A DNA stretch of 64,000 nucleotides from Blastomyces gilchristii SLH14081. Lineage: Eukaryota; Ascomycota; Eurotiomycetes; Onygenales; Ajellomycetaceae. The position numbers and the translations under genes are program-made. Position 1 is the first letter of the stretch, and the number at the start of each line of letters is the position of its first letter. The notes beneath the pieces were generated by a model. It ran no database searches. It worked only from the letters and a program-made list of their open reading frames with translations, and was not told where the DNA came from. Of the stretch, positions 1 through 64,000 are shown one piece after another. The stretch is from the NCBI RefSeq assembly GCF_000003855.2, contig NW_003101682.1, forward strand, positions 125,178 to 189,177, written 5' to 3'.

Positions 1-222
1 TAAGAGAAATTGATTTTAATCAGGGAGCATCGTCCGTCAGATGAGAAGGCATCTTCTTTGAAGAATTATCTCCATTTCAATCACGATATCTATTCCAATT
101 CAGGTCATTTCCAGAAGTTAACTGGTGGAAATAAGAAGAGAATCTTTCTCTGATTATATGATCTGAGCTCATCTTTACAACTCTCAGAGCATAGTTCATA
201 CAGGCCTTTTCAAATCTAATAG
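1..222 (-). pseudogene. Inverted LINE ORF2 fragment, head-to-head with the next LINE
   Basis: The reverse complement of this stretch aligns with the ORF2 connector between RT and RNase H, equivalent to about 27480-27705 in the LINE further right and 1540-1760 in the adjoining copy. It is therefore minus-strand LINE sequence running off the left edge. It joins plus-strand LINE sequence at about 220-223 with no AAT tail between them. It is less mutated than its homologues and keeps CGTCCGTC near base 30. It could be a separate minus-strand LINE or part of a rearranged insertion; the window edge prevents a decision. Confidence 0.8.
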
Positions 223-230
223 AGGAGAAT

Positions 231-2840
231 ATGTCATTTCATGAATATATTGATGAAAATAACTGGGAATGGCCTGAGCTTACAGGTGATGAACTAGAGT
301 CAGCAATATTCTCAAGTTCAATTAAAACTGCTGTAGGGCCTGATTCAATTAATCATTTAATTATTCAAAACACATATTCCTACTTGAAGAATGAATATTT
401 TGAGCTCTTTTTCAATCTCTTAAGAAATGGTTATCATTCTGAATGGTGGAGAGAAGCTACTGAAGTAATCCTTGCAAAACCTAATAGAAAAGCTTCAGTT
501 TCTAAGTCATATAGAGTAATATCTCTGTTGAACTGTTTGAGAAAAGTTCTAGAAAAGATAATAGCTACTAGATTATCTTTTATAAGCTCTATTAGTGATT
601 CTCTTCTATTTAATGAACAAATGAAAGATAGAAAACAATGTTCTGCAATTGACACTGTTCTCTCAGTTATTCATGATGTTCAAGTAGCAAAGCATGAAGG
701 CCTGATCTCAACTGCAGTTTTTATTGACATAAAAGATGCATTTGATCATGTTTCAAAGTCTAAGATGATTCAAACTTTGAAGATGTTAAAACTGCCACTT
801 TCTCTCATAAAATGAGTTGATTATTTCATGTCTAAAAGAATTATACAACTATTCTTTGATGGAAGAAAACAAGATAAAACTGAGATAAAAATAGAAGTAT
901 CACAAGAATCTTCAATCTCCTCTGTTTTATTTACAATATACACTGCATATTTATTCAAGAATAGAGAGATGAAAATAGTGAGATCTTCAAGTTATGTAGA
1001 TGATATTGGTCTACTCTACAGTTCAAAGACAATTAAAGAGAATTTAGAAGTGATTGAGAAAGCAGTAAAGAACATCTTTGTTAGAGCAGATATCAATCTA
1101 ATTCAATTTGATATGAATAAAACTGAGTTAATTCACTTTTTTCCCAGATTTAATGAGAAAGAACTAAGTCTAACTCTTCTGAATAAAGAGATTAAACCCA
1201 GTTTGAATATTAAATGACTAGGAGTATGATTAAACTCCAAGTTGAATTTTAAATATCATATTCAACAAAGAATCATCAAGGCAGAGAGACTACTGAATAG
1301 TATAATCAGACTATCAAATACTGAGAGAGGTCTATCTTTTCAGGCTATGAGACAGTTATACATAGCCTGTATTATCTCAGTAGCTGATTATGAAGTTCAA
1401 GTTTGATGGAACAATCAAGATCACTTCACTGAACTGTTTCAAAGTCTACAAAACAGAGCTTTGAGAAGAATTCTGAGAGTATTCAAATCATCTTCTATTA
1501 AAGCAATGAAAATTGAAGCCTCAATTTCACCTCCTGCTATTCAATTTGAAAAGGCCTGTATGAACTATGCTCTGAGAGTCATAAAGATGAGCTCAAATCA
1601 TATAATCAGAGAAAGAGTCTCTTCTTCATTTTCATCAGTTAACTCAGGAATTGAACTGGATTGGAATAGATTTCTTAATTGAAATGAGAATAATGCTTTA
1701 AAGAAAATGCCCTCTCAACTGTATAGACTATGTTCACTTATTAAGAATCAATTTTCTTCATTAAATGTTAAGAAAATTGATCATGAGAAGATATCTCTCT
1801 GGAGAGAAAAGCTGGAATCTCTTATAGACTTACAAATAAGTGAACTATCTAAAGAGAGAGAATATGAACAGCATTTGAAGAAGATCTCTACAATCAATAT
1901 AAAAGACTCTATTCTGATTTACTCAGAGGACTCAAAAAATGAGAATTTGAATAGATTAGATGCAGGCATTGCTTATACTGAAGATAATATCAATTTTATC
2001 TCAGATTTCTGGAATTTAGGCTGTGAATGTGAAGTCTTTGATGCTGAACTATTTGCAATAGTGAAAGCTTTCAAACTCATTGAAATAAAATCTCATAAAA
2101 GAGGAAATAGTTTGAAAGAGGCATGGATATTCTCTGATAGTCAAGCTGCTTTAAAAAGACTTAGAAATAGTCAGATTCATAATGATCAAATGAATCTTGA
2201 CCTGATTTTAAACTCTGTTTTGAAGATTCAAAAGAGAAGAACATCTAAACTGATAATTCATCTGCATTGGGTTCCTGCTCATATGAATATTCATGGCAAT
2301 GAATTGGCTGATTCAGCTGCAAAAAAGGGTTCAGAATTAAGCAGATCTATTCAAAAAACAGTGTCCTGATCTTTCATAAAGAGAAAGATAAAAGAATCTT
2401 GTTTAAACAAGTGAAATGAAAGCTGGCAGAAACAAAAGAAGAGTATACATTATTCAAGATTTGAGACAAAATCAAAGTGGAAATCTTGTTCAATTAAATG
2501 CAAAAAGAAAATATTCTCATTCATAATTCAGCTAAAACTAGAACATGGTTATTTCAAATCCTATATACAAAGATTTGATGATAGATTTGATTCAACAGAG
2601 TGCTCATTCTGCAATACAAATGAGAATCCTGAGCATATTGTAATGCATTGTACATTATACAATAGTCTCAGAGTCAGATTAAAGAAGAAGTATGATTTAA
2701 ATCAATTAAATATGAGGTTCTTATTCTCAACTGAGACAGGACTTAAATACTTAATAGACTTTCTATCAGAAACTCAAGCAGCTACAAGAAAATGACTCAA
2801 CTCAGAAGTATCTGAATATGAAGAGGTGGAAATTGATTAG
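231..2840 (+). pseudogene. LINE-1 ORF2 remnant: RT, RNase H, zinc finger
   Basis: One reading frame of 870 codons runs from the RT fingers to the terminal stop at 2838-2840 without a frameshift; the open segments at 231, 828, 1461 and 1707 are all in phase. Stops inside it are mostly TGA where tryptophan is expected. The RT catalytic motif is intact (YVDD at 993-1004). RNase H follows at about 1910-2345, ending in a recognisable HWVPAH segment. A CxxC...H...C motif at about 2605-2650 matches the RT-associated zinc finger of fungal LINEs. The frame lacks its endonuclease because the element is truncated. The protein would have copied LINE RNA at the insertion site; this copy cannot. Confidence 0.9.
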
Positions 2841-3137
2841 ATATAGTCTGTTAAAACAGCTATACACTATCTTTTAATAATTTTATTTTGTTATAGTCTC
2901 TCTTTACTGTACTTGTTTCTTTCTGTTCTTTTCTATCTATCTATTTAATGTGTCTATCTTTAAGACTATGTTCTCTTTTCCTTTGTCATGATATTTTCAA
3001 ATGGTTTCAAAGTATTAATAGGTGTTGAAATACTGCAATTTGTAAACAGTTTTTGTATTCTGGGCTGGAATTTTCTGATTTTGCATATCTGAAATTGATA
3101 AGTGTATAATAGTTGACTCTATAGATATAGGAAAAAC

Positions 3138-3160
3138 CCTGAGAACTAAAGGTTCTCAGG
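3138..3160 (+). other. LINE 3' UTR hairpin
   Basis: A 9-bp perfect stem, CCTGAGAAC / GTTCTCAGG, with a 5-nt loop lies about 45 bp before the AAT tail. The same hairpin is present in the second LINE at 29099-29121. LINE reverse transcriptases commonly recognise 3' stem-loops, so this is a plausible template-recognition element; that role is inferred. Confidence 0.65.
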
Positions 3161-3202
3161 TAGATGTCATAGTCTCTGACTGCATACATCTATAATTGAA
3201 GA

Positions 3203-3221
3203 ATAATAATAATAATAATAA
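3203..3221 (+). repeat. (AAT)n LINE 3' tail
   Basis: A run of AAT triplets ends LINE-1, exactly as at 29164-29182 in the full-length copy. It marks the 3' end of target-primed insertion. Confidence 0.85.
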
Positions 3222-5222
3222 GAAGTTCCTTGTCATAGATCTTATAATTGCATTCAACAGAACTCAGTTTCTTAGACATGAAGATGTATAATTGTAAGAC
3301 ATCTTTATTATTATATTATAATATAGCTTCTTCTATAATATAGTCAGAGAAATCAGCTTCAATAACTGTCTCACAGTCAGAATCAATTATTATCAGCAGA
3401 GAGATATTAATGAACATCTTCTTCATCTGTATGAATGCAGCTTCAGCATTCACTAATCACTGAAATACTGAATTCTTCTTAATCAGTTCTGTAAGTGATC
3501 TCACAATATCTGAGAAGTTTTGTATAAATTGCTGATAGAAGTTAGCAAATCTGATAAAGCTTCATATATCTTTCACAGTACATGAAGCTTCTGACTCAAG
3601 AATAGCAGAGATCTTCTTAGAATTCATTCAAATTCTCTTATCAGCTTCTATGATAAAATCTAGATATTTTATACTCTTGACTTTGAAATCACACTTGTTA
3701 ATATCTATTGATAGTTCTGTCTCTTATAATCATTGTAATACTCTCTGTACATGTTCTTGATATTTCTTCCTGAATTCATCAGTAAAGATGAGAATGTCAT
3801 CTAGATATGCAGATATAAAGTTATCAAGAAAATCTCACAGTGCTCAGTTGATATACTTCTGAAATGTACTGAGAGCATTAACTAGTTCAAAGAGTGTGAC
3901 TACTAATTCAAAGAGATCATAATGTGTTTGAAATACTGTAAGTCATTCATCTTCTTCAATAATACAAATCTTATGAAACACAGCAATGATATCTAGCTTT
4001 GTAAATTATTGAGCTCATCTGATACATGCTAGAGTTTCATTAATGAGAGATAAGAAATAACAATCTTTGCTTGTCAATCTGTTCAGATCTCAATAGTTTA
4101 CACAGAATCAGAGTTCTTCATCTGATTTCTTTGTAAAGAGAATAGAAGCTGCAGTGGAAGAGTTACTAACACATATAAATCTCTTATTCAACAGATCATT
4201 GAGTATCTTCTGAAGAAGAAGAAGTTCATCTCAAGACATATTATAAAAAAGACCTCATGATGACTCAGAGTTCTTATTATTCTTCTTTTCTAACTTGATA
4301 CTGTGATTTACTTCTGAATCTTATAAAGAGAGTATATTCATAATATTATCTTATCAGAAGATATCTAGATATTCATGATATTATTGAGAGAGTTTTGTGT
4401 AAGAATCTATTATTATAGTACAGAATTACTTCTCTACAGCTTTCTTGATATTAGTCAGACTGATGAAATAGATTGATATATGATTCTACTCTTAGTAACT
4501 TTATCAGCAGTCTCATCAATGACTTCTTTTTCAGAGCATTTCATAAGTATTAACAGAGATCTGTATAAGATTCATAGTCTTATAAATATCATCTTCATGA
4601 ATTCTATCATTATTAGAGAATATTAAACTTCTGTTTTAAGCATTTAATAAGATGTCTTGTTCAGATAGTCAGATAAGTTCTAGTATAAGATCATAGTCAA
4701 TATTATTAATTTCATATATATAGACATCTTCACATTGATGTTCTCTGATATCTATGTTTAGTTTTATTATATAACAGATGTGAATGCCTTTTGAATCATT
4801 AAATTCTGTGAAATGTCAGAGTTTTAATAAGAAGATATGCTAGAGATTATAACATCTTACAACTGAAGATTTAATCATTGTATAATAGCATAGATCACTG
4901 TCTATCATGACTTTCATATTATATATGTTATCTATCACAGTAGATACAAGAATTGCATTCATTATTATTTTCTCTTTAAATTATTATCATCTGATCTCTT
5001 CAAGCTTCTGCTTGCAAATTTGAACAGAAGCTAATCTTTTCCCTGTTTCATGAGAGTATTCTCATAGTTATCTTCTGAATCTTTCTCTAATGTAATGTAA
5101 TTGATGCAGACAGATGCTGATTCATTCTTTAAGTGAGAAGACACTGATCTTTCTCTTGAGTAAGAAGCCATGTAGACTGATCAGCAGTTGAAAGCAATGT
5201 ATTCTGATTGATTACAATTAAT
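3220..5222 (-). mobile_element. Type-1 chromovirus F, segment 1 (RNase H, RT, protease)
   Basis: Minus-strand Ty3/Gypsy pol sequence collinear with element A from about 15290 to 17290. In element orientation it holds the protease (about 4740-4960), RT (about 3550-4280) and the start of RNase H near 3220-3500. The RT box reads YLDD (minus strand, 3796-3807), so the catalytic pair is preserved despite many stops elsewhere. Its 3' part (integrase, 3' LTR) lies left of the LINE or was lost. It is cut at 5222 by element E, with the target TTAAT repeated at 12475-12479. F is the oldest layer of the left half. Confidence 0.88.
5218..5222. repeat. Target-site duplication of element E (left)
   Basis: TTAAT precedes the 5' LTR and recurs at 12475-12479 directly after the 3' LTR. 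This 5-bp duplication is normal for Ty3/Gypsy integration. Confidence 0.92.
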
Positions 5223-5481
5223 TGTAAGAAATCCCGCTCCTCGCGAATCCTTTACCTCTATTCCTATCTCTCACATAATTAATAGGGTTAGCAGCCCTTG
5301 GCTACACACAACTATATAGACTGGAGTTCACGAATACTATTCACAACTCAGCTTGAATACTATTATACATTTTAATCTCTACATTTTATCTTTCTACTGT
5401 GAATACTTCTAGTAGTTAACAGTACATATCATGTCAAGCTGCAAACACCTGAATAATCACCTGTGAGTACTTATTCTTATA
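5223..5481 (+). repeat. Element E 5' LTR
   Basis: 259 bp starting TGTAAGAAATCCCGC and ending TTCTTATA, a decayed form of TTCTTACA, so the termini are inverted repeats TGTAAGAA/TTCTTACA. The outer (left) end keeps CCCGCTCCTCGCG, while the inner (right) end has lost its CpGs. The 3' LTR shows the opposite polarity. Confidence 0.93.
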
Positions 5482-5596
5482 TTTCAAGCTCAGTCAGTCA
5501 GCAACTCTCTGTTATGACTGAAAGGACTAGAAACTCACATACTTCAATCCCTGTGAACTCTACTGCAGACACTCAGAAGCAGTCACCTGAATCATG

Positions 5597-6730
5597 AACA
5601 ATCTTCATAAAAGAAGTCTCAGAGAACTTATCAATTACTCATAGAACATCATTCTCTGCATCTGTGACAGAGAAACTCTTCAAACTCACAAATGAATCAA
5701 TCTCAGTGAAGAACATTCTTGAGCATCTCTTATGAAATCAAGCTATTTTTCTACAAGAAATGCTTGCTGTCTGTAAACATTCTTGAACTGAGTCTCTAGA
5801 CATGATCTTCAGAGATACTCACAAACTGAAAAGAAACTTTCTTAAGTCATGATCACTTAAGATCACTTATTGAATCATAATTTATAAAAGCTTTTATAAG
5901 TTTGTATTTGAAATTGACTCACAAGCTCAGCTGTGTGATATAAAAGATGAAGAAGCTGTTATCTATATAATGACAGACCTCTACTACACTGAAGCTAAGA
6001 ACTGACTGAATTATCTAGAGAATGATTATGAGAGATTTCACTGATCTGTTCTCAAGACCTATCTAGAGAACAAGTTAAGAGACTCTGTAAGTCAGACAGA
6101 GAACACCTGAACTGTAATCACTAATATTAGAAAAAGAGGTGAGAAATCTGATGAAGACTACTCACAGTGCTTCATAGAATTATGATGTAAATTGAGATCT
6201 GTGAAAACAGGACTCTGAAATAAGACCTGAATCATGATATTTATAAAGAGACTGAATAAAGATATGCAGAATAAGCTTATTAAGTAAGACTCTAAGTTCT
6301 TAACTCTGAAGAAACTGATGACTTTCATTCACTGCTTACAGATCACTGTGAGAATCACAGATCTGTGAAGAGTGAATCACTGACTGACTCTGTGAGAGCT
6401 AGAACAACAGAGAACAGATTTGTTAGAAAAAGATAATAAGATATAGAGAGATTCATATCTGACTGCTAAGTAGAGAGAGAGAGCTTCATAAGCTTCTGTA
6501 AATAGAGTGTATAATAGAGAGATTAAGAAAAAGAGACTCTACTTTATCTATTCTAAATCAGAATATCTCTGTGCAAACTGTTCAGACAAATTAAAATAGA
6601 AATTTGAGAAGTTACAGACAGAGTCAGTAACAGCCTTTTTAAAAGTCTTGAAGCTGACATCTGAATCTGTTACTTCTCTAATGAAAATGCTTACTCATAG
6701 AGAGAGACTGCACTGCAGTACTGCTGCTCT
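5597..6730 (+). pseudogene. Element E gag remnant
   Basis: Between the 5' LTR and the protease lies a broken frame in the gag position. It is rich in charged residues and contains a CxxC pair at about 6570-6580 where a nucleic-acid-binding knuckle might sit, but no complete CCHC motif is readable. The start near 5597 is the first plausible ATG; the true start is uncertain. The gag protein would form the intracellular particle that packages element RNA. The same region, equally damaged, occurs in H from about 60350. Confidence 0.6.
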
Positions 6731-9700
6731 ACAAGCATGAGAAGTATTAATGAACTCAGGATCTCAGATCACTGTAGTGTCTCTAAAGCTTATAGAGTAA
6801 ATGAGCTGAAAGATGAAAACTGAGAATCTGCTCTTATAATAAGCAGAATGTGAGAACTCAGATCTGAGAACTGAGAGACTTATAAGAGTCATCTTTGAAT
6901 TATAAGATCTCTCTGAAATCTGAAGAAGATTTGCAGAAACTGTGATCATCACAGACATCATAGATGATATGTACTTAAGACTTATATAACTTCAAAGACA
7001 CAATCTGCACATAGCTGTTCATGAGTCAGGTTTATACTTTCAATCAGTGTTGATAGACTTACTTATGAAGATAGAATCAGTTAATACTGCAGAGTTGATT
7101 AGAGAAGACAAGCTCATCTATATAATAACTTTACAAGTGTCTGAGAATCTCACAGTCATGAAAACTAAGCTTCAGATACTAGAGAAATACTGAGATCTTA
7201 TAGAGATATTCAGCTCAGTAAAGATAGCTGAGCTTCCTTCTCACTATAAGAAGAATCTGATAATAGATTTGATAGAAGAGTAGAAACTCTTCTGAGAGTT
7301 AATCTATAAGCTCTCTTATTATGAGACAGAGGTCTTGCAGATCTATGTAAAGAAGAATCTGAAGAATAACTTCATCTGATCTTCACAGATCTCTGCAGAA
7401 GTCTCTATAATATTTATAAAGAAGAAGAATAAAGATCTCAGATTGTGTATAGACTACTGTAATCTGAACTTTAAGATAATAAAGAGCTGCTACTCTCTGT
7501 CTCTGATTGAGAATGTGATTAATTATCTCACAGAAGCTGTTATATTCACACAACTGAATATGATTAATGTATATACATGACTGTAAATACAGTCTGAGAA
7601 TGAATAAAAGACTGTCTTTAGAACTGCACTGAGATTGTTTGAATATCTAATGATGTCTTTTGATCTGACTAATACTCTCACAGCATTTCAGTCTTTTATT
7701 AATAAAACACTTTATATATATCTGAATGTCTTCATGATAATATATCTGAATGATGTGATAATGTACTTCATAAAGAAGAAAGAACACACTGAGTATGTGT
7801 GAAGTGTGTTGAAGATCTTAGATAAGACAGAACTGTATATTAAGCTTATAAAGTACAACTTCAGTGTCTACTGAATTAATTTCCTAGAATATATAATCAC
7901 TGCAAATGATATTCAGATGAAATCTTTATAGATTGAGACTATTCTATCATGATCAGAGCTAACTAGTATTTATGAGATTCAGATCTTTCTGAGCTTTGTA
8001 AATTTCTATAGATAGTTTATCTTTGCATTTATAAGAATCTTCTTGACTCTTACAGACATACTGAAGAATGAAAACAAGAAGAAGTCATTCTATAAATAAA
8101 GAATGAAAAGATTATTAAGAAGAGAGAACTGTGAGAACTTTCTTATCTTAGAAACTCACAGAGTCTTTATAAGATTGAAACAGGTATTCATAGACACAGT
8201 AATACTGTTCTACTTTGATTTCTTACTCTTAATCAGATTAGAGACAGATATCTTCTTATTTATAATTTCAGAAATAGTCTCATAACTACAGTCAAATAAG
8301 AACTGAGTTTCAGTGACCTTTTTCTTATGAAAGATGCAATCTGTGAAGATTAACTATAACATTTATAATCAGAAGCTTCTTATAATAGTGAAATTCTTTC
8401 ATCACTGATGTCACTACTTTGAGAGTCTCATGACAGTGATTACTGTTAGAACTGATCATGATAGCTTATGATAGTTTACTTCAATCAAGAAACTCTCACA
8501 GTGATGGATTCACTGAGCTCAGAGACTGAGTGAATTCTGATTCAAGATAGAATATATCAAGAAAACTAAGAACTCAGTAGATAAATTCTTTCACAGATCA
8601 GACTATATTAAGAAGACTAGAATGACAGATACAGAGAGACTAGAGAAGACAGAAAAGCTTCACAGAATGCTCAGACTGAGTGTTATAAAGAGATTAACTG
8701 AAGAGTCTCTCAATCTCTTATAAGAGAAGAAGAAAGAGAGAGAAAAGAAGTCTGTATAACTACTCTCTATAATACTGAGAGTTAACACTCTGAGAATCTT
8801 CATAAGAATTCTTGAAGAGAGTATCTATAATCTGAAGAGATTGCAGACTTTGAGAAGCACTGTAGAAGATCTGATGTAAGAGAAAACAGAGTATAAGTTT
8901 TTATAAGATCTTCTATTCAGATTGTCTGAACTGTAACTGAAGAACAAATATACTCAGTATATTCAGAAACTGCTTACAGCAGGGATCAACTCTGCAGAAA
9001 TAAAGAATTAAAGAGACTTAAATAATCTCTTACAAAGAGAGGGTCAGATTTATATGTCTGTAAATGAGTTTCTATGTATAGAACTTATTAAAAGGTATTA
9101 TAACTCTTCTCTAGCAGATCATTTTACAGATACTAGAACTTATAAGTTGCTTATAAGAAAATACTTCTGACTGAAGATATGAGAACTTATGAAGAAGATA
9201 GTGAATTCTTGTACTGTTTATCAAGTTCATAGATAGTGTAATTCAGATTATATGAAGAACTTACTTCTCTATTCATTCTGCAGAAATCTTAAGAACAGCT
9301 AGAAATGAACACTTTTATAAGTCTCTCTGAAAGCAAGAACATATATAATACCTGCTTTGACAGTGTGCTGATGATAGTGAATTACTTCATCAAGATAGCA
9401 CACTTTATACTCACTTATAAGAACTTAAAGTCAAAGAATTTGACTTATATCTTCATCTATAATATAATTCAGTTGCATGAGTTGCCTGTGAACATTGTCT
9501 CAGATAGAGAATCAATTTTTACAGAGAAGTTCTGATCTGATCTGATAACTATACTGAAGATCTCACAAGATCTAAGCACAGCTTTTCATTAACAGACAGA
9601 TGATCAGATAGAACATCTGATAAGTATATTAAAACAGTATCTACAGTGCTTTATCAATTATAATCAGAATGACTGAATGCATTGATTATCACTCACAGAG

Positions 9701-10378
9701 TTCATGTACAACAACTCAAAGTATATTAGTACAGATAAAACCCTCTTTGAAATGCTCACTGAGACTTATTCACAGATAATCTTGATGAATCTGCAAGAGT
9801 ACACTATAGAGTGTGATGATGTCTGTGAACAGGCTGAGAGAATTCAGAAGATTCAGGAGAAAGTCTGTGAATTCTTGAGAAAGATCTAAGAGTATCAGAA
9901 GAGATACTATGACTTCAAGCATATTATAAAGAGTTTTAAGAAAGATGATAGAGTCTAGCTGAGTCTAGAAAATATTATTATATAGAGATCTAGTAAGAAG
10001 CTGAATCTCTTATAGATAGAGTCTTATAAGATTATGAAGAAAGTTAGCTCACAGTTCTACAGATTAAAACTGCTATCTAAGTTATAGATATATAATATTT
10101 TTCATGTCTCTTTACTCTGTAAATATAAGAAATTCTCAGAAGAGAACTCTGTAACTCATTATTCTATTTATAAAGTACTAGAGAGTGAAAGAGAATATCA
10201 GATCAAAGAAATTATTAACTCAGAGAAGCAAGATTACAAGCTCTGATTCAAGATTCAGTGATAAGAGTATTCTGATAAGATGAATAAGTTCACTTGAAAA
10301 TCATCTGAGCAGATAAGATATCTGCAGAAGCTAAGACATGACTTTCATACTATGAATTCTGATAAGTCAGAATAACAC
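6731..10378 (+). pseudogene. Element E pol remnant: PR, RT, RNase H, integrase, chromodomain
   Basis: Domains in order: a retropepsin-like protease with NSGSQ at about 6755 where D(S/T)G is expected; RT about 7370-8060, with the box reading YLND at 7743-7754 (D to N by GG-to-GA); RNase H about 8150-8600; an H2C2 zinc region about 9110-9250; an integrase core about 9300-9900, including a VSDRES segment; and a C-terminal chromodomain about 10170-10370. Both the protease and RT active sites are lost by G-to-A changes and stops are frequent, so the copy is dead. The chromodomain places it among chromoviruses, which usually integrate into heterochromatin. Confidence 0.85.
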
Positions 10379-10379
10379 A

Positions 10380-12215
10380 GTCTTTACTAAGAACCTGATT
10401 ATAATAAAGATATTAATACTATCATTTACAAATTCTAGTCTATAAGATAATGAGTTTCTACTGAGATGAACAGTCTGCAGTGTATACAAAGAGAAGAATA
10501 AATCATGCTCTCATTAAAGTTAAAAAATAAGAAAATAAAAACAGGGCTATGAACACAATTTAGAGATTAATAAAGAAAAAATAAAGAAAATTCACACTCA
10601 CATTCTCAATATCTGTGATATTCAATCTTCTCACAACTATCAATTTCTCTCTTCAAAGAAGCAGAGAGTATCATGCCTGTGATACAGACAATTGTTGTAT
10701 TTGACATGAAGACTGTCAGAAATGCACAGACTTCAGAGAAGTCAGACATCAGAGTGTGCACAGTTGTGACAGAGTCTTGAGAACTGACTGTCTGTGCATG
10801 TGATCAGATACTTCTCACAAAGCTGTGTTCACTCTCTCAGTTATACTGAAGTATTCAGCCTGGAAATAATTAAGATACAAAGAGAAAGCTCATCTGTTCA
10901 GATTAACTCTCATCACAAATTCATGACATTTGCATTGTCTTAATTACCTGGATTTTGCAGATACCTGGAAACTCATCTCTCATTGATAATGAGATTGTGA
11001 AAATGCGCTGTGGCGCGAGGACCATTGATAGAAAACCTAGACATATTTGTATATATCTGGTCAGAGATTATGCAGACAGAGAGAAGGTGATCATAGGTCT
11101 GTGAAGCTGTAGAAGACACTGACAACACTGAGAGCTTTACAAGAATTATCAGCTAGAGTCTGTAAGAAATTACTTATAAGAAGACTTATAGTAAAGAAGA
11201 GAACTGCACTGCTTGAAGCCAGAGACTGATCTGAAGAAGATATGAAATTAGTCACTGGTCTGAAGATCAGGTGCGGTGACAGGGCTGAGAGAGATGAAGA
11301 TACTGTCATGAGTGATGATATTTCTGCTTCATCAGCCAGTAAAAAGTGATTAGAGAAGTTGCAGAGATGCTCATGAGAAGCTCAGCAGCAGTCAGACATT
11401 ATTTATAAAGATATTGAAATTAGAAAATTTTTATTCTTGAGAAGTTCTTGAATTAATATATAGATATTGTTAGAAACACTCTCTCTCTGTTATCTGAGTG
11501 AAAACACTTCATGAATGAATAAGAATACTCACAGTTTGTAAAGATGAAAGCTGTTATAGAAAAAGAGAAAAGAAGATGAGATTTTACAGATAGATCTGAG
11601 ATATTTATACTACTCTAGAGAGATTTACTTACACTGTGAGTAATTCTATAGAACAGTCAGATCACTCTAATAAATAAGAGTGATTATGAATCACAGGCCT
11701 GAATCTTTCTATATAACTACAAAGAGTGATTGCAGATCACAGATATCTTGATTCTACAATTCTACAGAGTTGATGAAAGAATGAAAAATTCCTCACAATT
11801 CTACAGTATCAAAGAACAATAATTTATAAGAATAAGTGAAAGATTAACTTGTGAATACTTCTCTTTAATAAGAGTGATCTCACAGAGAGTGATTCATCTG
11901 TAAGATGAATCTGTATAATAGTTACACAAGAATTTTGTGAAAATAATTGAGAGTCAACTGAAACTCTTCTGTATAAAAGATGTGAGATAAATCTGTGTAG
12001 TAGTCAGAGAAGAATCTGTAAATTATAAAGAATCTCACAGAATAAGAAACTGAGTGACTGACTCTTTTCTCTTCATAGTAATAAGAGATTTTTCCTCACT
12101 GAGATTTTTTATAGATATAAAGAGTTTTTAGTGAGTATCACTGCAGTGCTGAGCTGATTCTATGAAGTCACTCAGTGAAAGACTTCACAGATAAAGTCTT
12201 AGAGAGAGAAGAGTA
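10380..12215 (+). other. Element E post-pol region with a possible extra plus-strand ORF
   Basis: About 1.8 kb between the chromodomain and the 3' LTR. A plus-strand frame at about 11092-11344 reads as a charged polypeptide (for example LLEARDWSEEDMKLVTG), bounded by likely W-to-stop codons, and a cysteine-rich stretch is readable near 10680-10800. Parts near 10995-11020 (GCGCTGTGGCGCGAGGACC) and 11270 keep CpG. I do not recognise a family. It may be an accessory ORF or a captured sequence. An antisense frame at 11091-11309 overlaps it and looks like a shadow. Confidence 0.45.
12200..12215 (+). other. Element E polypurine tract
   Basis: AGAGAGAGAAGAGTA lies directly before the 3' LTR, in the position of the primer for plus-strand DNA synthesis. 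Confidence 0.6.
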
Positions 12216-12474
12216 TATAAGAAATCTCACTTCTTATGAATTCTTTACTTCTATTCCTATCTCTCACATAATTAATAGGGTTAGTGGTCCTTGACTACAC
12301 ACAACTATATAGACTGGAGTTCGCGAATACTATTCCCAACTCAGCTTGAATGCTATTATACATTTTGATCTCTACATTTTATCTTTCTACTGCAAATACT
12401 TCTAGTAGTTAACAGTACATATCACACCAAGCTGCAAACACCCGAATAATCGCCTGCGAGCACTTATTCTTACA
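12216..12474 (+). repeat. Element E 3' LTR
   Basis: 259 bp, the same length as the 5' LTR. The inner start is heavily mutated (TATAAGAAATCTCAC against TGTAAGAAATCCCGC). The outer end keeps CpG (ACCCGAATAATCGCCTGCG) and the intact terminus TTCTTACA. Confidence 0.93.
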
Positions 12475-12988
12475 TTAATGCATATCTCTCATTGACATCA
12501 GTCAGTGACTTCTTCAGAAGTGATCTCAGAAACTCAGAAGTCTGTTCAGATAGCAGAGACTCTTGCTTATATATAAATATTTAAGTCTACTCAATTCATG
12601 ACATCTGTATCATTGTTGTTATTCCTTAGCACAGATATATAAGTGACTGAGATATAATATCTTCTATTACTGTTTTGTATACTCTTAAGCTTGATAAGAT
12701 GATCATTCAATGTCTGAAGTTGTACACAGAAATCTTCATAAGTCTGGTCTTTGTCTACACTTACAAGAGTCTGTAAGAGTTTGAAAGTTAATGTCTTCTT
12801 GAGCATACTAATCTTTATTCAATTCTCTTAAGATTAATCATCTGCTTCTAGAATCTTGATATTGAAGTCAGGAATGAATGTTATGAGAGAAGTATTTCTC
12901 TATTAAGTGCTCTGTAATCAATCTAATGCTTTCTATTTTATGACAGTGTCTCAGAACAGAATATCAAGATATTAAATAATATTGTCAG
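12475..12988 (-). mobile_element. Type-1 chromovirus F, segment 2 (gag)
   Basis: Continuation of F after element E. On the minus strand it encodes the central gag region. The open part at 12591-12806 (71 aa) contains a YEDFCVQLQTLN-like block also present in A (17406-17630), B (31010-31228) and I (about 55080). It is interrupted at 12989 by MITE-1; 12981-12988 (ATTGTCAG) is the left target duplication. Confidence 0.85.
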
Positions 12989-13098
12989 TAGACTGGCCGC
13001 CGGGATCATGAATTTCATGTTTGGTCCCATTTGGTCTGGTCCCATACATTTCTTGGCGTGAATCCCGCTGGGACTAGTCGTTAAAAAAACATGCAAAG
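12989..13098 (+). mobile_element. MITE-1, left segment (hAT-like)
   Basis: First 110 bp of a non-autonomous DNA transposon with terminus TAGACTGGCCGCC. It continues at 18800-19058 and ends at 32487-32627. The three pieces sum to about 504 bp, matching the 506-bp copies at 32980 and 43481. It is flanked by 8-bp duplications ATTGTCAG (12981-12988) and ATTATCAG (32628-32635). The 8-bp duplication and TAG...CTA ends suggest the hAT superfamily; no transposase is present. Confidence 0.88.
13094..13098. repeat. Target-site duplication of element A (left)
   Basis: CAAAG here and at 18795-18799 brackets element A inside MITE-1. Confidence 0.92.
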
Positions 13099-13407
13099 TG
13101 TAAGGGGCCTACGCCGAATAGATCGGTATTATATTGATAGGTCTTATATAACAAAGAGAAAAACATTAGAGAAGGAAAAGAAAGAGAAAGTGCAAGAATC
13201 AGCAATTGAAGTGAATATTTATATGTGTATATGATGATGTACACAGTGAAGCTTCGGGGCGAAAGAATCTATACACATTCTGGTGATCAAGAATTGATGA
13301 TCAAGAATGGCTGAGAATCAGAGCATATACATTTGAGAATGAAGTGATTGAAATCTGTGAAGTGTAACAGAATAGTCTATATAATTGATCAGGCACAGCC
13401 TGCTACA
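13099..13407 (-). repeat. Element A 3' LTR
   Basis: The plus-strand reading starts TGTAAGGGGCCTACGCCG (outer, CpG kept) and ends CAGGCACAGCCTGCTACA (inner, CpG lost). In element orientation the LTR is TGT...ACA. Confidence 0.92.
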
Positions 13408-16400
13408 TTAGCTTCTTTCTTTCAGAAGCAGTTCTCATCAGTCAAGAGCTGCTGTTTCAGATAATGTGAAACTCAGAGTTCAGATTAATTGATTATAGCT
13501 GATTCATTTCATAAGATATTATCAGCTGCAGTCATAGAGTCTCTTATTAAGAATATTCTCAATCTCTCACTTAAGCTCATTATCTTCTTCTATGATGTCT
13601 AGCAGCTGTCAGTTGAAAGTTAGTTGAGAAGAGAATGAGTTGATGACAGTGCAGCAGAGCAAGCTTGTATAAAAGACATTATGAATTTCTGATAATATAT
13701 CAAGATAGTAGTTATGACTATCTAAGACTTCTATCACTTTATACTTGACATGATGATAATTCAGTATATGAGATGAATATATAATCTGTATATTCTTAAG
13801 ATTCAATCACATCAAGTCTTCTATCTTATATTATTCAGTGAAGTCTCAGTGAACATTGATTTGATTCTCTTGATCTTGTTTTACAGTTGTCATGAAGATC
13901 TCTGCTCAGTTACAGATATCTTGAAGCTTCATTACTATATTATCAGCAATCTGAATTGAACTGTGAAGATTCAGTGTGAACTGTGTAATCTCTAGAAGAT
14001 TCAACACTTTCATATAATAACTATGTATAAGAAAGAATAAGCTTATATCTGTTGAAATAATATTTTATTAATTGATAGTAATCTCTGCATGTAGAAGCAG
14101 GTCATGTCAATCATCTTGTAAGTGATTGCAGAACTTGTGAAGATAATTCTTTACAGTCTGAATTATTCATTCTGACATATCATCAGTCTTGAGATGATAG
14201 ATAGTTAACAGACAGTGAATAATCTTGAGAACTTGATAGATTCTTGTTCAGAGAGTGCTCATGAATTGACAGCTCTGATCTGATACTATGAATCTTGATA
14301 ATTCATACATTCAATAGAATAAGCTCTGTAGAAAAGCTTCAGTGACTTGTTCAGCATTTATCTTATTACAAGATTTAAATATTATATCTTTGCTTAATTA
14401 ATTCATGATAATCAGAATGTTTCTACAATTCTTACTCTCAGAGAGATCAATAGTGAAGTCAATTATCACATCTTATCAGATTCTATCAGAGATATTAAGT
14501 GATTTCAGTAGATCTTTTCTACAGTTCTTTTATGAGATGATAAAAGAACAATGATTGCAGTTTCAAATGAAATATCTGATACTGTTTAATATCTCAGATC
14601 AGTAGAACTCTTAAGAAATTATTTGATACAATTATTTATAATCTGAATGACTGATTATACATGAATCATGCATCTCTTGCATTATCTGAGTGTGTAAGAA
14701 TTCAGAGTAAAGAACTCAATGTTGTTCATGAAACTGTAGAGTGTTATTATCATCAATTAAGTATTCTGAGATGTTGATTCTTATATATAGTTCTGAGAGA
14801 AATCAGAGTGCTTCTTGATATACTGCTTCAGTAAGCACTTGAAGAAGTTCATCAGTTTGAGCTGTTATATGTCATAATTCATTCAGTGTAGATATAGAAG
14901 AAGTTGAGATATCAGTGTTAGTAACAGTTCAGAGAGAGAGTGTTCTAATCAGAGAAGTATGTATAGTGTCATGAGTTGTTCTATCTTGATCAATCAATAT
15001 CTTCAGATCTAAGAGCTGATGTTCTCAGTTTATTCAGTGTGTATCTGTCATATCAGATAGCATATCTTGTTCTTATCATGAGAGAGTGTCTGTTATCAAG
15101 TTCTGACTACTGAGACAGTAGTGTATTATAAAATGAAAGTGACTTAGAAATTCAGATCATCATATCTATTATTCAGTGAGTTTACAGATAATTGTGAAAT
15201 ACTTGAGATTCTTATAATCTATGATTATCTCAAATTTGAAGATGCTTCAGAGTTTGAAGTCTCATTCTTCTAAACAGTGTATAATCACAAGAAGTTTCTT
15301 ATTATAGATCTCATAATTGTATTCAGCAGGACTCAGTTTCTTAGATATGAAGATATATAATCATAGAATATCTTTATTATGATATTATAATATTACTTCT
15401 TCTATCATATAGTCAGAGAAATTAGCTTCAACAACTGTTTCACAATCAGAATTAAATATTATTAATAGAGAGATATTGATGAATATCTTCTTTATCTATA
15501 TAAATGCAGCTTCAGTGTCTGCTGATCACTAAAATACTGAGTTCTTCTTAATAAGTTCTGTAAGTAATCTTATAATATCTAAGAAGTTTTATATAAATCA
15601 CTGATAGAAGTTAGCAAATCTGATAAAGCTTTATACATCTTTCACAGTACACAGAGCTTCTCATTCAAGAATGATGAAGACTTTCTCAGAATTCATTTAA
15701 ATTCTCTTATCAGCTTCTATAATAAAACTCAGATATTTAGTACTCTTGACTTTAAAATCACACTTATTAATATCAATTGATAGTTCTGCTTCTCATAGTT
15801 ATTGTAATACTCTTTGAACATGCTCTTGATATTCCTTTCTGAATTCATTGATGAAGATGAGAATGTCATCTAGATAAGCAGATGCAAATTTATCAAGGAA
15901 GTCTCAGAGTGCTCAGTTGATATACTTCTGAAATGTACAGAGAGTATTGATCAGTTCAAAGAGTGTAACTACTCATTTAAAGAGATTATATTGTGTTTGA
16001 AATGCTGTAAGTCACTCATCTTCTTCAGTGATATAAATCTTATAAAATGTGATGATAATATCTAACTTTGTAAATCCTTGAGCTTGTTCAATGCAAGCTA
16101 GAGTTTCATTGATAAGAGATAAAGAATAACAGTTCTTCTTTATTAATCTGTTCAATTCTTGATAATTCACACAGAACTGAAGTTCTTCATCTAGTTTCTT
16201 TACAAAGAGAATAGAGACTGTGGTGAAAGAGTTACTAATATGTATATACTCTTTATTCAACAGATCATTGAGTGTCTTTTGAAGAAGAAGAAGTTCATCT
16301 TGAAACATGTTATAAAGAGAGTCTCATGATAATTCAGAGTTCTTGCTATTCTTCTTTTTCAACTTAATACTGTGATTCACTTCTGAATCTTGTAAGAGAG

Positions 16401-17080
16401 GTAGATCTGTAGCATTATTATCTTGTTAAAAGACATCTAGATATTCATGATATTATTGAGAGAGTTTTGTATGAGAATCTGTTATTATAATGCAGAATAA
16501 CTTTTCTAGAGTCTTTTTGACATTGATCAGACTGGCAGAATAGATTAACATATAATTCTGCTATCAGTGATCTTGTCAGTGATTTTCATGATGACTTCTT
16601 TTTCAGAGTATTTTATAAGTGTTAATAGAGATCTGTGTAAGATTCATAGTCTTATGAATATCATCTTTATGAATTCTATCATTGTTAGAAAATATCAAGC
16701 TTCTGTTTCAAGCATTCAATAAGATGCCTTGTTCAGATAGTCAGACAAGTTCTAATATGAGATTATAATTAAGATTATTAAACTTATATGTGTAGACATC
16801 TTCATATTGATGTTCTCTCACATCTATGTTTAGTTTCATCATGTAACAGATACAAACATCTTTTGAATCATCAAATTCTGTGAGAAGTCAGGGTTTTGAT
16901 AAGAAGATATACTGAAGATTATGATATCTTATAACTAAAGATTTTATCATTGTATAGTGACATAGATCACTGTCTATCATGGCTTTTATATTATATATAT
17001 TATCAATCACAGTAGATACAAGAATTGCATTTATTGTTATTTTCTCTTCAAATTATTATTATCTGACCTCTTCAAGCTTC
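13408..17080 (-). pseudogene. Element A pol remnant: PR, RT, RNase H, integrase, chromodomain
   Basis: Minus strand, right to left: protease about 17040-16740 with an IDSDLCHY segment in the active-site region (a D(T/S)G-type box already decayed); RT about 16410-15560 with an open piece at 16012-16308 and an intact YLDD box at 15865-15876; RNase H about 15480-15100; H2C2 and integrase core about 14750-13650; and a chromodomain near 13610-13480 that includes the readable segment EWEIENILNKRLYDCS, followed by stops at expected Q and W codons. Stops, not frameshifts, dominate the damage. The encoded polyprotein would have processed gag, copied the RNA and integrated the cDNA. Confidence 0.87.
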
Positions 17081-17089
17081 TGTTTATGA

Positions 17090-18206
17090 ATTTGAATAGA
17101 AGCTAATCTTTTTCCTGTTTCACTGAGACATTCTTATAGTTATCTTCTGAATCTTTCTCTAATGTAATATGATTGGTGTGGACAGACACTGATTCATTCT
17201 TCAAATGAGAAGACACTGATCTTTCTCTCAAGTGTGAAGACACATAGGTTGATTAGTAGTTGAAAGTGATATGTTCTGATTAATTACAGTTAATACACAC
17301 TTCATGTTGATGTTGATCAGTGACTTCTTTGAGAGTGATCTTAGAGACTTGAAAGCCTGTTCAAACAGTGAAAAGTCTTGCTTATGTATAGACATTTAAA
17401 TTTATTCAGTTTATAACATCTGCATTATTACTGTTATTTGATGCAGGTGTATGAGTGACTGAGATGTAACATCTTCTATCACTGTTCTGTATACTCTTGA
17501 GCTTGATAAGACAGTTATTCAATGTCTGAAGCTGTGTACAGAAGTCTTCATAAGTTAGATCTTCATTTATACTTATAAGAGTCTGTAAGAGTTTAAAAGT
17601 TAATGTCTTCTTAAGCATGCTAATCTTCATTCAATTCTCTCAAGATTGATTATCTGCTTCTAAGATCTTAGTGTTAAAGTCAGGAATAAATGTTATAAGA
17701 GAAGTGTTTCTCTGTCAGATACTCTGTAATCAATCTAATACTTTCTGTTATATAGCAGTGTCTTAGAATAGAATATCAAGATGTTTGATAATATTATCAG
17801 GCATTCACAATACTGATTTGTATGCTTTCATTCATGAATAAAATTTCTGTTTCATACAATTCTTCAATCATTCATTGATATATCAATCTTGATTGATTAA
17901 TGAACTGATGACATCTTCATCTATACTTAGTTTTGTGAGTATTTTCATTCTTCATAATGAGTAGAGAGTGAGATCAAAAGCATTGAAATATGTGAGAGTA
18001 TCTAAGTATTCTTTCAGCACTTTTGTATTTGATTCTGTAGATGTTGAAATTGTATGAGTTAATTATTGAATCTCTTTGTATTGAAGTTGTTAAGTTGTGT
18101 ACATGTCTGCTATCTATTGCTGTTATAATTTCAACATTGCTTGAAGTCACTGTGATATTACTTCTATGCTTGCACTTGAGAGTTCTCTTATATTGTCATT
18201 AGACAT
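17090..18206 (-). pseudogene. Element A gag remnant
   Basis: The probable start is the ATG on the minus strand at 18206-18204. The frame encodes a coiled-coil-like N-terminus, a central capsid-type region (open at 17406-17630, with a TYEDFCTQLQTLN block) and a decayed zinc-knuckle region near 17290-17200. In-frame stops are mostly TGA and TAA at expected W and Q codons. It would have formed the element's virus-like particle. The equivalent segment is partly deleted in element D. Confidence 0.75.
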
Positions 18207-18484
18207 GTTGTTTATTGAGTGTATGATATCTGTGAAATCTTGAAGAAGTGTAATTGTATGAATATCTCATACATCTGAGTGTCAGAACTCTCAGGTCTTT
18301 TACTGACATTCTCTTATAAGATCTTATTGTGAGGTCAGAGTGACTGATGAGCAAGCTTCTATCTGAGAACTCAGTGTCTGCTTAACTGTTTGACTGTTTC
18401 TCTATTTCTTACATGTTGTTACATGTTCAGATATCTCTTGATAAATAATTGTTTCTAATAAGAAAACAATGAATTTTTTTCTAG

Positions 18485-18794
18485 TGTAAGAGGCCTACAC
18501 TGAATAGATTGATATTATATTAATAGATCTTATATAACAAAGAGAAAAATGTTAGAGAAGGAAAAGAAAGAGAAAGTGTGAGAATTGATAATTGAAGTGG
18601 ATATTTATACGCGTATGTGATAGTGTATGTGATGGAGCTTCGGGGTGGAAGAATCTATACACGTTCATGGTGGCCGAGGATCGGTGATTGAGAATGGATG
18701 AGAATCGGAGTGTACGTGGTCAAGAATGAAGCAGTTGACATCTGTGAAGTGTAACGGAATAGTCTATATGATTGATCGGGCGCAGCCCGCCACA
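18485..18794 (-). repeat. Element A 5' LTR
   Basis: Outer (right) end GATCGGGCGCAGCCCGCCACA, read without its first base, keeps all CpG and CpC. The inner (left) start, TGTAAGAGGCCTACACTG, has lost them. This is the reverse polarity of the 3' LTR. Confidence 0.92.
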
Positions 18795-19058
18795 CAAAGT
18801 GACCATATATGAGATCTTAAAATGAAACCATGACTTGAAAAAAATGAGAAAGTGGTTTCATTTGGTCTCATTTAGTCCCATTCTTGACATAAAGTTACTA
18901 TTTTTAGACATTTTAAGGTTTTTTTAGACTATTTTTAATTTTTTAAAAAGTAATGCTTTTTGATAATGCTCAAATGAGATTTAAAGTCATTTAAAGCAAT
19001 AAAAATAATTTAAATTGAGAAGTGAAAATCATGATCTCATTTGAAAAATGTGATAAGA
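18795..19058 (+). mobile_element. MITE-1, middle segment
   Basis: After the CAAAG duplication the MITE continues at 18800 with AT-rich internal sequence, identical in order to 33090-33350. It stops at 19058, where element B is inserted; 19054-19058 is TAAGA, repeated at 32487-32491. Confidence 0.9.
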
Positions 19059-19401
19059 TGTAAGAGGCCTACGCCGAATAGATTGGTATAATACATAGGT
19101 CTTATATAACAAAGATAAAAATGTTAGAGAAGGAAAGAAAGAGAAAGTGTAGAAATCAGCAATCAGAGTGAATATTTATACATGTATGTAGTAGTGTACA
19201 CAGTGGAGCTTCAGAGTGGAAGAATCTATATGTGTTCATAGTGGCTGAGAATCAGTGATTGTCTATACACATTCATAGCAGCTGAGGATTGATGATCAAG
19301 AATGACTGAGAATCAGAGTGTACATGTTCAAGAGTGAAGTAAAAGAATCTATGAAGTGTAATGAAATAGTCTATATAATTGATCAGGTGCAGTCTGTCAT
19401 A
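19059..19401 (-). repeat. Element B 3' LTR
   Basis: 343 bp; it carries an extra tandem block of about 34 bp relative to element A's LTR, around 19225-19300. The outer end keeps CCTACGCCG; the inner end reads GTGCAGTCTGTCATA and has lost CpG. Confidence 0.9.
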
Positions 19402-21546
19402 TTAGCTTCTCTCTTTCAGAAGCAGTTCTTATCAGTCAAGAGTCACTGTTTCAGATAATATAGAACTCAGAGTTCAGATCAGTTAATTATAGTCAACTCA
19501 TTTTACAAGATATTATCAGCTGCAGTCATAAGATCTCTTATTGAGAATATTCTCAATCTCTTACTCAAGCTCATTATCTTCTTCTATGATGTCTGGTGAC
19601 TGTCAGTCAGAAGTCAGTTGAGAAGAGAATAGATTAGTGACAGCACAGTGTAACAAGCTTGTATGAAATATATCATGAATCTCTGATGATGTGTTAAGAT
19701 AGTAGTTATGACTACTTAGAACTTCTATCACTTTATATCTGATGTGACAGTAATCTAGTGTACAAGATAAATGTATGATTCATATATTCTTAAGATTCAA
19801 TCATATCAGATCTTCTATCTTATATTGTTCAGTGAGATCTCAGTGAACATTAATTTGATTCTCTTGATCTTGTTGTACAGTTACTATGAAGATCTCTGCT
19901 CAATCATAGATATCTCAGAGCTTTATTACTATATTATCAGTAATCTGAATTGAACTATGAGAGTTCAGTGTGAACTGTGTGATCTTTAGAAGATTCAACA
20001 CTTTCATGTGATAATCATGTGTAAGAAAGAACAGGCTTACATCTGTTGAAATGATATCTTATTCATTGATAGTGATCTCTGTGTGTAGAAGCAGATCATG
20101 TCAATCATCTTATAAGTGATTACAGAACTTGCAGAGATAATTCTTTACAGTCTGAATTATTCATTCTGACATATTATCAGTCTCAGAGTGATAGACAGTT
20201 GACAGACAGTGTATAATCTTGAGAACTTGACAGATTCTTATTCAGAGAGTGCTTATGAATTGACAGCTCTGATTCAATACTATGAATCTCAGTAATTTAT
20301 GTATCTGATAGAACAGACTCTGTAGAAAAGCTTCAGTGACTTATTCAGCATTTATCTTATTACAAGATTGCAATATTATATCTTTGCTCAATCAGTTCAT
20401 AATGACCAGAATGTTTCTATAATTCTTACTCTCAGAGAGATCAACTGTGAAGTCAATTATTATATCTCATCAGATTCTATCAAGAACATTGAGTGATTTC
20501 AGTAGATCTTTTCTACAGTTCTTTCATAAAGTGATGAAAGAACAACAGTTATAGTTTTGAATAAAATGTCTAATACTGTTTGATATCTCAGATCAGTAGA
20601 ACTCTTGAGAGATCATTTAATATAATTATTCATAATCTGAGTGATCAGTCATACATGAATCATACATCTCTTACATTATTCAAGTGAATAAGAGTTCAGA
20701 GTAGAGGACTTAACATCATTCACAGAATCACAGAGTATTATTATTATTGATTGAACATTCTGAGATATCAGTTCTTATACATAGTTCTGAGAGAAATCAG
20801 AGTGCTTCTTGATATACTGCTTCAGTGAGAGTCTGAAGAAGTTTATCAGCCTGAGCTGCTGTATATCACAGTTCATTCAGTGTAGAGAAAGTGATGATAT
20901 CAATATCAGTATCAGTTTAGAGAGAGGATGTTCTAATCAGAGAAATATGTATAGTGTCATGAGTTATTCTATCTTGATTGATCAATATCTTCAGGTCTAA
21001 GAGTCAGTGTTCTCAGTTCATTCAGCACATGTCTGTCATATTAAGTGACATATCTTGTTCTCATTATGAGAGAGTGTCTGTCATTGAGTTCTGACTGTCA
21101 GAACAGTAGTGTATTATAAAATGATAGCAGCTTAAGAACTCAGATCATCACATCTATTATTCAGTGAGTTTACAGATAGTTATAAAGTATTTGAGATTCT
21201 TATAATTTATAACTATCTTAAATTCAGAGATACTTCAGAGTTCAGAGTCTCATTCTTCTAAACAGTGTATAATCACAAGAAGTTTCTTGTTATAGATCTT
21301 ATAATTGCATTCAGTGAGACTCAGTTTCTTAGATATGAAGACATATAATTATAGAATATCTTCATCATCATATTACAATATCACTTCTTCTATTACATAG
21401 TCAGAGAAATCATCTTCAATAACTGTTTCATAATCAGAATTAAATGTTATTAGTAAAGAAGTATTAATAAACATCTTCTTTATCTGTGTAAATGCAGCTT
21501 TAGTATCTGCTGATTATTGAAATACTGAGTCTTTCTTAATGAGTTC
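19402..21546 (-). pseudogene. Element B pol, C-terminal half (RNase H, integrase, chromodomain)
   Basis: Minus-strand pol collinear with A 13408-15560. The chromodomain is near 19480-19600 and integrase about 19640-20750, with RNase H from about 21100 to the LINE junction. Stops are dense and no open segment exceeds about 65 codons in the coding frame. The plus-strand open frames here (19771-19953, 20809-21000) are antisense shadows. Confidence 0.82.
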
Positions 21547-21562
21547 TATAAGTGATCTCACA
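21547..21562. repeat. Target-site duplication of LINE-2 (left)
   Basis: TATAAGTGATCTCACA is repeated exactly at 29183-29198. The 16-bp length is typical of target-primed LINE insertion and shows that the LINE is complete. Confidence 0.94.
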
Positions 21563-22290
21563 CTCACACAACCGCTCCACCACGAACTCGCTCGATTTTT
21601 CGAATAAGAACCCGCCGATAGATCCATCGAAAAGCCCTCGATCATACGAGCATTTTGACCCCATCGCCGACCGCATACCCCGTGTGGTGGTGGAGTTATC
21701 CAGCCAAACGTGAACCAGATGTCGTTCAGAACTCCTGCGTGGGATTATCCCTCATTCTCCCCTACCACACCACAACCCCGGGCCAAATTGCCATACAAAT
21801 TGTAAGGTGAAGAGACCTAGCCATATGCACCAATCTTCTCGATTTTGGAAGATCCCCGATCTGTAGTTGTGGAGATATCTGAGGAGCGACCTCCGCGAAA
21901 ACCCTGTCCATCTTTGATGTTCCAAAACACCAACGCCAAGTCCCACCCTCGTACCGCCCTTCCCACCCTCGTACCGCCCTTCCCAATCTGGCCCATCCCC
22001 GGCAGAAAAATACAAAAAGATACCTCGGCGATAATATCAAGCACATAATCAACAGCCACTTCTGAAGTGCAACCTCCGCGGTCTGTCTTCAGTGTATCTA
22101 GACATCAATGCCAAGTCTCACCCTCGTACCACCTCTCTCAATCTGGCCCATCCCCAACAGAAGAGTACAAAAAGATACCTCAGCAACTGTACTCAATACA
22201 TAATCGGCAGACACAACAACTATAAAATCAGTATACCTCAAGGTCTGACTGAGCCTTTGATCCCTGCACAGTGAGATATATTAAATCTAG
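21563..22290 (+). promoter_or_regulatory. LINE-2 5' UTR, GC-rich and undamaged
   Basis: About 730 bp keep abundant CpG and CpC, in sharp contrast to the rest of the element. The sequence contains a 20-bp unit, TCCCACCCTCGTACCGCCCT, twice in tandem (21941-21980). A larger repeat has a period of about 175 bp: CAACGCCAAG at 21931 and CAATGCCAAG at 22106, the second copy partly CpG-mutated. LINE 5' UTRs usually carry the internal promoter; repeated monomers here are consistent with that but no promoter element is proven. The open frames on both strands in this stretch look incidental. Confidence 0.7.
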
Positions 22291-23190
22291 TTTTAATATC
22301 TCAATATTCAATAGATTCTGCAAGAGATTGAGAACAGCAACACTAGATTTCTATTGAATTTGAGAATTAACTCTATATTGATATAATCATTGACAAAGTC
22401 TTCTATTTTGAGATATAAATAACCAGTTCCTCTACATCCCGCTGGCAATATTTATATTATTATATAGAAACAGACTTATATTCTCTATAATATCAAGACT
22501 CTGAAGAGAGAAAGTCTTGATAGAGAATATACAGTAGTGCATATCTTAGCAGTTTCTGTCTCATTCTTCTGCAGCAGTTAATGCAAAAAAAAGATCTTAG
22601 AAATAGTTTTTTACTTCTCTTGAAAAAGTAAGGTGTTTTTCTCTGGGTTTTATACAATATTCTTACAAAGAATTAAAAACAGAGTTGTTTTCTGTCATAA
22701 TTTCATATTCTTTTAAGTAAGAATTACTTTTTCAGTGACTGAAGAGCTTTCATTAATACTTAATTCTTTTTTACACTCTTTATTAACTGATTTGAGTTGC
22801 ACACTTGTTGTGTGAGGAGAATTGAATGATTTAGAATAAAATTGAATAGTTTTAATCAATTTCTCTGTAAAAAATTGATTTATTTTTTATCAGTTTTTCT
22901 CTCAAAAACTGTCATGTTATCTGATTTATTATCAATTGATATCATACTTTTCCTCACTGTATTTCAAGAAAGAGATTGTAAAGATTTTATTGATTTATTT
23001 TAAAAATCAATTTTAGTTTATTAGATTCTCTTCAAAAATCTAACCTAGTTACTGAACTAGTGCGAAAAAAATCAGGTGTTTTATACACAAAAGTCTTTTA
23101 TTCTTCTTTTGAAACAGTCTGACCAACTTTTCAATTGAAAACAGACTTAGAAATATCTCAATTGAAACAGTCTGATCAACTTTTCATTAA
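22291..23190 (+). other. LINE-2 5' leader, AT-rich
   Basis: About 900 bp between the GC-rich 5' UTR and ORF1 with no convincing frame. It has T-rich tracts and two copies of a GAAACAGTCTGACCAACTTT-like block, near 23113 and 23165. It is presumably untranslated leader. Confidence 0.55.
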
Positions 23191-24804
23191 GTGAAAACAA
23201 TGAGTTCAAAAATACACTCAGTTGATGTGGAAAAAGATGCTTTCTCAAATGCTATTCCTGAGATTGAAATTCTGAAGAGAAGAAAGAAAGAAGAAATAGA
23301 GAATCAACAAGTTCTTGAAATACAGGAACTTGAAAAAGCAAGCAAGATTCTTGAAAAGCAGTGTCTGAGTGAGATGAATGAAGAAGTTCTGTTAATTCTT
23401 CATGCTCAGGCTAGACAACTACAGAAGATGATCAAGTTCAAACTTGGAATCTCAAACACAGTTCAAAAAACCTTGAAAATTCCTAGTACAATCAATGACT
23501 CTTCATCTTGCTCTTCTTCTTCCTTTTTTTCTACTTCTTCTTCTTCTTTGAATCAGAAGAAAACATATGCTCAAGCAGCTGAATCTGCTGTCTCTAAATC
23601 TGCTGTCTCAAAATCTGCTCAAAATTCTGAGAAAACTGAGAAGAATACTGCTCATGCCTCTATTCATAGAAAAGTGAAAAAGAAAATACAAAAAGAGAAA
23701 AACTTTCAAATCTTCAGAAATAGAAGACTTATTCTCAAAGTCTCAAACCAGGACATTCTGCAAAGAAACAAGCTAAACTCAAATCTCATTTTCAGAATCA
23801 GAAATGAAATTAATCAGCAGTTCTTTTCTCAGTTGATGACTGATATTGAAGTTCAAAAACCAGTTATAGCTTCAATTGAGTCATCATTCTTTAGAAACTT
23901 CATCATTCTGACTACAATACCTGAATTCAGTGCTGAATTCCTTATTCAGAATGAGAATCTCTGAAAGTCAGCAGTAGAATCTTTGCTAAACACAACAATT
24001 CTATCTGAAAGAGATGAAAAGTGAGACAAATTCATTCTTCATGATATTTCAGTTGAAATTTTTGACTGTGAAGAAGGAATGCTACTTCTCAAAAATGAAT
24101 TGAAAGAATACAACTCTATTCAACTGAGAAAGAAGCCTGTATGACTAAATTCAATTGAGTTCAGACAAAGCAGGAGAAATGCCTCTGTTCTAGTATATAT
24201 AAAAACACTTGAACAGTCAAAGATCTCTGAAGTAAAAGTAGCAGGTTTGAAAATGAGAGTTCATGAATACAAAGACTCAAGAATGAATCTCAAAGCTCAA
24301 ACACAGTGTTCAAACTGTCAAAGATATGGACACTTTGCAATCTCATGTTTTAGAGACACAAAATGTGCATTCTGTGCCAGAGATCACAAAACTAGTGAGC
24401 ATAAATGTAAAACATGCTTAAAAAGAGATGAAATTTATCAACATACTCTGCTTAAGTGCTCTAATTGCAAAGAAAAACATGCATCTAGCTCAAAAGAATG
24501 TATGTTTGCTCCTAGAACTCAAAAGAACTGAAGAAAAGATGAAGCTCAAAGTCAATCTAGAACTGAAGAGAAGAGTCAAGCCAGTAGACTTACAACTGTA
24601 AGCTTAAAAAGAAGAAACTCTCAACTATCTAAGTCTTCAAACTTCAATTCTCCAGCTAAATGTAAACAGAATTTGAATCCTCAAACTCCTGTTAAGATTA
24701 GAGAATTGAGAAATGACTCTGATAATAAACTAGATATAATGCAAGCAGTTGAGATTCCTACTTTTCAGAACAGTTATAATCTACTATCTGATGATAGTGA
24801 TTAG
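23191..24804 (+). pseudogene. LINE-2 ORF1 (gag-like, zinc knuckles)
   Basis: One frame of 537 codons from the ATG at 23191 to the stop at 24802-24804, broken only by a few TGA codons (23962, 24022, 24142 and 24529 regions) at probable tryptophans. The N-terminal third has an acidic and lysine-rich helix followed by a serine-rich linker (about residues 105-125). The C-terminal part (24303-24513) carries zinc-knuckle motifs, the first CSNCQRYGHFAISC, a CCHC box, followed by further CxxC pairs. LINE ORF1 proteins bind the element RNA and assist target-primed reverse transcription. The frame is unusually well preserved for this region. Confidence 0.85.
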
Positions 24805-24827
24805 ATTCTACTCTACTCTCTTTTAGT

Positions 24828-27800
24828 ATGAATATACAATAAAAACAACAAAAAAAGTTTAAAAACTCTTCAAAAATCACATTTATTCAAAATAATGTGA
24901 ATAGAAACTCAAATTGTATTTATTCCTGTCTTCAAATTACATTTGAATAAAAAGTTGATTTTATACTGCTTCAGGAGCCGAATTTTGATGCTGAGCAAAA
25001 ATATGTCATTTCTCATTCAAGCTACTACTACTTTTTACCTCAAAAGTCTGAGATAAAGTCAAGAGTAGTAATCTATGGAAGAAAGAGATCAAGATATTAA
25101 TTTAATCTAAGATTTGATATCATGTCTGACCCTGATATTCTGGTGAGTGATATTATAGATAAAGAAAATGAGTTTGATACTATACAGCTCATAAATATCT
25201 ATAATGAAAAGTCATTGAAGAAAAATAACAATATCTGAACAATTGATAGAGGATTTCTGAACATAACTTCATTAAGAAACTCTATAATTGCAGGAGATTT
25301 CAATGCACATCATCCCTGATGAAATTCAGAATGTAAGAGAGCAGTGAGAGCTGATAATCTAGTTAAATGAATCTTTGAGCATTCAATAGATTTGATTAAT
25401 AAGTCTGATTAACAAACATTCTTTAGAAAAGGCATGAAACAGAAGTCTATTATAGATCTAATCTTCATGTCACAAAATCTAATAGAAAGAAGACTTGTAA
25501 ACTGGTTTATTGATTCAAATGAGACATCAGAATCAGGTCATGAGATTATTCAATTTGATATTGAACTGAGTGAAAAACAAATGAGTGAAAATCCTCTTCT
25601 CTCTAATCAGTATAACTTTGAAAAAGCTGATTGAAAAGCAGTTGAAGAAAGCATAAAACTGTTAAAATCTGAAAGACAGAATGAGCTATATTGAAATTCT
25701 GGTCAAGATATCTCAAATGAAATGCTTGAGAATAGAGTGAAGCTTATTACATCTATTATTCTAACAAGTGTTAGAGATAATATTTCAAAAAGAAAATCTT
25801 CTGAGTATTCAAAACCTTGATGAAATGAGAATATCTCATCTAAAAGAAAAGAATTAGCTACTGCTAGAAGAGATTGAAAGAATGATGTAATATCTGATGA
25901 AGAGTTCAAAGCTGTCAGAAATGAATATTTTTCAGATATTAAAAGAGCTAAAACAGACTGCTGGAATAAATTTCTTGAAGAAGCATAAGAAAAGAAAGTT
26001 TTTAAAGCTTTTAACTATACTAAAACAAGAAGTGTAGCAAAACTTCCAGTCTTAGAATATGAGTTTCAGAATGAATCATATACAGCAAACTCTTTTGAGA
26101 AAAAATATCAAGCTTTCATGAGAATTCTCTTTCAGAACTCACCAGATTCAGATTCAGATTCAGAGGAAGAGAATATATCACTTCTCAACTACATTGATGA
26201 AAATGACTGGGAATAGCCTGATCTTACACAAGATGAATTAGAGTCAGCTATCTTCTCAAGTTCTGTTAAAACTGCTGCAGGTCCTGATTCAATTAATCAC
26301 TTGATTATTCAAAATACATATTCCTACTTAAAGAATGAATATTTTGAGCTCTTTTTCAATCTCTTGAAAAATGAATATCATTCTGAATACTGGAGAGAAG
26401 CCACTGGAGTGATTCTTGCAAAACCTAATAGAAAAACTTCAATTTGTAAGTCATATAGAGTAATATCTCTATTGAACTGCCTAGAAAAGGTTTTAGAAAA
26501 GATAATAGCTACTTAACTATCTTTTATAAGCTCTATAGATGATTCTCTTTTATTCAGTGAATAAATGAAAGATAAAAAACAGTGTTCTGCAATTGACACT
26601 GTTCTCTCAGTTATTCATGATATTCAAATAGCAAAGCATGAGAGTCTGGTCTCAACTGCAGTTTTTATTGATATAAAATGAGCATTTAATCATGTTTCAA
26701 AGTCAAAGTTAATTCAGACATTGAAGATATTAAAACTGTCACTTTCTCTAATAAAATGAGTTAACTATTTTATATCTAAAAGAATTATACAACTCTTCTT
26801 TGATGAAATGAAACAAGACAAGACTGAGATAAAAATAGAAGTATCACAGGGATCTTCAATCTCACTCATTTTATTTGCAAAATACACTGTATATCTATTC
26901 AAAAATAGAAATATGAGAATAGTGTGATCTCTGAGTTATATGAATAATATTGGTCTAGTCTACAGCTCAAAAACTATCAAAGAGAATTTGAAAGTAATTG
27001 AAGAAGCTGCAAAGAAAATCTTTGTTAGAGCAGATATCAATCAAATTCAATTTGATATGAATAAAACTGAGTTAATTTATTTCTTTTCTAGATTCAATAA
27101 GAAAGAACTATCTCTAACTCTTTTAAATAGAGAGATTAAACCCAGTGTAAATATCAAATGATTAGAAGTATGATTAAACTCCAAGTTAAATTTTAAATAT
27201 CACATTCAACAAAGAACTGTCAAGGCAGAAAGACTATTGAACAACATAATCAGACTATCAAATACAGAGAGGAGTCTATCCTTCCAGGCTATGAGACAGT
27301 TATATATAGCCTGTATTACATCAGTAGCTGATTATGAAGTTCAAGTTTGATGAAATAATCAAGAGAATTTCACTGAACTCTTTCAAAGTCTGCAAAACAG
27401 AGCCTTGAGAAGAATTCTGAGAGCATTCAAATCATCTTCTATTAAAGCAATGGAAATTGAAGCTTCAATTCCTTCTCCTGCTATTAGATTTGAAAAGGCC
27501 TGTATGAACTATGCTCTGAGAGTTGTAAAGATGAGCTCAAACCATATAATCAGAGAAAGAGTCTCTTCTTCATTTTCATTAATTAACTCTGGAAATGAAC
27601 TGGATTGAAATAGATTTCTTGATTGAAATGAAAATAATTCTTCAAAGAAAATGTCTTCTCAACTGTACAGACTATGCTCTCTGATTAAAAATCAATTTTC
27701 TTCTTTAAATGTTGAAAAAGTTGATCATGAGAAGTGATCTCTCTGAAGAGAAAAGCTTGAATCTCTTATAGACTTACAAATAAGTGAACTATTAAAAGAG

Positions 27801-28790
27801 AAAGAATATGAACAGCATTTGAAGAGAATTTCTACAATCAATATAAAAGACTCTATTCTGATTTATTCAGATGGCTCAAAAAATGAGAACTTGAATAGAT
27901 TAGGCACAGGCATTGCTTATACTGAAGATAATATTAATTTTATCTCAGATTTCTGGAATCTAGGCTCTGAATGTGAAGTCTTTGATGCTGAACTATTTGC
28001 AATAGTGAAAGCTTTCAAACTCATTGAAATAAAATCTTATAAAAGAGAAAATTGTTTGAAAGAGATATGGATATTCTCTGATAGTTAAGCTGCTTTAAAA
28101 AGACTTAGAAATAGTCAGATTCATGATGATCAAATGAATCTTGAACTGATCTTAAACTCTGTTTTGAAAATTCAAAAGAGAAGAATATCAAAGCTGATAA
28201 TTCATCTGCACTGAGTTCCTGCTCATATGAATATTCATGGCAATGAATTGACTGATTCAGCTGCAAAAAAGGGTGCAGAATTAAGCAGATCTATTCAAAA
28301 AATTGTGTCCTGGTCTTTTATAAAGAGAAAAATAAAAGAATCTTGTTTAGACAAGTGGAATGAAAGCTGGCAGAAACAAAAGAAGAGTATACATTATTCA
28401 AGATTTAAAACAAAACCCAAGTGGAAATCTTGTTCAATTAAATGTAAAAAGAAAATATTCTCATCTATAATACAGCTGAAACTAGGACATGGCTATTTCA
28501 AATCTTATATACAAAGATTTGATGATAGATTTGACTCAATAGAATGCTCATTCTGCAATGCAAATGAGAATCCTGAGCATATTGTAATACACTGTGTATT
28601 ATACAATAGTCTCAGAGCCAGATTGAAAGAGAAGTATGATCTAAATCAATTAAATATGAGATTCTTATTCTCAACTGAGACAGGAATTAAATACTTAATA
28701 GACTTTCTATCAGAAACTCAAGCAGCTATAAGAAAATGGCTAAATTCAGAATTATCTGAATATGAAGAGGAGGAAATCAATCAGATATAG
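24828..28790 (+). pseudogene. LINE-2 ORF2: endonuclease, RT, RNase H, zinc finger
   Basis: A single frame of 1320 codons from the ATG at 24828 to the stop at 28788-28790, with every open piece (25434, 26301, 26940, 27405, 27819, 28227) in phase. An AP-type endonuclease lies at the N-terminus (LLQEP near 24970, AGDFNAHH near 25293). RT spans about 26200-27160; its box reads YMNN at 26937-26948, where LINE-1 has YVDD, so both catalytic aspartates are lost by G-to-A. RNase H is about 27840-28285 and a CxxC...H...C finger about 28550-28600. The terminal 187 codons are still open. Dead, but structurally complete. Confidence 0.9.
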
Positions 28791-29098
28791 TCTGTTAAAA
28801 CAGCTATACACTCTCTTTTAATAATTTATTTTGTTATAGTCTCTCTTTACTTTATCTTTTTCTTTATCTTTTCCTTTCAATTTCTTTCTATCTATCTATT
28901 TAATGTGTCTATCTTTGAGACTGTGTTCTTTTTCTCTTTTCCTTTGTCATGATATTGTCAAATGGTTTCAAAGTATCAAAAGATGTTAAAACACTGCAAT
29001 TTGTAAACAGTTTTTGTATTCTGGGCTGGAATTTTCTGATTTTGCATATCTGAAATTGATGAATGTATAATAGTTAACTTTACAGACATAGAAAAAAC

Positions 29099-29121
29099 CC
29101 TGAGAACTAAAAGTTCTCAGG
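29099..29121 (+). other. LINE-2 3' UTR hairpin
   Basis: The stem CCTGAGAAC / GTTCTCAGG is unchanged between the two LINE copies; only the loop differs (TAAAA against TAAAG). It lies about 45 bp before the AAT tail. Confidence 0.65.
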
Positions 29122-29163
29122 TAGATGTCATAGTCTCTGACTGCATACATCTATAATTGAAGA

Positions 29164-29182
29164 ATAATAATAATAATAATAA
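29164..29182 (+). repeat. LINE-2 (AAT)n tail
   Basis: AAT triplets directly precede the right copy of the 16-bp target duplication. Confidence 0.88.
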
Positions 29183-29198
29183 TATAAGTGATCTCACA

Positions 29199-30671
29199 AT
29201 ATCTGAGAAGTTTTGTATAAATCACTAATAGAAGTTAGTAAATTCAATGAAGCTTTATACATCTTTCACAGTGTATAGAGTCTCATTCAAGAATAGCAGA
29301 GACCTTCTTAGAATTTATTCAGATTCTCTTATCAGCTTCTATGATGAAATCTAAGTATTTAGTACTCTTGACTTTGAAATCACACTTGTTAATATCAATT
29401 AATAGTTTCACTTCTCATAGTCATTGTAATACTCTTTACACATACTCTTGATATTTCTTTCTGAATTCATCAATGAAGATGAGAATGTCATCTAGATAAG
29501 CAGATACAAATTTATCAAGAAAGTCTCAGAGTGCTCAGTTGATATACTTCTGAAATGTACTGAGAATATTGATCAGTTCAAAGAGTGTGACTACTCATTT
29601 AAAGAGATTATATCATGTTCAGAATACTGTAAGTCACTTATCTTCTTCAGTGATACAGATCTTATGAAACATAGCAATGACATCTAACTTTATAAATCAT
29701 TGAGATTATTCAATGTGAGCTAGAGTTTCATTAATAAGAGATAAAGAATAACAGTCTTTCTTTATTAATCTATTCAATTCTTGATAATTTACACAGAACT
29801 GAAGTTCTTCATCTGATTTCTTTGCAAAGAGAATAGAGACTGTGACAGAAGAGTTGCTAACATATATAAATTTCTTATTTAATAGATTATTGAGTGTCTT
29901 TCAAAGGAGAAGAAGTTCATCTCAGAATATGTTATAAAGAGAGTCTCATGACAGTTCAGAGTTCTTATCATTCTTTTTCTCTAACTTGATACTGTGATTC
30001 ATTTCAGAACCTTGTAAGAGAGGTATGTTTGTAATATTATCTTATTAGAAGACATCTAGATATTTATGATATTATTAAGAGAGTTTTGTATAAGAATCTG
30101 TTATTATAATACAGAATAACTTTTCTAGAGTCTTTTTAATATCAGCCAGAGTGATGAAATAGATTGATACATAGTTCTACTATCAGTGAACTTGTCAGTA
30201 ACTCTGTTGATGATTTTGATGATGACTTCTTTTTCAGAGTATTTTATAAGTGTTGGCAGAAATCTGTGTAAGATTCATAGTCTTGTGAATATTATCTTCA
30301 TGAATTCTATCATTGTTAGAGAATATCAAGCTTCTGTTTTAAGTGTTTAATAAGATGCCTTGTTCAGATAGTCAGACAAGTTCTAATATAAGATTATAAT
30401 CAAGATTATCAACTTCATATATATAGACATCTTCATGTTGATGTTCTCTCACATCTATAATCAGCTTCATCATGTAACAGGTACAAATGTCTTTTGAATC
30501 ATCAAATTCTGCAAGAAGTTGAGGTTTTAATAAAGAGATACACTGAAGATTATGATGTCTTATGACTGAAGATTTTATTATTGCATAGTGATATAGACTG
30601 CTGTCTATCATAGCTTTCATATTATACATATTATCAATCACAGTAGATACAAGAATTACATTCATTGTCAT
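29199..30671 (-). pseudogene. Element B pol, N-terminal half (protease, RT)
   Basis: Minus-strand protease sits in the open segment 30372-30671 (99 codons, containing IDSSLYHY in the active-site region). RT follows at about 30050-29200 with an intact YLDD box at 29487-29498. The sequence continues directly from the RNase H part at 21546 once the LINE is removed. Confidence 0.85.
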
Positions 30672-30679
30672 CTTCTCTT

Positions 30680-31815
30680 TAAATTATTATTATTTAATCT
30701 CTTCAAGCTTCTGTTTGTAAATTTGAATAGAAGCTAATCTTTTCTCTGTTTCATCAGAGCATTCTCATAGTTATCTTTCAAATCTTTCTCTAATGTAATG
30801 TGATTGATGTGAACAGATGCTGATTCATTCTTTGAATAAGAAGATACATAGATTGATCAGCAGTTGAAAGCAATGTGTTCTAATCAGTTACAGTTAATGT
30901 ATACTTCACATTGACATTAATCAGTGACTTCTTCAGAAGTGATCTCAGGGACTCAGAAGCCTGTTTGAACAGTGGAAACTCTTGCTTATATATAGACATT
31001 TGAATCTATTCAGTTCATGATATCTGCATCATTGCTGTTACTTCTCTTCAGTATGAGTGTATAAGTGACTGAGATATAACATCTTCTATCACTGTTCTGT
31101 ATACTCTTGAGCTTGATAAGATGATTATTCAATGTCTGAAGCTGTGTGCAGAAGTCTTCATACGTCTGGTCTTCATCTACACTTATAAGAATCTGTAAGA
31201 GTTCAAAAGTCAATGTCTTCTTAAGCATGCTAATCTTTATTCAATTCTCTTAAGATTGATTATCTGCTTCTAGAATCTTGATGTTGAAGTCAGAAATGAA
31301 TATTATAAGAGAAGTGTTTCTCTGTCAGATACTCTGTAATCAATCTAATACTTTCTGTTGTATAACAGTGTCTCAGAACAGAATATCAAGATATTTTATA
31401 AAATTATCAGATATTCACAATACTGATTCACATGCTTTTATTCATGAGTGAAATTTCTGTTTTGCATGATCTTTCAATTGTTCATTGATATATCAATCTT
31501 GATTGATTAGTAAACTGATAGCATCTTCATCTACACTCAGTTTCATAAGCATTTTCATTCTTCATGATGAGTAGAGAGTGAGATCAGAAGTATTAAAGTA
31601 TATAGAAGCATCTAAGCATTCTTTCAGTGCTTTTGTATTTAATTCTGTAGATATTGAAATCACATGAGTTAATTATTAAATCTCTTCATATTGAAGTTGT
31701 TGAGTTGCATGTATATCTGCTATCTGTTGCTGTTATAATTTCAACATTGCTCAGAGTCACTGTGACATTATATCTATACTTGCATTCAAGGGTTTTATAT
31801 TATCATTAAACATGA
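30680..31815 (-). pseudogene. Element B gag remnant
   Basis: Minus strand, collinear with A 17090-18206, with an open middle segment at 31010-31228 containing a TYEDFCTQLQTLN block. The ATG equivalent lies near 31811. Further right, up to the LTR, is the 5' leader, with no coding signal. Confidence 0.72.
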
Positions 31816-32143
31816 TTATATTGATTGTCAGATGTGTGATATCTGTAAAATCTAAAGAAGTGTAATTATATTCTCATATATCTGAGTGTCAAAACTCTCA
31901 GATCTTTCACTGATATTCTCTTATAAGATCTTATTCTCTTCATAAGATCTTGTTACAGGGTCAGAGTGACTGATAAGTATACTTCTATCTGAGAACTCAG
32001 TGTTCACTTAACTATTTGACTGTTTCTCTATTTCTTACACATTGTTACATGTTTAGATATCTCTTAATAAATAATCATTTCTAATGAGAAGATAATGCAT
32101 GAATAATCATTTTCTAATAAGAAGATGATAAATGTTTTTATAG

Positions 32144-32486
32144 TGTAAGAGGCCTATGCTGAATAGATCAGTATAATACATAGATCTTATATAACAAAGA
32201 TAAAAACATTAGAGAAGGAAAGAAAGAGAAAGTGTAGAAATCAGTAATCAGAGTGAATATTTATACACATATGTGATGATGTATGCAGTGAAGCTTCAGA
32301 GTGGAAGAATCTATACACATTTGTAGCAGCTGAGGATCGGCGATCATCTATACGCGTTCATGGCGGCTGAGGATTGGCAATCGAGAATGGCTGAGAATCA
32401 GAGCGTATGTGTTCGAGAGTGAAGTGGAAGAATCTATGAAGTGTAACAGAATAGTCTATATGATTGATCGGGCGCAGCCCGCCACA
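32144..32486 (-). repeat. Element B 5' LTR
   Basis: 343 bp. The outer right end GGGCGCAGCCCGCCACA keeps CpG; the inner left start TGTAAGAGGCCTATGCTG does not. Confidence 0.92.
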
Positions 32487-32627
32487 TAAGAGTAGACAGT
32501 AAGTCTCACTGAGACAGTATAAAACTACTATCTAATGTTAAAACTGTGTAATAGAATCAGTTGAATTGATAATAAGACTATCAAAAAATCTGATTCTGGT
32601 CTCAGACACGGTTACACAGTCAGTCTA
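32487..32627 (+). mobile_element. MITE-1, right segment
   Basis: The TAAGA duplication is followed by the MITE 3' part, ending CACAGTCAGTCTA. The 8-bp duplication ATTATCAG follows at 32628-32635. The uninterrupted target is visible in element A near 17795. Confidence 0.9.
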
Positions 32628-32979
32628 ATTATCAGGCATTCACAACACTGATTCATATGCTTTTATTCATGAATAAAACTTCTCTTTTGCATGATTCTTC
32701 AATCATTCATTGATATATCAATCTTAATTAATTAGTGAAGTGATGACATCTTCATCTACACTTAGTTTTATAAGCATTTTCAGTCTTCATAATGAGTAGA
32801 GAGTGAGATCAGAAGTATTGAAATATGTAGAAGTATCTAGGCATTTCTTCAGCACTTGTATTATGTTCATATTCAATTCTGTCAGTGTTGAAGTTACTTG
32901 TGCAGAGATTTCTAGTTAAGATAATCATTGAATTTTCTTATATTGATATTGTTGAGTTGCATGCATATCAGCTATGTAT
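32628..32979 (-). mobile_element. Type-1 chromovirus F, segment 3 (gag N-terminus)
   Basis: F resumes with the N-terminal gag region (compare A 17800-18110). It is cut off at the left border of MITE-2 and does not resume on the far side, so the 5' leader and 5' LTR of F are missing. Confidence 0.82.
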
Positions 32980-33485
32980 TAGACTGGCCGCCGGGATCAT
33001 GAATTTCATGTTTGATCTCATTTGATCTGATTCTATACATTTCTTGATGTGAATCCCGCTGGGACTAGTCATTAAAAAAACATGCAAAGTGACTATATAT
33101 CAGATCTTAAAATGAAACCATGACTTGAAAAAAATGAGAAAGTGGTTTCATTTCATCTCATTTAGTCTCATTCTTAGCATAAAGTTACTATTTTTAGACA
33201 TTTTAAGGTTTTTTTTAGACTATTTTTAATTTTTTAAAAAGTAACACTTTTTGATAATGCTCAAATGAGATTTAAAGTCATTTAAAGCAATAAAAATAAT
33301 TTAAATTGAGAAGTGAAAATCATAATCTCATTTGGAAAATGTGATAAGAGTAGACAGTAAGTCTCACTGAGACAGTATGAGACTACTATCTAATGTTAAA
33401 ACCATGTAATGAGATCAGTTGAATTGGTAATGAAACTATCAAAAAATCTGGTTCTGGTCTCAGACACGGTCACACGGTCAGTCTA
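32980..33485 (+). mobile_element. MITE-2, complete but with mismatched flanks
   Basis: 506 bp, TAGACTGGCCGCC...GGTCAGTCTA, same orientation as MITE-1. The 8-bp flanks are CTATGTAT (left, in F gag) and ACTGACAC (right, in element G RNase H), so no target duplication exists. The ends keep CpG. Confidence 0.9.
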
Positions 33486-34076
33486 ACTGACACACTGTCT
33501 AGACAGCTTGATTATAATATCATTGATGAGAAGAAGAATTCTATAAAAAATCCTCTGTTATCACTGCAGAAGAAACTGACTGTAGGGAATTGAAGTTCTC
33601 TGAAGCTCAGAAACAGTCCTGATAAGACAGCTGCATGATTTAGTATAGAAGGTAAAAGAAAACTCAGATTCTCACAGAGAACTGACACTGAAGATCATGA
33701 GCTTCTCATATCACATCTTACTATCATTGAATTGATAAAGAATGAAATGATCTACAATCTTTCAATCTGACTACTTTTGAAATTCATTAATAAGTTATAG
33801 AAGGAGAACATCTCTACTGCAGCTTAAATTCAGAAGTTGAAGAAGAAAGAATCTGATTTGAACTTGAAAGAGACAGGCTCTGAGTGAGATGATACTGCTA
33901 AGAAATCAAGTTACTAATAACTAGAAGAATGTGAACTTCTACTACTAAATGATTTAATCTTTGTCTCTTATAGTAGAACAGTGTGTCAGAAGTTATTGAG
34001 AATTCAATATAATAATTCTTATACTAAGCACTTCAGATTAGAGAAGACTGAGAAGCTTCTAAAATGTAAATATATT
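33486..34076 (+). pseudogene. Chromovirus G, segment 1 (end of RNase H to integrase zinc region)
   Basis: A plus-strand frame begins LTDTLSRQLDYN-like, the hallmark end of Gypsy RNase H, and runs to the H2C2 zinc region of integrase. It shares sequence with 59745-59985 (G2). It is cut at its left by MITE-2 and interrupted at 34076 by element D (duplication ATATT at 34072-34076 and 39041-39045). Reading resumes at 39041. Confidence 0.8.
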
Positions 34077-34409
34077 TGTAAGAGGCCTACGCTGAATAGA
34101 TCGGTATAATATTAATAGGTCTTATATAACAAAGATAAATATGTTAAAGAAGGAAAGAAAGAGAAAGTGTGAGAATCAGCAATCAAGATGAATATTTATA
34201 TGTGTATGTGATGGTGTACGCGGTGGAGCTTCAGAGCGGAAGAATATACGCGCGTTCATAGCAGCTGAGAATTGATGATCAGAAATGGCTGAGAATTGAA
34301 GTGTATGTTATATGTGTTCATAGCAGCTGAGAATTGATGATCAGAAATGAAAGAATCTATGAAGTGTAATGAAATAGTCTATATAATTGATCAGGTGCAG
34401 CCTGCTATA
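34077..34409 (-). repeat. Element D 3' LTR
   Basis: 333 bp. The outer left end retains CCTACGCTG and GATCGG; the inner right end reads CAGGTGCAGCCTGCTATA. Confidence 0.9.
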
Positions 34410-37400
34410 TTAGCTTCTCTCTTTCAGAAGCAGTTCTCATCAGTCAAGAACTGCTGTTTCAGATAACACAGAACTCAGAGTTCAGATCAGTTGATTATAG
34501 CTGACTCATTTCATAAGATATTGTCAGCTGCAGCTGCAGAGTCTCTTATCAAGAATATTCTCAATCTCTCACTCAAGCTCATTATCTTCTTCTATGATGT
34601 CTGATGACTGTCAGTCAGAAGTCAGCTGAGAAGAGAATAGATTAATGATAGTATAGCAGAGTAAGCTTGTGTAAAATATATTATGAATTTCTGATAATAT
34701 ATTAAGACAGTAGTTGTGACTATCTAGAACTTCTATCACTTTATACCTGATATAGCAGTAATCTAGCATATGAGATGAATATGTGATTTATATATTCTTA
34801 AGATTCAATTATATCAGATCTTCTATCTTATATTATTCAGTGAGATCTTGATAAATATTAATTTCATTCTCTTGATCTTGTTTTACAGTTGTTATGAAGA
34901 TCTCTACTCAATTACAGATATCTCAGAGCTTTATTACTATATTATCAGTGATCTGAATTAAACTGCAGAGATTCAGTGTGAACTGTGTAATCTCTAAAAG
35001 ATTTAACACTTTCATATGATATTCATATATAAGAAAGAACAGGCTTATATTTATTAAAATAACATCTTAATCATTGATAGCAATCTCTGTATGTAGAAGA
35101 AGATTATATCAATTATCTTATAAGTAGTTGTAGAACTTATAAAGATAATTCTTTATAGTCTGAATTATTCATTCTGATATATCATCAGCCTTGAAGTGAT
35201 AGATAGTTAACAGATAGTATATAATCTTGAGAACTTGACAGATTCTAGTTCAGAGAATACTCATGAATTGATGACTCTGATCTGATACTATGAATCTCAG
35301 TAATTCATGTATTTAATAGAATGAGCTCTGTAGAAAAGCTTCAGTGACTTGTTCAGTATTTATCTTATTATAAGATTCTAATATTACATCTTTGCTCAAT
35401 TGATTCATGATGATCAGAATGTTTCTACAACTCTTACTCTTAGATAGATTGATAGTGAAGTCAATTACTACATCTTATCAGATTCTATCAGAAATATTAA
35501 GTGATTTCAGTAGATTCTTTCTACAGTTCTTTTATGAGATAATGAAAGAACAGTAGTTGCAGTTTCAGACAAAGCATCTGATACTGTTTAATATCTCAGA
35601 TTAATAGAACTCTCAGAAGATTATTCTATACAGTTATTTACAGTCTGAATAATCAGTCATATGTAAATCATGCATCTCTTGTATTATTCAGATGTGTTAG
35701 AATTTGAAGTGAGAGACTCAGCATTGTTCATAAAATCATAGAGTGTTATTATCATTGATTGAATATTCTGAGATGTTAATTCTTACATGTAATTCTGAGA
35801 GAAATCAGAATACTTCTTATTGTACTGCTTCAGTGAGTGTTTGAAGAAGTTTATCAGTTTAAGCTACTGTATATTATAGCTCATCTAATGTAGGTTCAGA
35901 AGAAGTTAAGATATCAGTGACAGTTCTAATCAGAGAAGTATATATAGTGTCATGAGCTGTTTCATCTTAATCAACTAGTATCTTCAGATTCAAGAGTCAG
36001 TGCTCTTAGTTCATTCAGTAAGTATCTGTTACATCAGATAACATATTCTGCTCTTATTATAAGAGAGTATCTGTCATCAAGTTCTGACTGCTAGAACAGT
36101 AGTGTATTGTAAAATGAAAGCAGCTTAAGAACTCAGATCATTGTATCTGTTATTTGATAAGTTTACAGATAGTTGTGAAGTATTTGAGATTCTTATAATC
36201 TGTAGCTATCTCAAATTCAGAGATACTTCAGAGTTCAGAGTCTCATTCTTCTAAACAGTGTATAATTATGAGAAGTTTCTTATTATAGATCTCATAATTG
36301 CATTCAGCAGAACTCAGTTTCTTAGACATGAAGACACATAATTATAGAACATCTTCATCATCATATTATAATATTACTTCTTCTATTATATAGTCAGAGA
36401 AATCAGCTTCAATAACTGTCTTATGATCAGAATTAAATGTTATCAGCAGAGAGATATTAATGAACATCTTTTTCATCTATATAAATACAGCTTCATTGTC
36501 TGTTGATTATTGAAATACTAAGTCTTTCTTAGTGAGATCTGTAAGTGATCTCACAATATCTGAGAAGTTTTATATAAATTACTGATAAAAGTGAGTAAAT
36601 CTGATAAAGCTTCATACATCTTTCACAGTACACAGAGCTTCTCATTCAAGAATGATGAAGACTTTCTCAGAATTCATTCAAATTCTCTTGTCAGCTTGTA
36701 TAATAAAACTCAGATACTTGATACTCTTGACTTCAAAATCATACTTGTTAATATCTATTAGTAGTTCTGCTTCTTATAGCTATTGTAATATCTTTTACAC
36801 ATATTCTTGATATTCTTTTCTGAATTCATTGATGAAGATGAGAATGTTATCTAGATAAGTAGATACAAACTTATCAAGAAAATCTCAGAGTACTCAGTTG
36901 ATATACTTCTGAAATGTACTGAGAGTGTTAGTCAGTTCAAAGAGTATAACTATTCATTCAAAGAGATCATAATATGTTCAGAATACTGTAAGTTATTCAT
37001 CTTCTTTGATAATATGAATCTTGTGAAATGCAGTGATAATATCTAGTTTTATAAATCATTGAGCTTATCTGATTCATGCTAGAGTTTCATTGATAAGAGA
37101 TAAGAGATATCAATCTTTCTTTATCAATCTGTTCAGATCTCAGTAGTTCACACAGAATCAGAGTTCTTCATCTGATTTCTTTACAAAGAGAATAGAGACT
37201 GTGATGAAAGAGTTACTAACATGTATGAATTCTTTATTCAACAGATTATTAAGTGTCTTTCAAAGAAGAAGAAGTTCATCTCAGAACATGTTATAAAGAG
37301 AGTCTTATAATGATTCAGAGTTCTTATCATTCTTTTTCTCTAACTTGATACTGTGATTCACTTCAGAATCTTGTAAGAGAGATATATTTATAATATTATC

Positions 37401-38024
37401 TTATCAGAAGTCATCTAGATATTCATAATATTATTGAGAGAGTTTTGTATAAGAATCTGTTATTATAATATGAAATAACTTTTCTAGAGTCTTTTTAATA
37501 TCAGTCAGACTGATGAAATAGATTAATATATAATTCTACTATCAGTAAACTTATTAATAACTCTATCAGTGATTTTGATAATAACTTCTTTTTCAGAGTA
37601 TTTTATAAGTATTGACAGAGATCTGTGTAAGATTCATAGTCTTGTAAATATCATCTTCATGAATTCTATTATTATTAGAGAATATCAAGCTTCTGTTTTA
37701 AGCATTCAGTAAGATGTCTTATTCAGATAGTCAGACAAGTTCTAATATAAGATTATAATTGAGATTATTAACTTTATATGTATAGATATTTTCATATTGA
37801 TGTTCTTTCACATCTATGTTTAGTTTCATTATGTAATGAGTATAAACATCTTTCAGATCATCAAATCCTGTGAGAAGTTGAGATTTTGATAAAGAAATAT
37901 ACTGAAGATTATGATATCTTACAACTGAAGATTTTATTATTGTATAGTGACATAGATCACTGTCTATCATGGCTTTCATATTATACATGTTATCAATCAC
38001 AGTAGATACAAGAATTGTATTCAT
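34410..38024 (-). pseudogene. Element D pol remnant
   Basis: Minus strand, right to left: protease in the open segment 37731-38024 (97 codons, IDSDLCHY in the active-site region); RT about 37400-36560 with the box reading YLDN at 36846-36857 (second D lost); RNase H about 36480-36080; integrase about 35750-34650; chromodomain near 34490-34620. Stops are frequent throughout. It is collinear with A without obvious indels in this part. Confidence 0.83.
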
Positions 38025-38029
38025 TATTA

Positions 38030-38707
38030 TCTTCTCTTCAAATTGTTATTGTCTGATCTCTTTAAGTTCCTGTTTATAAATTTGAATAGAAGCTAATCTT
38101 TTTCCTGTTTCACTGAGACATTCTTGTAGTTATCTTCTGAATCTTTCTTCACTGCAATGTGATTGGTGCGGACAGACACTGATCTTTCTCTTGAGTGTGA
38201 AGACACATAGGTTGATTAACAGTTGAAAGCAATATGTTCTGATCAGTTACAGTTGATACACACTTCATGTTGACATTGATCAGTGACTTCTTTGGGAGTG
38301 ATCTCAGGGACTCAGAAGCCTGTTTGAATGGCGGAAACTCTTACTTGTGCATAGGCATTTGAATCTATTCAGTTCATGGCCTCTGCATCATTGTTCTTCG
38401 GTGCGGGTGTATGAGTGGCTGAGGTGTAATCGTATTCTCATACGTCTGAGTGTCAGGACTCTCGGGTCTTTCACTGACATTCTCTTGTAAGATCTTATTC
38501 TCTTTGTAAGATCTTGTTGCAGGGCCAGAGCAACTGGTGAGCAAGCTTCTATCTGAGAACTCAGTGTCTGCTTAACTGTTTGACTGTTTCTCTATTTCTT
38601 ATATGTTGTTATGTGTTCAGATATCTCTCAATGAATAATTATTTCTAATGAGAAGATGATGTGTGAATAATTGTTTCCTAATAAAGAGATGATGAACATT
38701 CTTATAG
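38030..38707 (-). pseudogene. Element D gag remnant and leader across the deletion
   Basis: The C-terminal gag joins directly to the 5' leader because the middle and N-terminus of gag are deleted. About 38280-38540 keeps GG, CC and CG (for example TGGCGGAA, CGGTGCGGG, GGGCCAGAGC), where A has the A- or T-converted versions. Confidence 0.8.
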
Positions 38708-39040
38708 TGTAAGAGGCCTACACTGAATAGATCAGTATAATATTGATAGATCTTATATAACAAAGATAAAAACATTAAAGAAGGAAAGAAAGAGAAAGTG
38801 TGAGAATCAGCAATTGAGATGAATATTTATATGTGTATGTGATGATGTACGCGGTGGAGCTTCAGAGTGGAAGAATATACGCGCGTTCATAGCAGCTGAG
38901 GATCAGTGATTGAGAATGGCTGAGAATCGGAGCATATGTTACGCGCGTTCGTAGTGGCCGAGGATCGGCGATCGGGAATGGAAGAATCTATGAAGTGTAA
39001 TGAAATAGTCTATATAATTAATCGGGCGCAGCCCGCCACA
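38708..39040 (-). repeat. Element D 5' LTR
   Basis: 333 bp. The outer right half keeps CpG (GTGGCCGAGGATCGGCGATC; GGGCGCAGCCCGCCACA). The inner start TGTAAGAGGCCTACACTG does not. Confidence 0.92.
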
Positions 39041-40275
39041 ATATTTAAGACAAGCTTCAGACAGATGTCAAAGAGTATATTAAGACTTACAATGTCTGTC
39101 AAAGAATAAAGGTCTCACAGTATAAGTAATACAATGAGTTAATATCACTGTCTATTTCAAAGAGCTCATGACAGAATCTATCAATGAATTTCATAGTTGA
39201 TCTGCCTAAGTCAATAAGAGTCAAAGAATATGACTCAATTTTAATTATTATTAACTACTTTACAAAGATAATCAAATATATTTCTACTTATAAAAAGATT
39301 AAAGCCTCTGAATTGACTGATCTGTTTTTAGATATTATTATTCATGATCACAGTACTCTGAAATTGTTAATAATAGATTAAGAATTTCTCTTCATCAGTA
39401 AATACTGATGAGCTTTTTACTATCATCTTATAATAAGATATCTTCTCAGTACTGTATTTCATCTGCAGACAGATAGTCAGACTGAACATCAGAATTAGAC
39501 ATTAGAACAGCATCTTCAAACATTCTATTAATATTATTAGAATGATTAACCTAAACATCTTCTAATCACTGAATTTATGTATAACAATATAAAGAATGCA
39601 ATCTTAAAGATATCTTCTTTCTATACTTATTATGAATATAATTCTTCATTACTCAGTGATGTTGTGAACAATATTTTAAAGAAGAGAATAGACAGTCAGA
39701 ATGTTGAATAGATACAGAGAATAGAGTATTTCTCAGTATCAGAAGTAAAAGCAAGATTGAAACTTTTGAATAAAATTCATAAGAAGATGATTAAAAGTAT
39801 TCACTGTGCTCAGAAGTAGCAGATAGAATACTATAATTGAAAACATCTTTTAATAAAGTTCTTGATAGAGAATCAAGTGTTACTTTCAGCAAAGAATATC
39901 AAGATAATGAGATTATATAAGAAGCTCAGTGAATAGTGACTAGAATCTTTCTCAGTAATAAGAGTGATGAATAAGCAGATATATAAGTTGAAATTAATCT
40001 CAGAATTGAAATCAATTTGTTCTATTTTTCACATCTTCTATTTGAAGTTCTATAAGCAATGCTCTGAGACAGAGCTGTCTCAGTCAGATGATATCAAGAT
40101 TGAGAGTGATACTGAATATCTTATAAAGAAAATATTGAATAAGTGAACACATTATGATAAGCTCTAATATCTTGTTAAATAAGAAGATTATTCATTGTCA
40201 GAGAATTTATAAAAATCACTTAAGCATTTGAAAAATGCTGAGAAATAGATTGTAAGCTATGAGATAACTAGTGAA
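39041..40275 (+). pseudogene. Chromovirus G, segment 2 (integrase and chromodomain)
   Basis: After element D the frame continues through the rest of the H2C2 zinc finger (about 39045-39110) and the integrase core. The open piece 39184-39381 starts MNFIVDLPKS, the typical Gypsy integrase segment, with the first catalytic Asp. The integrase C-terminus is in the open piece 39964-40146. A chromodomain follows at about 40095-40270 (EYLIKKILNK, then stops at expected W codons, then LKHLKNAEK). This is a chromovirus family distinct from types 1 and 2 in sequence; its LTRs were not identified. Confidence 0.82.
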
Positions 40276-42005
40276 GATCACTCTGTTATATATTAGAGAT
40301 ATTGAATAAGAAATACTACTTAAGACTTCTTATTTTTTCTCAAAGAGTTTTTTTAGAGATAATTTTATAATGATGAGCTGATGTCTTGTAAACTCTATAG
40401 CACTCTTCTTCTATTTTCTCTCAAAGAATTTTTAGAAGTTTAATAAGACTATATAAGTGTAAAATTCCTGAAGCAGTTAGAGAAAAGAAATATTTGAAAT
40501 TAATAAAGATTGATATTATTAATCTGCAGACTGCTGCTATTCTAATAGAGCTGCAGCTCACAGAAAAAGTAAAAAGAGAGAACTTCAGAGTCTACTTATT
40601 AATAATCACACTCTTATTAAACTTATTCTTCACTGTTGAAGTCTTCAGCACTGATATCTTTATCTGTTAAGAAGTTAGCACTGTAGTGTCACAGAAGAGT
40701 ATGAGAGATGTATAAAGTATTAATTTATTAATTTATAAAGCATCTCAGTTATCTGCTTCAATTGAAGTGAGATTCTCTTTAATCAGTGATTTATCTCTGT
40801 GATACTTTCAACAGTGACACTGACTGATTTCTTCTTAAGATCAGTTATTCTGAGATGTTTTTTCATCTCAGAGATTCACACTTTCATCTTCTTTTACAGA
40901 TAAGTAAGAAGAATCTTTTCAGTCTTGACAGAATTTATCAACACTTAAAGCTCTGAGACTCTCACTCTGTACTACTTGAGTATCTGAGCTTCTTATCAGA
41001 ACTGATATAACATCTTCTTGTAGAGTAGATAATACTTACAGAGAGATAGAAGTCATTGTTACAGATATAACAGAAACAACAGAAGTAAGAGAAGAGATAG
41101 ATGTATAAGATTTATTCTTTCTTCAACTGCTTAGCACAGTGTAGACAAGTGACAGTGTTAGTCAGAGACTGCATCAGAGTCTTCTTACAGAGAGAAGATA
41201 AAGAAACTGCAGAATTCTGTGAATTCAATTCAGCAGCATTCTGAGCAGGGCTTGAGTGTGTCACAGAAGAGAAACTACAGATTGAGCTTCTCAGAGCTGC
41301 TGTTTTCAGAATCAAGCTCTTTTTAAGATTCTCTTCAAATAATTACACAGAGTCATACATCACTGTGTCAGCTGAAGAGAGAAACAGTGTCATAATAGCA
41401 GCAGAAGAGGCAGAGAAAGAACTGAATACAGATAAACTGACTGACAGAAGAAATAACATCTCACTGCAAGATGTAACTACTATCACTACAGTTGCAAGAG
41501 GTGCAGAAGAAGAAGAAGATGTGATAATAAAAGCAGTACTCTCACAGCTCATTGACACTGCTGTCTTCATCTTCAATCTGACTTTCTTAACAGTCACAGA
41601 GATCACAGCTATATCATAAAGACATTTATTACTTACTAGAAATATCAGAATAAGTCTCTTATTATCTTTCAAAAACAATACTCTCATGCACTCACTATTG
41701 AAGATGAGGAAGAAGAGGAAAATTATGTCACAGAGATGAGAAATCTTTTAAAAAATTCTGTCACTACTGTTAACTTTATCTCTAAAATACACTACTTTTG
41801 CAGGAAATTTCATACACAGAATAGAATATAATGAGTGATCTGTAAGTCACTTATTAACTATATTTTTCACATTTCAAATCAATATATAAGAAACTCACTT
41901 ATCACATATTTAATTTGAATAGAGATGAGAAAAGAAGATCTACACAGTCAGTAGAAAAACTCATCTATTTCTTTGTACTATATACAGTACATGCACTGTC
42001 AAATC
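40276..42005. other. Post-pol region of element G
   Basis: AT-rich sequence of unknown role, probably the 3' internal region of G. Open frames exist on both strands at 41102-41687: minus 41112-41315, which ends in CLHCAKQLKKE; minus 41343-41687; and plus 41365-41619. None has a recognisable domain. The plus frame is rich in E and D and overlaps the minus frame, so at most one is real. No LTR end is clear. Confidence 0.35.
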
Positions 42006-42019
42006 AGTTGACAACTGTT
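42006..42019. repeat. Target-site duplication of the SINE (left)
   Basis: AGTTGACAACTGTT here and AGTTAACAACCGTT at 42399-42412 match at 12 of 14 positions; both differences are transitions. Confidence 0.75.
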
Positions 42020-42398
42020 ATATTATTATTATTATTATTATTATTCTTTCATTATACTCATATGCAAGCGGAGCTTATAATGAGTCCTTGTGTGATGTTA
42101 AATACAGGTCAAGTGTTGATTATACAGGAGGAAATACAGGTATTGAGACCATGTCAAGATAACAAGAACATAGGAAAATACAAAGGAGTGACAATTAGAT
42201 ACATGCAATAATAACATCTCAGCTCAGAAACATAGAGTGATTCATTGAAGTGATTTGTATACCTCTGTATTTATTAGAAACCTGAGGTGCTTGAGTTTCA
42301 GATTTAATGTATCCCCTGCGAGTTTCGAACCCACGCGCCTTGGTTTCCCACGCCAAGGCGCTACCGGGTGGCCGCATTAATCATTCAGTCACCGGGGT
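42020..42398 (-). mobile_element. tRNA-derived SINE with a (TAA)n tail
   Basis: 379 bp on the minus strand. Near its 5' end is a Pol III-like A box (TAGCGCCTTGG, about 42352-42362) followed about 32 bp later by a B box (GGTTCGAAAC, about 42320). A 9-bp stem GCGCCTTGG/CCAAGGCGC lies between them. A body of about 250 bp follows, ending in a (TAA)n tail at 42020-42046, and a 14-bp imperfect target duplication flanks it. The tail resembles the LINE (AAT)n tail, suggesting LINE-driven mobilisation. CpG, CC and GG are intact in the head, unlike all neighbours. It is not a functional tRNA: the acceptor and anticodon arms do not fold properly. Confidence 0.75.
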
Positions 42399-42412
42399 AG
42401 TTAACAACCGTT

Positions 42413-43025
42413 GCTATACAATAAAGATAACTTCTAATTCAGTAATCTTAAAAGCATCAGAACTATACTCTTAAAGAGAAGAGTATTATCACACTCTCAG
42501 CTGTGCTAAGACTCTGTTGCAGTTTTATACAGCTTATTACTTCTCTGCAGATGATTTCATTTATCTTATAGATTATTTAAATCAGTTTTCAATCACTTTA
42601 TAACATCATTCAGATATATTATAGAAAGATTCAATTGATAACTATGAGAATCTCACTTCTATACAAGATCAGCAGATTACTCTTTCTTAATAGTGAGATA
42701 CTGCTGAGGTATTACTTCAGCTATTCTCTCTCATGAAATAAGAGAAAAGTATTCACTCATTATCTATATAGAATAGCTAGATACTGACTTCTTATTAAAG
42801 AAGTCAGCAATTCATTTTTCTTCTACTGAAATATATACAAGAGTTACTGTATTTCTCATATAATCTTCTTAGTATACTAAGTATCATATCTGTGATATTC
42901 TCATAATAACTCTGTAGTCTATAAGCTTGCTATTTAAGCAAGATAGTCAAGCTCACTTATACAGCTTTTTAAACAACTATCTCTATATAACACTGCTGAT
43001 TAGTCACTGCTTCGGTTCTGCTACA
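42413..43025. other. AT-rich unassigned spacer
   Basis: No open frame or repeat relationship to other parts of the window was found. It is probably more of element G's 3' region or an older degraded repeat. It ends abruptly where a truncated MITE begins. Confidence 0.4.
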
Positions 43026-43368
43026 TTACATTACTTCTCAATTTAAATTATTTTTATTGCTTTAAATGACTTTAAATCTCATTTAAGTGTTATCAAAAAG
43101 TGTTACTTTTTAAAAAATTAAAAATAGTCTAAAAGAAACCTTAAAATGTCTAAAAATAGTAACTTTATGCTAAGAATGAGACTAAATGAGATCAAATAAG
43201 ATCACTTTCTTAATTTTTCTAAGTTATGATCTCATTTTGAGATTTGATATATAGTTACTTTGCATGTTTTTTTAATAATTTGTCTCAGTAGAATTCATGT
43301 CAAGAAATGTATGAGATCAGATCAAATGAGATTAAATGTGAAATTCATAGTCCCGGCGGTCAGTCTAG
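43026..43368 (-). mobile_element. MITE-4, truncated copy
   Basis: Reverse-oriented MITE matching MITE-3 from its internal CTTCTCAATTTAAATT block to the terminus GGCGGTCAGTCTA. About 160 bp of the other end, including one terminal repeat, is missing. To its right is type-3 sequence (GTTGTACATG...), collinear with 52210. Confidence 0.82.
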
Positions 43369-43472
43369 TTGTACATGTAATTACAACACACATAAGACTT
43401 CTCAGAAAGAGAGAGAGAGACACAGAGAAATGCAGAAAGCAGAATACATTATATCAATAGCTCATTCTCATA

Positions 43473-43480
43473 ACAATATC
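43473..43480. repeat. Target-site duplication of MITE-3 (left)
   Basis: ACAATATC here and ACAACATC at 43987-43994; one transition apart. The empty site is visible in element K at about 52318-52328. Confidence 0.85.
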
Positions 43481-43986
43481 TAGACTGACCGTGTGACTGT
43501 GTCTGAGATCAGAACTAGAATTTTTGATAGTCTCATTATCAATTTAACTGATCTCATTACACAGTTTTAACATTAGATAGTAGTCTCATACTGTTTCAGT
43601 GAGACTTACTATCTACTCTTGTCATATTTTTCAAATGAGACCATGATTTCCACTTCTCAATTTAAATTATTTTTATTGCTTTAAATGACTTTAAATCTTA
43701 TTTAAGTGTTATCAAAAAGTGTTACTTTTTAAAGAATTAAAAATAGTCTAAAAAAAACCTTAAAATGTCTAAAAATAGTAACTTTATGCTAAGAATGAGA
43801 CTAAATAGAATCAAATGAAATCACTTTCTCATTTTTTTCAAGTCATGGTTTCATTTTGAGATCTGATATATAGTCACTTTGTATGTTTTTTTAATGATTA
43901 GTCCCAGCGGGATTCACGCCAAGAAATGTATGAAACCAGACCAAATGAGACTAAATGTGAAATTCATGGTTCTGGCGGCCAGTCTA
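43481..43986 (-). mobile_element. MITE-3, complete (hAT-like, 506 bp)
   Basis: TAGACTGACCGTG...CTGGCGGCCAGTCTA in reverse orientation to MITE-1 and MITE-2, with 8-bp duplications. Same length as MITE-2. No transposase is encoded; mobilisation would need an autonomous hAT elsewhere. Confidence 0.92.
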
Positions 43987-44413
43987 ACAACATCTTAAAT
44001 AAGACATACAAGTCTCATATCTGCAGATGTAAAAGAGTATAACATCTATATTTCTGTTTCTGAAAACACAGATATCTTTTATCTGCATTATAAAGTCAGA
44101 TAATAGATATCAGAGAATAGACTGATACAGATCTATTATCTCAAAGAAATTCATTAGAGCAGATGTACTTATAATATTAAATTTAACAGTTATAAAAAGT
44201 TTCTTAATATCTGTTGACATTATAACTTTGTGCATAACAAAATCTATAATAATTTCTTCTTGAAAAATCAGCATTAGAAGAGAAGAAGAAAAAGAAAAAA
44301 GACTTACAATTTTGATACTGTTAAAGAGAGAAGTGATTCTTCAGTATAAATAAATAATTACTTCATCACAAATATTTAAAATAAATGTAATAATCAGTGT
44401 TCATGACCAAGGT

Positions 44414-44899
44414 TCAGATAGTTATATTATATACTATCTTCATATAATATATCATTCTAGAGATTAATAAAAAGAATGAAAGTGTATATACTGAGAAACA
44501 TGATTTATCAAGCCTATGCAACATCTCTTTAAAATAAAGAGAGCTGGTAATGAAAGCAGAAGCAGTAGCAGAGACAGAGAGAGCAGAAGTAGCAGAAGCA
44601 GAAGTAGTAAAAGTGAGGATTACAAGAATAGAAATAGTAGAAGTAGGAGAATCAGACACAGAGACAAGTGTAGAAGATTGACAAGAAGTAACAGAGAAAG
44701 AAACAGAGAGAGCAGAGAGAGATATGAGAGACTCAGTTATATATAACACAGACAATTTCTTTATTATCATGTTCTTTAAGTTCTTGATCAATAATTCAAT
44801 ATTGAGATGTTCACTATTATCTGCAGATACAGATCTGTCAATACATAAAGATTCTACATGAATTAAAACAAAAATATCAGTATCTGTATTCACACACAA
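44414..44899 (-). CDS. Antisense ORF in the type-3 3' region (copy in K2), unknown function
   Basis: 161 codons on the strand opposite to the element. The N-terminal 60 residues (DIFVLIHVES...IDRSVSADN...LLIKNLKNMIIKKL) are shared with the 154-codon ORF at 52754-53218. They are followed by a serine/threonine-rich linker (about residues 60-115) and a conserved C-terminal block beginning FKEMLHRLDK. No family is recognised. Survival of the same frame in two heavily mutated copies hints at a real ORF, but serine-rich antisense frames can arise by composition; the plus strand here is also open as an arginine/serine-rich frame (44516-44746). Confidence 0.4.
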   Translation of the reverse strand: MCVNTDTDIFVLIHVESLCIDRSVSADNSEHLNIELLIKNLKNMIIKKLSVLYITESLISLSALSVSFSVTSCQSSTLVSVSDSPTSTISILVILTFTTSASATSALSVSATASAFITSSLYFKEMLHRLDKSCFSVYTLSFFLLISRMIYYMKIVYNITI

Positions 44900-45418
44900 T
44901 CAGAAAACATAATGAGATACTCACTGAGAAAAGAAGGTCAAGAGTATATAAGAAGATGAAGAAGATATGCTATTCATAATAGTATATTCTGACAATCATT
45001 AGAAGATAAACAAGTTCTGATTATATTTCACAATATATTATACTTTCTGCTAATGAACTGCTTAATATGAGCACTATGATGATACTTGTTATAAGAATAG
45101 AGAGTTATCATCAGAAATATATACAATGTAATAGATGAATTGATTGAAAAAAGCTTAATAAAGAAGAGAGTGCAGGAATCTTGAATAAGATGATAATATT
45201 TAATAATAACAATAATGAAGAAGATGATTGAAGAATGAAAAAAGTTAGTGAATAAGTAATATAATATAATGAAAGTCTCTTTGTGAGAGTGTAAGAAGAA
45301 CACTAGTCAGATCAGAAATAGACTGTATAATCATGAATGCTAACAGCACACTAATCTGCATGAAGCTAAAGCTTATGTCATAGTTATATGAGTATGACTG
45401 AATCTGATGAAGAAGAAT

Positions 45419-45603
45419 GTGATTCAGAAGAATGTACAATTACTAGATAATAACACAGCTACTTCTGAACATGCTTATAAATGTGAAGAGGTCATAGCAG
45501 CCACTAATTAATTTAGTATAATGTATATAAGAAGCCGGCGTATGCCTGTAATCGTACGCTGGCTCAAGCAACCTTTAAATCATATCACAACCTTTGAATC
45601 ACA
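45419..45603 (+). repeat. Type-3 LTR of K2 (3' LTR)
   Basis: Starts TGTGATTCAGAAG after a purine tract and ends CCTTTGAATCACA, with TGTG/CACA termini. It is 185 bp because the last 19 bp are tandemly duplicated; other copies are 167 bp. CpG is lost at the inner start and kept toward the outer end (GCCGGCG, CGTACGC). Confidence 0.82.
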
Positions 45604-45955
45604 CTCAGTAAGTGTGAGACTGATACATCTGAGAATAAGATCTGTGAAATCTTTTCACAGTTGACATCAGAGACCTTTCAATATTGAAAGAATTAAGAGA
45701 TAATAATCTCTGAAGATATAAATAAGAGAATGTCTGTGAGAGAAGATTTTTTCACAGAGTTTATAAGATGCTGTAAATGAAGATCAGTGATCTTCTTCTT
45801 CAAGAAGTTATTACTTATATAGAGAAGATATAATACTTATAATCAAGAGATATTAATAATTATCAAATTCTTTAAGATCTGATAATATTATCTTCAGAGT
45901 AGCAAGTACTCAGTACAAGTTCTCACTGATTATACAAATCTATGTTACTTCTTGA
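45604..45955 (+). pseudogene. Chromovirus G2, segment 1 (RNase H)
   Basis: A plus-strand frame from about 45700 to 45955 reads as Gypsy RNase H (YNTYNQEILIIIKFF, then VLTDYTNLCYFL). It continues in the same frame at 59665 once element K and one TTGA copy are removed. Its upstream RT is replaced by the K2 LTR at its left border. Confidence 0.8.
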
Positions 45956-46122
45956 TGTGGTTCGGAAGAACGTATGACCGCCGGATAATAACGCGGCCGC
46001 TTCCGAACTTGCTTACGAATGTAAAGGGGCCATAGCGGCCATCAATTAATTTAGTATACAGTATATAAGAAGCCGGTATATGTCTGTAATTGTACACTGA
46101 CTCAAGCAACCTTTGAATCACA
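45956..46122 (+). repeat. Element K 5' LTR
   Basis: TGTGGTTCGGAAGAACG...CTTTGAATCACA. The outer left part is rich in CpG (GACCGCCGG, AACGCGGCCGC); the inner right part has lost it (GTACACTGACTC against TACGCTGGCTC in the 3' LTR). Confidence 0.9.
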
Positions 46123-48030
46123 TCTGATAGCATGTCTAAAAACTGATGAGAAGTGCAGGCTTCTCCAGAGTATGATAATTTCATCTATGAAGTGATTTAT
46201 AGTTATTATGCCAGTGTGATTCTAGAACATCTCAAAAGATAGTGTATGAAGAGTGATGAGTGAAAGAGTATTCAATTGATACTGCTTCACTTGTTAAGAA
46301 AAAACTTCATACTCAGACAAATGCCACATATGTGAATGAATAAGATGTGAGAAAAGAAATGAGAGTAGTGAACTAGATTCAAAGAAGATCACTCTTCACT
46401 GAGAGAAATAAAAGAGAGAAGTGATTATCACCGGAGTTGTATAATAATAACAGAAATCATATAATGATATAGTAATATAATAATATAGTGATATAATAAT
46501 ATAGCAATATAATAATATAGTAATATAATAATAGAGATTGTATAATCAATGAGAAACTACTGAAATAAATATCTTCTCTAGTCAATATAAACAACACTCT
46601 TCTCTGCTACCTGAACTGAAAGGTATGCAGAACCTCTCAGAGAGTTTACTTGAAGCAGTAAGAAAAGCAGCTGAGACTGTCAAATCAGAATTAAAGCTCT
46701 GTATATATATGAGAATTCTAAATGAAATTGAGGTCTTGTGTACACAGTGACAGACTGAGACAGAAGTCAAATAATAATTGACATTCACTGTGAATCAAGT
46801 ATTCACTATGAAGAGCTTCACTGACATAATTATCACTATTAATAAGAATAGAGAAAATCAGGTCTTAGATCTGCAGTGAGAGATTGAATATTTATATAGA
46901 TAGATAACTATACTAAATCTGAAGATCTCATCACAATCATTTATAATCTCTTTAGAAGTATACACATCATCAGAGACTGCTGCACAGAATGAGAATCTAA
47001 GTATGAAATATATTAAGTCAGAAGATCTGCTGAAGTTATTAAGCTTTAATAATGACTGAAAAAATAATGCTGCAATCAGCTGACTAAGTCAGATACAATT
47101 ATATTATTAAATTGAATACAAACTTATAGATAGATAGTTAACAGAATTTTAACAAGTCTTAAGATCTGCTACATTTCTATACAGAAAAGCAAAGTCATTA
47201 TAAATAACTAATAAAAAGATAAATCTCACAGATCTGAAGTGATATTCATTCTTATAAATATGAAATGAGTTTTTCAAATGAATCTTACATGACTTTGAGA
47301 AAATAGATATATAAGATAAGTATTATAAATACTTCACTGAGTGTAAATAAGTAAGTAATCTTATATTATACTTCACACACTTCAGTTTATACTATCTTAT
47401 ATTAAATGAAGAGCTTTTAATATCTTTCTATTTACAGATCTTCATTCATGATCTTATACCTGAGTTGAGAGTGAAATGAAAATGCTTAATCTTATAATCA
47501 GACACAGTGAAAGAAGTGTATAACATTCTCATTATATGAGAATAAATGAGTTAATTATAACAGAAAATACTGCAATCAAGTATATCTCAGTGAAGAACAG
47601 ATAATCAGACTTCTATAACATAAGTCACACACTCAGATGTGATAAATCTAGATCTGAATACTATCACTAAAGTGCTGAATTCTCTGCAAAAGAGATTCTC
47701 TGAGTGAAAATCTTGATATTATAAGCATTGAGCTTGCTTCAACTGTGAATGTTAAAATCATAATATAAAAGATTGCACACAGTGTGTACAGTCAAGAGAA
47801 GTAAGAGAGTTAAAAAACTAGTAGAATCAGTAAGCTTGAAGACACTCACTGATATTCTATGAAAAGTCTTCAAAGTGAAAGAGATGTCTGTGTTAGAAGA
47901 TTCTCTGAATTCTGTGAATATCAAGAGAAAGCAGGCTTCTGACTGAGATGTAAGTAAGAATGAAGCAGACACTCATCTCAATACCTTAAGACCTGAAATA
48001 TTAATATATAAGAAGCACTTGAGTAAGAAT
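46123..48030 (+). pseudogene. Element K leader and gag remnant with CCHC knuckle
   Basis: The leader runs to about 46560 and includes a 16-bp tandem repeat. The gag frame then continues with many stops. A zinc knuckle of C-x2-C-x4-H-x4-C form is readable at 47734-47775 (CFNCE...KDC), which binds packaged RNA in retroelement gag. The capsid region is about 46900-47500. The gag start is not certain. Confidence 0.72.
46467..46530 (+). repeat. 16-bp tandem repeat in element K leader
   Basis: Four copies of ATATAGTAATATAATA, with single substitutions at the G/A/C positions, followed by a partial unit. Confidence 0.8.
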
Positions 48031-50985
48031 TAAGAGATGACTGTAAAAGTGTTAGCAGACACAGAAGCTTCTATACAATATATTAATAATTATATAATTC
48101 AAAGACTAAAAGAGATCTGCTGAGTGAAGAATCTCTGATATATAAGATTATCTGATAACTGATATTTGATATCATCTACAAGAGTAAGAGTTTTCTTATA
48201 CTTCAGAGAATAATCTTGTTATATTTGAGCATGAGAGCTGCAGAATATGAAATATAATCTTATTCTTAAACTCAATTGATTTTAAAGATTCAATCTGCAG
48301 ATTCAATGATGTACATGTCATATACAGTTAACTGATAGAAAGAAAATAGTTCATACAATTTTATCAACTGATATAAGAAGAACATTTCACATCTCTGATA
48401 TAGAAGAATTAAATCTGCTTACACATTAACAAGTAAAGAGAATGATTTATAAGACCTTCTCTGAAAGTATTCTGTATATTATACAGAACTCAGAAGTGAA
48501 GAAAACTAAGATAAAGAATATATAGAAGAATAAGTATATGAAGAAGCTTCTGAAGAAGTATGAAAAGATCTTCTGAACAGATCTTTCACTGAAATTGCTG
48601 CTGAAATGAGAATTCATACATAAGATTAACACAGAGGACATGAAACCAGTTAATCAGAATGCATACTCTCTGTCACAAATGCACTTTGAAGAACAGAAGT
48701 ATCAGATCACAGACCTTCTAGAACATAGTCTTATATAACTCTTATTAAGTGCATGAGACTTTCCAGTTCTATTTATGAAAAAGATAAGTGAGAAGTGACA
48801 GATATGTATTAATTATCAAACACTTAATAAGCTTATAATCAAGAATGAATATTCACTATCACAGATTTAATAACAGTTGAATATGATTGAAAATGTCTGA
48901 TATCTATCAAAGATTGATCTTCTCTCAGAATACTGACAGATCTGTGTAGACAAACTATCAGTTCTGTGAACTGCATTTAATATATAATAAAGAAAGTTCA
49001 AATTTCTGATAATATTATTCAGTCTGATAAATATGCCTGTCATCTTTCAAATGATGATGAATATGATTCTTTATAAACAAAATAAAACCTCATATTTTAT
49101 ATATCTCAATGACATTCTAGTCTTTTCAAACTTATATAATGAACATCTGAAGTATCTTAATAAAGTGCTTATAACTCTGACAGAGTATAAGCTCTATATC
49201 AAATCAACAAAGTATGTGTTTAAAATGAAAGAGTTGAAGTTTATAGAATATGTAGTGAGTGATGACTGTATATATCTCATTCTGAAGAAATTGAATATCA
49301 TAGTAAATTAGTCACAGCTGAGAAATGTATATTATATACAACAGTTTCTTGAGTTGATCTCATATTATCATAGATTCATCAAGGATTTCACATGAATATC
49401 TGTATCACTCTCAAATCTCTTAAGAGAAATGAATACAAATTTGTGAAAGAAGAAGTTGCATTCAATCATCTGAAATACTGTGTACAAAGAGGCTTTTCTC
49501 ACACTGAGAGAATATGTAATAATATTCTCAGTGCTTATTCAATCAGATCATGATAAACCTTTCTATATCAAGACAGATATATCTGAATGAGCTATCAGAG
49601 ATACTCTTCTACAGATGAGTAAGAATGACAAGCTGCATTTGATGATGTACAATGATAGAAAACTATCAGATGCTGAGCTTAAATACAATGATCTCTCACT
49701 TGAAGAATAACAAGATGTTAGATGATAAGTATCTTATGAAAGTAGTAGAAGAGATGCTTCTGAACTTCAAGCTGAGGAAATTGAAAAATGATATTATGCT
49801 TTACTATAATCTAGAATATGCAGAAACTCTCTATCTAGAATATTCATTTAGATGTGACTTAATGACTTACATGCACAAAGGAATTCAGTCACTTAGAAAG
49901 CTCTGAACTTATAAGTGTACTTAAATCAAGAGTATACTGATCAAGCATGACTGAGAACATTCAGACATACACTCACAAGTGCCTGAATTGCCAGATCATG
50001 AAAGAATCTAAGAAAGAGTTTGAATATAAGAAAGTGCAATATCAGATAAAGTGTATAATACAACTGTTTAAATAATGAGAGATGAACCTCATAGACATAT
50101 TACTGCAAACATCAAATGAAAATCAATGAATAATCACTGCTATTGATTATACTACTGACTGGTCAGTTATGAAAGCAGTTTCAGAGACAATAGAGAAGAT
50201 GATGATGAAGTTTCTACATGATAAGATCTATATCAACTATGAAATACTATATGAGATTCTAACTGATAATGATGCAAATCTTGTAAGAGAAGTAGTGAGA
50301 CATTTCATGAGCCAGTTACAGACAAGATATCATAGAACAATGCTATATCATCCGCGGATAAATAGAAAGATGAAATGCTTGAATGACATCTTAAGTAATA
50401 TGCTGATGAAATATCTAGTGAGCAAGTCTATAAGACTATAAGATGAATATCTCAGACAGGCACTATTAGTCACACAGATTCAACAGCATGCAGTCTTTAA
50501 GTGTTCATCATTCTATCTGTTGTATAAATTGCATTCATACATTCTGAAGAATGCTTTAGAAAAGATGGAGAAGAAAACAGCAGTTATGAATACAACAGTT
50601 ACAGACATAACAGTTGTGAATGCAGCAGAAACAGCAGTTGCAGATACAGCAGTTGTGAACACAGAACCAAGATTGAAGAAGATCAGCCATGCACATGCAA
50701 AAGTTAATAAATTACTTCTGAACTGAGCAATTCAATTGAAAAGAATATGAGACTCACTAGTTAAGAAATCAAGTCTTAAGATAAGAATGTAAGTTCTTAT
50801 ATACAATGAGAGTTCTGAGAAGTTTCAATCTAGATAATTTAAGTTATATAAAATACTCAAATCACATTCTCTGAGAACATATGCATTGAAAGAATCAGAG
50901 AGATGAGTCTTACACAACTTAATAAATAATTCATGTCTTATGAAAGCAAAGATACAAGATCTGAGTGAATTATAATTATTCACAG
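48031..50985 (+). pseudogene. Element K pol remnant: PR, RT, RNase H, integrase
   Basis: Protease active site at about 48055 reads ADTEAS (G lost). RT is about 48640-49320, open at 49033-49311, with the box reading YLND at 49102-49113. RNase H is about 49540-49900. An H2C2 zinc finger near 49870-50010 ends KCLNCQ. The integrase core is in the open piece 50169-50441 (LTDNDANLV, then a TRYHRTMLYHP segment). The integrase C-terminus at about 50510-50985 includes a repeat-like TAV/NTA-rich insertion and KFQSRWFKLYKILK. It looks like a non-chromodomain fungal Gypsy lineage. The RT active site is dead by a CpG change. Confidence 0.85.
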
Positions 50986-52753
50986 CACTATCATCAGTGT
51001 TGAAAAAGAAGAGACTTATAATTGAAAAGTCTCACAAAGTAAGAGAAATCATAGATGCTTATAAATCAGATAATCTCACTTATTTCAATCTTTTCACAAT
51101 TATAAGAAAAGAATGAGAAGAAATGAAGAAATCAGATAAATATCACACTTCAATAAGTGATGAGACTGTAGTCAGTCATATAATAACACACTGCAGATAG
51201 TGAGTATAACACAGTAAAGAGTAGTTTCAAAGCAGCAGACTTGCATATGAGTTAGATTGCAGAAGAAAAAGAAATTCAGAGTTGAATTTAACTGTTTACA
51301 TTAGTTCAATCACAGAGATAACAGAGAATGAATCATCTGAAACATCTGTAAACATGTGAGATCAAGCCATCTCAACTTCTGAAGATTCTCAGAGATTGAA
51401 TGAGATTAGTTTCAATGAGCTGTTCACTGTAGTGATCTGAGTGAGTGAAGAGAGACAGTATAATACATGAGACAGAATTACAAAAGATGAAAGCTGCTGA
51501 ATCTAGTCACTGAACACTGTATCATATAGAGGTCATATAAGAGTAGTGACTAGCAGACAAAGAAAACGTGTAAGAAAAGAAAAGAAATAATGAATTGATT
51601 ATCAACTGTAAGAGTCAGCTGTAAAAGACAAATGTTATCATACACACTTCATTCATTTTCATATGCCACATGTTTAATCTATTTTCAACATCAAAAATAA
51701 AGAAAATCTCAAAACTTGAGATCTGCAAGAGATTTGAGAGCTGCAAGCTACTCTTGTAATAACACTGTACATGTCTCTGATTCCTCTACTGCTCTGTGTA
51801 CAACATTAATGTCATTTATCACAAGATTGACTGAAATGCCAATATAGAAATGTGTATATATATATGTAGAAAAATTGAAGAAGAGCGTGGAACCTGCAGA
51901 ACCAGAAGCCAGGACAGAGAGAGTAGAGACAGAAGAAATGAAAGAAGAAGAAGATGCAGAACTGAATGAATGACAGCAGAAACTACTCAGAACTGAACAC
52001 TTATAACTTAGTATGTGCACAACCTTCTCTGCAGAGAAGGAAGAGAAAGTGATAGAAGAAGTTTAAGAGTGAGAGAAGATAGTCTCAGTGATGTTATTAT
52101 CTTTAATTAGAATGATCTCTGACACTGAAGCAACTAAGAATCATTATTAATGTATAAAAAAACTGTAAAATCAGGAATGAGAACAGTTACTGAATGAACA
52201 CTCACTGGCCTTAGAGTTGTACATACAATTACAACACACATGAGGCTTCTCAAAAAGAGAGAGAGAGACACAGAGAAATACAGGAAGCAGAACACAGTAT
52301 ATGAATAGCTCATTTTCATGATAATATCTCAGACAAGGTGTATGAGTCTCACACCTGCAGATGTAAAAGAGTATGATATCTGTGTTTCTATTTCTGAAAA
52401 CACATATATTCTTTGCCTGCATTATAAAGTTAAATGATAAACATCAGAGAATAGACTGATATAGATTGATTATTCTGAAGATATTCATTAGAGCAGATGT
52501 ATCTGTAATATTGAATTTAACAGTTGTAAAGAGTTTCTTAGTATCTGTGAATATCATGACTTCATGCATAATAAAACTCATAACAATTTTCTCTAAGAAC
52601 AGAAAAATCAGCATCAGAAAGAGAAGATGAAAAAAGAAAAGACTTACAATCTTAACACTGTTGAGAGAGAGAGTAATTCTTCAGTACAAATGAATAATTA
52701 TCTTATTATAAATATTTAAAATGAATGTAATAATCAGTGTCTGTGACTGAGCT
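50986..52753 (+). other. Element K post-pol region
   Basis: No sense-strand domain found. Minus-strand serine-rich frames exist at 51748-52020 and 52134-52319 but are unconfirmed. A short island near 51885-51925 (AGAGCGTGGAACC; CCAGGACAGAG) is less mutated than its surroundings. The part from 52211 on is shared with K2. Confidence 0.45.
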
Positions 52754-53218
52754 TTAGATAGTCATGTTGTATACAGTCTTTATACAATAAATTATTCTAG
52801 AGATCAGTAAGAAGAGCAGAAGTATATACACTGAAAAATATAATTCATTAAGTCTACACAACATCTTCTTGAAATGAGGAGAGCTGATAATGAAAGCAGA
52901 GGCAGCAGAATCAGAAAGAGCAGAGATAGCAGAAGTAAGAGAATCAGTCACAGAGACAGAGATAGTAAGAGTGAGAGAATCAGACACAGAAGCAGGTATA
53001 GAAGATTGAGAGAGAGTGACAGAGAAAGAAACAGAGAAGGCAGAGAGAGATATGAGAGATCTGATTATACATGATATAAGCAATTTCTTCATTATCATGT
53101 TCTTCAAGTTCTCAATCAATAATTCAACATTGAGATCACAATCATTAGCAGACATAGATCTGTCAATATATGAATATTCTATATAAATCAAAACAAAAAT
53201 ATCAGCGTCTGCAGCCAT
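52754..53218 (-). CDS. Antisense ORF in the type-3 3' region (copy in K), unknown function
   Basis: 154 codons starting MAADADIFVLI. It shares the N-terminal block and the C-terminal FKKMLCRLNE block with the ORF at 44414-44899, with a serine/threonine-rich middle of different length. No signal peptide or catalytic motif is evident. The opposite strand carries an arginine/serine-rich frame (52874-53074), the complementary reading of the serine-rich segment. Length differences between copies fall in the repeat-like middle and preserve frame. Confidence 0.4.
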   Translation of the reverse strand: MAADADIFVLIYIEYSYIDRSMSANDCDLNVELLIENLKNMIMKKLLISCIIRSLISLSAFSVSFSVTLSQSSIPASVSDSLTLTISVSVTDSLTSAISALSDSAASAFIISSPHFKKMLCRLNELYFSVYILLLFLLISRIIYCIKTVYNMTI

Positions 53219-53746
53219 GTAAAAAAATCAGAAAAACATAATTAGATACTACTGAAGAAAAGAGAGTCAGAGATGTATAAGAAGATAAAGAAGATGTGTC
53301 ATTCATAATAGTATATTCTGATGATTGTTAGAAGATAAACAAGTTCTGATCATATTTCACAACATGTTACACTTACTGCTAATAAACTGCCTGATATGAG
53401 TACTATGAGAATGCTTGTTATAAGAACAGAGAGTCATTATCAGAAGCATGTATAATGTAATAGATGAATAACAGATAGAAGATATTAAACAGAAGAAGAA
53501 GCAGAAATCTTGAATGAAATGATAATATTCAATGATGATGATAATGAAGAAGATGATTGAAGAATGAGAAAAGTTAGTGAATGAGTGATATAATATAGTG
53601 AAAGTTTCTTTGTGAGAGTGTATATAGAATGCTAGCTGAATCAGAGATAGATCACATAATTGTGAACACTAGTGACACACTAATCTGCATGAAGCTAGAA
53701 TGTATATCATGATTATATGAGTATGACTGAATCTGGTGAGAGAGAA
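53219..53746 (+). other. Element K 3' region ending in a polypurine tract
   Basis: Collinear with K2 44900-45418. It ends with CTGGTGAGAGAGAA at 53733-53746, a purine tract directly before the 3' LTR, as in K2. No gene seen. Confidence 0.6.
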
Positions 53747-53859
53747 TGTGATTTGAAAGAATGTATGACTGCTGAATAATAACACAGCCACTTCTGAACT
53801 TGCTTACAAATGTAAAGGAGCTATAGCGGCCACCAATTAATTTAGCGTACAGTATATAA
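53747..53859 (+). repeat. Element K 3' LTR, left part
   Basis: First 113 bp of the LTR, with the CpG-depleted inner start TGTGATTTGAAAG. It is interrupted after TATAA (53855-53859) by element I and continues at 59611-59664. Confidence 0.9.
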
Positions 53860-54190
53860 TGTGGCGGGCTGCGCCCGATCAATCATATAGACTATTCCAT
53901 TACACTTCATAGATTCTTCCATTCCCGATCACCGATCCGCGGCCGCTATGAACGCGCGTAGTGTACACTCCGATTCTCAGTCATTTCTGATCACTGATTC
54001 TCAGCTGCTACAAACGCGTGTATATTCTTCCACTCTGAAGCTTCATCATGTACATCATCACATACATGTATAAATATTCATCTTGATCACTGATTCTCAC
54101 ACTTTCTCTTTCTCTTCTTCTTTAACATTTTTATCTTTGTTATATAAGACCTATATATTATACTGATCTAATCAGTGTAGGCCTCTTACA
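53860..54190 (+). repeat. Element I 5' LTR
   Basis: 331 bp. The outer start TGTGGCGGGCTGCGCCCGAT and the block near 53930-53960 keep CpG; the inner end CTAATCAGTGTAGGCCTC has lost it. Confidence 0.93.
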
Positions 54191-55625
54191 CTATAAAAAT
54201 GTTCATCATCTTCTCATTAGAAACAATTATTCATTGAGAGATATTTAAATGTATAATAACATGTAAGAAATAGAGAAACAGTTAAACAGTTAAGCAGACA
54301 CTGAGTTCTTAAATAGAAGCTTACTCATCAGTCACTCTGACCCTGTAATAAGATCTTATAAGAGAATATCAGTGAAAGACCTGAGAGTTCTGACACTCAG
54401 ATATATAAGAATACAATTACACTTCTTCAGATTTCACAGATATTATATATTCAATAATTGATATAATCATATTTAACAATAATATGAAACTCTTGAACAT
54501 GAGTATAGACATGATATCACAGTGACTCTGAGTAATATTGAAATTATAACAGCAACAGATAGCAGATATGCATATAACTCAACAACTTTAATATAAAAAG
54601 ATTCAATGATTAACTCATGTAATTTCAACATCTACAGAATTAAATACAAAAGTGCTGAAAGAATGCTTAAATACTCTTATATACTTCAATACTTCTGATC
54701 TCACTCTCTACTCATTATAAAGAATGAAAATGCTCATGAAACTGAGTATAGATGAAGATGCTATCAGTTCACTAATTAATCAAGATTGATATATCAATGA
54801 ACAATTGAAAGATTATATGAAATAGAAATTTCACTTATAGATAAAAGTATGTAAATCAGTATTATAAACACCTGATAATATTATGAAATATCTTAATATT
54901 CTGTTCTGAGACACTGTTATGTAATAGAAAGTATTAGATTGATTACAGAGTATCTGACAGAGAAACACTTCTCTTATAACATTTATTTCTGACTTCAACA
55001 TCAAGATTCTAGAAGCAGATAATTAATCTTGAGAGAATTGAATGAAGATTAACATGCTTAAGAAGATATTGACTTTTGAACTCTTACAGACTCTTGTAAG
55101 TGTAGATAAAGACCAGACTTATAAAGACTTCTACACACAGTTTCAGACATTGAATGACTGTCTTATCAAGCTTAAGAGTATATAGAACAGTGATAGAAGA
55201 CATTACATCTCAGTTACTTATATATCTGCACTGAAGAACAATAATGATGCAGATGTCATGAACTGAATAGATTCAAATATCTATATATAAGCAAGAGTTT
55301 CTGCTGTTCAAACAGACTTTCAAGTCTCTGAGATTACTTCTGAAGAAGTTGCTGATCAATGTCAATATGAAGTATACATCAACTATAACTGATCAGAACA
55401 CATTACTTTCAACTGTCAATCAATCTATATATCTTCATACTTGAGAGAAAGATCAGTGTCTTCTTATTTAAAGAATAAATCAGCATCTGTCTGCATCAAT
55501 CATGTTATATTAGAGAAAGATTCAGAGAATAACTATGAGAATATCTCAGTGAAACAGAGAAAAGATTAGCTTCTATTCAAATTTATAAACAGAAGCTTGA
55601 AGAGATCAGATGATAATAATTTGAA
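54191..55625 (+). pseudogene. Element I leader and gag remnant
   Basis: The leader extends to about 54480. The gag frame follows, collinear with A 18206-17090, with the TYKDF-like block near 55115 and a decayed zinc-knuckle region near 55370-55420. Stops are abundant and no open segment is long. Confidence 0.7.
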
Positions 55626-58600
55626 GAGAAGATAATAATAAATGCAATTCTTGTATCTACTGTGATTGATAACATGTATAATATAAAAGTCATGATAGAC
55701 AGCAGTCTATGCTACTATATAATGATAAAATCTTCAGTTATAAGATATCATAATCTTCAGTGTATCTCTCTATCAAAATCTCAACTTCTCACAGAATTTG
55801 ATGATTTAAAAGACATTTGTATCTGTTACATGATAAAGCTAATCATAGATGTGAGAGAACATCAGTGTAAAGATGTCTATATATATAAAGTTAATAATCT
55901 TGATTATAATCTTATATTAGAACTTGTCTGACTATCTGAACAAGATATCTTATTAAATGCTTAAAACAGAAGCTTGATATTTTCTAACAATGATAGAGTT
56001 TATAAAGATAATATTCCCAAGATCATGAATCTGACACAGATCTCTGTCAACATATATAAAATACTCTGAAAAAGAAGTCATTATCAAAATCACTGACAGA
56101 GTTACTGATAAGTTCACTGATAGTAGAATTATATATCAATCTATTTCATCAGTCTGATCAATATTAAAAAGACTCTAGAAAAGTTATTCTGTGTTATAAT
56201 AACAGATTCTCATACAAAACTCTCTTAATAATATTATGAATATCTAGATATCTTCTGATGAGATAATATTATAAATATATCTCTCTTATAAGATTCTCAA
56301 GTGAATCATAGTATCAAGTTAGAGAAAAAGAATGATAAGAACTCTGAACTGTTATAAGACTCTCTTTATAACATGTTCTGAGATGAACTTCTTCTTCTTT
56401 AAAAGACACTCAATGATCTATTGAATAAAGAATTCATATATATTAGTAACTCTTTCACTGCAGCCTCTATTCTCTTTATAAAGAAATCAGATGAAGAACT
56501 TCAATTCTGTATGAACTACTGAGATCTGAACAGATTGACAAAGAAAGATTAATATTCTTTATCTCTTATCAATGAAACTCTAGCTCACATTGAATAAGCT
56601 TAATAATTTATAAAACTAGATATTATCACTGTATTTCATAAAATCTGTATCACTGAAGAAGATGAATAACTTACAGTATTTTAAATATATTATAATCTCT
56701 TTAAATGAATAGTTACACTCTTTGAACTGATTAATACTCTCAGTACATTTCAGAAGTATATTAATTAAGTACTTCAGAATTTCCTTGATAAGTTTGTATC
56801 TATATATCTCAATGATACTCTCATCTTCACTGATGAATTCAGAAAAGAACATCAAGAATATATACAAAGAGTATTATAACAATTATAAGAAGCAGAACTA
56901 ATCAATAGATATTGATAAGTATGACTTTAAAGTCAGAAGTATTAAATATCTAGGTTTTATTATAGAAGCTGATAAGAGAATTTAAATAAATCCTGAGAAA
57001 GTCTTCATCATTCTTGAATGAGAAGCTTTATATACTGTGAAAGATGTATGAAGCTTCATTGAATTTGCTAACTTCTATCAACAATTTATATGAAACTTCT
57101 CAGATATTATGAGATCATTTACAGAACTTATTAAGAAGAACTCAGTATTTCAGTGATCAGTAGATGCTAAAGCTGCATTTATACAGATGAAGAAGATGTT
57201 CATTAACATCTCTCTACTAATGATATTTAACTCTGACTGTGAAATAGTTGTTAAAGCTGATTTCTCTGACTATATTACAGAAGAAGCTATATTACAATAT
57301 AATAATAAAGATATCTTATAATCATGTGTTTTCATATTTAAGAAACTGAGTCTCACTGAATGCAATTATGAGATCTATGATAAGAAACTTCTTATAATTA
57401 TACACTATTTAGAAGAATGAGACTCTGAACTCTGAAGTATCTCTGAATTTGAAATAGTTATAGATTATAAGAATCTCAAATACTTCATAACTATCTATAA
57501 ACTTATTAAATGATAGATACAATAATCTGAGTTCTTAAGCTGCTTTCATTTCACAATACACTACTATCTCAGCAGCCAGAACTCAATGATAGATACTCTC
57601 TCATGATAAGAGTAAGATATGCCTTTCAATGTAACAGACACTTATTAAATGAACTGAGAATATTAACTTCTAGATTCAAAGATATTAGTTAATTAAGATA
57701 AAACAACTCATGACATTATACACACTTCTCTGATTAGAATACTTTCTCTTCAAATCATCTCTAATACTGATATCTTGACTTCTTCTGAATCTATACTAAA
57801 TGAATTATAACATGCAATAGTTCAAACTGATAAACTTCTTCAAACACTCACTGAAGCAGTATATTAAGAAGCATTCTGATTTCTCTCAGAACTATGTATA
57901 AGAACTGATATCTCAGAATATTTAATCAATAATAATAATACTCTATAATTCTATAAATAACACTGAGTCTCTCACTCTGAACTCTTATACACTCAGATAA
58001 TACAAGAGATGCATGATTTGTATATAATCAGTTATTCAGACTGTAAATAACTGTATAGAATGATCTTCTGAGAGTTTTACTGATCTGAGATATTAAACAG
58101 TATCAGATACTTTATCTGAAACTGTAATCACTGTTCTTCTATTATCTTATAAAAGAACTGTAGAAAAGATCTATTGAAATCACTCAATGTCTCTGATAGA
58201 ATCTGATGAGATGTAGTAATTAACTTTACTATTAATCTATCTGAGAGTAAGAATTGTAGAAACATTCTGATCATTGTGAATTAATTAAGTAAAGATATAA
58301 TATTGAAATCTTGTAATAAGATAAATACTGAACAAGTTACTGAAGCTTTTCTACAGAGTCTGTTCTATTAAATGTATGAATTACTGAGATTCATAGTATC
58401 AGATTAAGACTGTTAATTCATGAGCACTCTCTGAATAAGAATCTGTTAAGTTCTCAAGATTATACACTGTCTGTTAACTGTCTATCACTCTGAGACTAAT
58501 AATGTATTAGAATGAATAATTCAGACTGTAAAGAATTATCTTTATAAGTTCTATAATCACTTATAAGATAATTGCTATGATTTTCTTCTACATACAGAGA

Positions 58601-59230
58601 TTACTATTAACAGTCAAGATGCTATTTTAACAGATATAAGCCTGTTCTTTTTTACACACAGATATCACATGAAAGTGTTAAATCTTCTAGAGATTACACA
58701 GTTCATATTGAATCTCTGCAGTTCAATTCAGATCACTGATAATATAATAATAAAGCTCTGAGATATCTGCAACTGAGCAGAGATCTTCATGACAATTATG
58801 AAATAAGATTAAGAAGATTAAATCAATATCTGATGAGATTCTGCAGAGCAGTATAAGATAGAAGATCTTGTATGATTGAATCTTAAGAATATATGAATCA
58901 CACATTCATCTCATATACTAGACTACTGTCATATCAGATATAAAGTGATAGAAGTTCTAGATAGTCATAACTACTGTCTTAACACATTATCAGAGATTTA
59001 TAATGTATTTCATACAAGCTTGCTCTGCTGCACTATCATCAATCTATTCTCTTCTTAGCTGACTTCTGACTGACAGTCACCAGACATTATAGAAGAAGAT
59101 AATAAGCTTGAGTAAGAGATTGAAGATATTCTCAATAAGAGATTCTACAGCTGCAGCTGACAATATCTTGTAAAATGAGTCAGTTATAATCAACTGATCT
59201 GAACTCTGAGTTCTGTGTTATCTGAAACAG
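55626..59230 (+). pseudogene. Element I pol remnant: PR, RT, RNase H, integrase, chromodomain
   Basis: Protease sits in the open segment 55662-55931 (IDSSLCYY in the active-site region). RT is about 56380-57060 with the box reading YLND at 56805-56816. RNase H is about 57180-57620, the integrase zinc region and core about 57950-58990, and a chromodomain about 59070-59200. It is collinear with A. It has more TAA stops than the other copies, so it appears the most mutated type-1 element here. Confidence 0.85.
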
Positions 59231-59274
59231 CAGTTCTTGACTGATGAGAACTACTTCTGAAAAGAAGAGACTAA

Positions 59275-59605
59275 TGTGATGAGCTGTACTCAATCAATCA
59301 TATAGACTATTTTATTACACTTCATAGATTCTTTCATTCTCAATCACTGATCCGCAGCTGCTACAAACATGTGTAGTGTATGCTCTGATTCTCAGCCATT
59401 TTCAATCATCAATTCTTGACTGCTATGAATGCATGTATATTCTTCTGCTCTGAAGCTTCACCGCGTACATCATCACATACACATATAAATATTCATCTCA
59501 ATCACTGATTCTTGCACTTTCTCTTTCTCTCCTTCTTTAACGTTTTTATCTTTGTTATATAAGACGTATATATTATACCGATCTAATCGGCGTAGGCCCC
59601 TTACA
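59275..59605 (+). repeat. Element I 3' LTR
   Basis: 331 bp. The inner start TGTGATGAGCTGTACTCAAT is CpG-free; the outer end TAATCGGCGTAGGCCCCTTA keeps CpG and CpC. It is preceded by a purine-rich CTGAAAAGAAGAGACTAA. Confidence 0.93.
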
Positions 59606-59664
59606 TATAAGAAGCCGGCGTACGCCTGTAATCATACGCTGGCTCAAGCAACCTTTGAATCACA
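59606..59664 (+). repeat. Element K 3' LTR, right part
   Basis: TATAA duplication, then 54 bp of LTR (GAAGCCGGCGTACGCC...CTTTGAATCACA). CpG is intact toward the outer end. Confidence 0.9.
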
Positions 59665-59998
59665 TTGATAATAAAGAGCTTGATAGAATGTTAAGTCAGA
59701 TGAGTAGAACTGCTTTCAGAGTATAATTTCTATATCTGATACTATTCAGATCAGCTTAATCTCACTGATACACTGTTTAAACAGCTCAATTATAATATTG
59801 TTAATAAGAAGAAGAATTCTATAAAAGAATCTCTATTATTACTGCAGAAGAAGCTAGCTGCAGAGAGTTAAAGTTCTCTGAAGCTCAGAAACAGTGCTGT
59901 TAAGACAGCTGTGTGACTCAGTATAAAAGATAAAAGAAAACCTGAGTCTCTGTAGAGAACTGACACTGAAGATCATGAGCTTCTTATATGTAAGAAAT
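59665..59998 (+). pseudogene. Chromovirus G2, segment 2 (end of RNase H)
   Basis: Continues the RNase H frame from 45955 (ELLSEYNFYI..., then LTDTLFKQLNYNI) and is collinear with G at 33486-33715. It is cut at 59998 by element H, where 59994-59998 (TTATA) is the probable left target duplication. Confidence 0.82.
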
Positions 59999-60245
59999 CC
60001 CGCTTCTTGCGGATTCTTTATCTCTATTTCTATCTCTCATGTAACTAATAGAGTTACCAGCTCTTGACTACACACAACTATATAGACTGAAGTTCATGAC
60101 TACTATTCACAACTCAGCTTGAATGCTATTATACATTTAATCTCTATATTTATCTTTCTATCATAAATACTTCTAGTAGTTAACAGTATATATCATATCA
60201 AGCTGTAAACACTTAAATAATCATCTGCAAGTACTTATTCTTACA
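59999..60245 (+). repeat. Element H 5' LTR
   Basis: 247 bp, slightly shorter than E's LTR. The outer start TGTAAGAAATCCCGC is kept; the rest is largely CpG- and CpC-free. Confidence 0.9.
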
Positions 60246-63200
60246 TTTCAAGCTCTGTTAGTCAGCAACTGTCTATTATAACTGAAAGAACTAGAATCTT
60301 ATATACTTCAATCTCTATCAACTCTACTGCAGGCACTCAGAAGCAGTCATCTGAATTATGAATAATCTCTGTAAAAGAAGTCTCAGAGAACTTACTAATT
60401 ACTCACAGAATATTATTCTCTATATCTGTAACAGAGAAATTCTCTGAATTAATAAATGAATCAATCTTAGTGAAGAACATTCTTGAGTATCTCTCACAGA
60501 ATCAAGCTATTTTTCTATAAGAAATGCTTACTACTTACAAACACTTTTAAACTGAGTCTCTAGACATGATCTTCAGAAATATCTGTGAACTGAAAAGAAA
60601 CTTTCTTAAGCTGTAATCACTTAAGATTAACTACTGAATCACAATCTATAAAAGCTTTTATAAGTTTGTATTTAAAATTGACTCATAAGCTCAGCTGTGT
60701 AATATAAAAGATGAAGAAGCTGTTATTTATATAATAATAAATCTCTACTACACTGAAGTCAAGAACTGACTGAATTATTTAGAAAATGATTATAAAAGAT
60801 CTCACTGATCTGTTCTCAAGATCTATCTAGAGAATAAGTTAAGAGACTCTATAAGCTGAACAGAGAACATCTGAGCTGTGATCATTAATATTAGAAAAAG
60901 AGATGGGAAATCTGATGAAGACTACTCACAGTACTTTATAAAATTATAATATGAATTAAAATCTGTGAAAACAGAGCTCTGAAACAAGATCTGAATAATG
61001 ATGTTTATAAAGAAACTAAATAAAAATATATAGAATAAGCTCATTGAGTAAGACTCTAAGTTCTTAGCTCTGAAGAAACTGATAACTCTCATTTACTGCT
61101 TATAAATCACTATAAGAGTCACAGATCTGTAGAGAGTGAATCACTGACTGACTCTGTGAGAGTCAGAATAACAGAGAATAGGTTTGCTGAAAAAAGATGA
61201 TAAAATATAGAGAGATTTATAGCTGACTACTGAGCAGAAAGAGAGAGCTTTATAAGCTTCTATAAACAGAGTGTATAATAGAGAGATTAAGAAAAAGAGT
61301 CTCTACTTTATCTATTCTAAATCAGAACATCTCTGTGCAAACTGTCTGAATAAATTAAAATAGAAATTTGAGAAGTCATAGACAGAGTCAGTAATAGTCT
61401 TCTTAAGAGTCTTAAAGCTGATATCTGAATCTGTTACTCTCTCAATAAAAATACATACTCATAGAAAGAGATTATACTGCAGTACTACTGTCTCACAAGT
61501 ATAAGAAGTATTAATAAACTCAGAATCTCAGGTCACTGTAGTGTTTTTAAAGCTCACAGAGTGAATAAGCTGAGTAATAAAAACTGAAAATCTGCTCTTA
61601 TAATAAGCAGGATGTGAGAACTCAGATCTGAGAACTGAGAGACTTATAAAAGTCATCTTTAAATTACAAGATCTCTCTGAAATCTGAAGAAGATTTGCAG
61701 AAACTGTGATTATTATAAATATCACAGATGACATGTACTTGAGACTTGTATAACTTTAAAGACATAATCCGCACATAGCTGTTCATAAGTCAGATTTATA
61801 CTTTCAATCAGTGTTAATAGACTCACTTATGAAGATAGAATCAGTTAATAATATAGAGTTAATTAGAGAAGATAAGCTTATCTATATAATGACTTTATAA
61901 ATATCTGAGAACTTCACAGTCATGAAAACTGAGCTTCAGATATCAGAGAAATATCAAGATCTTGTAGAGATGTTCAGTTCAGCTAAGATAGCTGAGTTTT
62001 CATCTTATTATGAGAAGAATCTGATAATAAATTTAATAGAAGAATAGAAATTCTTCTGAGAATCAATCTATAAGCTCTTTCATCATAAGACAGAGGTCTT
62101 GTGAGCTTATATAAAGAAGAATCTGAAGAATGACTTCATTTAATCTTTACAGGCCTCTGTGAGAGCCTCTGTGATATTTATAAAGAAGAAGAATAGAGAT
62201 CTCAGATTGTGTGTGAACTACTGTGATCTGAACTTTAAGACTATAAAGAGTTGTTATTCTCTATCTCTGATTGAGAATGTGATTAACTGTCTCACAGAAG
62301 TTGTTATATTCATATAACTGAATATGATTAATATATATATACAGCTGTGAATATAATCTGAGAATGAATAAAAGACTGTCTTTAGAACTGTACTGAGATT
62401 ATTTGAATATCTAGTAATGTCTTTTGATTTGACTAATATTTTCACAGTATTTCAGTCTTTCATTAATAAAACACTTCATGTATATCTGAATGTCTTCATG
62501 ATAATATATCTGAATAATGTGATAATGTACTTCATGAAGAAGAAAGAACACACTGAGTATGTATGAACTATATTGAAGATCTTAGATGAGACAGAACTGT
62601 ATATTAAGCTTATAAAGTATAACTTCAGTGTCTGTTAGATTAATTTTCTAGAATATGTAATCACTGCAGATAATATTCAGATGAAATCTTCACAGATTAA
62701 GACTATTCTATCATGACTGAAGTTAACTAGTATTTATAAGATTCAGATCTTTCTGAGCTTTGTGAATTTCTATAGATAATTTATCTTTGTATTCATAATA
62801 ATCTTCTTGACTCTTACAGACATGCTGAAGAATGAAAATAAGAAGAAGTCATTTCATAAATAAAGAATAAAAAGATTATTGAGAAGAGAGAACTGTGAGA
62901 ACTTTCTTATTTCAGAAGCTTATAAGATCTTTGTAAGATTGAAACAGATATTCATAGACACAGTAATACTGTTCTACTTTGATTTCTTACTCTTAATCAG
63001 ATTGAAGACAGATGTCTTCTTCTTTATAATTTCAGAAATAATCTTATAACTACAGTTAAATAAGAACTGAGTTTCAGTGATTTTTTTCTTACAGAAGATG
63101 CAACTTGCAGAGATTAACTATAATATTTATAATCAGAAGCTTTTTATAATAGTGAAATTCTTTCATTACTAATGTCACTACTTTAAAAACCTTGTAACAG

Positions 63201-64000
63201 TGATTACTGTTAGAACTGATTATAATAGCTTATAACAGTTTACTTTAATCAAGAAACTCTTATAATAACAGGTTTACTGAGCTCAGAGACTGAGTGAGTT
63301 CTGGTTCAAGATAGAGCATATCAAGAGAACTAAGAACTCAGTAAATGAACTCTTGCACAGATCTGACTATGTTAAGAAGATCAGAATAACAGATATAGAG
63401 AGACTAGAGAAGATAGAAAAGCTTTACAGAATACTCAGACTGAGTGTTGTAAAGAGATTGACTGAAGAGTCTCTCAATTCTCTATAAGAGAAAAGAGAAG
63501 AGAGAGATTAGAAGTCTATACAATTACTCTCTATAATACTGAGAGTTAACACTCTGAGAATCTTTATAAGAATTCTTGAAGAGAGTATCTATAATCTGAA
63601 GAGTTTACAGGCTTTAAGAAGTACTGCAGAAGATCTGATATAAGAAAAAACAAAGTATAAGTCTTTATAAGATGTTCTATTCGGGGGGGGGGGAACTGTA
63701 ACTGAAGAATGAATATACTCAGTATATTCAGAAACTGCTCACAGCAGAGATTAATCCTGCAGAAATAAAGAATTGAAGAGACTTAAATAATCTCTTATAA
63801 AGAGAGAGCTGAATTTATATATCTATAAATGAGTTTCTATGAGTAGAACTTATTAAAAGATATCATGACTCTTCTCTAGCAGGTCATTTTACAGATACTA
63901 GAACTCATAAGTTACTTATAAGAAAATACTTCTAGCTGAAGATGCAAGAACTTATGAAGAAAATAGTGAATTCTTATATTACTTATCAGAATTCATGAAT
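60246..64000 (+). pseudogene. Element H gag-pol remnant
   Basis: gag is about 60360-61490. The protease region is about 61500-61830, where the active-site box reads INSES. RT is about 62140-62820 with the box reading YLNN at 62507-62518, so both aspartates are lost. RNase H is about 62920-63370 and the start of integrase about 63700-64000. All parts align to E without large indels, apart from an 11-G run at 63683-63693. Confidence 0.83.
63683..63693 (+). other. Anomalous 11-G homopolymer
   Basis: Eleven consecutive G replace the 10-bp AGATTGTCTG found at this place in element E (about 8924-8933). It is out of keeping with a region where GG is strongly depleted. Probably a sequencing or assembly artefact. 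Confidence 0.7.

What the first reader, a model, noticed from the sequence alone, without database searches (positions are those of the whole stretch)
5223..12474. Mirror-image mutation gradients in the two LTRs of element E: outer ends spared, inner ends mutated
The LTRs were identical at insertion. Left LTR: the outer start keeps CCCGCTCCTCGCG but the inner end reads ACCTGAATAATCACCTGTG. Right LTR: the inner start reads TCTCACTTCTTATG but the outer end keeps ACCCGAATAATCGCCTGCG. CpG and CpC loss rises toward the element interior on both sides over roughly 100-250 bp. Uniform decay or age cannot give opposite polarity in twins. A homology-directed mutator that loses grip near the border with non-homologous flank would. 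RIP-like mutation of repeats is established in fungi; this edge sparing is my inference from the sequence.
Basis: partly seen in the sequence, partly recalled or inferred. Interest (0 to 1): 0.9.

Follow-up and report, generated by a model that had tools for sequence, protein, structure and literature searches.

The report
Repeat mutator spares homology-break edges
In this genome, probably a fungus's, the copies of a jumping element that were examined have lost nearly all CG letter pairs except in the outermost 150 or so bases at each end, and the two end repeats of each copy are mutated in mirror image, likely because a defence that is predicted to pair matching DNA copies and mutate them cannot act close to where the match stops.

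Summary
The window's LTR twins (5223-5481, 12216-12474; TTAAT target duplication) differ at 26 sites, 25 of them C/T or G/A, with opposite polarity. In 22 of 22 twin pairs the polarity is the same: 348 changes in the inner 64 bp, 34 in the outer 64 bp. Of 49 assigned LTRs picked by their centre only, 48 are polar as predicted, 1 tied, 0 reversed. A second family in the window (F) shows it in 3 of 3 pairs. Targets are CpG, CpC, less CpA, hardly CpT, equally on both strands.

Of 69 LTRs, 36 lie in flanks with 0-1 CpG in about 1.5 kb, yet keep a CpG-rich rim inside the border, which regional methylation or age does not explain. Two copies with internal deletions are also spared around the deletion joint, which argues against protection of cDNA ends. 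Against this, breaks in 10 E copies pooled show no sparing; I read most as younger than the mutations.

Best reading: a RIP-like, homology-directed mutator that needs collinear homology on both sides, leaving a rim of roughly 100-250 bp. Neurospora RIP has a partial precedent; Zymoseptoria shows the opposite. New variant of a known kind.

The parts
5223..5481 (+). 5' LTR of element E; outer (left) end keeps CpG/CpC, inner (right) end mutated
12216..12474 (+). 3' LTR of element E; inner (left) end mutated, outer (right) end keeps CpG/CpC
5218..5222 (.). target-site duplication TTAAT, left copy
   Evidence: read
12475..12479 (.). target-site duplication TTAAT, right copy
   Evidence: read
5482..12215 (+). 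interior of element E: 4 CpG in 6.7 kb, no long reading frame (longest closed stop-to-stop piece 96 aa)
3212..5222 (+). host DNA left of E: part of an F-family element, no CpG within 150 bp of the border
12475..12988 (+). host DNA right of E: continuation of the interrupted F-family element
59989..64000 (+). second E copy, runs out of the window; two CpG (60001, 60010) just inside its outer border
13097..18794 (+). F-family element F1 with LTRs 13097-13410 and 18483-18794; mirror-image twins
34077..39043 (+). F-family element F2 with LTRs 34077-34412 and 38708-39043 and an internal deletion; mirror-image twins
38332..38463 (+). CpG cluster spanning the deletion joint (about 38425) of F2: unmutated on both sides where other F copies are mutated
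53857..59613 (-). F-family element F3 with LTRs 53857-54199 and 59272-59613; mirror-image twins

Best explanation
In every twin pair examined the two LTRs are mutated in mirror image, likely by a RIP-like defence that is predicted to pair copies of the element along long collinear homology and to mutate C in CpG, CpC and less often CpA within the paired stretch. Shown: the polarity, the target context, the strand symmetry, the presence in two families, the rim inside CpG-poor flanks, and the unmutated zone at two deletion joints. Inferred: that homology is what is sensed; that pairing is needed on both sides of a site over roughly 100-250 bp, so that sites near a break in homology escape; that LTR-length pairing alone (about 257 bp, which would treat both ends of both twins alike) contributes little compared with pairing of whole elements; that one or more of the three cytosine methyltransferases found in the genome (DIM-2-like, RID-like, DNMT5-like) do the chemistry.
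For: 22 of 22 twin pairs polar, 348 inner against 34 outer changes. Where only one twin is mutated, it is the one farther from its outer border in 61 of 63 cases when the nearer site lies within 16 bp of its border, and in 21 of 34 in the last bin, from 112 bp. Centre-chosen LTRs: 48 of 49 polar, 1 tie. Second family 3 of 3 pairs. CpG per kb: 0.6-6.4 in the outer flank (2.9 next to the border), 56.8 in the first 50 bp inside, 12.5 and 13.0 in the next two 50-bp bins, then 0-2.4 apart from one bin at 7.2 (69 LTRs). Rim against flank: 5' LTRs 2.38 CpG (16 with 0-1 flank CpG) and 3.20 (10 with more); 3' LTRs 2.85 (13) and 2.70 (10); no significant correlation. Deletion joint in F2: 31 of 41 informative sites unmutated within 120 bp; the 12 highest of 405 windows in that copy are all centred within about 95 bp of the joint; median 0.33; 3 CpG on each side. 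E copy L019, which lacks about 255 bp right behind its 5' LTR: the inner LTR end is unmutated, and 6 rare unmutated sites follow in 150 bp; 19 of 7294 (overlapping) windows of other copies reach 6, and at the same place the other 54 copies reach at most 4. The same bases are spared in one twin and mutated in the other. Strands equal: C 269 of 1100, G 144 of 567. RID-like EET triad (triad per PMC6709928 passages), DIM-2 homologue, DNMT5-like.
Against: Pooled breaks of E copies show no sparing: within 100 bp of a break 18 of 124 candidate sites unmutated against 1579 of 9925 elsewhere (10 copies contribute, L019 among them with 4 of 8). I explain this by breaks younger than the mutations, which is after the fact, as was the choice of L019. 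Five copies without a known break also have clusters of 6 rare unmutated sites (L005, L028, L061, L068, L080). Of 42 repeat ends in the window, 16 have no CpG within 150 bp, and some F ends have CpG outside as well (5 left of 13097, 4 right of 59607). Only two deletion joints were found spared, and whether those deletions are unique in the genome could not be tested (the search did not complete). The CpG profile also reflects what the LTR sequence contained; only the twin comparison removes that. No experiment links any gene here to the mutations. Zymoseptoria RIP is strongest at LTR-element ends (PMC10294615 passages), so edge sparing is not a general rule of RIP.
Confidence: 0.75

Rival explanations
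1. Slow decay of methylated CpG in heterochromatin, with methylation weaker at element ends because it fades toward unmethylated flanks.
For: CpG is the most mutated context (159 of 284) and a DNMT5-like gene is present.
Against: The flanks are themselves CpG-poor (0.6-6.4 CpG per kb) and the rim does not correlate with flank CpG. CpC is hit nearly as often (145 of 304). A deletion joint inside an element is spared on both sides.
Confidence: 0.1
2. Editing of the retroelement cDNA before integration, with the two cDNA ends protected by integrase.
For: The spared ends are exactly the cDNA ends.
Against: Changes are strand-symmetric (269 of 1100 against 144 of 567); sparing also surrounds two internal deletion joints; a 507-bp element with inverted ends keeps CpG near both ends in its two full copies (small sample).
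Confidence: 0.05
3. RNA-guided (small RNA) methylation and mutation of repeats with spreading limits.
For: Such systems also act on repeats (general knowledge, not tested here).
Against: A guide shorter than the LTR matches both twins equally, so it cannot mark opposite ends in the twins without an extra rule (inference).
Confidence: 0.05
4. Gene conversion or recombination between copies restored the outer ends.
For: Repeats do convert each other (general knowledge).
Against: Conversion between twins makes them alike; here the twins differ at both ends with the outer end less mutated in 22 of 22 pairs, and inner patterns differ between all pairs.
Confidence: 0.03

Closest known systems
Repeat-induced point mutation (RIP) of Neurospora crassa
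   Same: C-to-T in repeated DNA; as few as 155 bp of homology can trigger it and 220 bp gives substantial RIP; in compound synthetic repeats mutations lie near or around the centre (PMC4858203, passages, section 11).
   Different: Neurospora prefers CpA (PMC12543289 passage); here CpG and CpC lead. [quoted passage not shown] here a deep rim is spared on natural transposons and at deletion joints.
RIP in Zymoseptoria tritici
   Same: Meiotic C-to-T changes in repeats and LTR elements (PMC10294615, passages).
   Different: There the most distal windows (5% of element length) carry 35% of the new mutations within transposable elements, mostly from LTR elements: the opposite polarity.
RIP of crapaud in Podospora anserina
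   Same: Full copies are hit, solo or fragment LTRs mostly not, put down to small size (PMC10787394 section 11).
   Different: No within-LTR gradient or twin comparison in the parts read (outline, sections 11 and 12).
Methylation-linked CpG decay of fungal transposons (Masc2 type)
   Same: CpG target (PMC4352252 passages).
   Different: CpC is also hit, and position follows breaks in homology.

Membership tests
RIP | C-to-T (G-to-A) transitions in repeated DNA, both strands | tested here: met
   582 transitions against 23 others; strands equal
RIP | Confined to repeated sequence; depends on homology length | tested here: inconclusive
   Rim at borders and at two deletion joints fits, pooled breaks of 10 copies do not; single-copy DNA was not surveyed
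RIP | CpA preference (typical of ascomycetes) | tested here: not met
   CpG 159/284, CpC 145/304, CpA 96/431, CpT 13/648
RIP | RID-type methyltransferase present | tested here: met
   L084 carries PCQ and EET, the triad reported for some Rid-like enzymes (PMC6709928 passages); its species-named matches are Coccidioides proteins. Presence only, role untested
RIP | Acts in premeiotic haploid nuclei of a cross; RID dependent | not testable with these tools
   needs crosses
Methylation-decay of CpG | CpG only, follows regional methylation | tested here: not met
   CpC nearly as high; rim does not correlate with flank CpG. Methylation itself was not measured

The most novel reading that the evidence does not exclude
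The genome carries a readable record of homology sensing: every break in collinear homology that existed when the mutator acted, whether an insertion edge or a deletion joint, is marked by a rim of unmutated CpG/CpC about 100-250 bp deep, so the reach of duplex pairing can be measured from sequence alone and breaks can be sorted into those older and younger than the mutation.
Probability: 0.5. Interest if true: 0.8.

Novelty: new variant of a known kind. Interest (0 to 1): 0.7.

Why it matters
How repeats are recognised without recombination is an open question, studied in the Neurospora paper read here with engineered repeats (PMC4858203). LTR twins are a natural paired experiment: the same sequence, with a break on opposite sides. 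If the reading is right they give the length over which the sensor integrates and argue against short guides, in any genome with such elements. It also warns that LTR-twin divergence in such genomes is not a clock: published Blastomyces LTR ages rest on it, in a paper that itself urges caution because of repeat-induced point mutation (PMC11540331 passages).

Tried and rejected
Uniform age or decay: rejected by opposite polarity in twins. Query bias: the first search used the whole left LTR and its 30 loci were nearly all 5' LTRs, so counts were repeated on LTRs found by their centre. Solo LTRs as a test: rejected, because LTR-LTR recombination in an already mutated element would also give two spared ends. 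The 3 copies that labelled solo are one LTR without E interior beside it (L043: 4 CpG in its first 60 bp, 1 in its last), one with a deletion behind it (L019) and one with 514 bp of other DNA behind it (L025). Naming E by Pfam: the one piece sent (9293-9535) gave no match; an integrase-like look of it is recalled, not tested further. Organism: DIM-2 and RID-like matches point to an ascomycete near Onygenales; size and GC resemble published Blastomyces gilchristii (73.25-75.4 Mb, PMC11540331 abstract; gypsy GC 29.9% in SLH14081, PMC4595289 passage), but the species was not established. Length constant: saturating curves with constants of 150-500 bp fit about equally (negative log likelihood 1441.8-1443.8), so the 100-250 bp rim is my estimate. 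In print: the listings showed no paper on a mirror-image twin gradient; the library lacks most subscription papers. Passages of PMC6218096 on Epichloe RIP had nothing on edges of repeats.

Full report
Observation. The two LTRs align without gaps over 259 columns and are bounded by a TTAAT duplication (read). The left LTR keeps its CpG/CpC at the outer start and has lost them at the inner end; the right LTR is the reverse. The window as a whole has CpG at 0.13 and CpC/GpG at 0.32/0.29 of expectation, while CpA and CpT are in excess (1.21 and 1.5).

Genome-wide test. The window lies in a 74.8-Mb assembly of 75 contigs with about 1500 first-look LTR candidates (1574, 1532, 1487), of which each search scores and lists only the best 40. 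Because a whole-LTR query favours copies with the same pattern, I queried with the LTR centre of each twin; 52 distinct places among the listed hits received loci. Of these, 1 had no full central LTR, 26 were 5' LTRs, 23 were 3' LTRs and 2 could not be assigned. Mean CpG in the first 60 bp was 2.69 in 5' LTRs and 0.09 in 3' LTRs; in the last 60 bp 0.04 and 2.78. The polarity was as predicted in 48 of 49, with one tie (the window pair is included).

Twin test. I asked for 20 partner LTRs of loci in hand, placed by neighbouring hits or by the usual spacing of about 6990 bp, and found 19. With two pairs already in hand and the window pair this gives 22 twin pairs. In all 22 the mean position of sites mutated only in the 5' LTR lies further inside than that of sites mutated only in the 3' LTR; the inner 64 bp carry 348 changes and the outer 64 bp 34; 582 differences are transitions and 23 are not, 13 of the latter in the pair L087/L065. 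That C and G are the older states is an assumption, backed by the context dependence. The inner patterns differ between all 22 pairs for each LTR. The excess of changes in the farther twin falls with distance, from 61 against 2 to 21 against 13. A constant rate fits much worse than a saturating rise (negative log likelihood 1615.2 against about 1442), but the length constant is poorly bounded.

Target. With the twin nearer its outer border as reference, the inner ends lost 159 of 284 CpG, 145 of 304 CpC, 96 of 431 CpA and 13 of 648 CpT cytosines, equally on both strands. This is not the CpA signature usual in ascomycete RIP.

Context. CpG density is 0.6-6.4 per kb in the outer flank (2.9 in the nearest 50 bp), 56.8 in the first 50 bp inside, 12.5 and 13.0 in the next two bins, then 0-2.4 apart from one bin of 7.2 at 1450 bp (69 LTRs, 29 of them from loci of the whole-LTR query). 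Part of this profile is the LTR's own composition; the twins remove that. Of the 69, 36 have 0-1 CpG in the outer flank. In the centre-chosen set the rim in such flanks is close to that elsewhere (2.38 against 3.20 in 5' LTRs, 2.85 against 2.70 in 3' LTRs). In the window 177 of 199 CpG lie in clusters of three or more covering 3121 bp, and 123 of 199 lie within 150 bp of 42 repeat ends that make up 18.6% of the window; 0 of 2000 shifts reach this. At several element ends the CpG lie only inside, for example 0 left and 4 right of 5222, 9 left and 0 right of 18792, 12 left and 0 right of 39041; at others they lie on both sides (13097, 53858, 59607), and at 21560 all 15 lie outside the F copy. 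Inner LTR boundaries have 0-2 (12216 2, 13410 1, 18484 2, 34412 0, 38706 2, 54192 0, 59271 1). Of the 42 ends 16 have none, including 3216 and 29183.

Second family. F elements (LTR about 315-345 bp; no match to E) at 13097-18794, 34077-39043 and 53857-59613 show the mirror gradient in 3 of 3 pairs.

Deletion joints. F2 lacks the segment matching 17469-18245 of F1. Around the joint (about 38425) F2 keeps C or G where other copies are mutated: 31 of 41 informative sites within 120 bp. The 12 highest of 405 windows of that copy all lie at the joint; the median is 0.33. The highest windows of F1 (0.60) and F3 (0.47) fall in the stretch that F2 lacks. The E copy L019 lacks about 255 bp right behind its 5' LTR. 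Its inner LTR end keeps CCCGAA, which none of the 46 5' LTRs printed keeps, and 6 rare unmutated sites follow within 150 bp, a value reached in 19 of 7294 windows of other copies. Against this, breaks pooled over 10 E copies, L019 among them, show no excess (18 of 124 near, 1579 of 9925 far), and five copies have clusters without a known break nearby. L020, L025 and L045 look like later interruptions, but their order is inferred.

Machinery. Three cytosine methyltransferase genes were found: one whose nearest species-named match is Dim-2 of Ascosphaera aggregata (59% over 88%), one with the EET triad of Rid-like enzymes (species-named matches Coccidioides), and one matching PDB 7r76 at 3.1e-58 (depositors' name Rad8, known to me as Cryptococcus DNMT5, recalled). 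None is tied to the mutations by experiment.

Reading. The same bases are spared in one twin and mutated in the other, so the cause is hardly the bases themselves, a bound protein or a short guide. It is the surroundings. Flank composition is disfavoured by nesting; cDNA ends are disfavoured by the deletion joints and strand symmetry. What outer borders and the two spared deletion joints share is a break in collinear homology with the other copies. A sensor that integrates over some 100-250 bp of paired duplex would leave such a rim. This agrees with Neurospora, where 155 bp triggers and 220 bp gives substantial RIP and mutations lie near the centre of compound synthetic repeats (PMC4858203), and with Podospora, where solo or fragment LTRs mostly escape (PMC10787394). 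It is opposite to Zymoseptoria, where LTR-element ends are hit most (PMC10294615).

Verdict. Observation confirmed; interpretation supported, with the correction that the break in homology rather than the nature of the flank appears to set the rim. A new variant of a known kind, useful as a natural ruler for homology sensing.

Noticed in passing
window 32979-33485, 43481-43987, 43033-43367, 18795-19058: A 507-bp repeat with short inverted ends (two full copies, two partial); in the two full copies the CpG lie within about 80 bp of the ends.
   Followed up: partly
window 42319-42409: Ten CpG in 91 bp; looked tRNA-like by eye, but ARAGORN found no tRNA in the window.
   Followed up: partly
window 21573-22205: The richest CpG cluster (35 CpG in 633 bp) begins where an F copy breaks off at about 21562; not identified.
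   Followed up: no
window 23191-24804: Three open pieces (257, 128 and 90 aa), one with a cysteine-rich zinc-knuckle-like pattern; the first two gave no Pfam match, the third was not searched.
   Followed up: partly
window 222-3221 and 26166-29182: A 3-kb repeat pair, 89.5% alike, whose right ends at 3216 and 29183 have no CpG within 150 bp; an exception not explained.
   Followed up: no
L005, L028, L061, L068, L080: Clusters of rare unmutated sites in the interior without a known break nearby.
   Followed up: no
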